64,000 bases of DNA from Membranipora membranacea (Eukaryota > Bryozoa > Gymnolaemata > Cheilostomatida > Membraniporidae): positions 1,426,001-1,490,000 of the forward strand of contig OU612071.1 of NCBI GenBank assembly GCA_914767715.1, written 5' to 3'. Under the pieces are notes generated by a model. It made no database searches. It saw nothing but the letters and a program-made list of their open reading frames with translations, and was not told the origin of the DNA. Positions 1-64,000 of this stretch are shown in pieces; positions within the stretch are counted from its first letter, which is position 1; every line of letters starts with the position of its first letter. The translations under genes and the position numbers were made by a program.

Positions 1-2
1 TG

Positions 3-269
3 GAAAGTCGAAGATGGCGATATCTGGGGCACACTTTGAGGAGAAAGGATTCAAGCATGGCTGTAAGTCTCGGCTGGGCTCCGGAAGGAAAGAGACTGCC
101 AGGAAGACCGAAAGAAACTTGGATGAGAGTGGTTATGAAGCGATTGGAGACAGTTGGTGTGAAGACCTGGAATGAGGCAGCAGATATAGCGAAAGATAGG
201 GAGATGTGGAAAGCAACTGGGAAGCTGTTATGGGAGCCGCTATGTGTCACGAGACATTCAGCATCATAA
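3..269 (+). pseudogene. 3' end of a non-LTR retrotransposon reverse transcriptase ORF (runs off left edge)
   Basis: This frame is open from the window edge to a stop at about 269. It shows the usual C-terminal signature of LINE ORF2 proteins: W-R-Y-L-G-H near the start, then P-E-G-K-R-x-x-G-R-P-K-x-T-W, and an A-D-I-A-K-D-R-x-x-W motif near the end. The reverse transcriptase core would lie to the left of the window. No start codon can be assigned because the ORF is partial. It is most likely a fragment of a decayed or 5'-truncated copy; no poly(A) tail or target duplication was found downstream. The family assignment rests on the motif pattern and is good, but the LINE clade is not resolved. 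Confidence 0.7.
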
Positions 270-769
270 GTCAAAGTAAGTCATATCTGTAATATTGTGC
301 ACAGGCCTCTCACTTGTTTCCTGGTAGTTATCTTCAAGATTTTATGAATCACTTACTTGGCAATGCTCCCAAATGATAACGTTTGACCTTGTTTATTAAT
401 TTGATTTGGCGGCTTATAGTCTAGTCTTATAGTCAAATCTTTTAACCCAAAGGTGCAACTGTAACGCTGCTGAGCATTGGTCTGAATTTCGGAAAGGTCA
501 ATTTTCTGGCTGAAGTTTTATTTTGTGTCGACAGCGTGTAAAGCGAACTTCTTTTGTGAAAAATTAACTTTTCTCAATTCTCAAGATCGATATTGTGTGA
601 GGTAACCTTGATACAAATCACGCTCAGCTCATTCAATATCACTTCTGTTATTTCGGAAAATGTGGGTGTATATGAAGAAATCGATACCCTCAAATTGTCA
701 GACTAATATTAATTACTGTAATAAATGATCTTGTCTTGCGGTTAATCTGCCAAACTGTTAATATTGATT
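270..769. other. Non-coding stretch, nothing recognised
   Basis: This is A+T-rich sequence with no long ORF, splice-consistent exon or clear repeat. Confidence 0.5.
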
Positions 770-922
770 GGAGAGGTACACACCCGAGGGTGCTGGGGGC
801 TGGAACAATCAACAATGAAAGCTCCCCCAGTGGGACTCGAACCCACAACTCCTGCGGCACTAATCGTGTGGCAGTGAATAGCAAGCGCGCTAACCGATTA
901 CGCCATCTCACCATCCCCAAAA
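770..922 (-). mobile_element. tRNA-derived SINE, family 1, single copy
   Basis: On the minus strand this segment reads from a GGGGATGGTGAGATGGCG head through a Pol III A box (TGGCGTAATCGG) and a B box (GGTTCGAGTCC) to a tail ending GTGTGTACCTCTCC. It matches the tRNA-like part of the units in the 17.7-20.7 kb array almost base for base, differing at a few positions. It lacks the extra 250 bp found between units in that array, which shows that the roughly 153-bp segment moves on its own. It is not a functional tRNA: the acceptor arms do not pair and the spacing between the D and T arms is too long. No convincing target duplication was seen. Confidence 0.8.
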
Positions 923-2013
923 TTAGAAAGTATCACAAGTTATGTGGCAGTGCTGGTACTCAGGCTCTGCTGCATTGATCAGTCATGGTTTCCTAAGTTG
1001 TCTCCTCCGATCATAGAGTTACCTCTTGTGATAACCAATGCAGACAGCCAGTGCAGTGCAATGTAATCACCCAGTTTATATCCAAATTTTAAGCTCAATA
1101 TTGTCCAGATTCATCTCTGTGTTTCTTTTGCAGTGATCAAAGCCAGTGCAACATAACTGAATTTTTTTTTGGTAATCCTTATAGTTAGAGCCTCAGCAAT
1201 TGGTCTGAACCAACTCTTTGTAATAGTAATGCAATAAACTGTTCCCATTATATGAACTCTGTAGAGAGGGTCAGGGATGAGGGCAGGAGATTCATACTCC
1301 GCTCCTGCTCTGCTTGTAAACAAGCAAACACAAAGAAGCCATGATGATTATTCAAGCAAATGAATATAGAGATAGTAGATAATATACCGAAAATGTTAAC
1401 TATGAACTAATAACTCAACTCAGGCAGGCTCCGTCCAACTTTGCTCCTTTCGATTTCCCTTCACATTAGCATTACAGATTTCCAGCATAAATTTGACAAA
1501 TAACCTTGTCACTATGGATTGAATAGGTAGGTCAGATATCGGGTTTATCTTAAGGTTTGGATTCGGGCTGGGTACTGATATGTGTGACTAACACCAACAC
1601 ATTTCTGAGTCTGCGTTCCGCTGACCTCTGGTGAAACCATTAAATTTTTGATAAATTATACAGAGAGTGGCGCAGTAAAAGCGTGGGGTCATACCATGAC
1701 TGCAAAATGAGAACAACAGACTTGAGCAACCATACAATGATCAGCCAATACCAAATCAATCATCTGATCTGATGATGGATTTAACTGTCTACCCAGCATA
1801 TTAATTATGTAAGCCACTGATGATTCAACTTCAGTAGACACAACATATTTTGCTTATTTCATTTTGATCGTGATTCCGACAAGATGTTATTAACATTCTC
1901 TATAGTGCATGGTTAACATATTGAAGAATGAGCACGTTTGAAAGCAAATCTAACAGGGCCTTCCCAAATTACTATTTGAATGAACAGATAGTATTATAGA
2001 GATTGTGAAGGAA
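923..2013. other. Non-coding stretch, nothing recognised
   Basis: There is no ORF over about 70 codons with any recognisable motif, and no obvious repeat structure. Confidence 0.5.
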
Positions 2014-2016
2014 TCA

Positions 2017-2268
2017 GGTTTTCGGTATCATTCTAGATTTCTAGGTCTAGTTTAGAAATTCTGTCATGAGGTTTATTAACAGAAAGTTGAGATTGGAAGG
2101 TACTAAAAAGGTACTATTTTGTATATACTATCCTTAAAATAGTAGGTTTTAAGTACATTCACATCTTAAATTTGTGTGGAATGAGTTGAATCTTGGCCAC
2201 ATGTGGTTAATAAACCTCATAGCAGTTTTGTAAACTAGACCGAGAACTCAAGAATGATACCAAAAACC
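2017..2268. mobile_element. Foldback MITE with ~70-bp terminal inverted repeats
   Basis: The left end starts GGTTTTCGGTATCATTCT. The reverse complement of the right end starts GGTTTTTGGTATCATTCT, and the two arms stay similar for about 70 bp up to the shared GAGGTTTATTAAC. The arms enclose about 110 bp of A+T-rich DNA with no ORF. A 3-bp direct repeat, TCA, flanks the element at 2014-2016 and 2269-2271. This is the structure of a non-autonomous DNA transposon. The superfamily is unclear; the 3-bp duplication would suit PIF/Harbinger, but its sequence is not the usual TWA. Confidence 0.7.
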
Positions 2269-4152
2269 TCATCCCTTAACAATCATTTGAAGTTTTCTTT
2301 CAGAATTTGGTAAATAATGGGACTGTTTTTGGTATGCATAGCTGTCTCCCATTTTATTGTAGGAGGACAACTTGTCACATAGCCATAACCTAAGGTAGGA
2401 GATGCCTATGCAATAAGTACGGGGGGGGGGAGGGTAACAAAGCTTGATAGGTGGTGGTTAAACATATTGGTAAAAACTTGCGACATTATACAAGTCTGCA
2501 ATCACTGTATCAAAGTGCTCTCTGTTTATAGGCAGTACAGAGCACGCCTGGTGGTCAAACAAAAGACATCACTGAGTAATTTGACGTAATGCATCTACAT
2601 GATGAAATCCACAACAACTATTCTCATCTGACACAATTCTCTAGTTTAATGATAACATGGCTCCACAATTAATCATGAATCGAACAAAAGCTACTTTGTA
2701 GAATAAAAGTTTGAGATACCTTTAAGCTCACTGTATGAGTAATGAAGTCTTAGCTGGATTACATCTGGATTAGTCGCTGCATACACAAGTCAAGTCCATA
2801 TGTGTTGGAGTAATCGCTTGGATAATTATCAGTGTGATAAGATTAAATGATGCTATATTTAGCTGCTATTAATTGAGTTAACCCTGTTCAGTAATTAAAA
2901 GTGCCATAGAGCCTAGTTAACAACTCCCTCAGAAACAGTGCTTTTTATAAATTCTGCTTCAGGCCAACAGACTTTGAAAGTGTAACTCTGACGACAATGA
3001 GTTATGAGAGACAGTATTTTCTCAAGCTATAGACAATAGCTTGAATTCCTATGACGATGCGGCTACAAAATAAGAAAACCTTTATTAACCACATCTGATC
3101 CCTTTCAAGGACACATACTACCTTGCCTGTAACGGCTGCCTATTCCCTGACATTTTGTTTGACAAGTTTGCTGCGATTGGTAGCTGATCAATCCAAATCA
3201 ATCAATCTAATGCCAATGGTGAAGTTAAAACAATCACGGGAATACAACCAAATTAAGCATACAGTACAACTACACAGTGCGCTATTTTGTTTCTGACAGA
3301 AATTATTATGGTTATTTAAGTTTTTTAATTTCCTGCTAACATCGGCAATAAAGCGATGTACTGGAGACAGGGACATTGGGACCAAACTCCCTGCTGGGGA
3401 GGAATATCACTGGATCATGATTTTAATACCGGGAACTCTTACCTTTTGTCCAACAAGTAGTTCCTTTAGGTTCAGCCTTAGAGGGTTCTGTTATTGGTTT
3501 GTTCTTATTTCTCCTCAGCCGGTACTCTTATTGTGGTTATTGTGGTTATTGTAGTACCTGCTGTTATTGGAAAGTTTGTTAATCTCAGAGCTTCACCTGA
3601 CCTCAGGTACTTAAATCTCTCCTTACTGTAATAAGAAGCACGGATAAGATTATCCTATGATCTGTCAGCAGTGGCTCTAAGCTGGATGACCTTGTCTGTA
3701 TTTTTAACTTAATCGTGCATCGTCAAATTGTGTTTTCTGTGACTGAGTTGGAGTTTGCCACCAGTAAGCACGCAAACAGCTGATAAGATAGTATGCCTGC
3801 TGAGTGAGGGGGTACTCCTGCCTCCCCGCCCTCCTCTATGAATATGAGGCTTGTTTATACAATGGTTAGAGAAGGAGCACAGTGCCATTTTCTAGCACCA
3901 TAAAAATACTCCCTAACAACCTAACAACAACTTCCTAACAACCGCTCAGCCTAAGCAGGGAGAATGCCTTCTACGGCAGACGAGCTGCGCCATGGGAGAA
4001 AATAATTTCAGACGGCGCAGCTCGGCTAGAGGCAATTTTTGTGTGGTGCAGCTCGGCTAGTTTCAAAATTTGTAACCAAGAGCACATGATTCCTAATATT
4101 GATAGACTTATACATACTTGCTCATCTATCGGAATTGATAAATGAACGGGAA
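2269..4152. other. Non-coding flank with polyG tract, a SINE tail fragment and a short local repeat
   Basis: A G-run lies near 2421-2431. A SINE family-2 tail fragment is listed separately at 2518-2578. A 14-nt motif, CGCAGCTCGGCTAG, occurs twice at about 4016 and 4048, with a related copy just upstream. No coding exon was recognised. Confidence 0.5.
2518..2578 (-). mobile_element. Tail fragment of tRNA-derived SINE family 2
   Basis: The segment aligns with the tail of the SINE at 63659-63790: both carry, on the plus strand, a GGCAG(T/G)ACAGAGC block followed by a C-T-G-G-x-G-G-x-C-A-A-A-C block. Only the tail is present and the Pol III promoter boxes are absent. It is either a 5'-truncated insertion or a decayed relic. 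Confidence 0.5.
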
Positions 4153-4161
4153 TTTATCACA
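4153..4161. repeat. Target-site duplication, left copy (9 bp) of the MULE
   Basis: TTTATCACA lies directly before the left terminal inverted repeat and is repeated exactly at 17448-17456 directly after the right one. Nine base pairs is the characteristic duplication length of Mutator-like elements. Confidence 0.93.
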
Positions 4162-4240
4162 CGGTTTTAGTACTTCGCGTACACGTAATAGCGTAATCCT
4201 ACACGTATTTACAGTGGACACCTAAAATATTATAATAGTC
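4162..4240 (+). repeat. Left terminal inverted repeat of the MULE (79 bp)
   Basis: It begins CGGTTTTAGTACTTCGCG and matches the reverse complement of 17369-17447 at 77 of 79 positions; the differences are a T/A near 4209 and a T/C near 4223. Similarity stops abruptly on both sides. MULE terminal repeats usually bind the transposase and often carry the promoter. The predicted start codon lies about 240 bp inside this repeat. Confidence 0.93.
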
Positions 4241-4477
4241 ACTCTCCCTATTTATTTTTGGAGTTGCCTTTCTTAACAGCTTGTCATAGACTTCCTGACT
4301 GGATGTATTTATTATTTTAAGCCAATCAATGCTGCTCTCACAAATTTTATTTTCTAACTGTCAATTGGATGTTTTGGTAGCAGGAATCCAATTGCATTGC
4401 AGCTGACATTATCCATCAGATGGTGGTCGCCATCTTTTTCTTCTACAAAACAAGCTTGCCAATATAAATGCAACAAT

Positions 4478-7400
4478 ATGGGTGAGTTTGTTAGTTACCC
4501 TCGATATAGTTAGGAGCCATATAGGCACCTGTGGTCTGTTAGTTAAGCTTGCACAACAATGCCCACGTTGACACAGCAGGAGTTTTCCTGGTCAGCAGAC
4601 TTGACTGAACTGAACCACAGGTGACAATAAACAGGCTCATGACAGGCTCTAGTCTATCTATCTATCTTATCTATCTCCTCTGACTGACTGAGTGTCTGCA
4701 GGAGTGACATACATGCATAGACAGATAGTTGCAGATGGCCAAGTGTTTGGTCTAAACTGGCTATCTAGAGTGCTTGGCTAGTCACTGCAGTGCCCCTGTG
4801 GACTGAACATGACATTTTTTATCAAAATGAGAGATGATGATGATCATCATTGCGTTAACCACCACCAAGGTTTGTGTTAGTTTAGTTAGGTATTTATATA
4901 ATATATATTATTTATATATATTAATTACTTATATAATTATATACATTCCATAGTTTTCCAACTCCACCCTCATGATTCAGAATATTGACAAGTACATCAA
5001 ACAAACATAACACTACACTACTTTAAATTTTGTGACTTCGAGAGATTGATGTCAATAAATGGTGAGTTTTTACTCACTTTAGATTTAGGACCTGACTCAC
5101 ATTAATAAGGCACATCAGATGGAAAAGACTTGTAAGATTACTGCTATCATCATATTCTGTGGTTAAAATAGACTTGATTGACAATGAATTTCTCTTAACT
5201 GAAAAGAGGGCGTAAACCTACCTTAATAATTTCGTCTATTTCAAAGTCAGCAAAGTAGTATAGTTATGACATGCGATGCATTGTGCACGACTCACAAGTT
5301 GTAGACATATCAGTCCAAGATCGGATGGCGTAATAGGCCTACCGATCATTGACTGATCTGTAAACTCATGGTGCTGTGCACTAGTATGATGTGTCATGCA
5401 AGGTCGTCCTAATGCCCTGTCACAACATGGTGCACTGTAGTACATGTATTTTAATGTTTGTTATTAATTACGCCAAATTGTGTTATATTCAGCACTGAGT
5501 AAGGTCTACTTTCTAATGTAGACATAGTTCGGTAATTACATAACCGAGTTAAAAAAGAGAGAAGGAGTATGACGTTAAACTCCCTGTTGAGCCACAGCGG
5601 CTTCCATTTTATGATGCAGGAATCAGACAGATATACTGTTTTAATAGTAAGCTAGTTATGGGTTTCTCACTCACAAGCTGATCTCAGTGGTATTAAAACC
5701 ATACTGCCATCGATAATATGTCTATGCACTGTTCATTGAAATGACATTGCGCTTATTTGCTATTGCATTGTTTCAGAATTGGAAGGTATTGCCAACTACG
5801 GAAACAGCTGCTTCCTCAACTGCGGTGTGCAGCTTTTGAGGGCAACCGCTACCGGTCTGTGTAAGTAACGAGCTACCATCTGGTATGGAGTGGCATTACT
5901 CTATACGAAGCAATTATTTGGCATTAGTGGCATTCCCTACTGTAGGCCTGGGCCTTAGCAAATGTTTCTTTTCTTGTCACCAAGCCTACATGCTATTTTA
6001 TGCTTGGGTCATAGTATCTATAGTTGCAGCTTATTGCAGAGTTTATAGGCCTACTAGATCTCCTTTGAATTCCGCAGTAGAAAACTAAGTACATTATAGC
6101 CTACTAGCTGTTATTCCTCATGAATTCAGCGACCCTCTATTAAAGTCAGAATTTATGTAGTTTAACCTATGTAGAAACCCTGACCACTCTGTCCCTCAAT
6201 GGTTAATCACATTGGTTTGTATAATCTGCCAAGTTGCTACTTCCTTATACATACATGTAGTTGTCTTTCAACCAGCGTGAGAGAAAATACCCTAGTGTTC
6301 TCTCTTCGCTAATTAAATAACATGTTTTATCTCCAGGTTTCTCAGATGATTGCTTGCGGTGTATAGCGTCTACCTACCCCGCAAGAGCAGGTGATCATAT
6401 TTACCAGACGGCGAAAGGTACGAGCAGCTTCTTAGTTTCCAAACTCATTCAAATAAATAATACTAATGATTATTGGTGTAAAACGCCTCTTCGCCTTTTA
6501 TTTCTATCGTACCCAGATCATGGAAGATTATCAAAATTCTACAGACAGGCCAGCTGTTTATAAAGGTGGAGGACGATTTGCCAGTCTAATAAGCTTTTTG
6601 TGACTGTTTGATCAACAATTATTTTGAAGGCCCATCATTCAGGCGAAGCATTTGGTAAATAGTACATGTATCTTTTGTTATTCTTTTAGATCATCTTTGT
6701 AACCTCGTTAATGGCAAACAGCAGGATGTTGTCGAGTTAATCCAGGCTATGCTCAACCTGCCGTGTGAAACGTAAGTGTTACAGCACTACGTAACTGTTT
6801 ATTTATTGGAATGACTTCCTAAAAAACTGTGCCAGAGACACTGTAAGATTCTAGTGCTGAGTGAAAATAAAAATATAGCCTCAGATTTTTTATGTGACTA
6901 TACATATACAATCAACAGCAAGGCCTTCATCTACCAACATCCTACATGTAAGAAACAAACATCGTCTTTACTTAACCGTGAGACTGGTGAGCAACAGACC
7001 TTATGTGTTAATGTGTACACACACACACACATTTGCGATTTCATGTGCTAAAAGCTGAAATTTTCCACTGAAGTAATTTTAAAGCTCATTAGAGACAATA
7101 AAAGATTTTGCATTACGTTTGAATGTCACGTTTAGCTAGCAGCAGTGGCGGATCTGGACCCATGTCTGAGGGGGGAGCATTTTTGGCGCGAAGTGCCAAA
7201 AAATATTAGGGCCTGACATTTAAATGCTCCCCCTTTCAGATGAGAATACTCCCCCTACTTCACTAAAATGCTCCCCCACACAATTTTTGAGCTATACAGA
7301 TTATTATAAGTGGCGATGAACCACCATATCATACTACCTAGCACTGTAAACAACAAAGATCTTTGAAAACAACACGCATATAGTTTAAAATGGAGTTTTG

Positions 7401-10400
7401 TAGCAGTTGCCTCCTCATGTAACTAGGTGCAGACATCTTTCAAGAAGGGCAGAATTCAGGCAGCAGACCCTGTCCTTGTCTCTGTACCTTTGTTATTGTC
7501 AAGGGTAGTAGGCAATCTGGACGGACAGTACAGTTTGTATGGAAGAATGAAGTATTTTCAATAGTTTCAACTTAGTTGCAAACACAAAAACGGCTGTAAA
7601 ATGAGTTCTAATCAACGGATTTTGATGCACTTTTTTTTTAAATACTCCTGACATCACTCCCCAACCTCTCAGGGGAGGGGGGAGCCTGTGCTCCTTGGGC
7701 TCACCCCCCAAATCCGCCACTGACTAGCAGTGTGTAAATGTGGAACCTTGGCTCACCCTTTTATTGCCGCCAACAACTCCATCCCACCCTCCTTGTTGTG
7801 ATCAATATTTCGTCACTGATTATATTGACCTCAATGTTGTCCCCTCACACAGAAAGAATGGGCAACTCTGGGAAGCAACACGACCCTGCAAGTTCATACC
7901 TACTATTTTGGTTCACCTGAGTTTTCATTTGCATTAAAAAATTATATTCCATCTTTCAGAGATAGCGCGCGTAACCTGTGGGGGAAAGTCAATACAATTG
8001 TTGTTTGTCATGAATGCAAACAACAACGGAGTGATATACAGGACTTTAATATTCTCCCTGTTGCTATGGTGAGTCCTCTTTCATCAACATTAATATTCGT
8101 ACATTGGTCTTTTATCTGAATGAATGGACAAATCCAGTCATGGTTTCATATAGACTGACCTTGCTGTGTGACCTGGCCGCTCTGCTTACCAGCCCCTCAG
8201 GCGACAGACTGGCCCCAAATGAAGCTTATTCTGTAATCGTCTCCCCCTTGTTACTGTGTCAATATTCATATGTTAGTCATTTCATGATATGCTCTTGTTA
8301 CCGGCCAGGACAGACTACCAGGTCAGTCTAGGTTTCATACAGAGACCTGTGACTTTAAAGCGGCTCCGCTTATTTTAAGCGGCTTTTGGTTAGGGAATAC
8401 ACGGTTTTCAATCATCAACATTGTCTAGCTGTCACCCAATTCACCCATTTTCAAGATATCTATATCATAAATAGACAAAGGGACATTACAAAGGCAGCAA
8501 AATGGCATTTCTAGTCGCTTTTCAGTACAATATAGTCTGTGGAGTCTGATATACACACCTAGTATGCGCTTTTTGAGATCGGAGTACGAGGTTTAAAAGA
8601 AAATTCAATCACAGGTGTGATACAGTTAATAAGGCAAGAAGTTCTTTTGTGCTCAGCAACACACTTGGATTTTTTCACCGTGTCATGTAAGGCGTGATAG
8701 GAGCAATCGATCCGATACGCTTGCGGGTACATGGGCTATTCTGGTTTGTGGAAATATAAATATAGCTGTTTCGTCAATAATAATGCAGTAGTCAAAATAT
8801 GTAACCACTCCGTGATGTTACTTTGGATTTTGGTCAGATTTAATTGGTAGTCACATATATATGATTTTGTGAACGTAATATAGTAAGATAGTAATGTTTA
8901 TTGCCGCTGATGATTCACAAATGTTGAGTCAAAAAGGAGGAAAGCTAGAAAAATATTTTGTAAATGTAACTTTGCTGTACTGAGAATTAAATCTGATACA
9001 GAACATTGGACTATCAATCATGCATGCAGTTAGTTATATAATTTACAAAATTGCAGAAAAAGCTATCACTGCCGTCCGGGACTTTAAGCGTGAAATCTTA
9101 TTGGTCCTGATCAGTTAATAAATTCCATGTTTGTAATGTGACGGCAAATATGCAAGATGTTAATTTTTGTGAGATCACTGTTTATTCTACTTTAAGGATG
9201 GTGGTTCACTTCAAGCTGGGCTCACGACATATCTTTCAGCAGTTGCACTGGATGAGTTCTCCTGTAGCAGGTATTTATGTGGGTTTCTGATGGGTTACTA
9301 TCGATCTAGACTGGGCGTCAAAGGACAGTTTGCCTTGGTATGGTCTCACAATATGAAATATTTTGAAACTAGACACTAAGTGATTTTTCCGAAAAATAAA
9401 TTTTCGGGATTCAGCGAAATTTTGCAATGAGCAACTAGCCTCAAGGTCAATCCTAGTATTCAACAAGGGCTAGTCTATTTTAAGCTTTTTGGCTTGAAAA
9501 CATGGCAAGAGCTCTGCTTAACGAGGTTACCCAATTTCAGGGATTTTGATGTTCACATTTTTGCTGTTGTAATTTTTAGTTATTGCTGATCTGTCATAAG
9601 AGTTTATGTCTACATATTGCCCAGCCTAGATCGATCAGATTTCGCACCAGTGCTATCATACTAAAATTGTATAGCTAGATTTCCCTGGATCCCTGCTTTC
9701 ATGATTATGGGCAAATAATATTCCACTATACATGTTTCATGCATCAACTTCTCGAACATTCGAATTTATCCAATGCAGAAATAGTTAGGAGTAATCGTCG
9801 CATTCAAATTGTGGGCACAAATCCTTGAAAACAACCCCTTCAAACTTCGCTTTATTGTAGCAAGGTTCCAATGGCTCCTGAGCACCTTCTACAACACTGT
9901 CATTTGCAGGGAGTCTTGGAGATCCCCACCCCCCCCCCCCCCCCTTAAACGTGGCTTGAGCATGGTTCTGCATTATTTTATAATTTTGTATAACTCACTC
10001 TAGTAGTTTATTGCTGTATAATATCAACCTTAGTCTTCCAAATTAATTCTCACAGCGCTGTCCTGGGCCTCTATTAGATATGCAACTGTGCACTGGGCTC
10101 CATTCTTTTACACACTCTGAAATCGGTCTAAATCTGAATGAAAACAAACTGAAACCAGGACTATCCATTCCAGGAAGAAAGCAGTTGAAACTGCTCATTA
10201 GAAAATAAATTGAACAACTGCTTTATGCCTAACGTGTGCTATTCCATGGCGAACTGTACTCTGAGTGGTATTTTCTTCTCTCATTGCAGTTGTGGCACTA
10301 AAGGTACATGTACTCAGAAAGCTGAGTTCGAAACGACACCCGATGTCTTAAATATCCAGCTACCACTGTTCACTGAGAATCTTCGAAAGCTCAAGGTTAA

Positions 10401-13400
10401 AAGGACTATCCCTGACATACTCACTGTGACACAACACAACAAGGTAATTGCATGCCCTTGCTCATTATTAAGTCAAACAACTTCAGCTTGTCATCATCAC
10501 TTTGCTGAGTCGTCTCCTATTATTTCATGGGATGCCAACTTGGGCAATGAACAATTTGAAACGCTCAATACTGTTATTTACTTATTTCACAGGAAGTGTC
10601 ATACTATCGGTGCATATTTGCAGTCGCACACAGGGGGCTCTCCTTGTTAAGCGGCCATTATGTGTCATATAAACTTCACAAAGAGACTTGGTACGAGCTA
10701 GATGATGAAAAGGTAGCCGATTTATGTTTAATGTGGTTTTGACTTTTCTTGTCTCGTAAAGTAGCCAGATTGCCTGTTGAAATATAGATAACATTGCGTT
10801 TCGGTGGAAGGCATTCGTTAGTTGAGGAGCGTCTGTGACAGTTCATTGCCCTATGCTTTCCAAATTCAATAACTTAACATAGATTGTGAAATCTGACCTG
10901 ACAGGGTTGCACACTCTAGCACACACTGGAGAGCAAAGTTGACGGGGAACCATACACGGAAGTTGGAATAAGGTAGTGAGCAACTTTCTCTTTCTGCTGA
11001 TGATAAAGGTTGATGTGATATTAATAACTCTTTTGTAGGTGTGCACCGTCAAGGATGGGTTTCCAGCTACTAACTGTTATATTGTCTCATATGAGAAGGT
11101 AAATGTTGCTAATTAAAATATTATAATTTGATTAGAGACAACAAGCTTGTATATATTATTACATTAGTTATATGTATATGATAGAGACTACTGTTTCCAG
11201 TGCTGTCATTTTTGTGACTTGTGGAGGAAGTATCAACTTGTTAGTACCAGGTCTCGGGCTGATCTGACAGTCAATTGCATCAGACCTTTGACCTTGTTCT
11301 TAGTTGCTGAAAATTGATGAACCATAGAATGTGTATAATTATTAATGTGTATTTATTTAGATCAAACCATGGTAAGAGGTTTTTAAAAGTTCCATTTTGA
11401 GCTTTTGATTTTAAACATGCTAGTTGTTTTAAATCATGAACTGAGTTTATTGCTTATACCAAGAACATACAATGTTCTTGCTTAATCCAAGAACGAAGAG
11501 CTGAATATGCCGGAAGTTATACTCTCTTGAAAACTAAGAAGATAACTTCTCAACATATATCAATGAGCTAAATATGTTATATATTACATTCATGTCTTTG
11601 CTTTTAATAATACCTACACTACGCATCCACTTGTAACTACTAGACCTAATGATAATTTCATTATTAATAAGTCTATTGTTTAGACTGTGGATAGTGAGGT
11701 GTCACAAGACTGTCAAAATTTTGCCATTTCATCTTTTATTATTCAGATGTGTTATTTTTGTGATGGCGTGAATTTCAGGGTGGTTGGTGTCTAAATTTAA
11801 CATGTTCTTTTTTGCCTTCAATGTAGTGTCATCTCTGTTGGTATGTATTCTGCGCCGACTGGTGTATCCGATAACAGCTCTATCTCTGACATATCAGATG
11901 TCAACCCTTCTCCCAGGTCAGTACAAATTGCTAGTTGTTTTAAATCATGAACTGAGTTAATTGCTTATATCAAGAACATACAATGTTTTTGCTTATACCA
12001 AGAACGAAGAGCTGTATATGCCGGAAGTTATACTCTCTTGAAAACTAAGAAGATAATTTCGCATCATATATCAATGAGCTAAATATGTTATATATTACAT
12101 TCATGTCTTTGCTTTTAATAATACCTACACTACGCATCCACTTGTAACTACTAGACCTAATGATAATTTCATTATTAATAAGTCTATTGTTTAGACTGTG
12201 GATAGTGATGTGTCACAAGACTGTCAAAATTTTGCCATTTCATCTTTTATTATTCAGATGTGTTATTTTTGTGATGGCGTGAATTCCAGGGTGGTTGGTG
12301 TCTAAATTTAACATGTTCTTTTTTGCCTTCAATGTAGTGTCATCTCTGTTGGTATGTATTCTGCGCCGACTGGTGTATCCGATAACAGCTCTATCTCTGA
12401 CATATCAGATGTCAACCCTTCTCCCAGGTCAGTACAAATTGCTAGTTGTTTTAAATCATGAACTGAGTTAATTGCTTATATCAAGAACATACAATGTTTT
12501 TGCTTATACCAAGAACGAAGAGCTGTAAATGCCGGAAGTTATACTCTCTTGAAAACTAAGAAGATAATTTCGCATCATATATCAATGAGCTAAATATGTT
12601 ATATATTACATTCATGTCTTTGCTTTTAATAATACCTACACTACGCATCCACTTGTAACTACTAGACCTAATGATAATTTCATTATTAATAAGTCTATTG
12701 TTTAGACTGTGGATAGTGATGTGTCACAAGACTGTCCAAATTTTGCCATTTCATCTTTTATTATTCAGATGTGTTATTTTTGTGATGGCGTGAATTTCAG
12801 GGTGGTTGGTGTCTAAATTTAGCGTATTCTTTTTTGCCTTCAATGTAGTCTCATCTCTGGTGGTATGTATTCTGCGCCGACTGATGTATCCGATAACAGC
12901 TCTATCTCTGACATATCAGATGTCAACCCTTCTCCCAGGTCAGTACATATTGTTTTTTCTTGACCTCGTTTTACATTTGCAAAAATCAGTTGAATTGTGG
13001 TTAACTAAAATAACCAAAGAAAGCTGCCAGATATGCTTTGCTTTGAACACATGTGCATATTCTAGATGGGTGCTGCATAAAAAAATTTATGCACATACTT
13101 TACAGACCTAAAATGCTTTAATGCTGCCCGCAGCCGATGGCACATTTTAAGTAGACATATATTTTTTTGTAGTCCATCTGAATGGTTGTCACCGTCACCT
13201 GGTTTTCTTTTACAATGTGTGACCTGCACGATTATGTTTGTTTCAGATCGGTGTCAATGGATGGCTGTATTGACCTAACATTAAATAGTGATACAGAATC
13301 AGTTACCGGTAAGCGAGCCTTCAATTGTGTGAATATCGTGAACAGGGATGAATATGACCATTGCCTTAATCCAAGTTTTGGATCTATTTAAAGCTAGCTC

Positions 13401-15744
13401 CACTCCTTCAATGTGTTTTGAGCACTTAATGGTTTGATCAAGTAAATTTTTCCGAGGTCCAATTTCTGCAGTATATATCACTGATTGCTATCATGATTTC
13501 GGCAACGGCCATAGTTTTAGCAATAATAAATATAGATATTGATTTATGATATGTGTATGGTTACGGCACTTTGAGTGACTTGTCATACCCTGGTCGTCAA
13601 TACAAAAGCGCATGATCCGGACAATCCAGCTGATTATAACTGGATGTCTCATTGTTGCAGATGATGCTGAGACGTATCTAAATGATGATCCAGCTACACC
13701 CATTTACAAAGCATCAGCCATTACAGATAGGATGAGCCAAGTCAATATATTATATAATGCAAGTCGAGGAGCCAACAGAGAAAAAGTTTGTAGCACTATG
13801 CCATATCGATGCGTCAGTAATTCATCCTTTGTAATTGATGTAGCTCGTTTAGATTCCGCTAAGGACCTTGCTGCTGATGGTTTACCCACCTGGTTGAATC
13901 GTTCTAACAAAGACTATAGATATGCTATCGGGAAAGATGGGCGTATCAAGGAGTGTGACACTGGGCCATTACTGTTTCGCACAACATATTACGCTCAAAA
14001 AACTAACATCAAAATTACACGACGCATAATGCGTCTTACTCATTCTTCTGGAGATATGGCTATGATCTGCTATATGTTTAATGGGGAAAAAATTGTTGAA
14101 CAGCCCCATGGGAACAGCAAAAAATCAGAAATGTATGCCCGAACTAGGCCTAGTTTGCTGGATAAGGGGAGGATGGGAATTGAGAGTAACATGGCCCCGA
14201 GGGAAATCATTCAACAAAATATGAACAATAATAACCTTCTCACTATGACCGATACATCTGGGGAGTTTAAAAACTGTACACAAATATATAACTTGAAACG
14301 TTCTGTGAAAGATAAGCTGTGGGTTGATGAGCTACTATGGGCCATAAACGATCAAAAAGAAAGAGAGGGCAGTCCTATAGCTAACATATGCATGACGGGA
14401 AAGTGTCAGTTGGCCATTACTCTTGCCACTGATACACAAATTCATTTGATTGAACAATTTTGCACTGGAGAATCTGCTGGCATCCTCGGAATTGACATGA
14501 CGTACAATATTGGACAGTACTTTGTTACACCCACTACAATACGTCACCCTCTGCTCATACACACGGTTACTAAGGTTGAACCAACTCTCTTGGGTCCCAC
14601 ATTGATTCACACTGAACACAACGAGCATAGCTATCGTTATTTTGCTAGTAGCATTGTGAACTTGAACTCTAAATTAAAGTATATCCGTTTCTTGGGATCA
14701 GATAGGGCACTTGAGACTGTGAATGGGTTCAAAATTCACATGCCTTTATTACAGCACATTGTATGTTTTAAACACCTCAAAGACAATGTAGAGTCGTACT
14801 TAAAATCAAAGTTATGTGACGCTGAATATAACAAAATTCATTATGACATGTTCACCACCCTTCTAGACAGTAACACTGAAGCAGAGTTTGAAGAGGTGTT
14901 GGAAGCTCTGCTGTCATCATGGAACTCCATAAACCCCGATATTACTAAATGGTTTATTAGACATCAAGCAAAATCATTCAAAAGCTTGGTTAGGGAGAAT
15001 AGACAGGCTGCTGGGCTTAATGACAACTTTTTTTATAATAACAGCAATGAATCAGTAAACAAGGAGCTCAAACGAAATCTCACCAGAAAATCGTCTCTAA
15101 AGGAAATAATAGAGGAGTGGGAAAAGCAGGGAAATAATCAAAAAAACAATTGTGAAAGAGCAGTTTTGAGTAAGGGTTTGTTCAGGCTTAAATCGAAGTA
15201 CAGTAGAATGACATACGACCCTCAGGAGTTTTGCAAGCTCAGTAGTGAAAAGAGAAAAAGAATTCTAGCAACCGTATTTAAATACCCCACAATGACAAGT
15301 GATGGCCGTACTGAAACACTAACCCAAGCAGTTACCAGAAACTGCAACAAACGGGTTGGAAGGAAGCTGAATGAGAATCAGAGGAAGCGAAAGAAAGCAA
15401 GCCATGCTTCTCAATTCTGCGCATTTGAAAGCAAACACAAGTCGCATGTCTTCTTCAGATTTAGTACTGATTGCCGTGCCAAAAAATGTTATGTCTGTGA
15501 CGAGCTGTTCAAAAAAGAGGGAAATGAGCTGTTAGGGGTGGTGATGACTTATCGAAAATACAGGGTGAAAGATTCTGGCACTATAACCATATCAAAGACC
15601 CCCCAGAATACCTACTGCCATCTTAAATGCCTGGACTGGCGTGAGGATTTCAGAAAACCTTACCACATGTGTAACTACCTTAATATATCTGTGTCTCGGG
15701 ATCATTTAGCTGAAATTGAGAAGCATGGAACGCTTACAGATTGA
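4478..15744 (+). CDS. Predicted USP-MULE transposase fusion protein (~1064 aa, 14 coding exons)
   Basis: Exons read by eye: ..4478-4481, 5777-5860, 6337-6417, 6690-6771, 7960-8068, 9197-9270, 10290-10443, 10593-10712, 11039-11098, micro-exon 11361-11371, 11827-11916, 12338-12427, 12849-12938, 13247-13308 and 13661-15744. All introns are GT-AG and all phases agree; the exons sum to 3195 nt, exactly 1065 codons with the stop. The start is the ATG-G at 4478, in context AACAATATGG, whose last base completes a Glu codon with exon 2. Residues 1-256 are a USP domain, about 257-370 a Ser/Asp-rich linker with three 30-residue repeats, and 371-1064 the transposase. The weakest link is the 11-bp micro-exon. 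Without it the protease would read on five codons to a stop at 11111-11113, and the transposase would be a separate gene. A poly(A) signal AATAAA is at 16198-16203. Confidence 0.68.
5777..11098 (+). CDS. Ubiquitin-specific protease (peptidase C19) domain, eight main exons
   Basis: This part would remove ubiquitin from proteins. In protein order: the Cys box G-N-x-G-N-S-C-F-L-N with catalytic Cys13; Q67-Q68-D69 followed by an E-L-I-Q-A-M-L helix, the usual Q-Q-D-A-x-E-F position; a zinc ribbon C100-H-E-C103 and C143-S-S-C146; the His box G-H218-Y-V-S-Y; then W229 with D233/D234, the expected Asp of the triad; and a final strand ending Y-I-V-S-Y. All the residues expected for activity are present. 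At about 256 residues it is shorter than the usual 300-350-residue USP core and has no large insertions. Each Cys and His motif sits in a different exon, so their conservation argues against pseudogene decay. The exact substrate (ubiquitin or a ubiquitin-like protein) cannot be told from sequence. Confidence 0.88.
7143..7722. mobile_element. Nested hAT-type MITE (580 bp) in USP intron 4
   Basis: The left end reads CAGTGGCGGATCTGG and the reverse complement of the right end CAGTGGCGGATTTGG, a terminal repeat typical of hAT elements. Eight-base flanks GCTAGCAG (7135-7142) and ACTAGCAG (7723-7730) match at 7 of 8 positions, fitting the 8-bp duplication of hAT transposons. No transposase is encoded. 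It lies wholly within the intron between exons 4 and 5 of the USP gene. Confidence 0.75.
9928..9950. repeat. Poly-C tract in intron
   Basis: There is a nearly uninterrupted C run between the exons at 9197-9270 and 10290-10443. It is a likely site of sequencing or assembly length error but touches no exon. Confidence 0.8.
11361..11371 (+). CDS. Candidate 11-bp micro-exon joining USP to the repeat exons
   Basis: The sequence ATTTATTTAG precedes ATCAAACCATG, which is followed by the strong donor GTAAGA. It enters in phase 0 and leaves in phase 2, exactly the change needed between the last USP exon (phase 0) and the first repeat exon (phase 2). Eleven bases is very short, so chance agreement is possible. 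It is proposed only because it makes the whole reading frame consistent. Confidence 0.45.
11419..12951 (+). repeat. Three tandem 511-bp repeats, each holding one 90-bp exon
   Basis: Units start at 11419, 11930 and 12441 with the same GCTAGTTGTTTTAAATCATG start and a constant 511-bp period. They differ by a small number of substitutions. Each contains a 90-bp exon (11827-11916, 12338-12427, 12849-12938) bounded by AATGTAG and GTCAGT. The exon is phase 2 on both sides, so any copy number keeps the frame. The chosen frame gives M-Y-S-A-P-T, then D-N-S-S-I-S-D-I-S-D-V-N-P-S-P, hydrophilic and Ser/Asp-rich with possible CK2-like sites. In the alternative open frame the peptide is hydrophobic and does not connect to the flanking exons. 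Confidence 0.85.
13247..13308 (+). CDS. Linker exon before the transposase exon
   Basis: The 62-bp exon lies between TTTCAG and GTAAGC, phase 2 to phase 1. It encodes a short segment ending D-T-E-S-V-T and joins in frame with both the third repeat exon and the transposase exon. No domain was recognised. Confidence 0.65.
13661..15744 (+). CDS. MULE transposase (DDE), large terminal exon
   Basis: The exon follows the acceptor TTGTTGCAG and is open for 694 codons to a TGA at 15742. Within the predicted fusion protein: an N-terminal part with the P-H-G-N motif seen in animal MULE proteins; first catalytic Asp at about 649 (L-G-I-D-M-T-Y); second at about 718 (G-S-D-R-A), followed by the MULE C-x-x-H signature (V-C-F-K-H-L-K-D-N); and Glu at about 834 in N-N-S-N-E-S-V-N-K-E-L-K. 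A basic R-K-R-K-K stretch near 945-949 could be a nuclear signal. The C terminus has C-x4-C-x2-C and C-H-x-x-C, a probable zinc-binding module. In-frame sequence upstream to an ATG at 13612 exists, but the splice acceptor makes an internal exon more likely. This protein should cut and join the element's terminal repeats. Confidence 0.85.
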
Positions 15745-17368
15745 TAGATATAATATATAAATATGTAAGCACACCTCAGAATAATCATAAGTACAAGCAT
15801 AGAATTGTTGATCATGTTGACTTTTTCCCAGCTTGTGAAAATATATGAAAATTCACTGACGGAGATAGGGCTAATATGGTGGAGCGAATTTCGGTGTCCT
15901 CTGTCAAGGTGTGTGTTTGACTATTAGTGGTAGTGATTGTATTCATATGTATCTGCAAGTACAGCACATATCCTTAGTTGAAAAGTAAAGCGTTCATCAT
16001 CATAATTTCACATTTATACCCAGGTTAACAGGGTAGGAAATGTTTTGTATATTTTTGTATCTGTTTGTAAGTATGTTTGTACATTGTAAACTCATGGTTT
16101 GATTTTTTTGTTGTATATGTATCCGACTGTTTTGTGATATTAGAAGTACGTATTGACTTTTATAGATTAGTTGCAGGTTTATAGTAAATACAATACTAAT
16201 AAAATGTTGATAGCATGTTTTCAAATTTGCTTGCAAATTCATTCCGTGATGAGTTGAATCAATTACTACCTGCCAGGGGCATGACAGGTCTAGTACCGCC
16301 ATATCAGTTCAATGAATGTCTGACTACCTAACTTGCTGTTTGAAAGAGATAAACATCTATGTGTACTTCTGCATTGACTGAACAGCCGGCCAGCACACTA
16401 GGCCTTCTACTATCGGGGTATTTCTCACGGGAAGGTGGGAGTAAAGCGTTACTTCCATTTACAATGGTTTCAAGGATGTAGATATCAGGGTTGTCCTTTC
16501 TTCTTTTTCGGCTCATTTAATTTGGCCAGAGACAGGCCAGAGACACTGCGACCCAGGGGGGTGGGGACTCGCCAGAAAGAAAATCCACCATGCTAGGCCC
16601 AGCCACAAGCCCACTACCCCTAACACTGTTTGGCCTGATTCACCTACCATACCCTTTCCACTCTGTCAGCTGGACACATATCACTTTGGCTAACGCAGGA
16701 TTCACCCCCTTTTCACTAGCATTATAAGCATATGTGCAAAACAACCCCTTATTTATGAATTTCACTGTGCAGCTCCACCTCTCCACAAACACCTCCTTAA
16801 ATGTATTTTTGGGCCGAGCATAGTGGGTAAATTTTGGTGAGTCTCCCCCCCGGGGCACTGCAATAAGTAAGAATAAGACTTTAAGAAAACATTGTGGTAG
16901 AGCTCATCTGCCCAGCCCGCCTAGCCAAACCTGGTGGATGTGGTTTGGTTGTTTTTGTCAACTCCCGAACCAAAGTTGGTATGTATTTGGCCAAAACACA
17001 ACTCCATCTACTGAGGTATTTCTGAGTTGTATTCTCCTGTCAAAAAACACTCACAGGAGAGGATAACAACATAGTCTGTGAATGATGACAAATTTTTGTT
17101 CTGACCTTGACATTGCAAGAATCAATAATAAGACTTTGGATGGGTGGTAACTGACTAGTCACAGTAATCAATGATTAGTATTATGTGCAAATTGTAAAAA
17201 ATAGGAAAAATTCATGAAGTGCTTTGATGATTCTGCCAAAAGAAACTTAATCACAAACAATTACAGCAGTCTAGGTAAGTGTACTGGTGGCCACTGTTAG
17301 CTTTGGGCATTGTTTGCAATGTTAGGTGATGAATTAAACCTGTATGGGAGTTTGTATTGGTGCATAGA
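15745..17368 (+). other. 3' non-coding part of the MULE, with a poly(A) signal
   Basis: This region between the stop codon and the right terminal repeat holds AATAAA at 16198-16203 and the nested MITE listed separately. No other exon was recognised. Confidence 0.6.
16549..16855. mobile_element. Candidate nested MITE near the right end of the MULE
   Basis: The left end has GACCCAGGGGGGTGGGGACT. The reverse complement of the right end has CCCCGGGGGGGAGACTCACC. Both are flanked by CACTGC (6 bp, just outside each end). The inverted similarity is imperfect and G-rich, so the call is tentative. Confidence 0.4.
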
Positions 17369-17447
17369 GACTATTATAATATTTTGGGTGTCCACTGTAA
17401 TTACGTGTAGGATTACGCTATTACGTGTACGCGAAGTACTAAAACCG
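17369..17447 (-). repeat. Right terminal inverted repeat of the MULE (79 bp)
   Basis: This is the reverse complement of the left repeat at 4162-4240 with two mismatches. It ends AGTACTAAAACCG directly before the duplicated TTTATCACA at 17448-17456. Confidence 0.93.
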
Positions 17448-17456
17448 TTTATCACA
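17448..17456. repeat. Target-site duplication, right copy (9 bp) of the MULE
   Basis: TTTATCACA here is identical to 4153-4161 and starts at the first base after the right terminal repeat. Confidence 0.93.
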
Positions 17457-17649
17457 GCCCTATTGTTCAAGATCTAGTTAATAAAGCAAGAGGACTATTT
17501 TACATAAGTTGAACTAGGAGTGGGAGTCGCAGTGTTTGAGAAGCTGCTTGAGCTCCCTACCTATGTATATGATATGGCTGTAAGTATAGTATAAACATTC
17601 TGAAATGAAGCAGTATTTTCCACAATAATGTATGCCAGTTATATTATTA

Positions 17650-17662
17650 AGCTAGTGATTAA
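17650..17662. repeat. 13-bp direct repeat flanking the SINE array, left copy
   Basis: AGCTAGTGATTAA occurs here and again at 20685-20697, immediately outside the two ends of the tandem SINE array. It has the form of a retrotransposition target duplication for the whole 3-kb block. Confidence 0.85.
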
Positions 17663-20600
17663 TGGGCTATCTAATTAGCGCCATCGACCCATTCTTTTTT
17701 GGGGATGGTGAGATGGCGCAATCGGTTAGCGCGCTTGCTATTCACTGCCAGGCGATTAGTGCCGCAGGAGTTGTGGGTTCGAGCCCCACTGGGGGAGCTT
17801 TCATTGTTGATTGTTCCAGCCCCCAGCACCCTCGGGTGTATACCTCTCCTGTGTACTTGTCTACTGACTGACTCATGGAAAGACATGTGACAGCATGGAA
17901 AGACATGCTGACAAGCTGGAAAGACAGCTAAAACCTACTACAAGGGGTCCCAGCAATGGGCCATGTAAGGCCAATAACCCTAACACGTACGCTGTGTTTC
18001 ATAGGGTGGCAATGGTGGAATGGAATGTGCTGTGGGATGAGAGAACACAACTCCGAGTAGTGAATAGCGGGCTATCTAATTAGCGCCATCGACCCATTCT
18101 TTTTTGGGGATGGTGAGATGGCGCAATCGGTTAGCGCGCTTGCTATTCACTGCCAGGCGATTAGTGCCGCAGGAGTTGTGGGTTCGAGCCCCACTGGGGG
18201 AGCTTTCATTGTTGATTGTTCCAGCCCCCAGCACCCTCGGGTGTATACCTCTCCTGTGTACTTGTCTACTGACTGACTCATGGAAAGACATGTGACAGCA
18301 TGGAAAGACATGCTGACAAGCTGGAAAGACAGCTAAAACCTACTACAAGGGGTCCCAGCAATGGGCCATGTAAGGCCAATAACCCTAACACGTACGCTGT
18401 GTTTCATAGGGTGGCAATGGTGGAATGGAATGTGCTGTGGGATGAGAGAACACAACTCCGAGTAGTGAATAGCGGGCTATCTAATTAGCGCCATCGACCC
18501 ATTCTTTTTTGGGGATGGTGAGATGGCGCAATCGGTTAGCGCGCTTGCTATTCACTGCCAGGCGATTAGTGCCGCAGGAGTTGTGGGTTCGAGCCCCACT
18601 GGGGGAGCTTTCATTGTTGATTGTTCCAGCCCCCAGCACCCTCGGGTGTATACCTCTCCTGTGTACTTGTCTACTGACTGACTCATGGAAAGACATGTGA
18701 CAGCATGGAAAGACATGCTGACAAGCTGGAAAGACAGCTAAAACCTACTACAAGGGGTCCCAGCAATGGGCCATGTAAGGCCAATAACCCTAACACGTAC
18801 GCTGTGTTTCATAGGGTGGCAATGGTGGAATGGAATGTGCTGTGGGATGAGAGAACACAACTCCGAGTAGTGAATAGCGGGCTATCTAATTAGCGCCATC
18901 GACCCATTCTTTTTTGGGGATGGTGAGATGGCGCAATCGGTTAGCGCGCTTGCTATTCACTGCCAGGCGATTAGTGCCGCAGGAGTTGTGGGTTCGAGCC
19001 CCACTGGGGGAGCTTTCATTGTTGATTGTTCCAGCCCCCAGCACCCTCGGGTGTATACCTCTCCTGTGTACTTGTCTACTGACTGACTCTTGGAAAGACA
19101 TGTGACAGCATGGAAAGACATGCTGACAAGCTGGAAAGACAGCTAAAACCTACTACAAGGGGTCCCAGCAATGGGCCATGTAAGGCCAATAACCCTAACA
19201 CGTACGCTGTGTTTCATAGGGTGGCAATGGTGGAATGGAATGTGCTGTGGGATGAGAGAACACAACTCCGAGTAGTGAATAGCGGGCTATCTAATTAGCG
19301 CCATCGACCCATTCTTTTTTGGGGATGGTGAGATGGCGCAATCGGTTAGCGCGCTTGCTATTCACTGCCAGGCGATTAGTGCCGCAGGAGTTGTGGGTTC
19401 GAGCCCCACTGGGGGAGCTTTCATTGTTGATTGTTCCAGCCCCCAGCACCCTCGGGTGTATACCTCTCCTGTGTACTTGTCTACTGACTGACTCATGGAA
19501 AGACATGTGACAGCATGGAAAGACATGCTGACAAGCTGGAAAGACAGCTAAAACCTACTACAAGGGGTCCCAGCAATGGGCCATGTAAGGCCAATAACCC
19601 TAACACGTACGCTGTGTTTCATAGGGTGGCAATGGTGGAATGGAATGTGCTGTGGGATGAGAGAACACAACTCCGAGTAGTGAATAGCGGGCTATCTAAT
19701 TAGCGCCATCGACCCATTCTTTTTTGGGGATGGTGAGATGGCGCAATCGGTTAGCGCGCTTGCTATTCACTGCCAGGCGATTAGTGCCGCAGGAGTTGTG
19801 GGTTCGAGCCCCACTGGGGGAGCTTTCATTGTTGATTGTTCCAGCCCCCAGCACCCTCGGGTGTATACCTCTCCTGTGTACTTGTCTACTGACTGACTCA
19901 TGGAAAGACATGTGACAGCATGGAAAGACATGCTGACAAGCTGGAAAGACAGCTAAAACCTACTACAAGGGGTCCCAGCAATGGGCCATGTAAGGCCAAT
20001 AACCCTAACACGTACGCTGTGTTTCATAGGGTGGCAATGGTGGAATGGAATGTGCTGTGGGATGAGAGAACACAACTCCGAGTAGTGAATAGCGGGCTAT
20101 CTAATTAGCGCCATCGACCCATTCTTTTTTGGGGATGGTGAGATGGCGCAATCGGTTAGCGCGCTTGCTATTCACTGCCAGGCGATTAGTGCCGCAGGAG
20201 TTGTGGGTTCGAGCCCCACTGGGGGAGCTTTCATTGTTGATTGTTCCAGCCCCCAGCACCCTCGGGTGTATACCTCTCCTGTGTACTTGTCTACTGACTG
20301 ACTCATGGAAAGACATGTGACAGCATGGAAAGACATGCTGACAAGCTGGAAAGACAGCTAAAACCTACTACAAGGGGTCCCAGCAATGGGCCATGTAAGG
20401 CCAATAACCCTAACACGTACGCTGTGTTTCATAGGGTGGCAATGGTGGAATGGAATGTGCTGTGGGATGAGAGAACACAACTCCGAGTAGTGAATAGCGG
20501 GCTATCTAATTAGCGCCATCGACCCATTCTTTTTTGGGGATGGTGAGATGGCGCAATCGGTTAGCGCGCTTGCTATTCACTGCCAGGCGATTAGTGCCGC

Positions 20601-20684
20601 AGGAGTTGTGGGTTCGAGCCCCACTGGGGGAGCTTTCATTGTTGATTGTTCCAGCCCCCAGCACCCTCGGGTGTATACCTCTCC
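17663..20684 (+). repeat. Tandem array of eight tRNA-derived SINE units (405-bp period)
   Basis: The tRNA-like segment recurs at 17699, 18104, 18509, 18914, 19319, 19724, 20129 and 20534, exactly 405 bp apart. Only one substitution was noticed by eye (CATGG to CTTGG near 19090). Each unit has an A box (17714-17725 in the first copy) and a B box (17776-17786), then a tail with the small hairpin CACCCTCGGGTG, then about 218 bp of unrelated sequence, then a T-run of six or more just before the next head. The array starts with only the last 38 bp of a unit and ends inside a unit at CTCTCC. Short ORFs in every copy, on both strands, are by-products of the repeat and are not genes. Confidence 0.93.
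17699..17849 (+). mobile_element. tRNA-derived SINE family 1, first array copy
   Basis: The head GGGGATGGTGAGATGGCGCA carries a near-consensus Pol III A box, and GGTTCGAGCCC is the B box about 50 bp later. The T stem GTGGG/CCCAC is intact but the acceptor stem does not pair, so this is a SINE head rather than a tRNA gene. The other seven copies follow at 405-bp steps. Confidence 0.85.
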
Positions 20685-20697
20685 AGCTAGTGATTAA
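20685..20697. repeat. 13-bp direct repeat flanking the SINE array, right copy
   Basis: AGCTAGTGATTAA is identical to 17650-17662 and directly follows the CTCTCC end of the last SINE copy. Confidence 0.85.
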
Positions 20698-23600
20698 ATA
20701 TCATGTGAAGAAATGATTGGAAGTGTTGATCTACTTGTACTACCTACTTCTTTCTTCTACCAAGGACGAAGTAGCAGGCTAATCTTCCCCTGTTACTCTT
20801 TGCTTCTACCACTCACATCACTGCATTTCCTTACTTTTGTTGGCTTGGGCTTTATTGTGTCACATGTGGGTGCACCAACAAAGCAGTGAACTGCCCAATG
20901 TGTTGATAGTTGATAATGATGTTGATGAAATATGTATCATCCAGCAAGAGTGACTACTCACACTCACAGGCTACCTAGTACTAGTACTGCAGACATGTAC
21001 AACTGACATTGATTTCATTGGTTGGTTCGAATACCACAGCACCTAGCGATGTAGAGTGTGATTTAAAAGGACTTACTGGATCGGGGGCTGTCATAAACTG
21101 AGTAAGTCACCATGGCAGGCCAATTGGTAACATAATATGACACACGGTATTTATTTGAGTCGGGTCTTTGTCCTGATGGAGGACAACATATCACAACTCA
21201 AAACAGTGCAACACCATCTGAACCACAAGAATTGTGTCCTCTCTGAAAAAATTGGCATTTAGAAGTTTGTGCCTTTAGCATTTGGCATTTTTGTGCCTTT
21301 AGCATTTGGCATTTAGCGTGTCGCTCCTGATTTCCATACTTACATATTTACACTTACTGCTTAGTTTAGCATCATTTATTACACTTTGTTACTCTCTTAT
21401 CACCGTGATAGCAGCTCGTCTCTGAAGCTTACTTAAGCGCTGAATATTTATACAGTACTGGGTCAGGTGAGTTATTAAAAAGAGGGAGCCAACAATGTCA
21501 GATAATACCAGATCACAACACCAAATATCCTAACAAATAAGAGAGTCGGTATTAGCCTGTGATATCTACATACCTCATATGTTACCTATAACATGAATAT
21601 GCAGAAACGGCATCATAACTTAGATATGTATCATTTATTTAACGACATATGGTCTTTGTCTTTGGGTAGTACAAGTGCTGAAACTCTGCTTGGGTAGCTG
21701 GATGTGGCATTCTGTTATCAATCACCTCCCATCTAGTGACTGTGATGTGGTGTTTGATGGAATTCTACCACCAGCAGTGAACCAGAGTTTGAGCATACGA
21801 ACTACACAGCCTTCCCTCTTCACTCTAACTATGTCTGAGTTGACAACATGTACAAATATTATAATTTGTTAATGATTGGTGAAAGTGTTTTTGTTGATTT
21901 TGGATATTTGGACTATGACCTGTTTCCCGGATTGAGGGATAATTTTGGACCAACCTGCGGATTGTTTATTATGGCCGATACATTGTCATCGTCGTTGTAA
22001 TGGCCACCGCTTTAATTTGACACTTAATCTGTTCTCCTCATCCTCCCTTGCAACACAACCATCAGCCTTTAATTATAATAGGGACGATTAACAAGAGGTT
22101 ATGTGTTTAAACTTTAAAGTGAAAATGAAATTTAAATTTGAATGTTTTGCTGTGTTAAAATGACTACGCAAAAAGTCTTCCAATATATAAGTTTTGCTGT
22201 GTAACACTGATGGGTACTCTATGATTACATCAGACAAGTTAGTTAACCCTGGTTGGTGCAGCGGAGGTGTGTCATATGTATTAGGATATGAAGTTCAGTC
22301 TGTAGTATCCGCAGTCCCGCAGTTAAATTTTGTTGAAAATGAAATGCTAGTACCAGATATCCCGACACACAGATTAAGCGCTGAAACCATGTCCAGCGGT
22401 CAACATTTTGACTTGTGAAGGGAAGCAACTCCAAACTCCGGACTTTATCAGGCATATTGGATTAACTGTGAATTTCGTTCACACACTAAAAGTACCAAAC
22501 CCTTACATCAACCCCTACTCGGTATGGAGTTCGTTTTCTGGACCTCATTATTTGAGCGCGTAAAATTGAACTCAGTTTATGCAGTCTCTGCTTCTAACCC
22601 AACTGTGTTGGCTCTAATTGGTTGATTAGTTTCACCCATGAACATAAATACCAGTAAATATGTGGGCGCGAGAAGTAATATATAGGAGAATTTCGGCCGT
22701 TGAGCTGTAAAACCACCAGAAAACTGTAAATGATACCTTTCCCAGATAATAATAACAAGATAACTGCTTGTATTGCTTTCTCAAAAACTACGTAACCATG
22801 ACAATTGGCCTGTATGCTGCGTCACGAAGAGGAATAATGATGACTTAGGTTCACGATAAACTGACACACAAATTTACTAAATGGAGTAGAACGGACTTGA
22901 TGTTGATTGACGAGCTTCTCTATATCTTTGTGAGGTGTATTTTTAAGTTACTTTAAATATTAATAAGATTTAATAGAGAACCGAGTCAGGCCATCACGCC
23001 ATCACGCCATCACACCAATAGCCTAAAGATAACGGTAAGCATCCATTTTTTTATATTATCAAATCAAGGGCAAAAAGCCAGCAGCACAAAATGCATCTGA
23101 TGATCGCCGCCTGGTCACTTGGATTATCAGCGATTTAACAAGATTGAGTTGTAAGTTACAACGATATTTCTGTAGCAAAAGGTTAAAGCAACTCTTGCTG
23201 TTGTCTTTTTGAATGGCCATCTATATGAAAGAATAGACCCTAGTCGGTGCAGACCCAAATAGGACTGGAGGATGCTCTTATTGAGAAATTAAGAAGGTTT
23301 TCGCCATCAATCTAATAGCCCTATAGTCAGGTTTCACCCAATATCTCTACACAGAGGTTGGCAAGCCTGTCAGTCAGGAATAGCTCTCCCCAAACGTGAA
23401 GAATAGGCCCCTCCCCCCCCCCCACCACTACCTAGCCATAAAGGCTACGGGCATTTCAGCAGTGCCAAACGAAAAGCCCCTATTTTCCTGTTTCATCTAT
23501 CAGTGTCGTGTCACGAAAGCTTAAATCGATGTACTTTTCTGAGAACAATAGAAGTTATGCTGTTAAACTTCATTGAAGTGGATCGAAAAAACACGAAGCA

Positions 23601-26600
23601 TATTTTGCCAACACTCCTTGATCCACCAAAAATTCCGTGTAGGCAAGTAATACAAAGATCGTCTCAACTTTCACTTGGCTTAGGTTACACTATTGTGTTC
23701 CGGTTAGGAATTCGCTCTCCCTTACTGTACGTGTCATCTCTAGTCAGACGACATGTTGTATATCTGCAGCGGCAATGCATTGTGTCACTTTCTACATTAT
23801 GTCATGGTCAACAACGATTATAACCTACACTGCTTCAGGGCTCTAAGATTGAAAATCTCAATAACAGCCAAACATCCAGCCAGAATCTGGAAATCTACAC
23901 AACAATCATCCTCTTATGTGGCTATGCCAGATCCTGGCCTGCCAACTCGCTGAGCCAATCTGCTCACCTCATTTGCTACTCCCCCTTCGAGCAAGCAATG
24001 AGTTATTCAAGTGTAACATTACATACCTTACTTTGTTTTCCTGCACACAGCCCTATCATTATTGTATGTTGCCTAACTTTGCTCCAGGCAAGTTTTTGCA
24101 AAATCATGTTTTGATTGCACTTTTAATTTACCTGCACTGTGACGTTAAGTCATACCTGTATGTGACGTTAAGCCATGTTTTGTAAGGGTGTCATTATCTC
24201 GAGTTGTGAAAAAACTGGTGATTATTTATTTTTGTGATGGCTAAAATGTCTCAGCTTATCGGACTGGTAACTGTAATAGAGAACTTAAGTTAACCTACTC
24301 TTTAGTAAGAAACAAAAGATTTTACTGTCCCTAGAATGGGATGCAATGTGCCATAAATCCTCATGCTGAGATTGTGAAACATCCTCTAAAACTGGAATGT
24401 ATCTTAGAAGTGTGAAGCCGTGTAAAACCCTTAGGGCAAACCAAAGTTGTTGTCAGAGGTGGGGAAAGGGTTGGGCTGTATTAAGGGGAGCTCATACTAT
24501 TATTGAGGGAGGGGAGGGAGTGAATTCATCGCCTACTGGGTGGTTGTGTTGTAAGGGAGTAGATGTATTGCAGAACGTCACCAATTTAAACTGATTGCGA
24601 GTTGTAAGGGGAAGTAACTCCAAAAAGGCCTACCCATTAATCCATGTAGTTTTCTTAGCGATGATATATTATGATAATATGTATCATTATTGTAAATCTG
24701 AAAATGACGATTGATTTTCTCTCTTTTGTAGCATGACATGATGATGATGAACGTAAGTAGACCTTTTGGATAGCCCATTTATAAACATGTAAATATCTAT
24801 AGTATGGTACAGTATAAGTATTTATATGTTTATGGCCCCATTCAATGATAAATTGTGTTTTTGTGACAAATAAACCCTAAAATGGGAATTATCCAATAAA
24901 CTTTAACAACAACGCTTTAATCTGGAAGTATAAAACATGTAAGATTATATCATATTTTGTGCATCTAAGGTCCAGTTGTGATTCTGCTTGTGTGACACTT
25001 CACGGATAACTCCCATTATGGAGATCTTACAGCAGGGAGTATGGGGCATTTGCCCCAAGCTCTCTGCCACAAGTTTTCATGACATTTTGCTGACACTCTC
25101 ACTCAGGCTGGCATCATCATCACAAGTGAAGCGTTCCAATGAGATTCAAATTCCACATGAGAGCTTCATAATGCCTTATCCGGTACCTGTAAGCAATCCT
25201 CATATTTCACGAAAATTTGCTGAAAGTCATGATGATATCCGAGAGAGTCTCTTTTTCTCTGCGATAGATTGTAGTCTTGTATTATCAAATCTTGCTATTA
25301 TTATCTATTTTGGCCATGTGTTCCTTGTTATATTCCCATGGGAATGGATGCGGATCAGTCCGATATTCCCAGCTCAAATGCCACAAAAAGGAGTTGTCTC
25401 TTCATGTCATAGGCGTGAACAACTTATGATCAGTTTTAGTGTAGTTGCTACATTGAATATTAGTCAAGTTCTAATGGCCATCATATATCACTTTTGAGTT
25501 GCCCCACCGCACATAAATTAAGGCGACTCCCATTTTCACATGTAGTTGGAATACAAAGTGCTATATCTGCCATGCCTTTACGATGACAGTTTATTAGTCT
25601 GCTAACAGACATCACAGGACGTGATGTCAGATTCTAATGTTCTTTTATAATGACCACAATGCAGTGGCTATTTCCTTTCTATGTAAACCATGCTACCAGT
25701 AAGATGCCTCTGCTAGATGCTCCCAATAAAACATCGTAAAACATCGCCAACACACAAAGTTAATACAAAGGTATAAATAACATGTCTCAGCCTGAAACCA
25801 GTCAGTCACATAACGGCAACCAGATAATGAAGATTATTATCATATTTTGTACTGAGGAATCATATTATACCTTTGTACCAACTACATATATATATATATA
25901 TTATTATTACATATTATTATGGATCCGAACAAATCAACAAAACACTTGTAGGACGCTACCACAAAAACAGAAAATAAAAACCGACAGAAATAGGAAAAGA
26001 AAAAGGAAGGTAAGATTTGGAAAGTGACTCTACTTATGGTATCATTTAAGGATTATGTTACTTGTGGAGTCACCCAAAAGCTGGCGGCTAGCAGAGAAGA
26101 CAATCCACTGATAGCTCTGTACTGACAAGATCTTGCTTGAGCAAGTCAGACATTTGTAACAGTGATTTGAGGTGAGCCTGTTCTATCAATTGTATTGAGT
26201 ATAGTTGTATCAGTTTTTCTAAAACCCCTAATTTCAGATATAACAAAGTGCAAGATAAAAAAAAAGCATTGTTTTCAAGGAAGACTGGTTACTATCTTGC
26301 CCAATGAATGCACCTTAAGAATACTAAATTGCATGTTCCGGGTTTAAACAGATAGCTCAACATCCATGATTGCTTGTTAAAGCTTTTGACCATTACCACT
26401 TTTCCACTGAGAATCATAGGGACAGCACTTAATATAATGTTACTGGTCTGTTTTATCGTTTATCATGTTTGTATACATTTGGGAGCAATCATTTGGTCTC
26501 TACCAGTGAGAAGAAAAGTGGAGGATATTCCGTGATCAAATAATTCAATGTTATCATCGGCTAGTGCCGCCCATAGTAAACTTGCTCACCAAATGTCAGT

Positions 26601-26739
26601 ATAGAAAGACCAAATCAGATCAAAGTCAACACATTGGCTAATGAAACACCATTTGACGCACTCACCGAGTCCGGTTAGTCCACTGCAATGGCTTTGATAA
26701 GTCCTAAACTGATAAGCTGGAGGGTGTGTCCTTTTCTAT
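20698..26739. other. Long non-coding stretch; no gene recognised
   Basis: About 6 kb holds only short ORFs. The longest, 169 codons at 24988-25497 on the plus strand, has no recognisable domain and no matching splice context. A local duplication of TGTGCCTTTAGCATTTGG lies near 21268-21316, and a short CATCACGC triplet-type repeat near 22990-23015. A polyC tract is at about 23407-23420. Short motifs GGGAAGCAACTCC and GGGAAGTAACTCC occur at 22420 and 24609. Confidence 0.5.
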
Positions 26740-27260
26740 TTCATATGTAGGAGTATATTATCAATCTGAGGTAAAGCCTCTGATAATGTTAAATAGTGCA
26801 GAGTACTCTTACCGTCGAGTAATACAGAGGTGTAGACTAGAAGTCTCTTACTTATATTTCAGCTCTCTGAAGTAAGTATGCAGCTTTTAACCCACGGCTG
26901 CAGTGAGCGTCAGCTGAATAATGAAGGCGTTAGGATATGTTTAATACTAACTACAGACAAAATTGTATGACATGTACACAAACTATTTAAATTTACAGTA
27001 TACAGTTGACCCCTATAATAAATGAGATATGATACAGGTATGAGCTTAGTGTGTGTGTGTAGATATGATCCGGTTACCTCCTTATAACAACAAAAATATA
27101 GAGTTTGTTTATTCGTTGCTAAGCATTCTATATTTGTTGTCCTACAGAGCTGCTGTTATAATATTGACAGAGTACACAAGTTAGCTTTGCTGAATTATGA
27201 CACACTGTTATTTATCCTTTGCATAGCTCATTCAAAGTGTATATAGGTGTGCTAGGTAGA
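26740..27260 (+). repeat. Diverged duplicated block, copy A
   Basis: This segment aligns with 40008-40610 in the same orientation. Shared stretches include TATCAA-CTGAGGTAAAG, GATAATGTTAAATA, CAGAGTACTCTTACC, GAAGTCTCTTACTT and, further on, TTTGTTGT-CTACAGAGC and CTGTTATTTATC. The two copies are clearly related but strongly diverged. Copy A lies about 1 kb beyond the 3' end of the minus-strand ankyrin gene. Confidence 0.65.
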
Positions 27261-28292
27261 TTAAGTTTGCTTATCCTAAATTGAACAAACCTTTAATAAG
27301 TTTGTGCACTCAGACAAGATGCTGATTTCGCTCTAAGCGGCAACAACCCAGTGATATGATTTGTTCTTAATATTAGAATAAGAAAAACGATTCCATATTC
27401 ATCAGGGCAAAAAATTACAAAACAAAAATGTACTTTGAGATAAGGTTGTGATTCCTTGATGTAATTAACGTAAATGGCTTTAGGAGGGAGTTATCCCACT
27501 ACTATGTCAGGACAGACAACTACTCAAGATATACACAGCCCTGTCAATCTTTTGTTTCAGCAGAAAGAATTTTCCTGAGTTCAGCTGAATGATAACTTAA
27601 TTCAAGCACGTTAGTCCCATCCTAGGAAAGTGAGACATTTAACACAAACTGCAGAAACAGTACTTAATTTGTGTCAGACTATCATCTGGCCATTTTTAAT
27701 CAGCTAAAACATGTATAGAATATAGAATATGTTATTGATAATATAAAATGAACTATAGCAAGTTCTAGTAAGGTATAAAATAGAGGATGACATTAATATA
27801 CATAATCACAAGAGATGAAATACACAGTCACAAACCAGTACTCCCTCGCTGCAGCTTTTATATATCTTTATTACCACTCGTCTATGAGAAAACCTTGAAG
27901 GACTACTATTCATATAACAATCGGCAGTGAAGGACAATTTTTCTCTGGTAGTAGTTTGTTAGCACTGAACATCTGTGTATGAGGTGTGAAGACATTTAGT
28001 CCAGTGAGTATCGTGAAGTGGCTACCTGTGATGATGCAGCTTAGTAACATATGATTATATACATGAAAAAATTACTTTTTCTCAGACAAACACAAGATAC
28101 TGATATACCACCTCAGACAAGAAGAACAATATTCAAATGTCACAGCATCACCTCTGCGTTAAAATTGACCGGTTTGGTATTTTAGTTCTTGTATTTTCTC
28201 AGACTAGCAATGCTTGTTAGTACGTGATGAGAGCGGCACATCATATGTTGATCAACAAAAACTACTGAACATAAGATTGTGACTAATAGTGA
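27261..28292. other. Presumed 3' flank of the ankyrin/nucleotidyltransferase gene
   Basis: This sequence lies downstream of the minus-strand stop codon at 28293. No exon or repeat was recognised. Confidence 0.4.
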
Positions 28293-31200
28293 TCAAATAA
28301 GAAATTCTTGATATCCCTCAGCTGGGTATAGGGAGCTTACTTTACTTTCTTTTTGCCTGGTGGCGTATATGATCCCGTAGTGTTTCATGATGGCTGACTT
28401 TCTGAATTGTTCCTGCATCATCGTTAGAATAGGATGAAGCTTTCTACACATGATCTCCCTCAAGTGGTGAAATGTCGGTGAAGTGTCTGCAAACAGAAAG
28501 TGGTTTTATGTTGTAAAATTTATCACAGGGTAGAGAGAAGTCAAACATCTTCTGTGAGGCTACAAAATAATAAATACCATATCATGCATTAACTTTTACT
28601 CTTTTTGTGTATATGCATAGTAAAACCTTATACAGGGCACTTGAACACTTTCAATGACAATTCATGAAAAACAACTATTCACATCATAGACTAGATGGAG
28701 CTTACCATTATATGATAAGCCATTGCTTTGCTTATAACTTAAAAGGCACTAATTGTGAATGCTTTAGGAATTCTCTCTCATTGTCTTGAAATAATGCCGT
28801 ACAGGATGTATATAAATTCAAATTTTTTACCGAAAACTTAGTTTAATTTTTTTTAATTTATAAACTAGCTTGTGATAGAATATATTTTTGTTACTGAGAT
28901 TCATGACATCTCCTCATGATTAGATGCTACCCACCCACCTTTACTGTAGTGCTGACTGATATAGTTAGCTAACCTCCTCTTCTCCTCACTAAGTCGTTCC
29001 TCCATCTTTCTTGATTTTTCCTCAAGAGCTTTGGCTGGTTCATCTTGTCCAAGAGCTCTCAGAACCTTTCCTCTTTCTGTCACAAGAGTAGAAAATTCCT
29101 CATTACATGGCGCGTCTCCGTAAGCCTCCTCCATATAACCTTGTGCTTCTCCAAGTGAATGGCCTGACTCGGTAAAGTCTCCATTCTCTTTCTGTACTCC
29201 AGCTATAGCCACAAGAACTCGGGCAGCATTCAGATTTGAATGATTCTTACGATACACATCCAATGAAGCTGAATAATGCTTAGTTGCTATCCCCGTGTCC
29301 TCACCGCTGCACTTTGCCAGATCACCTCGTGTCTTCTCTAGTCTCCCGTAGTCGATGTGATTCCGCTGATTTGGATGAGCTTCGTCAAGCGTCCTCTTGG
29401 CTTCAAGATACCACTGATCATTGTCTAACGGTTTATCCTCTGGTAGCTGCTCTGGGTCAGGTTCTTGCTGGCTGCTGACACGCAGCTCCCCTCGAGTCAG
29501 CTCGATCTCGCACATGAGATCCCTCTTTCGCCCATCAGCTGGTAAAAGCCTGGTGCTGATGTTAGAAGCTGTGTCGAGGAATTTCTTATGTTTGAATATT
29601 CTTCCAAGATCAGTGAGGATTGCAACTTTTGTTTCGCCGTCAACATCTTTTTCGATAACCATTTTCAGGCCTAATGATCGCGACTTGGTGAAGTAGAGCT
29701 TGGAAATATCTTTCCTGCCACAAAGATCGAGAATTCCCCCGATAATAAAGACGCAGTGTGCCATTTCTCTAGTAGGATTGTTTATATAGTCAAGTCTGTC
29801 TTCAAAACTCATCTCATCAAATCCTGCAATCAAACTGTCATCTTTGCTCTTCCCATCTGATGCTGTATAAATGATGAACTCCTTCAACACTTTGAACAGC
29901 ATCTGTAGAGGTGCCAATCTGTTCGGATACAGCAGCATAAGCAGTTTGGCCGATGCAAACTGAATGAGAGCTCGTTCTGTCTTCTCCTCTGGTGGCTCAT
30001 TGCCAGTCAGACTGTTCTCTGCTAACTCATACATTCCCATTGCCTCACTCAGATTCCCCATCCCTTCATTACACTTTCCCATACCTCTGTAGACGTCAGT
30101 TAGTTTTACCTCATGCTTCTTCATCTTCAGTTTGTCATCACGTACTTGTTGATACAGCTCCAGGGCCTGTTTGTAGTTCTTTAACTTGAGATGAGAATGT
30201 GCCAGAATGCAGCAAATGTTAGGATCATCAGCAGATGAATCGGCTTGAACAACTTTCTCCCATTGGCCGGAATAGAAGTGTGCACGAGAAGAGCTATCAG
30301 GATTTTTATTGACATCCATCTGAGTGATCTGCTTTATATCCGCTGCTGTTGAGAGGTTGCTCAGAGTAGAACAATGGGACTGCATATTTAGGATACTTTC
30401 GCTAAGGATCTGAAATTCCTCTCTCGCCATTCTCCAGAGTTTACTACCAACAAACCCAAGTTTCTCCCCTCCATCCCTGAATGTAACAACATCTGTCCCT
30501 GTTTCTGTCTCCTCAGAGTCATATGTGGAGAACTGATCATGCTTAGAATCCATGAAAATGTAGCATCTCAGACGTGAGTACGAGGCATGGGCCAGGAGAA
30601 ACTGAAGAGAGGTGTTGAAAGACTTTCCATGCTCTTTTTTCCAGCTTTCCAAGGTCTGCCAGGAGTCACATTCAGATGAACATTTGATGATTGCGGTGTC
30701 TAGAAGGACAAGTGAGGGGAATCTATAAAGTATAGTTTTTGCATTCAATGTGAAACCTGCTGAATACTCATTGAATTCAGGCCGGAATTTGTACCGCTCT
30801 ATGTCACTGAGCAGCATTTTTAGACTCACACTCAGTCTGTCAGGGTTCATTTCCGTGATTTTCTTTCTCTCTTCCTCAAAAGCTGAGAGCAAATCTTCTT
30901 TTTTGTTGTGAGCGTATAGTAGAGTTGTGAATTTTAGCATAGCAGAAATATCCCCTTTTATTGCTTCTGTGGGATGAGGACCTTCGAATGTAGCCTTGTA
31001 TACTTTAATCAGTTCACCAGGAGTGGAAAGGAACTGACTGGGATGGTCATAATTCCCTGTTGGGACATTACCAGATGATTTTGTTATCCCATCGATTTGG
31101 TAGCCATGATCTCTTCCGTCCACATACCATCCTGACAGTTCCTCAATGTCCAGTGAGCTCAGCTTTGTTTCCCTGAGGGTGCTTATGTAGAAATATGTCA

Positions 31201-33129
31201 GGACCGCTAGCCGCTCAAAATATTCAGTGTGACCGGACTCCTCGACCAGAAATAGATATTCTATATCAGAGTAAGGTGTCGCCTCACCTCTACCTAATGA
31301 GCCTATCCCAACCACAGAGAATGTACATGGAGGCTGACTCTTAATACTCTGTAGAGACTTCTCAACAACTAGAGCAGCAAATTCCTTCATCATCTTATTA
31401 GAATCTTCAACGGTTTGTTGCATTTGTTTGGTGTTCCATTTGAGTTCGATCTTGCTATCTAGCTCTTCGATCTGAGTTTTTACTTCAGTCCTAATCGAGC
31501 GTAGCCTATCATGGAGCCGACCAACATTCTCATAAAAAGGCTTGATACTGATGTTAAGGTCTGAGTCAAGATACATCCGGAGCACATTCCAGGCTCTCTG
31601 GTTCCATGAATCATCAGGTGATGGACTGAATGTTACTGCAGCTGAGTTGTATAGAGTGAAAGCCTGTAACAATCAAATCATAGTCTCGCATTATATCTAA
31701 CTGTGTAATCAGAGTGACTAAATTATTATTCAGAAACTTAGGAAGATATGTTTAGGATATCATGAGTATGATGCGTTTATGAAAACTGTTATCAAGTACC
31801 GATTAAGGGTTAACATAGGTGCAGTGATTCCTTAGCATTTGATCATCGTTCCTGAATTTGGTACCTATAGCTTACAGGATATTCATTTATTTTGAATAAA
31901 TTGCTCACCTTGAGAGCATCTTGCCATTGTCGATGAATTACAAATTTGATCTCATAGAACTCAGCTAGAGCATTCAGATGTGGCTTCTGGGACTCAAGAT
32001 CTTAATGCCTCTCTGCATGTAAGATTTCTGAAATGACTTCTTTATCTTATCGCTCATCTTTAAATATTACAGGTTAAAAATTTACTTTCAAACAATTACT
32101 GTTAGCTGTTAACTTTTAGAAAAGTGCAATAAATATAAATGTACAGAGTAATGATTACCATTTGTCATTGCATTGTAGAGAAGGGGGAGGGATGAGGAGA
32201 AGAATCATGCTTACCGCTCTCATCAGAGGTGGTGATAGGTTTGCTACAAGAGCCTCTACTGCTGCTTTCTGTTTTATGAAATGATAAGCTGTCATACTTC
32301 TATTACTTCTTACAGAGATGAGCTGTAGCTGCTGTTCTGGTGTTAGATTAACTAATAAAGCCTTCACTGTCTCTGTGTGACTATCATGTGATGCCCCGTG
32401 TAAAGCTGTACTACCATCATCTTCCTCCACAGATATGAGTTGAAACTGCTGATCTGGTGTAAGTTTATCTAATAGAGCATTCACTGTGTCTGTGTGACCA
32501 TCCCATGATGCCCAGTGTAAAGCTGTCCTACCACCTTCACCCTTTACAGAGATGAGCTGAAGCTGCCGTTCTGGTGTTAGATTAACTAATAAAGCCTTCA
32601 CTATCTCTGTGTGACCATCATGTGATGCCCGGTGTAAAGCTGTACTACCATCGTCTTCCTCCACAGATATGAGTTGAAACTGCTGATCTGGTGTAAGTTT
32701 ATCTAATAGAGCCTTCACTGTGTCTGTGTGACCATCCCATGATGGCCAGTGTAAAACTGTCCTACCACCGTAATCCTCTATAGAGATGGGCTGCAGCTGC
32801 TGTTCTGGTGTTAGATTTTGTAATAAAGCCTTCACTGTGTCTGTGTGACCTTTAATTGCTGCCCAGTGTAAAGCTGTCCTACCACCCTCATCTTTTATAG
32901 AGAGGAGCTGCAGCTGCTGATCTGGTGTCAGTTTATCTAAAAAAGTCTTCACTGTCTCTGTGTGACCTTCATATGATGCCCGGTGTAAAGAAGTACTACG
33001 ATCACTATCCTCTACAGATATGAGTTGAAGCTGCTCATCTGGTGTAAGTCCATCTAATAGAGCCTTCACTGTGTCTGTGCGACCTTGCCGTGATGCTAGC
33101 AATAAAGAGTCTGAAATGTGCAGATCCAT
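28293..33129 (-). CDS. Ankyrin repeat-GlnD/DUF294-type nucleotidyltransferase-TPR protein (4 exons)
   Basis: Exons in transcript order: 33129-32215 (305 codons, ATG start), 32057-31909, 31663-28939 and 28486-28293. Residues about 8-270 form seven ankyrin repeats spaced about 37 residues, each with an L-H-x-A-S-x-x-G-H-T-x-T-V core and a distinctive L-T-P-x-Q-Q linker. The third exon holds G-S-L-G-R-G-E-A-T-P-Y-S-D-I-E, the G-S-x-x-R-x-E...S-D-x-D/E signature of GlnD/DUF294-type nucleotidyltransferases, followed by TPR-like helices (Y-K-Q-A-L-E-L-Y; L-S-E-A-M-G-M-Y). Such proteins in animals are uncharacterised; substrate and role are unknown. Exons 3 and 4 join well (AAAG/GTGGGT donor, TTTGCAG acceptor). 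Exon 2 is 149 nt, one short of what the frame needs, implying a 1-nt deletion or sequence error near 32003. Unspliced, the ankyrin ORF would stop at 32155. Confidence 0.72.
32001..32006 (-). other. Apparent 1-nt frameshift in exon 2 of the ankyrin gene
   Basis: Exon 2 reads well in one frame up to Q-R-G-I-K and in the next frame from D-L-E-S-Q-K-P-H onward, with a TAA in the second frame right at the junction. Restoring one base would make the exon 150 nt and keep phase 0 on both sides. Polymorphism, assembly error and a real inactivating mutation are all possible. Confidence 0.55.
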
Positions 33130-33675
33130 TGCTTTGCCCAGTACGGTGGATGATTATTGTCTGTATCTGAATAATAATGACAATGGTGTAAATGAGTAAT
33201 GATAAAATTTATCAGTGCTGTGTTTTGGAGCTTCGTAGTAATTATTACATTTTTTGAAGTCATGGATCATTGTTATGCTTTGAGATAAAGCATGTTTGCA
33301 TCTCACCTGATTTCTTAGAGTTCACAGCAAATTAAATTCATCAGTGGCTAGGTCAGGTGGATTACCTGCTACTGGATAACCATGAAAACCGGTACAACCT
33401 GTGTCATGGGTTGCGCGGTCAGCGACTAAACTGACCACCAAACCCTACGGGTTTGACGGGTGAGACTGGTCATCCTGAGGTCTGTGGTGGACCATGCCAG
33501 TCAGTGTGAGGTGACACGCACTTCCACAAGAGCAGGGATTAACATACCAATCCTTTGGTCAGTCACTTCAACAGATTAGGGGCACAGTCTGTCTAGGCCT
33601 GTCCTTGCCACTGTCCACCCCTCTTCATGCCAAGTTTGTGCGACTAGTCCGGTAAAAGCTAGTAGTTTTCATGAA

Positions 33676-34411
33676 ATGGTCTATCAGAAACAAACTCATG
33701 CCGGCTCGGATGTCGCCCGGAATAACAAGATCCCCGCTGACCTGTTTTCACTCCGACAGTCAGCGAAAAGTATGCTAGGAGACAGAAGGAGGAAGAGAGA
33801 TGTAGCTCTGAATGTAGCAGAATGGAATGTACGCACATTGATGGATAGATCTGCGCCGCAGCACCCAGGGAGACAGACAGCACTTGTGACCATGGGGTTG
33901 GACAGAAATGGAATAGATGTAGCAGCACTTAGTGAAACACGATTACCAGGATATGATAGCTTGGAAGATCATGGGTATGTTTTCTTCTGGAGTGGTAGGT
34001 CAGCTTGAGAGAGCACTCAGGAAAGAGCTAGCTGCGACCTTGAATGAAGACCCCAAACCTGTCAATAATAGGATCATGACAATGAGGCTTCCTCTTCAGA
34101 AGAAACTATGCGCTACCTTCATTAGTGTAAATGCCCCCACTTTGACCAACACCGAGGACGTAAAGGAACAGTTCTACAGCGATCTGAGAGATACAATCAA
34201 GCGTGTTCCTGCTGATGACAGATTGATTCTGATCGGTGATTTCAATGCAAGAATGGGCTCAGACTCTGACAAGTGGAAGGGAGTCCTCGGCAGTCAAGGA
34301 GTATGCAAGTGCAATGCAAACGGATTGTTGCTTCTGGGTCTCTGCTCAGAGTACAGCCGTGTGATAACCAACACAACCAAGGCACTGGCACTTGCTGGAT
34401 TACATCATTGA
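33676..34411 (+). pseudogene. LINE endonuclease (EEP) region, frameshifted
   Basis: Two overlapping frames cover the AP-endonuclease-like domain: the first holds W-N-V-R-T-L and S-E-T-R-L, the second L-I-G-D-F-N-A-R-M-G. A frameshift lies near 33990-34010, next to the F-F-W-S-G-R motif. Confidence 0.75.
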
Positions 34412-35199
34412 CAGACAGAGACGTTGGTGAGGTGCTGGACACTTGAGCTTTAAGGGGAGCAGATGGTGGCACACATCATGTTACACTCAGATCTAAAGTG
34501 GTGATTAAAAGGAAGATGCAGCACAAGAAGTCCATGAACAATGGACAATGAAAACTAGACACAGGAGCATTGAAAGACCAGAATAAGAGAGAGCAACTTA
34601 AAAAAGATATGGATTTCAAACTCGAACACTGGGATTCAACAGATGGTGATATGGAACAGAGATGGGAAGACTTGAAGGAAACTCAGTATTCAACTGTAAA
34701 ACAAGTGCTTGGGAAGCAGGGCCGAAAACATCAGGACTGGTTTGACGAGCACGATATGTCATTGCAAAGTTGAATGAGGAGAGAGACAAGGCGAGACAAG
34801 CTTCCTTTCAGTGTAACACCAGATCAAAGAGAAAGACTCACAGAAAAGCACAGAGCAGCCTTCAGAGGTATAATAGAGTAGATGGTGGGAAGAAAAGGCT
34901 AGAGAGCTCCAGGAAGAGGCGGACAGGAGGGACATGAAAGCAGTCTACACAGGTTTGAGGGAAACCTATGGCCCAAAACCACCAGGACTGGTTCAACTAC
35001 GGGACCTTGGTGGAACCACAGTCCTACAGGAGCAGGATTAAATCTCTGAAAGGCTTTCTCACCACTTTGACCAGCTGTTAAATATACCAGGAGACTTTGA
35101 CGAGAGAGCTAAGAACAAGATAATGCAGAGGCCAGCTGGTATACTATTGGACAATCCACCTGATATGAATGAATTCGTATCGGCAATCGGTTCAATGCA

Positions 35200-36772
35200 A
35201 GACAGGAAAGCCCCTGGTTGAGATGGAATCCCTTCTGAGGTATGGAAATATGGTGGTCAGAAGATGACAGAATGTCTATTCAAACTCATACAGAAGGTGT
35301 GGGACACTGAGAAAGTACCGCAAGACTGGGAGGATGCAAGTATGTCCCACTGTTTAAGAAAGGCGACAGAAAAGACTGGAAATTATCGAGTTATATCCCT
35401 TCTATCCATAGAAGGCAAGATCCTCTCTCGTATACTGCTGAATAGGCTGAATGCTCATATCACCCCTGGAGTATAACCAGAGCCTCAGTGTGGGTTCAGA
35501 AGTGGAAGGAGTACAATAGACATGGGTCTCTGCTTAAAACAAGTACAAGAGAAATGCACTGAACAAAACATACCACTTTACATGGTCTTTGTTGACTTCA
35601 GTAAGGCCTTCAACACTGTGTCTAGGGTTTGCCTTTGGCAGGTTCTTCAAAAATTTGGTTGCACAGCCAAATTCATCAGCATTAACGAGGCTCTCTATAC
35701 AGGGATGCAAACGAATGTTGCTTTAAGCGGATCCGTCTCTAGTGACTTTGCAGTAAGCAACGGAGTCAAGCAAGGGTGTGTGCTTGCACCAACACTCTTC
35801 TCCTTGTACCTCTCAGCCATGCTTGAAGTAGCCTTCAAAGACAGCTTGGAAGAAGTAAATATCCAGACTAGGAAAGAAGCAGACATGTTTAATGTAGCTC
35901 ACTTCAAATCTTGAAACAAAACAACTGTAAAGTTAGTGAGAGATCAGCTATTTGCTGATGATAGCGCTTTAGTAGCTCATGACTCTGATGACATCCAAAC
36001 TCTAGTTGACAGATTTGCTGATGCTGCAAGGATGTTTAGTCTCAAAATCAATATTAAGAAGACTGAGTGCCTCTATCCATCCCCAAAGTTCCTGAGCGAA
36101 GTATCTTTACCAAGCAATGTAAATATCAACGGAGAGCTGTTGGAACAGTGTAAAACTTTCAAGTACCTTGGAAGCACTGTAGCTGACAATGTAAAGCTAG
36201 ATAATGAAATCTCCCTGAGAATAGGAAATGCTTATGCATTGCATGGAACCTTGCGCGAAAGACTCTGGAACAACTGCCATGTCTCAATAAAAGTTAAGTG
36301 TCAAGTGTCTAGGGCCACTGTACTAGCTGCCTTACTATATGGAGCTGAGACTTGGACTGTATACAGTGTGAAGACTGGCTGTCTGCAAGCAGATGTGATG
36401 AGACATCTACGATCAATCATGGGTATCTCATGGAGAGACAAGATCACGAATGTTGAGGTACTAAAGAGAGCAGGGTTACCGTCCCTAAAGTCCATACTCA
36501 TTCAGATGAATCTGAGGTGGCTTGGCCATGTAGAAAGGATGGACCATAACTGCCTACCTCGACAACTACTCTACTCTCAGCTGAAGGAGGGAAGACGTAA
36601 TCAAGGGAGGCCCAGGTTAAGGTTCAAAGATACTGTGAAGAGGAATATGAAGAAGCTGGACATCGACCGAGCAAATTGGCAAAAGAACGCTAAAAATAGA
36701 GACGGTTGGAGATGTTTGATCAGACCGAAGCAAAATGAAGACTGTCATTGTCGTATCGACAGACTGCTGTGA
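35200..36772 (+). pseudogene. LINE reverse transcriptase region with internal stops
   Basis: Recognisable RT motifs are N-Y-R-V-I-S-L-L-S, Y-M-V-F-V-D-F-S-K-A-F-N-T-V, G-V-K-Q-G-C-V-L-A-P-T-L-F and the active-site F-A-D-D (near 35950). Stops interrupt the frame at about 35220, 35474 and 35912. The last ORF (35936-36772) contains the F-A-D-D box and the usual L-G-H-V-E-R-M and G-R-P motifs. Confidence 0.8.
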
Positions 36773-36839
36773 TGATAGATGATGAGGTGTGTCAGTATGC
36801 ACTTCAATTACAGCAAACAGATTCCAAGTGAAAGGTTTT

Positions 36840-38378
36840 GTTTTCAAGATGTTATATTGAGTTCTGCTTATGGGATATCCTGCAAAATAGTGTATATATC
36901 ATGTTTTAAACATGAAAAATCTCACTGTCCATAAGCCAGGGGCATATTGAGTTTTTTTATTCAACACCAGATCTGAAAAAAATGTTGGGTATGGGGTTGG
37001 CAAGTAAAAATCTGGGATAGAAAATATCTGGGGTTGAGCTCATTGATCTGGGGTTGAATTCAAACTTTTTGTAAAAAGAAGAGATGTCTCCTCTCCTTTC
37101 CCATCCGTCAGACCCCCACAGTATGATCAGGAGGCATGTGCCCTCGAGGCAGTCAAGGGCCAACTAGTAATGTGTAGTGACAAGTACCAGGGAGCGACTC
37201 CTTGCATGTACTCCCTCTCAACAGTATCACGAAAATGATGATCCAATCTCGATTTAGCTTGCAAACATAACTTAACCAAGGGGTAACAGTCCCCTGTTAC
37301 TCCTTGACTTAACCTACTTAAAATGAACATGTCCTTTGAACAACCAACTCTTCTTCATTCCTTCATACAAAGATCTGCTAGGCATAGTAGTGTGCCTGCA
37401 AATTTACAGTAGCTCATGGAAGCTTTATCACTCACAGAGACAACCAGTTAGAACAAAAGTGTGATGATGATGGTGGTGGTGAGTGAGTGGTTCCAGGTTA
37501 TTAACCTGATTTAAATATGGCACAGTTTTGGTTGGGTGGTGAAGTGAGTAAGAGGAATGAGACTGAGATAGAAACAGTTTCCTCTATCCACCCACCAAAC
37601 AATCTTATCCTATTGGTCAGGAGCACATCTTGGTCTTGGAGAATTGAAATTCAGAAGAGATTGTTGTTATTCCATTGAAAAAATAGGAAAAGCATGGACA
37701 CTCCAAGGGAAAACCACTGAGCATGAAATTTGCTTTAGCAATAATATTGGATTATTTTCATAGAATTGAGTCAAATGTGCACTCTTCCCATCAAAATACT
37801 GTAAACATGTGAATTTCAAGCGATGACCTTTGACTGACCTGGGCAAAATCTAGATGAACACAGTACAGATCAATTTTGTGAGTGAGAGGTAACAATTTCA
37901 GGAAGCATGCTCTAAATAGAAGATTTTTGGTCTAAAATCTTTGGAAAAGGAAACTTGAATAAAAGTCCCCAGTAACGGTCCATGACAACATGTAATAAGA
38001 AGGAAAACCTATGATCAGAATGGACTTTCATTGCAGTTTAACCCCAATGCTGATGATGGAGCCTTAAGCCTACTCAAACACCAAAGAACTCTCACCCCAA
38101 TGTAGTTGGGGACTGTTGGGGCTCTCAACACCACTTTAATGCAATAGAAAGTGAGTTTGAGTTTATTTTAGCCTGTTATCCTCTTCTACTCAAGATTTTC
38201 TCTCCCAACTCCAGATCTATTCATGCCATACCGCCCGTACCCTCAGACCTCAAGACAGCTCTAGGGACGTACTAAACAAAAGCAAACAATGGCAGAGGAC
38301 ACCTTATGACAGATAGAAGAAGAGTACCAAGAGAGGCAAGACAAAGACAAAGGAAATAAGAAAAGTTAGAAGGGAGAG
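36840..38378. other. Non-coding stretch between LINE and candidate LTR
   Basis: No ORF with a recognised motif was found. The last bases (AGAAGGGAGAG) are purine rich and would suit the polypurine tract of a retrotransposon whose 3' LTR follows. Confidence 0.4.
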
Positions 38379-38764
38379 TGTGGTGGATTTTCCACCACAG
38401 CTGGACATTTAAAATTTATTTTACATCCTTTCTTATTCTTATTAGTTGTCTTCCCATCTCATCATTATTAGTAACTTTTCTAATTTTAACTCATACAAGC
38501 CATCTATGTAATTTTCCATGGAAAATTTTCACAGTTAGTGTCACATGACCTACAGAGTACTTGTTACCTTCCCCCTCAGATAGAGTTGGCGCACTCGGTA
38601 TATTCACAGGCAGACAGAGTCGGCATACTCGATACATTTCCACTTAGATAGAGTCGGCGTACTCGTTTTAGAGAGTCGGCGTACTCAGCATAAATAGGCA
38701 ATGTACGTGGTTGCACTGGCGGGTATCATCGCCTTAGGGTAACTCCCCTAAAATCCTCTACATG
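38379..38764 (+). mobile_element. Candidate solo or orphan LTR with GTCGGCGTACTC repeats
   Basis: The segment begins TGTGGTGG after a purine tract and ends CTCTACA, followed by TGGTCCCCC, which resembles a tRNA primer-binding site. Inside lie at least four imperfect copies of AGAGTCGGCGTACTC (38580-38685), followed by CATAAATAGG, a plausible TATA box. Repeated upstream motifs, TATA box and TG...CA ends together suggest an LTR. No coding partner or second LTR was seen in the window. Confidence 0.45.
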
Positions 38765-39239
38765 GTCCCCCTTTGGATCCATCTGCGAGCCAAAGATGCA
38801 ATTTAGTCAATAAATTCAGCGATTCGAACCAACAACCGATGTACAAATGGAGGGCGAATGAGTTAAGAGGAAGCAGGGGTCATCAACCTTTGTTGAATAG
38901 ATAAAAGGTAGCAAGACAACATGGAACTAGGACTTGGATTTCAAAAAGATCAAATATATATGCGTTGTCTGGGGAGACACAGCCTATAAATCATCGGAAA
39001 CTTTTTGTATTTATTTCCTGATACTAGAATATCAGGCCATTGAATAACTTCACAAATGTTGTCAAATGCTTTAGATGGCTTCTATCATAAATATGAGACC
39101 GCACTCTCCAAAGAACAGGTGATTGACACCCACTAGTTCTCAAAGACTACTTGACAATATTTTAATCATCGGTAAAAGATAGTATAGTGCAATATATAAT
39201 GGTGGGGCTAAGAATTTAGGAGGCGTCTGAATTAGAGAT
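38765..39239. other. Non-coding stretch, nothing recognised
   Basis: Sequence follows the candidate primer-binding site but shows no gag or pol coding potential. Confidence 0.4.
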
Positions 39240-39480
39240 ATGAGTATTTGTGAAAGTCATAATGCTTTATCTTTGCCAGTCTGGTCTTTGGTTTGTGATC
39301 ACAATATACTGCTGCTGCATACCTGACCGCATTATGAGGTCGCGCTTCACCTGCCAATCTCCGCTGTTTGTCTATCCTGATACGGGCAAAATATTTCATA
39401 GGCATCACCACTAGCATTAGCATAGTCAGAATTCTCCACTACATTTTTACACAACACTCTCAGGGCTTGATTCTGCGTAA
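39240..39480 (-). pseudogene. Fragment of a retrotransposon C-terminal domain
   Basis: On the minus strand it reads Y-A-N-A-S-G-D-A-Y-E-I-F with later stops. The DNA aligns with 41540-41710 across the C-A-C-C-A-C-T-A-G-C-A-T-T-A-G-C-A-T-A block and flanking sequence. Both are relics of one family. Confidence 0.45.
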
Positions 39481-39555
39481 ATGTGTATTTGCCCCTCTTT
39501 GTCTGCCATTTCGACATTATTGTCAAAGTGTGAAGATGATCAATTTTCACAAGAA

Positions 39556-39610
39556 AAACAATGCATCCGGTGGGGCTCGAACCCAGGATCCTGATATCCG
39601 AAATCAGTAA
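39556..39610 (-). mobile_element. Possible tRNA-derived SINE fragment (third type)
   Basis: The minus strand contains GGGTTCGAGCCCCACC, a good Pol III B box with its T stem, inside GATCCTGGGTTCGAGCCCC. No matching A box was found nearby, so only a fragment is called. Confidence 0.35.
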
Positions 39611-40007
39611 CACTGATGGGTTTTGATTTGTTGTTGTGCGGATTTGCCTGTTCAAACCAACAAGCCCAACCTGAGTAGATAACTCCAAGTTGTTGGACTG
39701 AAACCAGTCTACTTGAAATGGGGAAATGTACTATTGATTTTTCATTAAATCTTTTCTCCAACTTTAAAACACTCAATCTTCAGTAAAATACGAGGGGAGC
39801 CCCAGTCATAGATTTCAAAATATTTGCCAAATCCAGTTAGTTCACTGGAGCATTGACCAACGACCTAGTTAGTTAGTAATCTCTTATTGCTGTGTACAGA
39901 TTTATAAAAGTACAGAAAAAGCCTCTGTTTGCAGGCATATTATTAATGACCTTAGGATGGACTGAACTGAAGAGCAGGAAGTATCTTATCGTATTCCATA
40001 AGCAGGT

Positions 40008-40610
40008 ATAAGTTATCAACCTGAGGTAAAGGATAATGTTAAATACTACAGAGTACTCTTACCCTCAAGTCTTGAAAGTCAGATATGTAGGCTGGAAGTC
40101 TCTTACTTTTACAACAGCTCGAGAAGCCAAGTCTCCGGCCAGGAATTCACAGCAGAGATTTCGTTTAAGTGTCAGCAATATGATAAGCTATTTGGTCAAG
40201 CATGAATCAATGCACACAAAAGATTGTATTGATTTTTTTTGCTTGACTAGAGCTGTACAGTTAGTTTAACCTGCTTTTCTTATGATTATTGATTCAATTC
40301 ACAAGCTACACAAATTCTTTGAACTTGGGTGGGGGGGTTTTGTAGTCTACCCCTCTGATAGTATAAATATTGAATAGCTAAGTGTGTAGAAATCGGGTCT
40401 ATTCACTTCCCTCACAACAACACAAACATGTTTTGTCTAGTTGTTGCTGAGCTCGTTATGTTTGTTGTTCTACAGAGCATTAGTAATAGTATTGACTAAT
40501 TGACATAGTATATATAAGTTGGCCATACTGAGTTGTCGATTACAATAAAATCTATCACCTGCTGTTATTTATCATTTGCATATCTTATTTGAACAGTGTA
40601 TAGACGATGA
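40008..40610 (+). repeat. Diverged duplicated block, copy B
   Basis: This segment aligns with 26740-27260 (copy A) in the same orientation over several separate blocks. It is followed to the right by a minus-strand ankyrin-like remnant, mirroring the layout at copy A. Confidence 0.65.
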
Positions 40611-40714
40611 TTATGACATGAAACTCCTCGCTTTCCTGTCAACAGCAATTCAAGGGTGTAAACGAGTGAGATAGAACATACAGTCGTACCACTGCACAAC
40701 ACACAGGCCTTCAG

Positions 40715-40830
40715 CTAGAAACCATGAGATAAGCGCTGTTTCGAGGCCTTCTCTAGTACAACCTCTTCATGGCCGGCTCTAGCAGCATGAAGCCACCTCT
40801 GTGTGTTGATAAGAAATTCAATCAATATCA
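40715..40830 (-). pseudogene. Ankyrin-repeat remnant
   Basis: The minus strand encodes R-W-L-H-A-A-R-A-G-H-E-E-V-V, matching the core of an ankyrin repeat. No adjoining repeats with intact frame were found. With the neighbouring duplicated block, it may be what is left of a paralogue of the ankyrin gene at 28-33 kb. Confidence 0.4.
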
Positions 40831-41237
40831 TCGATCCCTTAGTGCATTTTCGTAGGTTTGACATAGTGTGTTTACGCTGTTGGGCAACCAGGGAGGCTGC
40901 CAACTCTTTATTGATTCAGTGCAACAATGTTCGCCCCATCACTCTCATGCTTATACTCTATGCTGGGCTGACTGTGATCTCCTGTCTCGCTCTGCCTGCC
41001 TTTTATGCGAAGGCCAAGCTTTTAATCCTATGTTTGTAATACCTCAGATCTAACTCAGACTCATTTTGACTTTTCACTCTGCAGAGACTACTTTAATTTG
41101 AGTATTATCACTTAATCCCCTCAATCTAATCCTTACAAGGATTATAACAAAATCAATTAAATCCTGCAAACTCCACAAAACAAAGTGAGTGTGTTAAACC
41201 CCAGCTTACAAGCAATAGGATTACTTAGCTTTTGTCA

Positions 41238-41730
41238 TCACACAGTGCTGTTGCCAAATCCATGAAGATGCGCTTTCTGCCCCTTGTACATGCTTTCTGT
41301 GACATTTTTGAGTTCTCTGCCTGAAAGCCCAACACTAGTCAGAAGTTTGGTCACTGATCTAGCCATGAATCCACGGCAGCCAACTTCCATTGCGAATAAT
41401 TTGCAATTCCAACCTTTGTCTTTGCATTGTGTCACCAGATCTTTGTATCATGTCAGTTTTCTCTCAATAGCGTTTGAGAGATTTACTTCCCAAGACACTG
41501 TCAATTACATCAGTATTATTGCGTTTTCTTTACCTGACAATTAAGTCTGGTTTACGGTTTGTGATCTCAATATGCTGTGGCATGTTGAACTGCTCCATTA
41601 GGTCGCATCTCACCTGCCATTGTCCGCTGCTCATCGATCCCTTTTTGCTCAAAATCTTTTCATGCGTTTCACCACTAGCATTAGCATATTCAAACTTATC
41701 TGCACACATAGAAAAATTGATTGAAAAGGG
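41238..41730 (-). pseudogene. Retrotransposon-associated C-terminal (V-E-V-G-C-R-G-F) domain, frameshifted
   Basis: The last 65 codons read Y-K-D-L-V-T-Q-C-K-D-K-G-W, then M-E-V-G-C-R-G-F, then V-G-L-S-G-R. This is the end of a domain common in LINE-derived animal proteins. Upstream, in a shifted frame, lie Y-A-N-A-S-G-E, Q-W-Q-V-R-C-D-L-M-E-Q and I-T-N-R-K-P-D-L. At least one frameshift and several stops make it non-functional. Confidence 0.6.
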
Positions 41731-41739
41731 AATCGAAGT

Positions 41740-42060
41740 TCAATCAATAATGACACCGTAAAAATAGGGTGAAATTTTGATTAAGTTTTGATTGAACTTA
41801 TAAGATACATATAACTAACAACTGATTCATTACTGATTGAATGATGCTCAGGGAATGATTGCTTTTGTGGTATCCCACCACTTTGTACAGGATTGATAAA
41901 TGAGTTAAGCCTGATTGAATTTCAACCAAGGATTATCTGATTGAAATTTGAATCAGCCTGAATCTATAATGATTGAATTTTTCTCACTTCAATTGCTACT
42001 CATAATATAATCAGAGTCTGATTCATTTTGATATTTCTCTATGGAATGATGTAGTTGGGA
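41740..42060. repeat. A+T-rich region with repeated GATTGA/TCAATC motifs
   Basis: GATTGAA or its complement recurs many times here. The outer parts (CATAGAAAAATTGATTGA near 41710, and the reverse complement of TTTGATATTTCTCTATG near 42030) are weakly inverted. It may be an old MITE. A similar GATTGA-rich stretch is at 62390-62830. Confidence 0.35.
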
Positions 42061-42413
42061 TTGGATTTCAATCTGCACTTTCAAAGAAATACTTCAGATG
42101 TGATGGCAGTTAAGCTTGTATTTATTTAGTATTAAAACTCACTGGTTCCATCGAGATGTATTTATGAAAGTGTTTCACTATAATTTGAGACAAAAAGTTC
42201 AGTTTATTGTGCATAAGATAGTAATATATTATAAAACAGATACCTGAACTATAAAAACGCAATAATAGACATACAATGCAAGCTTATATTGCCCGGTCTC
42301 TCAGCATCTTCAATTTATGTGTTTTCACAGGTGTCAGCATTTTTTTGGGAATATTTGAAATGATCTCAAAAAATAGCCCAATAGCCTCATGATGGGCTGT
42401 CTCATAGTTTGAG

Positions 42414-45400
42414 TCAACGAATACAGAATACGAATACAGATTTCACCAAAAACATCCACATGTGGAGTGGGCACTTGAAAAGAAAGACCTGGCCAGTAGG
42501 ATATACCACATAATAGCTGCCATTGTTTATCGTCATGGTGATGAAGGCCTTGTTACACACTGTTCGGGGTGGTACCTTCAAAACCAGAGTTTCTCTTTTC
42601 TTTGCTGCCTGGCCTCGCAGAGTTGTGGCCAGCAGGTCCTTCATGGTGTCTCCTAGAAAATAATGATACGTTAAACAGTGATCACAGGCTTCAATGACCT
42701 GAATACACCAAGTTAGCACAACAAGACAGGATCGGGATAGCCAGGATATCTGATTGAGTTGAATTGACTTTGGTTTACTTTTTCAGTAGTATTTAATAAT
42801 TTCATTCCAATCTGTAGCTTGATACGCACACAGAAGCATAAATACTTGTCCAAATTGTTGAATTGGGTAAGAATTGATCCAAAAGAGTGAGATGATAGCG
42901 ATGAAATTTTATATATGTATTTGGTTGAATCATGATGATACCTTTTTTCTCGGTAACGTCCATGACCAGGTCCGAAAACCTATCCTCTATTTCTTGATAG
43001 GAGTAAGTAGTGCCTGGTCCTCCAAGTGATAAATCAAACTCAAAATCAATATGTAACAAGAGATAACAGAACATAAACAACTTTGCTTAATGGAAATCAA
43101 AAGTTTTACAGCTGCAGTATTATAATATGAAGTTGTTTCCTCTTTCTATTTCAAATCTGCCCACAGAAATCAAAATCCTTTATAATACTGAATATTCCAT
43201 CAATAGTGTTATCTTTCAAAAGTAGCTCCAACTTAGGTATACTAAGACTCACAGCTTTGGGTCAGCCTAGTCTTGACAGGCTTTGAACCCCCCCCCCACA
43301 CACAAAGAACAAGTATTGTCATGACCGGTCAAGTTCAGTTCCATGTTAGTTTAATAATAACTCATTTTGACTGGAATAAGCATTATTAATAAAAAAAGAA
43401 TTTCGTACAACACTACTTACAATCTCTGGCGACCGTGCCAAAAAGGGGTAAGTCTGCAGGATATTCTCCATGCATAGTTCTTCTTCTTTGATGGCTCTCC
43501 TCCTTACAGTGTGGCTGTTCTTTATCATGTCCCTACTCGATTTTGTTAAGGCGTATACGTCAGAACCTGCAATGGACAATATCCAAATGTGTTAAGGAGA
43601 ATGCCTAGCATAGATAAGTTGTAAGGTGCTTATATGCCTTGACAACTCCGAGGCAACGTGTCAAAAGATCCAAATTTAACCAGAACCCATCACTTTTGTT
43701 TGTTGTAGGGCAGAATTGCAATGTGTGCAGCTGCAGACTTTTCAGGGCATCAGAATTTCAAGTAGCCAATCAATTAACTATTCACTGAAAATTGTCTAGG
43801 CTTAAAGGCCACTTAAACTGGACCGCTTTAATTGGGAACACATTTTCTGGTATTTAAAACTGCCAGAATGGGAGTAGGTAACAACAGAAGATGAAAATGA
43901 TCTGACAATTCGTATTTGGGAGATATTTGCTCGTAAATTCTATCTTTGATAAGGGGTGATTGCCTCACTATGATAATCATCTGTGGACTCACCTTCAACT
44001 TTACTGTGATGTGATGCAGTTGATGTAGACTGCATGAGTAATGGAGTAGATGGTGAGGATTGAGGTGAAGACATTGACGGCTGGTTGGATGTGGATTGAG
44101 GTGGAGACACCGCCGGCTGGATGGATGCGGAAGTTGATGGCTGGGTCTCTGTAGTGGGTAAGGTTGGTTCCTGTTCAGATGTCTTTGAAGACTTTTTTCC
44201 TGATCCCTCTTCGCTACTGACCTGACCACTGTATCGTTTACGTATCCTTCTCTTTATGTTTTTGATACAATAGTCAATGGCTCCACCCTGGTCTGGGCTG
44301 AGATGAAACAGGTGATACTGTAAAAGAGAGGATAGCAACAGTGAGCTGATAAACAAAATAAATACCAGAGGCTTTGAGTTGAGGCGATTGCACACAATCA
44401 TTATCGCATGTGTGGTAAAAAACTGTTCCTAGTAAAATCTTATTATCCTCATAACACAGTTACTGGAAGAACGTTTCATCTTCAACAATTTAAAAATCAT
44501 AACACGCATCTAAATGTACTTCTCACATTAAATTATTTCCAATTCAACATATTTACAGTAGAATATGATTATTGTGTGCAAGTTTTAGTTCCAATTTTGA
44601 ACAAACAGGAGTATATTATCAGTTCTCTTATGATCTGAGCGAAAGGAGAAAACCATTATTCACTGAACACATTGTAATTTAACATATACAAAGGGACTGT
44701 CACCTGTCATAATAAAGCTAGCAGTCAAGGAGTTATGCTTCCTTTTTATATTGAGGGACAACTCCAATCAAGAGAGAGGTAAGAGTTATGCAATGGGGTT
44801 TTGGGGACCAAAGTGACCTGAACTAGCGGTTATTCAAGGGAACAAATTCGATCACCAGATGCAGTAAGTTTCTTACATATGTTACACCATTTTCATATGG
44901 CTCCTCTCTCAGAGCAGAAAATGTATCAGCCAAGTGTGCTGCTAGCTCCCGTTTGTCTGTATTTGTTGGTTGAGGGAATCTGTAATGAAAGAAAGAACAG
45001 AGTCAAAATATGCTAGATTGCAAGTGTTTTATGATGGTGTTACAAAAAAGCATGTGGAAACCTTTGGGACTTCTTCAAAGCACTGAGGCAATCTCACAAC
45101 AAGTATGATTGCAATGGTCGGCATTGCATTGTATTGGATACCTAACACAAATTCTAGCAGCAACAAGAATCAATGACATGAGTTTATGGAATACAAGCTA
45201 CATGGAAAAGAGTTTTATAAAATTAGCATGCAAGTAGGGTGACTGAGAATCGGAATTATAAGGAAAAGTCAATATTTGTTTAAACCCAAAATATTAAAAC
45301 AATTGTACTGGTTGGTGTATGGTGTTTTGTTACAGTTGTACTTGCTAATACTTTGCCAGACCAGATATTAAATATTAGTAATGAGGCCAATTCAGACACA

Positions 45401-45792
45401 TACATACCTTCCAGGGTATCGCTTCTCAACCATTTCCATCAGCTTTAAACAGTGATATCTGATGACCAGTTTCCTGTATTCCTTCTCAAACTTTAGCTTG
45501 TCATAATTTTCAGAGCACATATGTTCTATCTTCTTTTCACCATAGATTGGAGAGAGGATTTGTTTGGTGTTGTACATGTATGCACCATGGTACCGGAACT
45601 ATAACAACAAGAAGGTGCAAAATTCTAACATTGCCAAGAAATTTTATTGCAAAAATTTATGGCCCATATTTCCACAACAAACACCCTAAGTAGCCGCGCA
45701 GCAGATCATCATCATCAATTAGCTGGACCAAATGTTTGAAAAAGCTCTTCTATAAACCTGGAACGTGGATAGGGATACTTGGTATAATATAG

Positions 45793-45826
<34 letters not shown>

Positions 45827-48575
45827 CTATATATTTATATATCTATATATTTATTATATAATATATATACATACATAGGTGGAACGCAATAAATCCACAT
45901 TACACTATGTTAAGTTTGAAAATAGTTACTCACCAGTAGTGGCTGAGATGTGGCTGTATCAGCATTAGAGTTGGAACTTGCTGATGATTGCATCTGGAGC
46001 GTCTAAAAACAAAATAGAATGGGCCATTAAATTTTATAATGAATACATGAACAATATTGATCATTTTAAAGATTGCAATGTATTGGTTGCTGCAGTGGCT
46101 AGGATCAGAAACATAGACCGTGGTGATTTTCTCTCACCACTTTAACTTCCTTACCCAGAGCCTACTCTCGGAACTACACATAAACTAACCATACCAGATC
46201 CTGTGTTCAAGACAGGGAATCCACACCCTATATGCAACAAACATACTACATGGTCTCAAAACAACTGTGATGCCAGTAAATATCAATATCAAGATTAAGA
46301 TCACCCGCCCCTCGTGCCATAGTCCACTCAAATTAACCACATTGAGCATCGTACAACTCATACACAAGTCAGGGAGTTTACTTGTTTGCGCCACAGCCAG
46401 TGAACAGCCGCAAAAAATGCATTCTTCTACACATATATATGGACCTTTTCAAATTATTTGCAAACAATAGTCTGTTCACAGTATCAGGTATATGAAAGAA
46501 TGTGAGAAGTTTGCCATGAAACACACATTTCTTAGCAGACGCTGTTTGGTCATCATTTATCAGTCTGCACCTTCATGGTCATATTTTTCCTCATTCTTAA
46601 GATCTGTGACTCTGTGAGTTTGATGAAGGTTTTTTCGTCTACTGCTTCAGCTGTTAGAAGAAAAAGAGCACAATTAGTCACCAATATGTTGCCAACCCGG
46701 TAAACAGAACTGTTTCAATTTTTGTAATACCACCACAAAGCAATCTAATAGTAAAATATTTTATTACTAATTGCATCTACATCTACATCTCTGAGTGGAA
46801 AGATTATGACTATTACTGATATTTTGTATATATTGGAGATGGATTTTATGTAGGCCAACCAATAGCAACATAGGACTGCTGCATTTCCTAACTTTACTTT
46901 TGGCAATCGAAAGTTAGAAAATGCCACAGTTCTATGGATAGTAAGGAGTAAAAGGGGAGTGTGTTTTAAAGTATAGCAGTGTTGTTGATTGGATCTAGAG
47001 GGCAAGAACCACTCTAAGGCATTACGAAGAGTCAATCAATCATAACAGTAGCATGAGGCACCAAAAGCAACTCAGATCTGGGAATTTATGTGGTATTGTC
47101 ATCAGTTTCCATAGCAACAATATTAGAGTAGGATAATTTTTAATCTTTAGCAAACAAGAGGTTGTTACCACTGAGCCAACATTTGCATTTTTCATCAGTG
47201 ATTTGAAAACTAGAACTGAAGGAAGAAGTCTGTTTGGCCTTCACTCACTGTCATATCGGACTGATAATATCAGAAATCAACTAGCGAATCCCTTACACTG
47301 CAGTGCAGAAACTATGAGCAATGAGTTACATGAAAGTAAGTATAACAAACATGATTTTCTTTCTTTTCTCAGACAGTGTACAATGTGTCAATAAAGAGGG
47401 AGTTCATTGCTCTAGTATACTGTAGATTTTTGCAAAATTATTCAGCCTTGGAACGAATCTGCTTGATTGTCAGACCTTTCAGTCATAAAAAAGAAGGATA
47501 TAATTGGGAACGAGCGGTGCAGTTAGCTGCACATAGAAGGAGACTGGCAAGCAATACAAATTATCAGTACGCAATTACAACATTTAGCTACTATCCTATG
47601 TGTGTAGTCAAGCCCTTGCCAGGTCATTTAGGCCTACTTGTGTTTAGTTCGATCATTATTTTGCTTCATCCTCATGCTGGTAATAGGCCTAGCCTCCCCC
47701 GCCCCCCAGGGGGTCTAACACTTTTGTTTAAAAAAAGGTCAAACCAAATCAGTTCAGCAATTTCTCACTTATTGGTTTTGATCAAGCTATATAGATACCG
47801 AACCCTTAGTTATTGACAGCAATCTTCAAATGTTTTAAATTCAATGCCAAAGGTTTTTTTCTGATTTGGTAGGCCAATTACCGGAAAGTATACTACTCGG
47901 AAAAATGTGGGTACCCAGGGCATATTATGCTACTTAAACTAGCTCAAAGATAACAGAATGAGGCTTTATTTTCAGCATTGTCACCCTATGGGCAAAATAT
48001 TTGCAGCAACTAATTGCCCAAATTAGGGACTGAACTTAGCTTGAATTTACTGACAATTTTGGGACTTGAGCCTCAATTACATACTTTGAGCTATAAAGCC
48101 TTTAATGACCACCCTTTCACTGACTAGCTGATTAATTTGTAATTAGGACCAACTGATACAGATTAACTGGTAAAGTAGTTGTTTGACGAATAATGCTAAA
48201 TCCAGCCAACTACGGCTTAGTGTCAACCATAAATTTGGATACGCTTAAGCTATATACTATGAAAATGACTCTCTTAATCAGTGCCATCACACAATGATAA
48301 AGGAGTTGGGCATATCGCCATCTTCACTCACCAATTGCAAAGTCTACGACATCAATTCCGAACTCTTGCAGGAAATGTTCTGATCTACGTATATCTGGAT
48401 TAAAATTCATCCCTGGAGCTAACTGCTGAGAAGGTCTAACTATATGTTGAGATGGTATTGCTGAATGCTGAGTAGTAGCTGCAGTAGAAGGTAGAGGAGT
48501 TGTTACAGACTGTAGCGGTATATATTCAGAGCGGTAAGTTTGCAGCATTTCTTCCTCTGTTGTGCACAGGTCCAT
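42414..48575 (-). CDS. SAMD3-like protein, nine coding exons, 479 aa
   Basis: Exons in transcript order: 48575-48332, 46650-46571, 46002-45934, 45598-45408, 44979-44877, 44317-43993, 43566-43421, 42984-42942 and 42652-42414. Their lengths sum to 1440 nt (480 codons) and every intron is GT-AG with agreeing phase. The N-terminal part ends in a SAM-like segment (F-G-I-D-V-V-D-F-A-I, D-E-K-T-F-I-K-L-T). Residues about 180-255 match the SAMD3-like pattern: Y-P-G-R, P-T-N-T-D-K-R-E-L-A, then G-G-A-I-D-Y-C-I-K-N-I-K-R-R-I-R-K. About 260-335 is a Ser/Thr/Pro-rich linker, followed by I-L-Q-T-Y-P-F-L, a second motif of the family. The start ATG at 48575 begins the only open N-terminal exon. Function of this family is unknown; many copies are typical in invertebrates and fish. 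Confidence 0.78.
45785..45870. repeat. (TA)n microsatellite
   Basis: An interrupted TA/TATC dinucleotide tract lies within intron 3 of the SAMD3-like gene. Confidence 0.9.
46651..48331. other. First intron of the SAMD3-like gene
   Basis: The 1.7-kb intron contains short ORFs without domain features and a single arm of the ATTTGC-type repeat at 47973-48011 (see the foldback element at 48870). No other gene was recognised. Confidence 0.6.
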
Positions 48576-48869
48576 ATTGAATTGAATATTGGATTCTTTT
48601 GATGAATAAACAGAAAGTGTTCAAAAATTCCAATGTGCTCGTTCATTACCAGAATCCTTGCAAAGAACAGTCAATAAAAGCTGTAATTGTAATGCTGACA
48701 TATCTAGGTTCGGTCGCGCATCATGGGTATTTATTGCTCGGAGAAATCAGCTTGAAATTCTTGGAGGCGCAAAAATATAAATCATTCAAAGAAGAGGCAT
48801 TTGTTTAAATCGCTGCTGCCACACAGCCAAATGTGACTTCTGTAGAGCTCAAAACTAATAATATCAGGC

Positions 48870-49085
48870 TGCAATCTCAGCATTCTCACTACACCTGATG
48901 AGCAAATAATTTGCGCCAATTAATAGTCAAGATGAAATTAATTATCTACTGTATCATGTGATGTAGTTACTGTCTACTAGTGGCAATTAATGACGTCATC
49001 AGCTAGTGGTAAATTTCATGGGCTGATGTTGAAGATCAGTTCGTGCAAATTATTTGCCCATTAGGGGACAACTATGAGATTAAAG
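48870..49085. mobile_element. Short foldback MITE
   Basis: The left arm (AATCTCAGCATTCTCAC ... GAGCAAATAATTTGCGC) is inverted in the right arm, whose reverse complement reads AATCTCATAGTTGTCCC ... GGGCAAATAATTTGCAC. A single related arm at 47973-48011 (CAGCATTGTCACCCTATGGG) shows that this is a dispersed family. There is no ORF. Confidence 0.55.
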
Positions 49086-49743
49086 TCTTATTTAGTTATC
49101 TTTTTGTCTCACCATAAACTTGAAACTAACTATAGAGAATAAATATTTTTTTGTCAAATTTTATGCCTTCAGTCCTCTTATCCTTGGGTTTCAACATGAA
49201 TTTATGCATTAGCGATAAGGCCAATTCTTACCCCTCATGCACTGCGACGTCATTTCTGCAGGAAAATATCCCGAGTATTATTGAATTTTGCCGTTGTATT
49301 GTATTTACTAGTTTTCAGATCCTCGTTGTCACAACTCCGGAAATTCAGAAAGCTGTCAGAGAATTTTGTGTTAAGCAAAATGAGGTATATGGATTTTTGT
49401 GGTTAACTGGCTTTATTGGGTCTAAAATATTCACACCTCCCTCTAAGAGGTAATATGAGATGTTCCACACATCTGTTGCAATTAAACTAAAGAACATTAG
49501 GATTTGGTGTTTGATGATAAGTGCAACAGAAGAGAAGTTGGAACCATCAGTATTCCTACTCAGCTTTATATGTTAACTATGTTGTACACATATTGGACTC
49601 ACATTTAATACTGCATAGGATTTTCATCACACTTTTGCGTAACTTTAATTAAGATATACTGCAAGAGAAACTGGGTAGGGTTGATTGACTTAGTTTTCAA
49701 CCCGTGACTCTTGAGCTCAACTATTATATGTGAGGCTTTCTTG

Positions 49744-49772
49744 ATTGATTGTTGCTGCACCCTTGGGTGTAT
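49744..49772 (+). mobile_element. SINE family-1-like tail fragment
   Basis: TGATTGTTGCTGCACCC-TTGGGTGTATC resembles the tail of family 1 (GATTGTTCCAGC, then CACCCTCGGGTGTATAC), including the small CACCC/GGGTG hairpin. The tRNA-like head is missing. Confidence 0.4.
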
Positions 49773-49844
49773 CTAATAAATATCTAAATGGTCAGACGAC
49801 ATCGTAGCTTGTAAGTTATCAATGCCCATCATTTATCAGCAGAG

Positions 49845-49918
49845 CCCTAGTGGACGCTGGCTCTCAGCAGACAACAGTGTCAAACCAAGCCATTGAACCA
49901 GGACATTTCAACTAAATA
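49845..49918 (+). pseudogene. Retropepsin-like relic
   Basis: One frame reads A-L-V-D-A-G-S-Q-Q-T-T-V-S before a stop, close to the D-T/S-G-S active-site motif of LTR retrotransposon proteases. Only about 25 codons remain, so the origin (Gypsy-like or other) is uncertain. Confidence 0.4.
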
Positions 49919-50556
49919 GCCATTGTTGTGGAATTCCTCCTTGGATCCACTGATAGTTTCTCGCGCCTTACATCTTTAATACAAACAGGGTACTCTAGTT
50001 ATTCCCATGTAGCACCTATGCATTTTGAATTCTAGGTGCAGTTTTTGTTTCAATAGAATAGAATAGAACTCCAAAATCATGATTGTTTTCAAATTTGTCT
50101 TAGCTGCCTAAATAGCCGACTTCCTATTTATTTACTAATAATAATCTATGTTAATTCGGGATTAGTTGTGAGAAGAGAATTGAAGAAATGAGTAACGTCA
50201 CCAGTTTTATAGATAATCCTATCTCATCTTCAATTTGCTAATAGGAAACATAGACAACTAATAAACCTAGACAGTGCATCATATACAGAGGGCCCAACCC
50301 TAAGAAAGAGTTGAGAAAGAGTGGGAAAACAATGTCTTGTTGTGGATAGCTAGTGCTTCCATCACTGACTTTATCGGTCAGATTATTATAATCGGGCTTG
50401 CAAATTTAATTTTTAATTAGCTAATATTTTCTGTTTTTCCCTATTTAAATAAAGCCAAAGTTTCAACCTCGGCCACATCTTAATTTGAGATTCCAGGGCT
50501 AGATGGTTCTTGCCAGCCACATATATATATCTTTTATTTTAGTTTTATGCTACACA

Positions 50557-50561
50557 CTGAG
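50557..50561. repeat. Target-site duplication of the BEL element, left copy (5 bp)
   Basis: CTGAG here is repeated at 58504-58508. Five base pairs fits LTR retrotransposon integrases. Confidence 0.85.
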
Positions 50562-51088
50562 TGTCACAGCATATACACTTTGTCTTTGGCAGAATCGTAC
50601 TTTATTTAGCAAAACTGCAAATAAAATTCATGGTGTAAGGAACAGGTAATATAAGCAGTCGTGTTCGGTAATCATTACATCAAAAAGAAATTGCAGCAAG
50701 AGATATACATTAAATTAAAGTTAGTGTCAATTAATAAAAAGAAAATGGATATGAAAACAAAACATACCTCTTTGGCCTATTAGGTAAGGCATATGCTGCG
50801 TAAAGTTATAGTTTGGAATAAACTGTTTATTTTAATCTGAAAACAGTATCCTGTTCATAGCAGTAAACCTGATGACTATTGGTTTGAGCTGCTATCACCA
50901 TGGGTGTCTGTGAGACACTGATTTACAGTTAAAATCCTGTCAATTCACAACAAAAGAATGTCTACACAGTGCACTAATTGGAGCTTGAATTGGCCAGATA
51001 ACAAAGGCAACACATAGCATGGTGAGCAAGCGTAGCCCACGCTCCCAGACTATCAGTGAGGGCGTGCACGAAGCTCACCGCAGCTACA
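50562..51088 (-). mobile_element. 3' LTR of the BEL/Pao element (527 bp)
   Basis: Read in element orientation, the LTR starts TGTAGC and ends GTGACA. One difference from the other LTR was seen (C/T at about 50609). The complement of TTTATT at 50601-50606 is a poly(A) signal about 40 bp from the LTR end. The complement of CTCCCCCC at 51089-51096, next to the LTR, is the polypurine tract GGGGGGAG. Confidence 0.92.
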
Positions 51089-51477
51089 CTCCCCCCGAAT
51101 CACCCAGTGATTCCTCACTAATGGAAACCAGAATTGCATTACTACGTCAGAACCGGAATCAGGAACACCTGAGGCCTCAAAGCATACTGATCCCGCTGAG
51201 CAGCCCAGGGATTAAAGGGAAGCAACTCCAATCAGCAAACTGACAGAACTCCTTCCGTTGGAAACAAACAGGTTTACACAATGTTGAACACATCACCATG
51301 AGACTATGCATAATGCTTGATCCTTTTTGACAGAGAATTATGTTACAGTTATTTATTTTTTTTTTTTTGTAAAGAGAAAAAGTTTAACAGATTTGCGTTT
51401 TTTATTTATTTTATTGACAAAGTACATATAAATGAGTAGAAAAAGATAGGAAACACAGAGGCTTATGAGACGAAGGT

Positions 51478-54400
51478 TTAGCAAGCACTTCTACTGGTTT
51501 CGACCAACAACACAAGCTTGGTTATGGGTCGTACAAGAATAGATGTTTTGTCAGACAATTTATCATAAATCCGTACACTAGCATGTCTGACTAGTCCATC
51601 CTTACTTTGACTAACCTCTGTGACCAAACCTAGAGACCAATTTATTCTAGAGCATTGGTCGGCTAATATGACTACATCATTGATTGCGAGATTCCTGTTT
51701 ATCTTACTCCACTTTTGTCGGCATTGGAGGGTTGTTAGATATTCTTTAGACCAACGCTTCCAGAAAATGTCAGCAAGCGCTTGCACCCTAACCCAACGCT
51801 TTCTAGCATACACATCGTCATCAGTAAATGATCCAGGGATAGGTAACAGAATATTTGATTTCATGTGTAGTATATCATTGGGAGACAAAGGTCTCGCATC
51901 ACTGTCGACTGTAGTTAGTGGTCTGCTATTGACTATTGCCATACACTCATAAAACAAGGTACGCAATGAAGTGCTATCTAATCTCTCATTGATCTGGCCT
52001 GACAGACCTGATAGAACATTTCTTACAGAGCGTATCATGCGTTCCCAAGTACCCCCAAAATGACTGCTTTCTGGTGGGTTAAACCTGAACTCACAGCTAT
52101 TCTTTAGAAGAAACTCCTTTACTTTGGGGCAACCGATCATGTTGGTATGAGATTTACGTAGCTCGTTAGATGCACCCACAAAATTTGTTCCATTGTCACA
52201 ACGTAGAAGTCTTACATTTCCCCGTAGAGCAGTAAAGCATCTCAGACTATTTATGAACGCATCAGATGTGAGATCGTCTAGCATTTCAATATGTATAGCC
52301 CTACTTGATAGACAAGTGAAAATAAGCCCATAGCGTTTGATTATGGTGCGCCGATCTTTTACAGTGAAAGGACCAAACACATCGCATCCTGTATAAGTAA
52401 ATGGAGCTTCAATTTCAACCCTGTCAGCGGGCAGATCTGCCATTTTCTGAGTTTCTGTAGGTCTACGCAGACGCCTGCATGTTACACATCGATGAACATG
52501 TGATGATACAATACCATGTAAACCAATAATCCAATATCCAGCAGATCTGATCGCTCCCATGGTTGTTGTCCGCCCCTGATGGCCACAAGTGTTGTGATAG
52601 TGACCTACTATGATATTTGAGATATGCGACTCCTTTGGCAATACAGTTGGATGGTTTTCAACACCAGGTATCAATGCATGTTTGATTCTACCCCCTACTC
52701 TCATAATACCATCTGAATCCAAAAAGCAATCCAACTTCCACATACTACTAGTTTTTGGAATTGTTTTATCGGACTGTAAGCATTGAATCTCATAACTGAA
52801 CGAGCTAGCTTGCTCAGCACGGATTATACGTTTAGATACGGCCTGTACATCATTAACAGTAACCTTGCTATAGATATTGACAGCTTGCTTGCTCAGAATC
52901 TCATGCCTATGTTTGATAACTTTCTGTACTAAGGCTAAAGTATGAACAGCTTTCTTCCAACTAGAGAATCGAGAGCACAACTCCAGAAGGTATTCAGAAT
53001 GCGAGTCAACACAGATATCATGAGTAATTACCTCCTGCTTCAATTCTGGATCATCACAAGCTACATCAAAGTGACCAACACCAAATGTCTGCCACTCTGA
53101 TGGAGAGGAAGTCCATAGAAACTCTGGTCCACGAAACCATATCGACTGTGAGAGATTTGCGACTGATGAGACGCCTCGTGAGGCTAGATCTGCAGGATTC
53201 TGTTTGGTATTTACATATTGCCATTGAGTCACATCTGATATATCATGAATCTGAGATAACCTGTTTGATACATAAGTGCTGAATCGTTTTTCGTCATTGT
53301 TTAGATACCCTAGCACAATCTTAGAGTCACTCCACAGATAACACTTAGCCTCTATTTGTAGCTCTTCTGACAGCATTGCAGTCTGTTTCGCTGCCAGCAA
53401 TGCAGCTTGCAACTCAAGCCTAGGTATGGTCGTTACTTTGACAGGGGTAACACGTGACTTTCCAAATATCAGAGTACAATGTACTTCACCCTTATCATTG
53501 ATGGATCTGAGATATGAGCATGCTCCATATCCTGATAGGCTTGCATCTGCGAATGTGTGTATTTCTTGTTTGACTGCGTTGAAATCTGGAGGATTGACGA
53601 CCCGCTGAATATTTAGATTTGACAAACTAGACATGTGTTTGTTCCAAACAGCCCATTGTTCAGCATAGTCATCGCTCAAGATTTCATCCCAGCCATATCC
53701 TGATCTGCATGCATTCTGAAGAATAATACGGCCTGACAGTATGAGAGGGGAGATTAATCCCAGTGGGTCGTACAATGATGCAATATTAGACAGCATGTTT
53801 CTGCGTGTGTATGGTTGATCTGATGCGGTGAACTCAAACTTGAATGAATCAGATTCTAATGACCACAAGAGACCCAGGGCTCGCTCTGTAGAGCTACATA
53901 GATTGACATTGTCAGTTACTACTGCACAGTCTGATGCTGGGAATGCTTGTAGAACTTCTGGCTTGTTGCTTAGAAGCTTGTGAACCCGTAGATTAGCTTT
54001 AGCGCACACATCCCTAGTCTGATTTAGAAGATTGATTGCTTCAGGTACTGAACTGACACTACCTAGACCATCGTCGACATAAAAGTTTGATGATATGAAC
54101 GATTTAGCTGGGTCATTAGCATAGTCTGCGGCTAGTCTGTTTAGCCCATACTTGGCACAGTTTGGAGAAGATCGTGCCCCAAAAATGTGCACACGCATCC
54201 TATACACAACAGGCTTACCCTGCTCTAACCATATAAATCTGAGATAGTCACGCTGATTTGGAGTTACCCTAAACCTGTGGTACATTTTCTCTACATCACA
54301 AGAAATGGCAACTTGATTTCTTCTAAATCTTAGCAGAACACCTATGAGAGGATTGTTGAGATCGGGACCTTGTAATAGTGTGTCATTCAGGCTCACCCCT

Positions 54401-57342
54401 TGGTATTTAGCAGAACAGTCGAACACAACACGAATTTTCTTCTTCTGTTTGTGGAAAACCCCGTGATGTGGTAAATACCAACACTCCCTCTTTTTTAGTT
54501 CTGAACTTGGTACCTTTTCAGCTTCCCCACGATCAATCACACCCTGCATGAACTCATAATATTGCTTAGCATAATCGGGATTGCGCTGAAATTTTGACTG
54601 GAGATACTCAAACCTGGTCAGTGCAGCATGATAGTTGTTAGACAGGCTAGGAGAGTCTGTCTTGAACGGCAGAGGCATAGTGTAAAACATGTCTTCATCT
54701 TGATATGTTTGGTTGTCTAGTATTTCAAGAAATTTCATATCCTGTTGTGACATAGTTTTAGAATCGACTGAGAGAAAGTCAGCATCACACACTAGTTTCA
54801 TGAGATCAGAGGGAGATAACTCCTGCACCTCAGTTTGAAGCGCTACAGTAACCTCAGGCTGAGACAGTATGGGGTCAAGACTATTTGTGAGTTGATTACA
54901 TTCATCTATAGGTTGACAGAGCAATGCATGGCTAATCCCTAATTCATCTACAAAATCATTATGTATCACAGGCTCATCATCACCGGCCGGACCAAGAATA
55001 CACCAACCTACTGGTGTTTTCACTGCGCATGGTGTGTTTTCAGGTGCCTCAATAAGCTGTTGATAGCGAGTAGTTGCAATACAATCTCTACCTATTAGAA
55101 TATCAACGCCACAGTTCAGCTTAGGGGCGATCAGATGAGATATTGGTCTGAGATGATTGTATTTATCTATGTCATCACATAAAGGAATACTTGACTGAAT
55201 ATATGGTATGTATTGGCGACTGAATGTAGGAGGCATCTTGACAATGTTGCCGCAGTAGAACCCACGAACTCTCAACCCATGAAACTTCCTAGATGTAACG
55301 GCACACTTCTGACTGGTCATCGTTGATATTTTCAAGGGTGTAGCTTCAGATCTGGCTGTAATCTTAGAGGCAAGATCATTTGTGATGAATGTCTTGTTAG
55401 ACTGATCGTCCAAGAGGGCATAGGTCAAAAAGCTATCTGGGTTTTCATCAGTTGAAAGCCACACTGGGACAATTTTAGTGAATATTCTACGAGTTTCTAA
55501 CATGATATGGGTGTTTGTACACGCAGCTTGTGGAATTGTCTTCTCACTGTTTGTTTCAGGCTGATTATCAGCATCATGGAGCAACGAATGATGCCGAGAA
55601 CCTTTACACAATCTACATTTCCACGTTTTATCACATGTTTTCACACCATGACCCTGACCCAAGCATCGGAAGCATAATTTATGATCTCTCACTGATTTTA
55701 GCTTAGCAGATTGATCCGTTGTCTTGAAGCTCTTGCACTGAGCCACGTACCTATGGTCTGTACCATGACAGATGATACATTCAGATTTATGGTGCTTTTC
55801 TTCATTCACACTATTATTAGTCACAGCACGAACAGGTCTGGATCTTGGAGCTGGGGTTGGTGACACTAGTTTAGAGTGACTAGATTGAGGTATGACTGCT
55901 AACTGCCGTACGGCTGTTAGTGATGATATAGGATTGTTAGCAGATTTTGTTTGTCTGATTAGATATTCTACGAACATGCTAAAACTAGGATAGTCGTCAG
56001 CATTAGCAATCATATACTCAGTCACACGTTCATTCCACTTATTTACTAAGTAGTCAGGCAGAAGCGCTAGGATTTTCTGATTTTCAGAGCAGCTATCAAG
56101 ATTAGTTAGGTGTGGTATATCGGCCATAGCTGCTCTGCACTGTTTCAGGTAATTGGTAAGACGCTTGAGTGCCTTTGGATCGTTGGGAGGGACTTTTGGC
56201 CAGTTTTTTAGTTTCTTACTGAACGCCTGTGCTGCCAAAAATGAGCTGCCGTAGTCGTTATCAAGAGTATCAATAGCATCAGTGAACGCTTGTTCAGATT
56301 TCAGAATACAATAGCCTCGTACAGCCTCAGCAGCTTCGCCTGATGTATACTTTTGCAAGTGATACAGTTTGTCATCAGAACTCATATGCTTTTTCCGATT
56401 GATGAAGTTCATGAATTGCTTACGCCATTCCTGATATAACATAATATCACCAGAGAAAATATTTGGCTCTACAATAGGATAATGAGCATCGCTAATACTC
56501 TCAGATATTTTCTCTAACAGGGCTGTCTGCAAGCTACAGTTACATGAGCTACCACTATGACTAGCTAAATGAGCATGTGCACTGGCTAATGGAGGCTTAG
56601 CTACCAGGGTTCCATTATCACGACATTGTACAACTGTGTCCGAGACAATAGGTCTATTGTATGGAGGTTCTGGAGTACTATTTACGCATGGTTGGCTATG
56701 ATGATTATAATACAGCTCAGCTTGTTGGCTATTCATGGATGGCGTATTACAAGATAAACGAGGCAAAGGTTTAGGTCTAGTGCTCTGATGGCTAGCTAGT
56801 CTGCTAGCTTGATTATCTAAATGATCCCGAAAGCTTTCATTTCTGGTGATATGAGCTAATTTAACTGAACTGAAGGCAGCAGTTTTCGATAATCTAGGTG
56901 CAGGAGTTGGCACAAATTCTTCCTTCCTATATGATCTGACTGGCGTCGAATAAGAATCATGGTCAGAATCTGAATCATCTAGATTATGTATAATAGCTGG
57001 TATAGAAATATTTGGTGCTGCCGCCTGAAATGTGTAGGTTAAAGGATTGCACTCTGTATCTGCTACATGTTTAGATTTATTGGCAGTAGCAGACGATTCC
57101 AAAGCAACAAGCTCAGATTTTAATGTGGAGAGATTTTTCTCCATTTCATGGATAGATTCAAGCTTCTGCTCAATGGATGATTTACTTGTGTCAGACCTTT
57201 TTAACCTGTGGCTAAGTATCCTTTGAATGAGTGCTGCCTTATTACCATATGAGGGCTTCCCCGCCTCCCTAAGAATGCTCCGGAGATCAGCATTGCGCTC
57301 CCCAACCAATTCATCGGAAGTATAAACACTACTAGATGCCAT
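51478..57342 (-). CDS. BEL/Pao gag-pol polyprotein (1954 aa)
   Basis: The start is the ATG at 57342 (context AAAATGG); the frame is open 15 codons further upstream but has no ATG there. Domains in order: SAP-like N terminus (about 8-48); DUF1759-type gag (about 290-460); zinc knuckles (about 520-590; C-F-R-C-L-G-Q-G-H, C-R-L-C); aspartic protease near 645 (A-L-L-D-D-Q-S-N) with I-L-I-G-R-D further on; reverse transcriptase with Y-V-D-D at about 1088-1091; RNase H (T-F-A-D-A-S); integrase with an H-H-C-C zinc site (G-H-Q-G-R, C-V-T-C), then G-C-D-V-F-G-P-F, R-C-D-N-G-T-N-F and P-E-S-S-H-F-G-G-T-W-E. Motifs for each enzyme are present. The protease has D-D-Q-S rather than the common D-T/S-G, as is usual for this A17-type family. 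Confidence 0.94.
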   Translation of the reverse strand: MASSSVYTSDELVGERNADLRSILREAGKPSYGNKAALIQRILSHRLKRSDTSKSSIEQKLESIHEMEKNLSTLKSELVALESSATANKSKHVADTECNPLTYTFQAAAPNISIPAIIHNLDDSDSDHDSYSTPVRSYRKEEFVPTPAPRLSKTAAFSSVKLAHITRNESFRDHLDNQASRLASHQSTRPKPLPRLSCNTPSMNSQQAELYYNHHSQPCVNSTPEPPYNRPIVSDTVVQCRDNGTLVAKPPLASAHAHLASHSGSSCNCSLQTALLEKISESISDAHYPIVEPNIFSGDIMLYQEWRKQFMNFINRKKHMSSDDKLYHLQKYTSGEAAEAVRGYCILKSEQAFTDAIDTLDNDYGSSFLAAQAFSKKLKNWPKVPPNDPKALKRLTNYLKQCRAAMADIPHLTNLDSCSENQKILALLPDYLVNKWNERVTEYMIANADDYPSFSMFVEYLIRQTKSANNPISSLTAVRQLAVIPQSSHSKLVSPTPAPRSRPVRAVTNNSVNEEKHHKSECIICHGTDHRYVAQCKSFKTTDQSAKLKSVRDHKLCFRCLGQGHGVKTCDKTWKCRLCKGSRHHSLLHDADNQPETNSEKTIPQAACTNTHIMLETRRIFTKIVPVWLSTDENPDSFLTYALLDDQSNKTFITNDLASKITARSEATPLKISTMTSQKCAVTSRKFHGLRVRGFYCGNIVKMPPTFSRQYIPYIQSSIPLCDDIDKYNHLRPISHLIAPKLNCGVDILIGRDCIATTRYQQLIEAPENTPCAVKTPVGWCILGPAGDDEPVIHNDFVDELGISHALLCQPIDECNQLTNSLDPILSQPEVTVALQTEVQELSPSDLMKLVCDADFLSVDSKTMSQQDMKFLEILDNQTYQDEDMFYTMPLPFKTDSPSLSNNYHAALTRFEYLQSKFQRNPDYAKQYYEFMQGVIDRGEAEKVPSSELKKRECWYLPHHGVFHKQKKKIRVVFDCSAKYQGVSLNDTLLQGPDLNNPLIGVLLRFRRNQVAISCDVEKMYHRFRVTPNQRDYLRFIWLEQGKPVVYRMRVHIFGARSSPNCAKYGLNRLAADYANDPAKSFISSNFYVDDGLGSVSSVPEAINLLNQTRDVCAKANLRVHKLLSNKPEVLQAFPASDCAVVTDNVNLCSSTERALGLLWSLESDSFKFEFTASDQPYTRRNMLSNIASLYDPLGLISPLILSGRIILQNACRSGYGWDEILSDDYAEQWAVWNKHMSSLSNLNIQRVVNPPDFNAVKQEIHTFADASLSGYGACSYLRSINDKGEVHCTLIFGKSRVTPVKVTTIPRLELQAALLAAKQTAMLSEELQIEAKCYLWSDSKIVLGYLNNDEKRFSTYVSNRLSQIHDISDVTQWQYVNTKQNPADLASRGVSSVANLSQSIWFRGPEFLWTSSPSEWQTFGVGHFDVACDDPELKQEVITHDICVDSHSEYLLELCSRFSSWKKAVHTLALVQKVIKHRHEILSKQAVNIYSKVTVNDVQAVSKRIIRAEQASSFSYEIQCLQSDKTIPKTSSMWKLDCFLDSDGIMRVGGRIKHALIPGVENHPTVLPKESHISNIIVGHYHNTCGHQGRTTTMGAIRSAGYWIIGLHGIVSSHVHRCVTCRRLRRPTETQKMADLPADRVEIEAPFTYTGCDVFGPFTVKDRRTIIKRYGLIFTCLSSRAIHIEMLDDLTSDAFINSLRCFTALRGNVRLLRCDNGTNFVGASNELRKSHTNMIGCPKVKEFLLKNSCEFRFNPPESSHFGGTWERMIRSVRNVLSGLSGQINERLDSTSLRTLFYECMAIVNSRPLTTVDSDARPLSPNDILHMKSNILLPIPGSFTDDDVYARKRWVRVQALADIFWKRWSKEYLTTLQCRQKWSKINRNLAINDVVILADQCSRINWSLGLVTEVSQSKDGLVRHASVRIYDKLSDKTSILVRPITKLVLLVETSRSAC

Positions 57343-57976
57343 TTTGATGATGAGCCAAAGAATGAGCCGAGGGGAGTATAACAACAATGATCAACGAACA
57401 AGCCCACACTGACGCCCAGAAGCACAGGCATAGATTGCAAACCAGCAAGGATGCCAATGTCACCGACCAACAACAAGCTCCAAGGATTGCACTATGTAAA
57501 CACCCTACTTGCTGTGTAACAAAGTGAAAAAATTGACAGGCTCAATTTAAATCAAATCTAATCAAGAAAAATTCTATTTAATCAAAAAATTCTATTTAAT
57601 CAAAAAAAATTCTATTTAGTCAAATTAAATCACCGGCTTAGATTCCCTCACACGAGCAGCAGAAGAGAGTAGATCCAGAAGAATAACTTACAGTTGACGG
57701 TTGTACCATGATGGAGCGGAGAGTGAGCACAGATATAGTAGAAGTGAGCACAGATATAGTAGAAGCGAGGACTAGCTTAGAGCGTAGCTTAGAGCTGTCG
57801 ATGAGTCGGATTTAAATCACGATGACGCCATGTGCCTGATGTAACTGTGGGGCAGATGTGACGTTAGATTGAGATCGAGATGACAGCTTTAGATGTACTT
57901 CTATCGAGATGACAGCTTTAGATGCACTTCTTGGTTGCTCAGATATTCAATGTAGCTCCAAGGCACAGAGTTTTAC

Positions 57977-58503
57977 TGTCACAGCATATACACTTTGTCT
58001 TTGGCAGAATCGTACTTTATTTAGTAAAACTGCAAATAAAATTCATGGTGTAAGGAACAGGTAATATAAGCAGTCGTGTTCGGTAATCATTACATCAAAA
58101 AGAAATTGCAGCAAGAGATATACATTAAATTAAAGTTAGTGTCAATTAATAAAAAGAAAATGGATATGAAAACAAAACATACCTCTTTGGCCTATTAGGT
58201 AAGGCATATGCTGCGTAAAGTTATAGTTTGGAATAAACTGTTTATTTTAATCTGAAAACAGTATCCTGTTCATAGCAGTAAACCTGATGACTATTGGTTT
58301 GAGCTGCTATCACCATGGGTGTCTGTGAGACACTGATTTACAGTTAAAATCCTGTCAATTCACAACAAAAGAATGTCTACACAGTGCACTAATTGGAGCT
58401 TGAATTGGCCAGATAACAAAGGCAACACATAGCATGGTGAGCAAGCGTAGCCCACGCTCCCAGACTATCAGTGAGGGCGTGCACGAAGCTCACCGCAGCT
58501 ACA
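57977..58503 (-). mobile_element. 5' LTR of the BEL/Pao element (527 bp)
   Basis: This LTR has the same length and almost the same sequence as 50562-51088. In element orientation it comes first and would drive transcription leftward. The target duplication CTGAG follows at 58504-58508. Confidence 0.92.
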
Positions 58504-58604
58504 CTGAGTTTAATTTATCTGTTCAGTACCAGATTCCAACCCGTCCTAAATCAGTTTCTCGCTTCCGTTGTCATTTACCTTATTTTTTATCATGCAGTTT
58601 AGAG

Positions 58605-61030
58605 ATGGCTGGCCGGGCATCTTCTGGTGATGTTGGAGTTGTGACGATGGATTGTTATTACTGTGAGAGTACATTGAAGAACGTAGGAGCTAAGACTGCC
58701 TATCAACATATCTTCATGTGTGCTGCAAGATTAACTAAGCATGTTGTGAAGGTGAGATTGATTCAGGGAATCTTTGTTGAAATTTAAAAGTTGTTGAGGC
58801 AAATAATTTCAATCATACAGCTATGAAATAAATTGATGATTTGGTTCATATATTTGATTCTATGGATTCTCATGCCCTATCGCATCTAAATTAACTACCC
58901 AGAAAAATTATTACTAGTTTTTGGATAGCAGACTCACTCTGGCTTGATGGAGAGAATCATGGTTATGTTTGGAAGGGACTGTAAAGAAAATTTGAGCGAA
59001 TGCAATCAGGCTTATTATTGGTAGTGAAAAAAACATTGGTGGATAATTATTGGAGATGACATTGATACTGGAATCAATCATCACTCAAAAACTTCTCTCT
59101 CTTGAAGATATAAACCAGTATATGGATACTTTTGATTATGGTTGCAATGACTCAAAAAACCAGCCTAGACTGCTCGCTAGGAGCAACGGCCAGATCACAA
59201 TCAGGCAATCGGCATCACGTATGTGGTGCTTCTTCCGTTCTCTGCCAGTAATGATAGGGGAATTTATTCCAGATAGCTGTGAAGAATGGGAGCTCCTCGG
59301 ATTGCTCACTGAAATCACAGGGTTGGCGTTCAGACCAACTCACAGCAGAGCATCTACCAAGTACTTGGATTATCTGGTTGAGGAGCACCACATTCTATTT
59401 CTCAAGTTATTCCCTAACAATAAGCTCACACCAAAACAGCATAACCTCTGTCATTATGGAGAAGCCAGCAGACTCAATGGCGCGCTCACACAGTTCTTGG
59501 CAATGCGGTCGGAAGCAAAACACCAGCTCGCTAAGATAACAAGTGGACTCTCTTTTAACTACATGAATATACCTTTGACTGTTGCAAGAAAATATCAGAT
59601 TGTCAGTTTCGGTGATTGGAGGCAAAATAATATTTTTCCAGAAAACAGCATTGAAAGATCAAACCTGGACAAGGTCACTGCTCTAACAATCAATGGGAGC
59701 CGCTTTGTCACTGGCTGCGTTGTTATCTCCGAGAAAACAGCATACAAACTGGCCAGTATTAGTGTGGACTCAAATGCCGACCCTACCATCATTGGAACAC
59801 AGCTGGATGCGGTATGGAATCCAAACATTATGGCCTATTACATATCCGAATCTCTCCAGCAGATCATGAAAGTGATAACTCCCTCAATGCTGTCAGAGTA
59901 TCCTCACAATTTGGTAGGTTAATACCACTAATATATTTCAGCAAAACGAATAAAGTTTTCCGTGCACTTTCAAGGTAATTATCTCCACGAATTGGTGGTT
60001 TTATCAACTTTTTTGACATTTAATCACCCCATTTCAGATGACCAGATAGGCATCAGAAGTCTTAATGTAACGTTGGATCAATTTACAATACCCGTACTTT
60101 CTAAGTAGGAAGTGGCTCAGTGGGTTAGTGCGCCATTCCTTCAGCATGCAAATGTTGAAGGTCGTTGGATCGAATCCCCATGCGGTCCATCCACTACTTG
60201 GGTTTGGTCGGCCCCCAGGTGTGCTCTGGCCTGCCTGCGAACAGAGAGCAACCTGGCGGAGATACTCGCCACTAAGGCACTAAAAATTCACCGCCAATTC
60301 TTTGCGATGTGATAAGACATCTGATTTTTAATCAACAGTATAATGCTCTTCATTCTTTTTTTTTGTGTTTAGGTGCAGAAACTGTTGGACCTCACTCTAC
60401 ATTGACTCTTCCTGACATTGACACTTCACGTCTGATAAATGAGAATTCTTGTGCTGGTAAATGACCTGCTTCTCATACTCTGATACAGTAAGCGTAGATT
60501 TTCAGTAATATGGCTAGCTTGTAGCTTGTAAAAATATCACAAACGTTTTGTGCTCAATGCTGTGATATGATATATATATATTCCAGTCTTGATCCTATAG
60601 TTGACCAATTACACAGATTACTTGAGCTATGCCATACTTACCCTTGTAACTTTCATGATTGCAAAAGTCTGATGTTGATTACAATTGACAGGGCTCATTG
60701 TACCCACCACATTCTGAAGTTTTCTCTCATTATTTTGAGCCAATAATTCAATGTCGGCACAAATTCGCCAATTGTTTGATGAGCAACAGTTTGATTTAAA
60801 CCCAGGACCTTCATCGGATGGTGAGAGCCACCTCCTACTTATTTATCAAAGTTCAAACTTGCACGGAGTTTAAGATCTTTTTTTCTAATGTTCATATGCC
60901 ATAAAATCTCTCATCAACTCTAGCTCCAACTTTCAACAAATATTTGTTTGGGCCATAAGTCTCTGTATTATCACTCTATGGTACTCTTCTATTTTATTTT
61001 GCAGGAAGTGGTGATGATGTATTTGTATAG
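58605..61030 (+). pseudogene. Transposase-derived gene, probably missing its middle
   Basis: Exon 1 (58605-58751, ATG start, GTGAAG/GTGAGA donor) encodes a zinc-finger-like C-x2-C...H...C motif (C-Y-Y-C, H-I-F-M-C). A later exon at about 59050-59917 encodes about 289 residues with M-W-C-F-F-R-S-L-P, L-T-P-K-Q-H-N-L-C-H-Y and M-R-S-E-A-K-H, the C-terminal part of a transposase-like animal family (EnSpm/CACTA- or KDZ-type; exact superfamily unsure). Small exons 60373-60456, 60740-60820 and 61005-61030 (TAG) join in phase 1. The large middle part expected in this family is absent between 58751 and 59050, and the acceptor there is weak. The donor after 59917 (GTTAAT) is also weak; the alternative GTAGGT at 59914 would change the end. 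Confidence 0.55.
60107..60290 (+). mobile_element. tRNA-derived SINE family 2, full copy
   Basis: It starts AGGAAGTGGCTCAGTGGGTT (A box) with a B box GGATCGAATCC about 50 bp on, then a tail C-T-A-C-T-T-G-G-G-T-T-T-G-G...G-C-C-C-C-C-A-G-G. It shares the A/B-box head and the tail with the minus-strand copy at 63659-63790. It sits in an intron of the transposase-derived gene. Confidence 0.7.
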
Positions 61031-62821
61031 CATTGATGTCTCAGGCTCATGGTAAAAATGGTGAGTAATTCTTCTCTGAATCAAACTGAATCTGAGTATT
61101 GGAGGTATTGTTGGATTACAACTCATGCCTCAATCATTTATTAGCAGAATAATATGTGATAAATAGACCAACCTATCATACATTGGCTGGGCTCCATACT
61201 GTGTTGTCCACCCAGCACGGGGTCTAGTCAGTATTCAGGCTGCTCATTTTGTGCCCCATGAGCAATTTGAAAAGCATTATCATGTAAAATAGTTTGAACT
61301 TATATCAATTGGTAGAAAACCAGACCTGATGATAGCCTGCCAAGCAAATGAATATAGCATCTTTTTTTCCAATGACATCCTGGTGCAGTTAGTGCTTAGG
61401 TGCGAAATTGGGGTGGTTATAGGGTCATCTGGTATCACAAGGTGATTATAAGCCCAATCTAGTGTTACCATTACAAAAAGTGGTACTAGCTTTGCATATA
61501 AATGTGGTTCAAACCATGACCTTACGAGGCATCAAAGCTAAATCTTAATCAACAACATTGTCTTTCAATATTGCCTCCAGTCTATGAGAATGGCATGTAT
61601 TCGTGTTGCAATAGTTGAGATGCTTTTGCTTTGTAATATAAATGCTTACCAGATTGTCTTAGGCTATTCAATATTGGTGAGGTGTTATGTCAAAGAGGAA
61701 ATAACTCCATATTAGAACGCAAATATTTTTCTTCATTGTCACCATTCTGTTGCACCAGCAGAATTATTGGAGGTTGAGAGTTCTTACATACATACACAAT
61801 CTAGTTATCTGTGATCTTCTGACCACTTTAGCAGACATTCAATATCAAATTATCTCAGAAAGATTATCATTTTTATTGTTTCGTAACATGAAAATGGATT
61901 GGTCGGTCAATCTTAAACTTAATTATAGAAATCATTTTCCGTTTTATCATAAAATTACTGCTAAAATAGAATTTCTATGAAGCAATTGAACTTCATTCCT
62001 CTTTGACAATCCCAACTTTAAAGGTGCCATCGATAAAATGATTTGTTTGTCAAATCAACATAAGGGCTGGTGTAGGGCTGGTATAATAAAAACATGTTAC
62101 GTATTTTACCAATCCCCCCTTGAAGTATAAGTGAAATATTGGAACAGGTTCTGATTGATAAGATTGTCATAACGTATTCTGTTCACCTTTTTTCAGGTTG
62201 ATCGAGTGTATAGTTGAAAGCAGTACTAAGATGTATAGATATGCGACAAGGAATGATAACCCTAGATACTAGATAAAAAGTGTCTAGTTTCATCAGCATC
62301 AAATCTTTTGATTTCATTAAGAATATGAACATAATATGCATTTTTTACACTCTCTAGAAACAATCAGGTTTTGCTCAAATTTCAACCAAACCATAGGATG
62401 ATACCCAAAACACTCAATATCTAATCACAATACTTAGAATGGCCGATTGAATATTGGACTCATCAAGGAATACTCAGAGAATAATCACAATTGATTTTTA
62501 TTCGATCATTATTATGACAATTTCAATTTCAATCAGTATAATGTAGATAATGATCAAGCGCTGATTTTAACTCAGCAAATACTCAGCCACTGATTGATTT
62601 CTGAGTTTATATACTTTATGCCTTTCACTCAGGTTTCAATCAAAATATTCAATGAGACCCATTGAAATCTGATGTGCACTCATATTCTCCTCAATAAATA
62701 CCCAAAAATTAATCAGTCTCTGATTGAGCAGCGATTGCTAATCATTTATGACTCAAAGCACAGTCGAAATGAAGTCCTTGATAACACTCAAATCAATATT
62801 GAATCAGAAATTGCTGTGTGT
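61031..62821. other. Non-coding stretch with GATTGA-rich part
   Basis: 61031-62390 shows no recognisable gene. From about 62390 to 62820 the sequence is rich in GATTGA/TCAATC, like 41740-42060. Confidence 0.45.
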
Positions 62822-62955
62822 GTAAGTATCTCAATTTCCTCAACCGTATAAAAAACGGTATTGCTGGGAATATCTGACTATCTAAGGGACATCTCCCTTG
62901 CAAATGCAAGGAGTCATTATCTAAAGAAATTATATTCTTTCTCATCTACTCCCAA
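62822..62955 (+). repeat. Direct repeat copy 1 (~135 bp)
   Basis: It aligns with 63518-63655: both share GTATCTCAATTTC-TC, G-GTATTGC, ATCTAAGGG, CTTTGCAAATGCAA-GAGTCA and TCTACT-CC. The copies are about 700 bp apart in the same orientation. Confidence 0.6.
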
Positions 62956-63517
62956 TCATAGGTTTTTTCCTTGGATATATTTCCTTTAATTTTGCTCATC
63001 AGCAACAGTAATAATTTTTTTATTTTAGCTTGTAAACATATTTTTTCTTCTCCAACGTTAATAATATTCACGGCAATAAAGCTCAATGTGACTCAGTACA
63101 AAGTTCAGGGTGACACAGAGTCACTTAATTTGAAAAAATGACGCCGCACACATTCCCCAATCACACAATGTCTCAAAAGACTGCAAAGTGGGCGTATTGA
63201 AAAGTGAATGGAACCACAGGTCAACACAATGCAATTATAATTGAGAGTAAACAATCTGTTGGCTGAATGAAAGGAATGCCCTATTCACTTCCATAACAAA
63301 GAAACATGAATGGGACCAAGATTAGTCAAACTGATCCTAGTTGTTATCAGTCCGTAAACTGATGAAATTTTGCTATGTGCATTATTTTTAGCTGAAGTCC
63401 TGTGTGTTGTGCAGTGGTATACATACTTCAGTTCATGTTACATAGAGTTACGGTTTTTGTTTATTCATCTTAATATGGGATTTAAGATTCAATTTTTCAT
63501 CTAAAATCACATCAGAT

Positions 63518-63655
63518 GAGTATCTCAATTTCTCAGACTGTATGACAGATGCTAGTGCCGGGTATTGCCTGTCATATCTAAGGGGCTTTTCCTTTGCAAA
63601 TGCAACGAGTCACCATGTAAAAAAAAATTCATTGTAATCTACTGCCATCTACGCC
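63518..63655 (+). repeat. Direct repeat copy 2 (~135 bp)
   Basis: This is the partner of 62822-62955 and lies directly before the minus-strand SINE at 63659. Confidence 0.6.
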
Positions 63656-63658
63656 CAT

Positions 63659-63790
63659 TTGCTCTCAGTTTGCAGGCAGGACAGAGCGCATCTGGGGGCC
63701 AAACAAACCCCAGTAGTCAATGGACTGCTGTGGGATTCGAACCCACGAGCTTCAACACTTCCTAAAGAACTGAGCCACCTCCTACTCCTA
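63659..63790 (-). mobile_element. tRNA-derived SINE family 2, second copy
   Basis: On the minus strand it starts AGGAGGTGGCTCAGTTC (A box), has the B box GGGTTCGAATCCC, and continues through A-C-T-A-C-T-G-G-G-G-T-T-T-G and G-G-C-C-C-C-C-A-G-A to G-A-G-A-G-C. It is shorter between the boxes than the copy at 60107, but the tails align. Confidence 0.7.
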
Positions 63791-64000
63791 CTCCTCCTAT
63801 GAGATAGATCATATCAAACAAATTCCTGAAGTTTTTTTAACTTAGCTGTCTTAGAAATGGTGTCCATTTCCGATCCCCCGATGACTCTTTTTTATCAATC
63901 CCAATTAATCAACTTTTTATGGGGCTTCAAGAAATATAAACAACAGTTATGTTCTTGTGTGTATAATGAAATAACAGAAGCAAAATCGAATGACTGGTTA
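63791..64000. other. Non-coding right edge
   Basis: It begins with a short (TCCTAC)n stretch. No coding signal was seen. Confidence 0.4.

Follow-up and report, generated by a model that had tools for sequence, protein, structure and literature searches.

A ubiquitin-specific protease gene between the ends of a Mutator-like element in the bryozoan Membranipora membranacea

Introduction

A 13.3 kb unit on chromosome 7 of the bryozoan Membranipora membranacea (1,430,153-1,443,456, corresponding to positions 4153-17456 of the window, the whole stretch of 64,000 nucleotides that was analysed) combines an exon for a Mutator-like transposase with the domain of a ubiquitin-specific protease (USP). 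Published resources for the species include an alternate haplotype, GCA_914767555.1 (PMC10290214), and RNA-Seq data (ERR6464929). Is the protease a working part of the transposon, a passenger, or a host gene that the ends of transposons happen to flank? An initial annotation had read the unit as a Mutator-like element (MULE) of an animal, with a nine-exon USP inside the mobile unit and not merely near it. The animal host is borne out, as is the position of the USP exons, which lie between matching terminal repeats and a 9-bp duplication.

The ends of the element

4153..4161, no strand: left target-site duplication TTTATCACA, 9/9 exact against 17448-17456
4162..4240, + strand: left terminal inverted repeat, 79 bp, 77/79 against the right repeat
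17369..17447, - strand: right terminal inverted repeat, 77/79 against the left repeat
17448..17456, no strand: right target-site duplication TTTATCACA, exact 9/9 against 4153-4161

The MULE-type boundaries proposed at the outset, a perfect 9-bp duplication (TTTATCACA) outside 79-bp terminal inverted repeats, are confirmed. The duplication has the length expected of a MULE (~9 bp), and the chance of a 9-bp identity at two fixed positions is ~4^-9. The repeats measure ~79-83 nt per arm and are about 96-97% alike (77/79 over the 79-bp arms). Of 45 inverted pairs, the 25 longest include just one, the terminal pair, that combines length with a good match. From the outer duplication it follows that both ends transposed as one, but not that the USP already lay between them.

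The USP gene

5049..5061, + strand: putative first exon (ATG TCA ATA AAT G), with the best donor score among six in-phase candidates over threshold
5777..5860, + strand: exon 1 of those checked, with the Cys box GIANYGNSCFLN; AG/GT borders, UCH match
6337..6417, + strand: exon 2; AG/GT, in phase
6690..6771, + strand: exon 3; AG/GT, in phase
7960..8068, + strand: exon 4, with the first zinc pair (CHEC); AG/GT, in phase
9197..9270, + strand: exon 5, where the second zinc pair begins; AG/GT, in phase
10290..10443, + strand: exon 6, where the second zinc pair ends (CSSC); AG/GT, in phase
10593..10712, + strand: exon 7, with the catalytic His (SGHYV) and Asp (ELDD), aligned with USP5 and USP36; AG/GT, in phase
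11039..11098, + strand: exon 8, the last of the USP domain (NCYIVSYEK); read-through gives VNVAN and then a stop

Eight exons, the first of them 1.5 kb from the left terminal repeat, have an AG acceptor and a GT donor and join in phase into 254 codons without a stop, or 259 if the frame is read through to the TAA beyond exon 8. The ninth exon of the initial annotation is probably the short start exon at 5049-5061, so that eight of the nine were verified by splice borders and phase and the remaining one is putative. The profile search that had been proposed for the spliced protein gave a near-full domain: Pfam UCH matches with E=7.7e-20 and 72 bits, against a cut-off of 23.9, over profile positions 2-253 of 254. 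The catalytic Cys (GNSCFLN), His (SGHYV) and Asp (ELDDEKV) align with those of USP5 (3ihp_A) and USP36 (8bs9_A), and zinc cysteines are found in exon 4 (CHEC) and at the exon 5/6 join (CSSC). The catalytic and zinc-ribbon residues are thus all present, as claimed. The predicted protein of 264 residues would presumably be an active deubiquitinase.

The transposase and its relation to the USP

7143..7722, no strand: nested insertion in a USP intron, 11-bp ends CAGTGGCGGAT, hAT-like duplication of 7/8 bp, found by eye
11418..12952, + strand: a ~511-bp unit present three times in tandem (self-blastn, 96-98%), with one candidate exon per copy (ATG TAT TCT GCG...)
13247..13308, + strand: candidate exon SVSMDGCIDLTLNSDTESVTG, joining the transposase exon in phase; AG/GT and phase by hand
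13661..15744, + strand: Mutator-like transposase exon with DDE motifs and a C-terminal CxxC/HxxC, from motifs and relatives

The suggested search with the Pfam MULE profile did find a match to the transposase (E=4.6e-4), with a score of 21 bits that falls under the curated cut-off of 27.6; weak matches, all under the cut-off, were likewise obtained in four of eight scanned relatives. The assignment therefore rests on the motifs and on a distant relative, P0012, which also carries a SWIM zinc finger. Three motifs, DMTYN, GSDR and YNNxxES, are invariant in all six aligned sequences (the window sequence included), and we take them to be the DDE triad. The candidate exon at 13247..13308 resembles a SUMO-interacting motif. 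An AlphaFold model of the transposase has low confidence (pLDDT 45.9).

A protein search with the transposase returned 12 relatives. P0002 is a 98% transposase match in which 13 of 523 residues differ; it may come from a further copy or a different individual, or reflect noise in the assembly. P0001, an 80% relative from ENA on a contig of 6673 bp, represents 21 sequences. Pattern searches confirmed no relatives in viral contigs (one pattern without a match, another with 21 stretches, none confirmed) or in prokaryote genomes (42 stretches matched, none confirmed).

A fusion of the USP and the transposase was rejected on phase, read by hand. The phase at the end of USP exon 8 is 0, whereas the candidate exons of the tandem units require two preceding bases, and read-through past exon 8 meets a stop. 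Since no recognised exons join the two frames, they are most simply two genes.

Copies elsewhere in the genome

The claim that the USP travels with the mobile lineage was not supported by searches of the species' own genome: the USP exons were recovered from the window only, while the transposase recurs (at least 63% identity) at ten other places, matches being grouped by proximity, every one of them on chromosome 7. The search with the terminal repeat yielded, beyond the pair in the window, one full-length match (94%, at C7:96449-96526) and, on C3, a fragment of 36 bp, with no second pair found in this assembly. Thus the search for further copies, as the annotation had advised, recovered terminal-repeat sequence, and neither it nor the USP search found a second USP-bearing copy in this assembly, so that movement of the USP is not demonstrated. 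Blind sampling of chromosomes 1-11, with eleven stretches of 10 kb, gave no DNA match to the element.

At three of the ten other transposase places the upstream sequence was read. No USP was found there within 9.2 kb (two places) or 3.7 kb (one place), nor was the left end of the element. One of the three, the copy at C7:90-96.5 kb, was followed leftwards as far as 86,001. Homology of these copies ends at window position 12959 (two) or 12750 (one), to the right of the USP block. Given the missing left end they look truncated, and are hence no proof that the USP is absent from intact relatives. Copies without a USP combined with a single-copy host gene in place would have told against the initial annotation; of this, two parts only were observed, copies lacking the USP and a USP that is single-copy. 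Plant MULEs with a Ulp1-like protease gene are present in several copies, as a resident protease gene should be; here the USP occurs once, and at none of the three transposase places read. A passenger acquired a single time describes it better than an established functional component of the element.

The USP query gave 19 matches, the eight exons in the window and 11 others that are 40-48% identical to it (ten on C7, one on C6). Such searches set lower bounds: a search with Pfam UCH gave 85 matches and none of the window's eight exons, all of which the USP query found. Chromosome 7 holds many dispersed USP matches, and one of the blindly sampled stretches (L008) holds another USP. It belongs to a related chromosome-7 unit of which two copies were read (L008+L013 and L022+L023); their aligned pieces are 96-99% identical and come to ~16.5 kb together. 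This unit was considered as a possible second USP-bearing MULE and rejected; none of the element's DNA was found there. Equivalents of exons 4-8 can be recognised by eye, tblastn being significant for the His-box exon only, in which 18 of 36 residues are identical to the window USP and 12 of these 18 use a different codon. Two exon ends, after LP.. and after DEK, appear by eye to be common to both. A simple pattern search of the two 20-kb stretches turned up no Cys box, and Pfam detected no transposase, transposase-like pieces being seen by our own reading only. The exon 5/6 join did not appear open, so the unit may be a pseudogene.

Two protein searches with the USP, in a length-filtered database of unspliced exon pieces, returned near-identical records only (P0013 and P0014). 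P0013, a JGI record, at first resembled a diverged second copy but was not counted: translated in genetic code 4, the window yields a protein that departs from it in one residue and at the very end, so the DNA is near-identical and may be either the same locus or a copy. P0014 was not counted as a further copy, since its cluster (two sequences on three contigs, the longest of 1843 bases) holds the window's own exon.

Origin of the USP

The explanation that we favour, with about an even chance of being right, is that a chromosome-7 MULE captured a host USP related to the USP family of that chromosome, as genomic DNA with its introns. Gap filling or end bypass, mechanisms suggested for Pack-MULEs and Pack-TIRs, would have brought the host gene to its place between the left end of the element and its transposase gene. 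Both ends would have been cut and pasted together by a transposase working on the 79-bp repeats, and the USP would at present be a passenger. Consistent with capture, the nearest genomic relatives of the USP are concentrated on the same chromosome (10 of 11 on C7), the related chromosome-7 unit agrees in two exon ends and in part of the His-box exon, and an intact USP lies within the boundaries while the transposase recurs without one where it was read. On the other side, the outer duplication dates the ends and not the cargo, and the three USP-less copies look truncated. The search turned up no source gene closer than 48%; the capture is therefore unlikely to have been recent and from a close paralogue that still survives, and one has to assume either that it is old or that the source has been lost.

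Alternatively, the USP might be a long-standing part of the MULE lineage that aids transposition, for example by deubiquitinating the transposase or proteins of repair or chromatin. The sole unit found with both ends does carry an intact USP, and other DNA transposons carry ubiquitin-system proteases, as far as the accessible text of the sources goes (PMC2836005, PMC9741609). Against this stand the single occurrence of the USP in the own-genome search and the three transposase copies without a USP within 3.7-9.2 kb upstream, although all three also lack the left end; the near-identical records from the protein searches, set against 12 transposase relatives, weigh weakly in the same direction, the database consisting of unspliced exon pieces. 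We regard a long-standing role as unlikely, if still credible. A bolder version, in which an animal MULE lineage independently took up the USP as a working part, with its own promoter, to protect the transposase or remodel ubiquitinated chromatin at target sites, and in which the other copies are dead 5'-truncated remnants, seems doubtful to us. It is similarly improbable that the MULE inserted first and that USP-bearing DNA, related to the USP family of chromosome 7, entered later, by nested insertion or rearrangement, and never moved with it. The outer duplication leaves the USP undated, other transposase copies are homologous from 12750 or 12959 onwards, just beyond the right edge of the USP block, and USP matches are dispersed over chromosome 7. 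However, of the 45 inverted pairs the 25 longest include no recognisable second pair of ends around that block (an insertion without inverted ends would still fit), and the first checked USP exon begins 1.5 kb from the left repeat. Finally, an ordinary host gene in place, with repeats from different insertions facing each other by chance, would suit a USP that occurs once in the genome, but two repeats that are 97% alike and share a perfect 9-bp duplication make this very improbable.

Comparison with known systems

Among the records listed by a literature search with most subscription journals outside its coverage, no animal MULE with a USP appeared. The USP would add a protease family to the list of those borne by transposons, and a unit with the gene intact would make testable the idea that such proteases favour transposition. 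Should it be a passenger only, an animal MULE would nonetheless have captured a large gene in full, compared with what the accessible part of one source describes (PMC8277862). According to that text, no Pack-MULE was found in any of 100 reference genomes from animals; its authors take Ssk-FB4, known from fly populations, as Pack-MULEs, and the median duplicated size in Pack-TIRs is 224 bp. Capture by Pack-MULEs and Pack-TIRs, as described there, likewise places host DNA between transposon ends, with a target duplication (PMC8277862), whereas the window unit has an eight-exon gene together with a transposase.

KI-MULE and other plant MULEs carry Ulp1-like protease genes, in the portions of the sources available (PMC8277862, PMC2836005; Hoen 2006 cited therein). 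As in the window, a Mutator-type element encloses a cysteine protease gene of a ubiquitin-like system. The plant proteases have the Ulp1 fold, while the bryozoan one is a USP (UCH fold) in an animal, in one unit found, and adjoins the transposase.

Other DNA transposons also carry domains of the deubiquitinase-like or deSUMOylase-like kind. The available text reports Ulp1 or OTU in Ginger1 and Ulp1 in Mutators of hydra and lancelet (PMC2836005), and VTD and OTU in Helitrons (PMC9741609). In these elements, as described there, the protease domain recurs in many elements and lies within the transposase in Ginger1, and the USP belongs to a different protease family. A protein of Trichomonas vaginalis, as listed in the accessible text (PMC2836005), combines Transposase_11 with Peptidase C19, and there too a USP-type domain occurs together with a transposase. 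That case is one protein, of another transposase family and in a protist; the window holds most simply two genes, in an animal. The presence of ubiquitin- and SUMO-system protease genes in unrelated DNA transposons suggests that transposition profits from them.

Anatomy of the element

At each edge of a 13.3-kb unit in the window stands the same 9-bp sequence, TTTATCACA, a perfect direct repeat (4153-4161 and 17448-17456). The 79-bp inverted repeats at its ends are identical at 77 of 79 positions, and the same arms were recovered by an independent inverted-repeat search. The unit encloses two genes:

5777-11098, same strand as the transposase: USP gene, eight checked exons
13661-15744, same strand as the USP gene: transposase exon

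The initial annotation described a MULE with a complete USP inside, and this anatomy, both genes within terminal repeats and a target duplication, is real and unusual. The duplication shows that both element ends went in together, and an identical duplication would be expected had the USP joined the MULE after insertion. Since no second copy of the unit was found, movement of the USP is something that we infer. Directly right of the element, at 17653-20684, lies a 405-bp tandem repeat (7.5 copies, 99% identity), in whose unit ARAGORN found no tRNA, though it looks tRNA-like by eye. Elsewhere in the window, a Pao/BEL-like retroelement frame of 1970 codons (51478-57390, minus strand) and LINE-like reverse transcriptase frames (33580-36772, plus strand) were seen by eye.

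The USP gene

All eight USP exons have AG/GT borders, and their in-phase join gives 254 codons with no stop. The joined exons match nearly the whole Pfam UCH profile (positions 2-253 of 254; E=7.7e-20), and the solved structures matching at E<=0.1 comprise 33 distinct sequences. The Cys box, the His box and the Asp after the His box align with USP5 and USP36 in the two alignments printed. There are two zinc pairs, CHEC and CSSC, the latter spanning an exon join. Among six candidate first exons above threshold, the one at 5049-5061 has the top donor score; it is likely the first exon, and the predicted product would be 264 residues long, a catalytic core and nothing more. At the 3' end, the gene model would either terminate by read-through beyond exon 8 or include further exons. 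On hand reading, the USP and transposase frames are not joined via recognised exons. One USP intron holds a nested element at 7143-7722, with ends CAGTGGCGGAT and a 7/8-bp duplication by eye.

The transposase

The transposase exon encodes 693 residues. Scoring 7995 protein-database candidates against this product gave 12 relatives at E<=0.001. P0002 is 98% identical to it across 75% of the length, and P0001, which represents 21 sequences, is 80% identical over the full length. DMTYN, GSDR and YNNxxES are invariant in six aligned sequences, the window's included, and from knowledge of MULEs we take them to be the DDE triad. Pfam MULE matches the window transposase weakly, below cut-off; among eight relatives scanned it matched below cut-off in four and was absent in four, and one of the former four has a SWIM zinc finger.

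At 11418-12952 a 511-bp unit is triplicated in tandem; a candidate for the first exon of the transposase gene lies within the unit, and the triplication may multiply a promoter. Immediately before the transposase, a candidate exon at 13247-13308 encodes CIDLTLNSDTES, which resembles a SUMO-interacting motif.

Copies of the parts in the genome

The assembly searched has 18 contigs and 339,339,785 bases (the window is C7:1,426,001-1,490,000, on chromosome 7), whereas excerpts of PMC10290214 give 21 scaffolds, with chromosomes 1-11, for the published tzMemMemb1 assembly. All match counts are lower bounds. The terminal repeat has at least four matches: two in the window, a full-length one at C7:96449-96526 (94%) and a 36-bp piece on C3. 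The transposase has at least 68 (97 candidates, 64 scored). Counting the window's own, 39 of them reach 63% identity or more, every one on C7. Grouped by proximity, these form 11 places: the window, 90.5-95.6 kb, and nine within 21.6-25.0 Mb. The remaining 29 (23-35% identity) are spread over eight chromosomes, C7 included. A transposon family seen on a single chromosome is odd: its members may have hopped locally or spread by segmental duplication, or the chromosome may be a special one. Several C7 copies are broken near residue 157 by 4-15 kb.

The USP has at least 19 matches (28 candidates, 28 scored). Eight are the window's exons. Identity in the other 11 is 40-48%, within residues 179-242, and all but one of them (on C6) map to C7. 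A Pfam UCH search gave at least 85 matches on many chromosomes, with none of the window's own USP exons among them. One of the 85, at G000:C15:6125-6892 on a 16-kb contig, spans UCH profile positions 1-252 in a single frame that contains two TAG, six TAA and zero TGA codons; it may be contamination from a source that uses a different genetic code. Contig 18 (14,741 bases; 10,000 read) has frames resembling an animal mitochondrial genome.

Does the USP travel with the transposase?

Upstream sequence was read at three of the ten other transposase places. Two copies, at C7:24.99 Mb and C7:23.53 Mb, are homologous from window position 12959 onward, and neither a USP match nor a terminal repeat lies within 9.2 kb upstream; a distant transposase relative (23-29% identity) precedes the latter. 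The copy at C7:90 kb adjoins the sole other right terminal repeat, its homology begins at window 12750, and no USP match occurs in 3.7 kb upstream. At 24.97 Mb, the sole copy read rightward, homology ends at window 16560, before the right terminal repeat is reached. Given these starts and ends, the copies read look like leftovers of the transposase part. From them, the USP is not a general companion of the transposase; they do not reveal the structure of an intact relative. The proposal that the USP serves the transposon or travels with its lineage finds no support in the copies, the USP having been found once, and we consider it unlikely that it is a working part of an animal MULE lineage.

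A related USP occurs in a repeated C7 unit, read at C7:990001-1010000 and C7:1724001-1744000 (stretches L008, L013, L022 and L023), whose two copies share pieces 96-99% identical, about 16.5 kb in total; similar matches lie between 0.17 and 5.14 Mb on C7 and at C6:29.29 Mb. At least eight His-box matches are of this class (45-48%; seven on C7; two read). By eye, two exon ends of the repeated unit coincide with those of window USP exons 4 and 7. A simple pattern found no Cys box in the two copies read and one exon join did not read as open, so this USP may be a pseudogene; the window USP keeps its catalytic residues. The His-box exons of the two share 18 of 36 residues, 12 of these 18 with a different codon; by codon position, 16 differences fall at the first, 17 at the second and 24 at the third, so the two are old relatives. 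The repeated unit also has a long Ser-rich exon and, by eye, possible transposase pieces.

Comparison with known systems

No animal MULE with an intact USP appeared among the listed literature matches on transposon-borne USPs, and by word search the terms ubiquitin, Ulp1 and protease are all absent from the main text of a 2026 arthropod-MULE survey (PMC13359780). Excerpts of a survey of 100 animal genomes report 370 Pack-TIRs (median duplicated size 224 bp) and zero Pack-MULEs in the reference genomes (PMC8277862). Precedents for a transposon-borne ubiquitin-system protease are known. According to excerpts of PMC2836005, plant MULEs contain Ulp1 proteases, as do Mutators of hydra and lancelet; Ginger1 has OTU or Ulp1, and a single Trichomonas protein combines Transposase_11 and Peptidase C19 (USP) domains. 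Helitrons carry VTD and OTU domains, according to excerpts of PMC9741609. We class the element as a transposon with a ubiquitin-system protease, or as a MULE gene capture.
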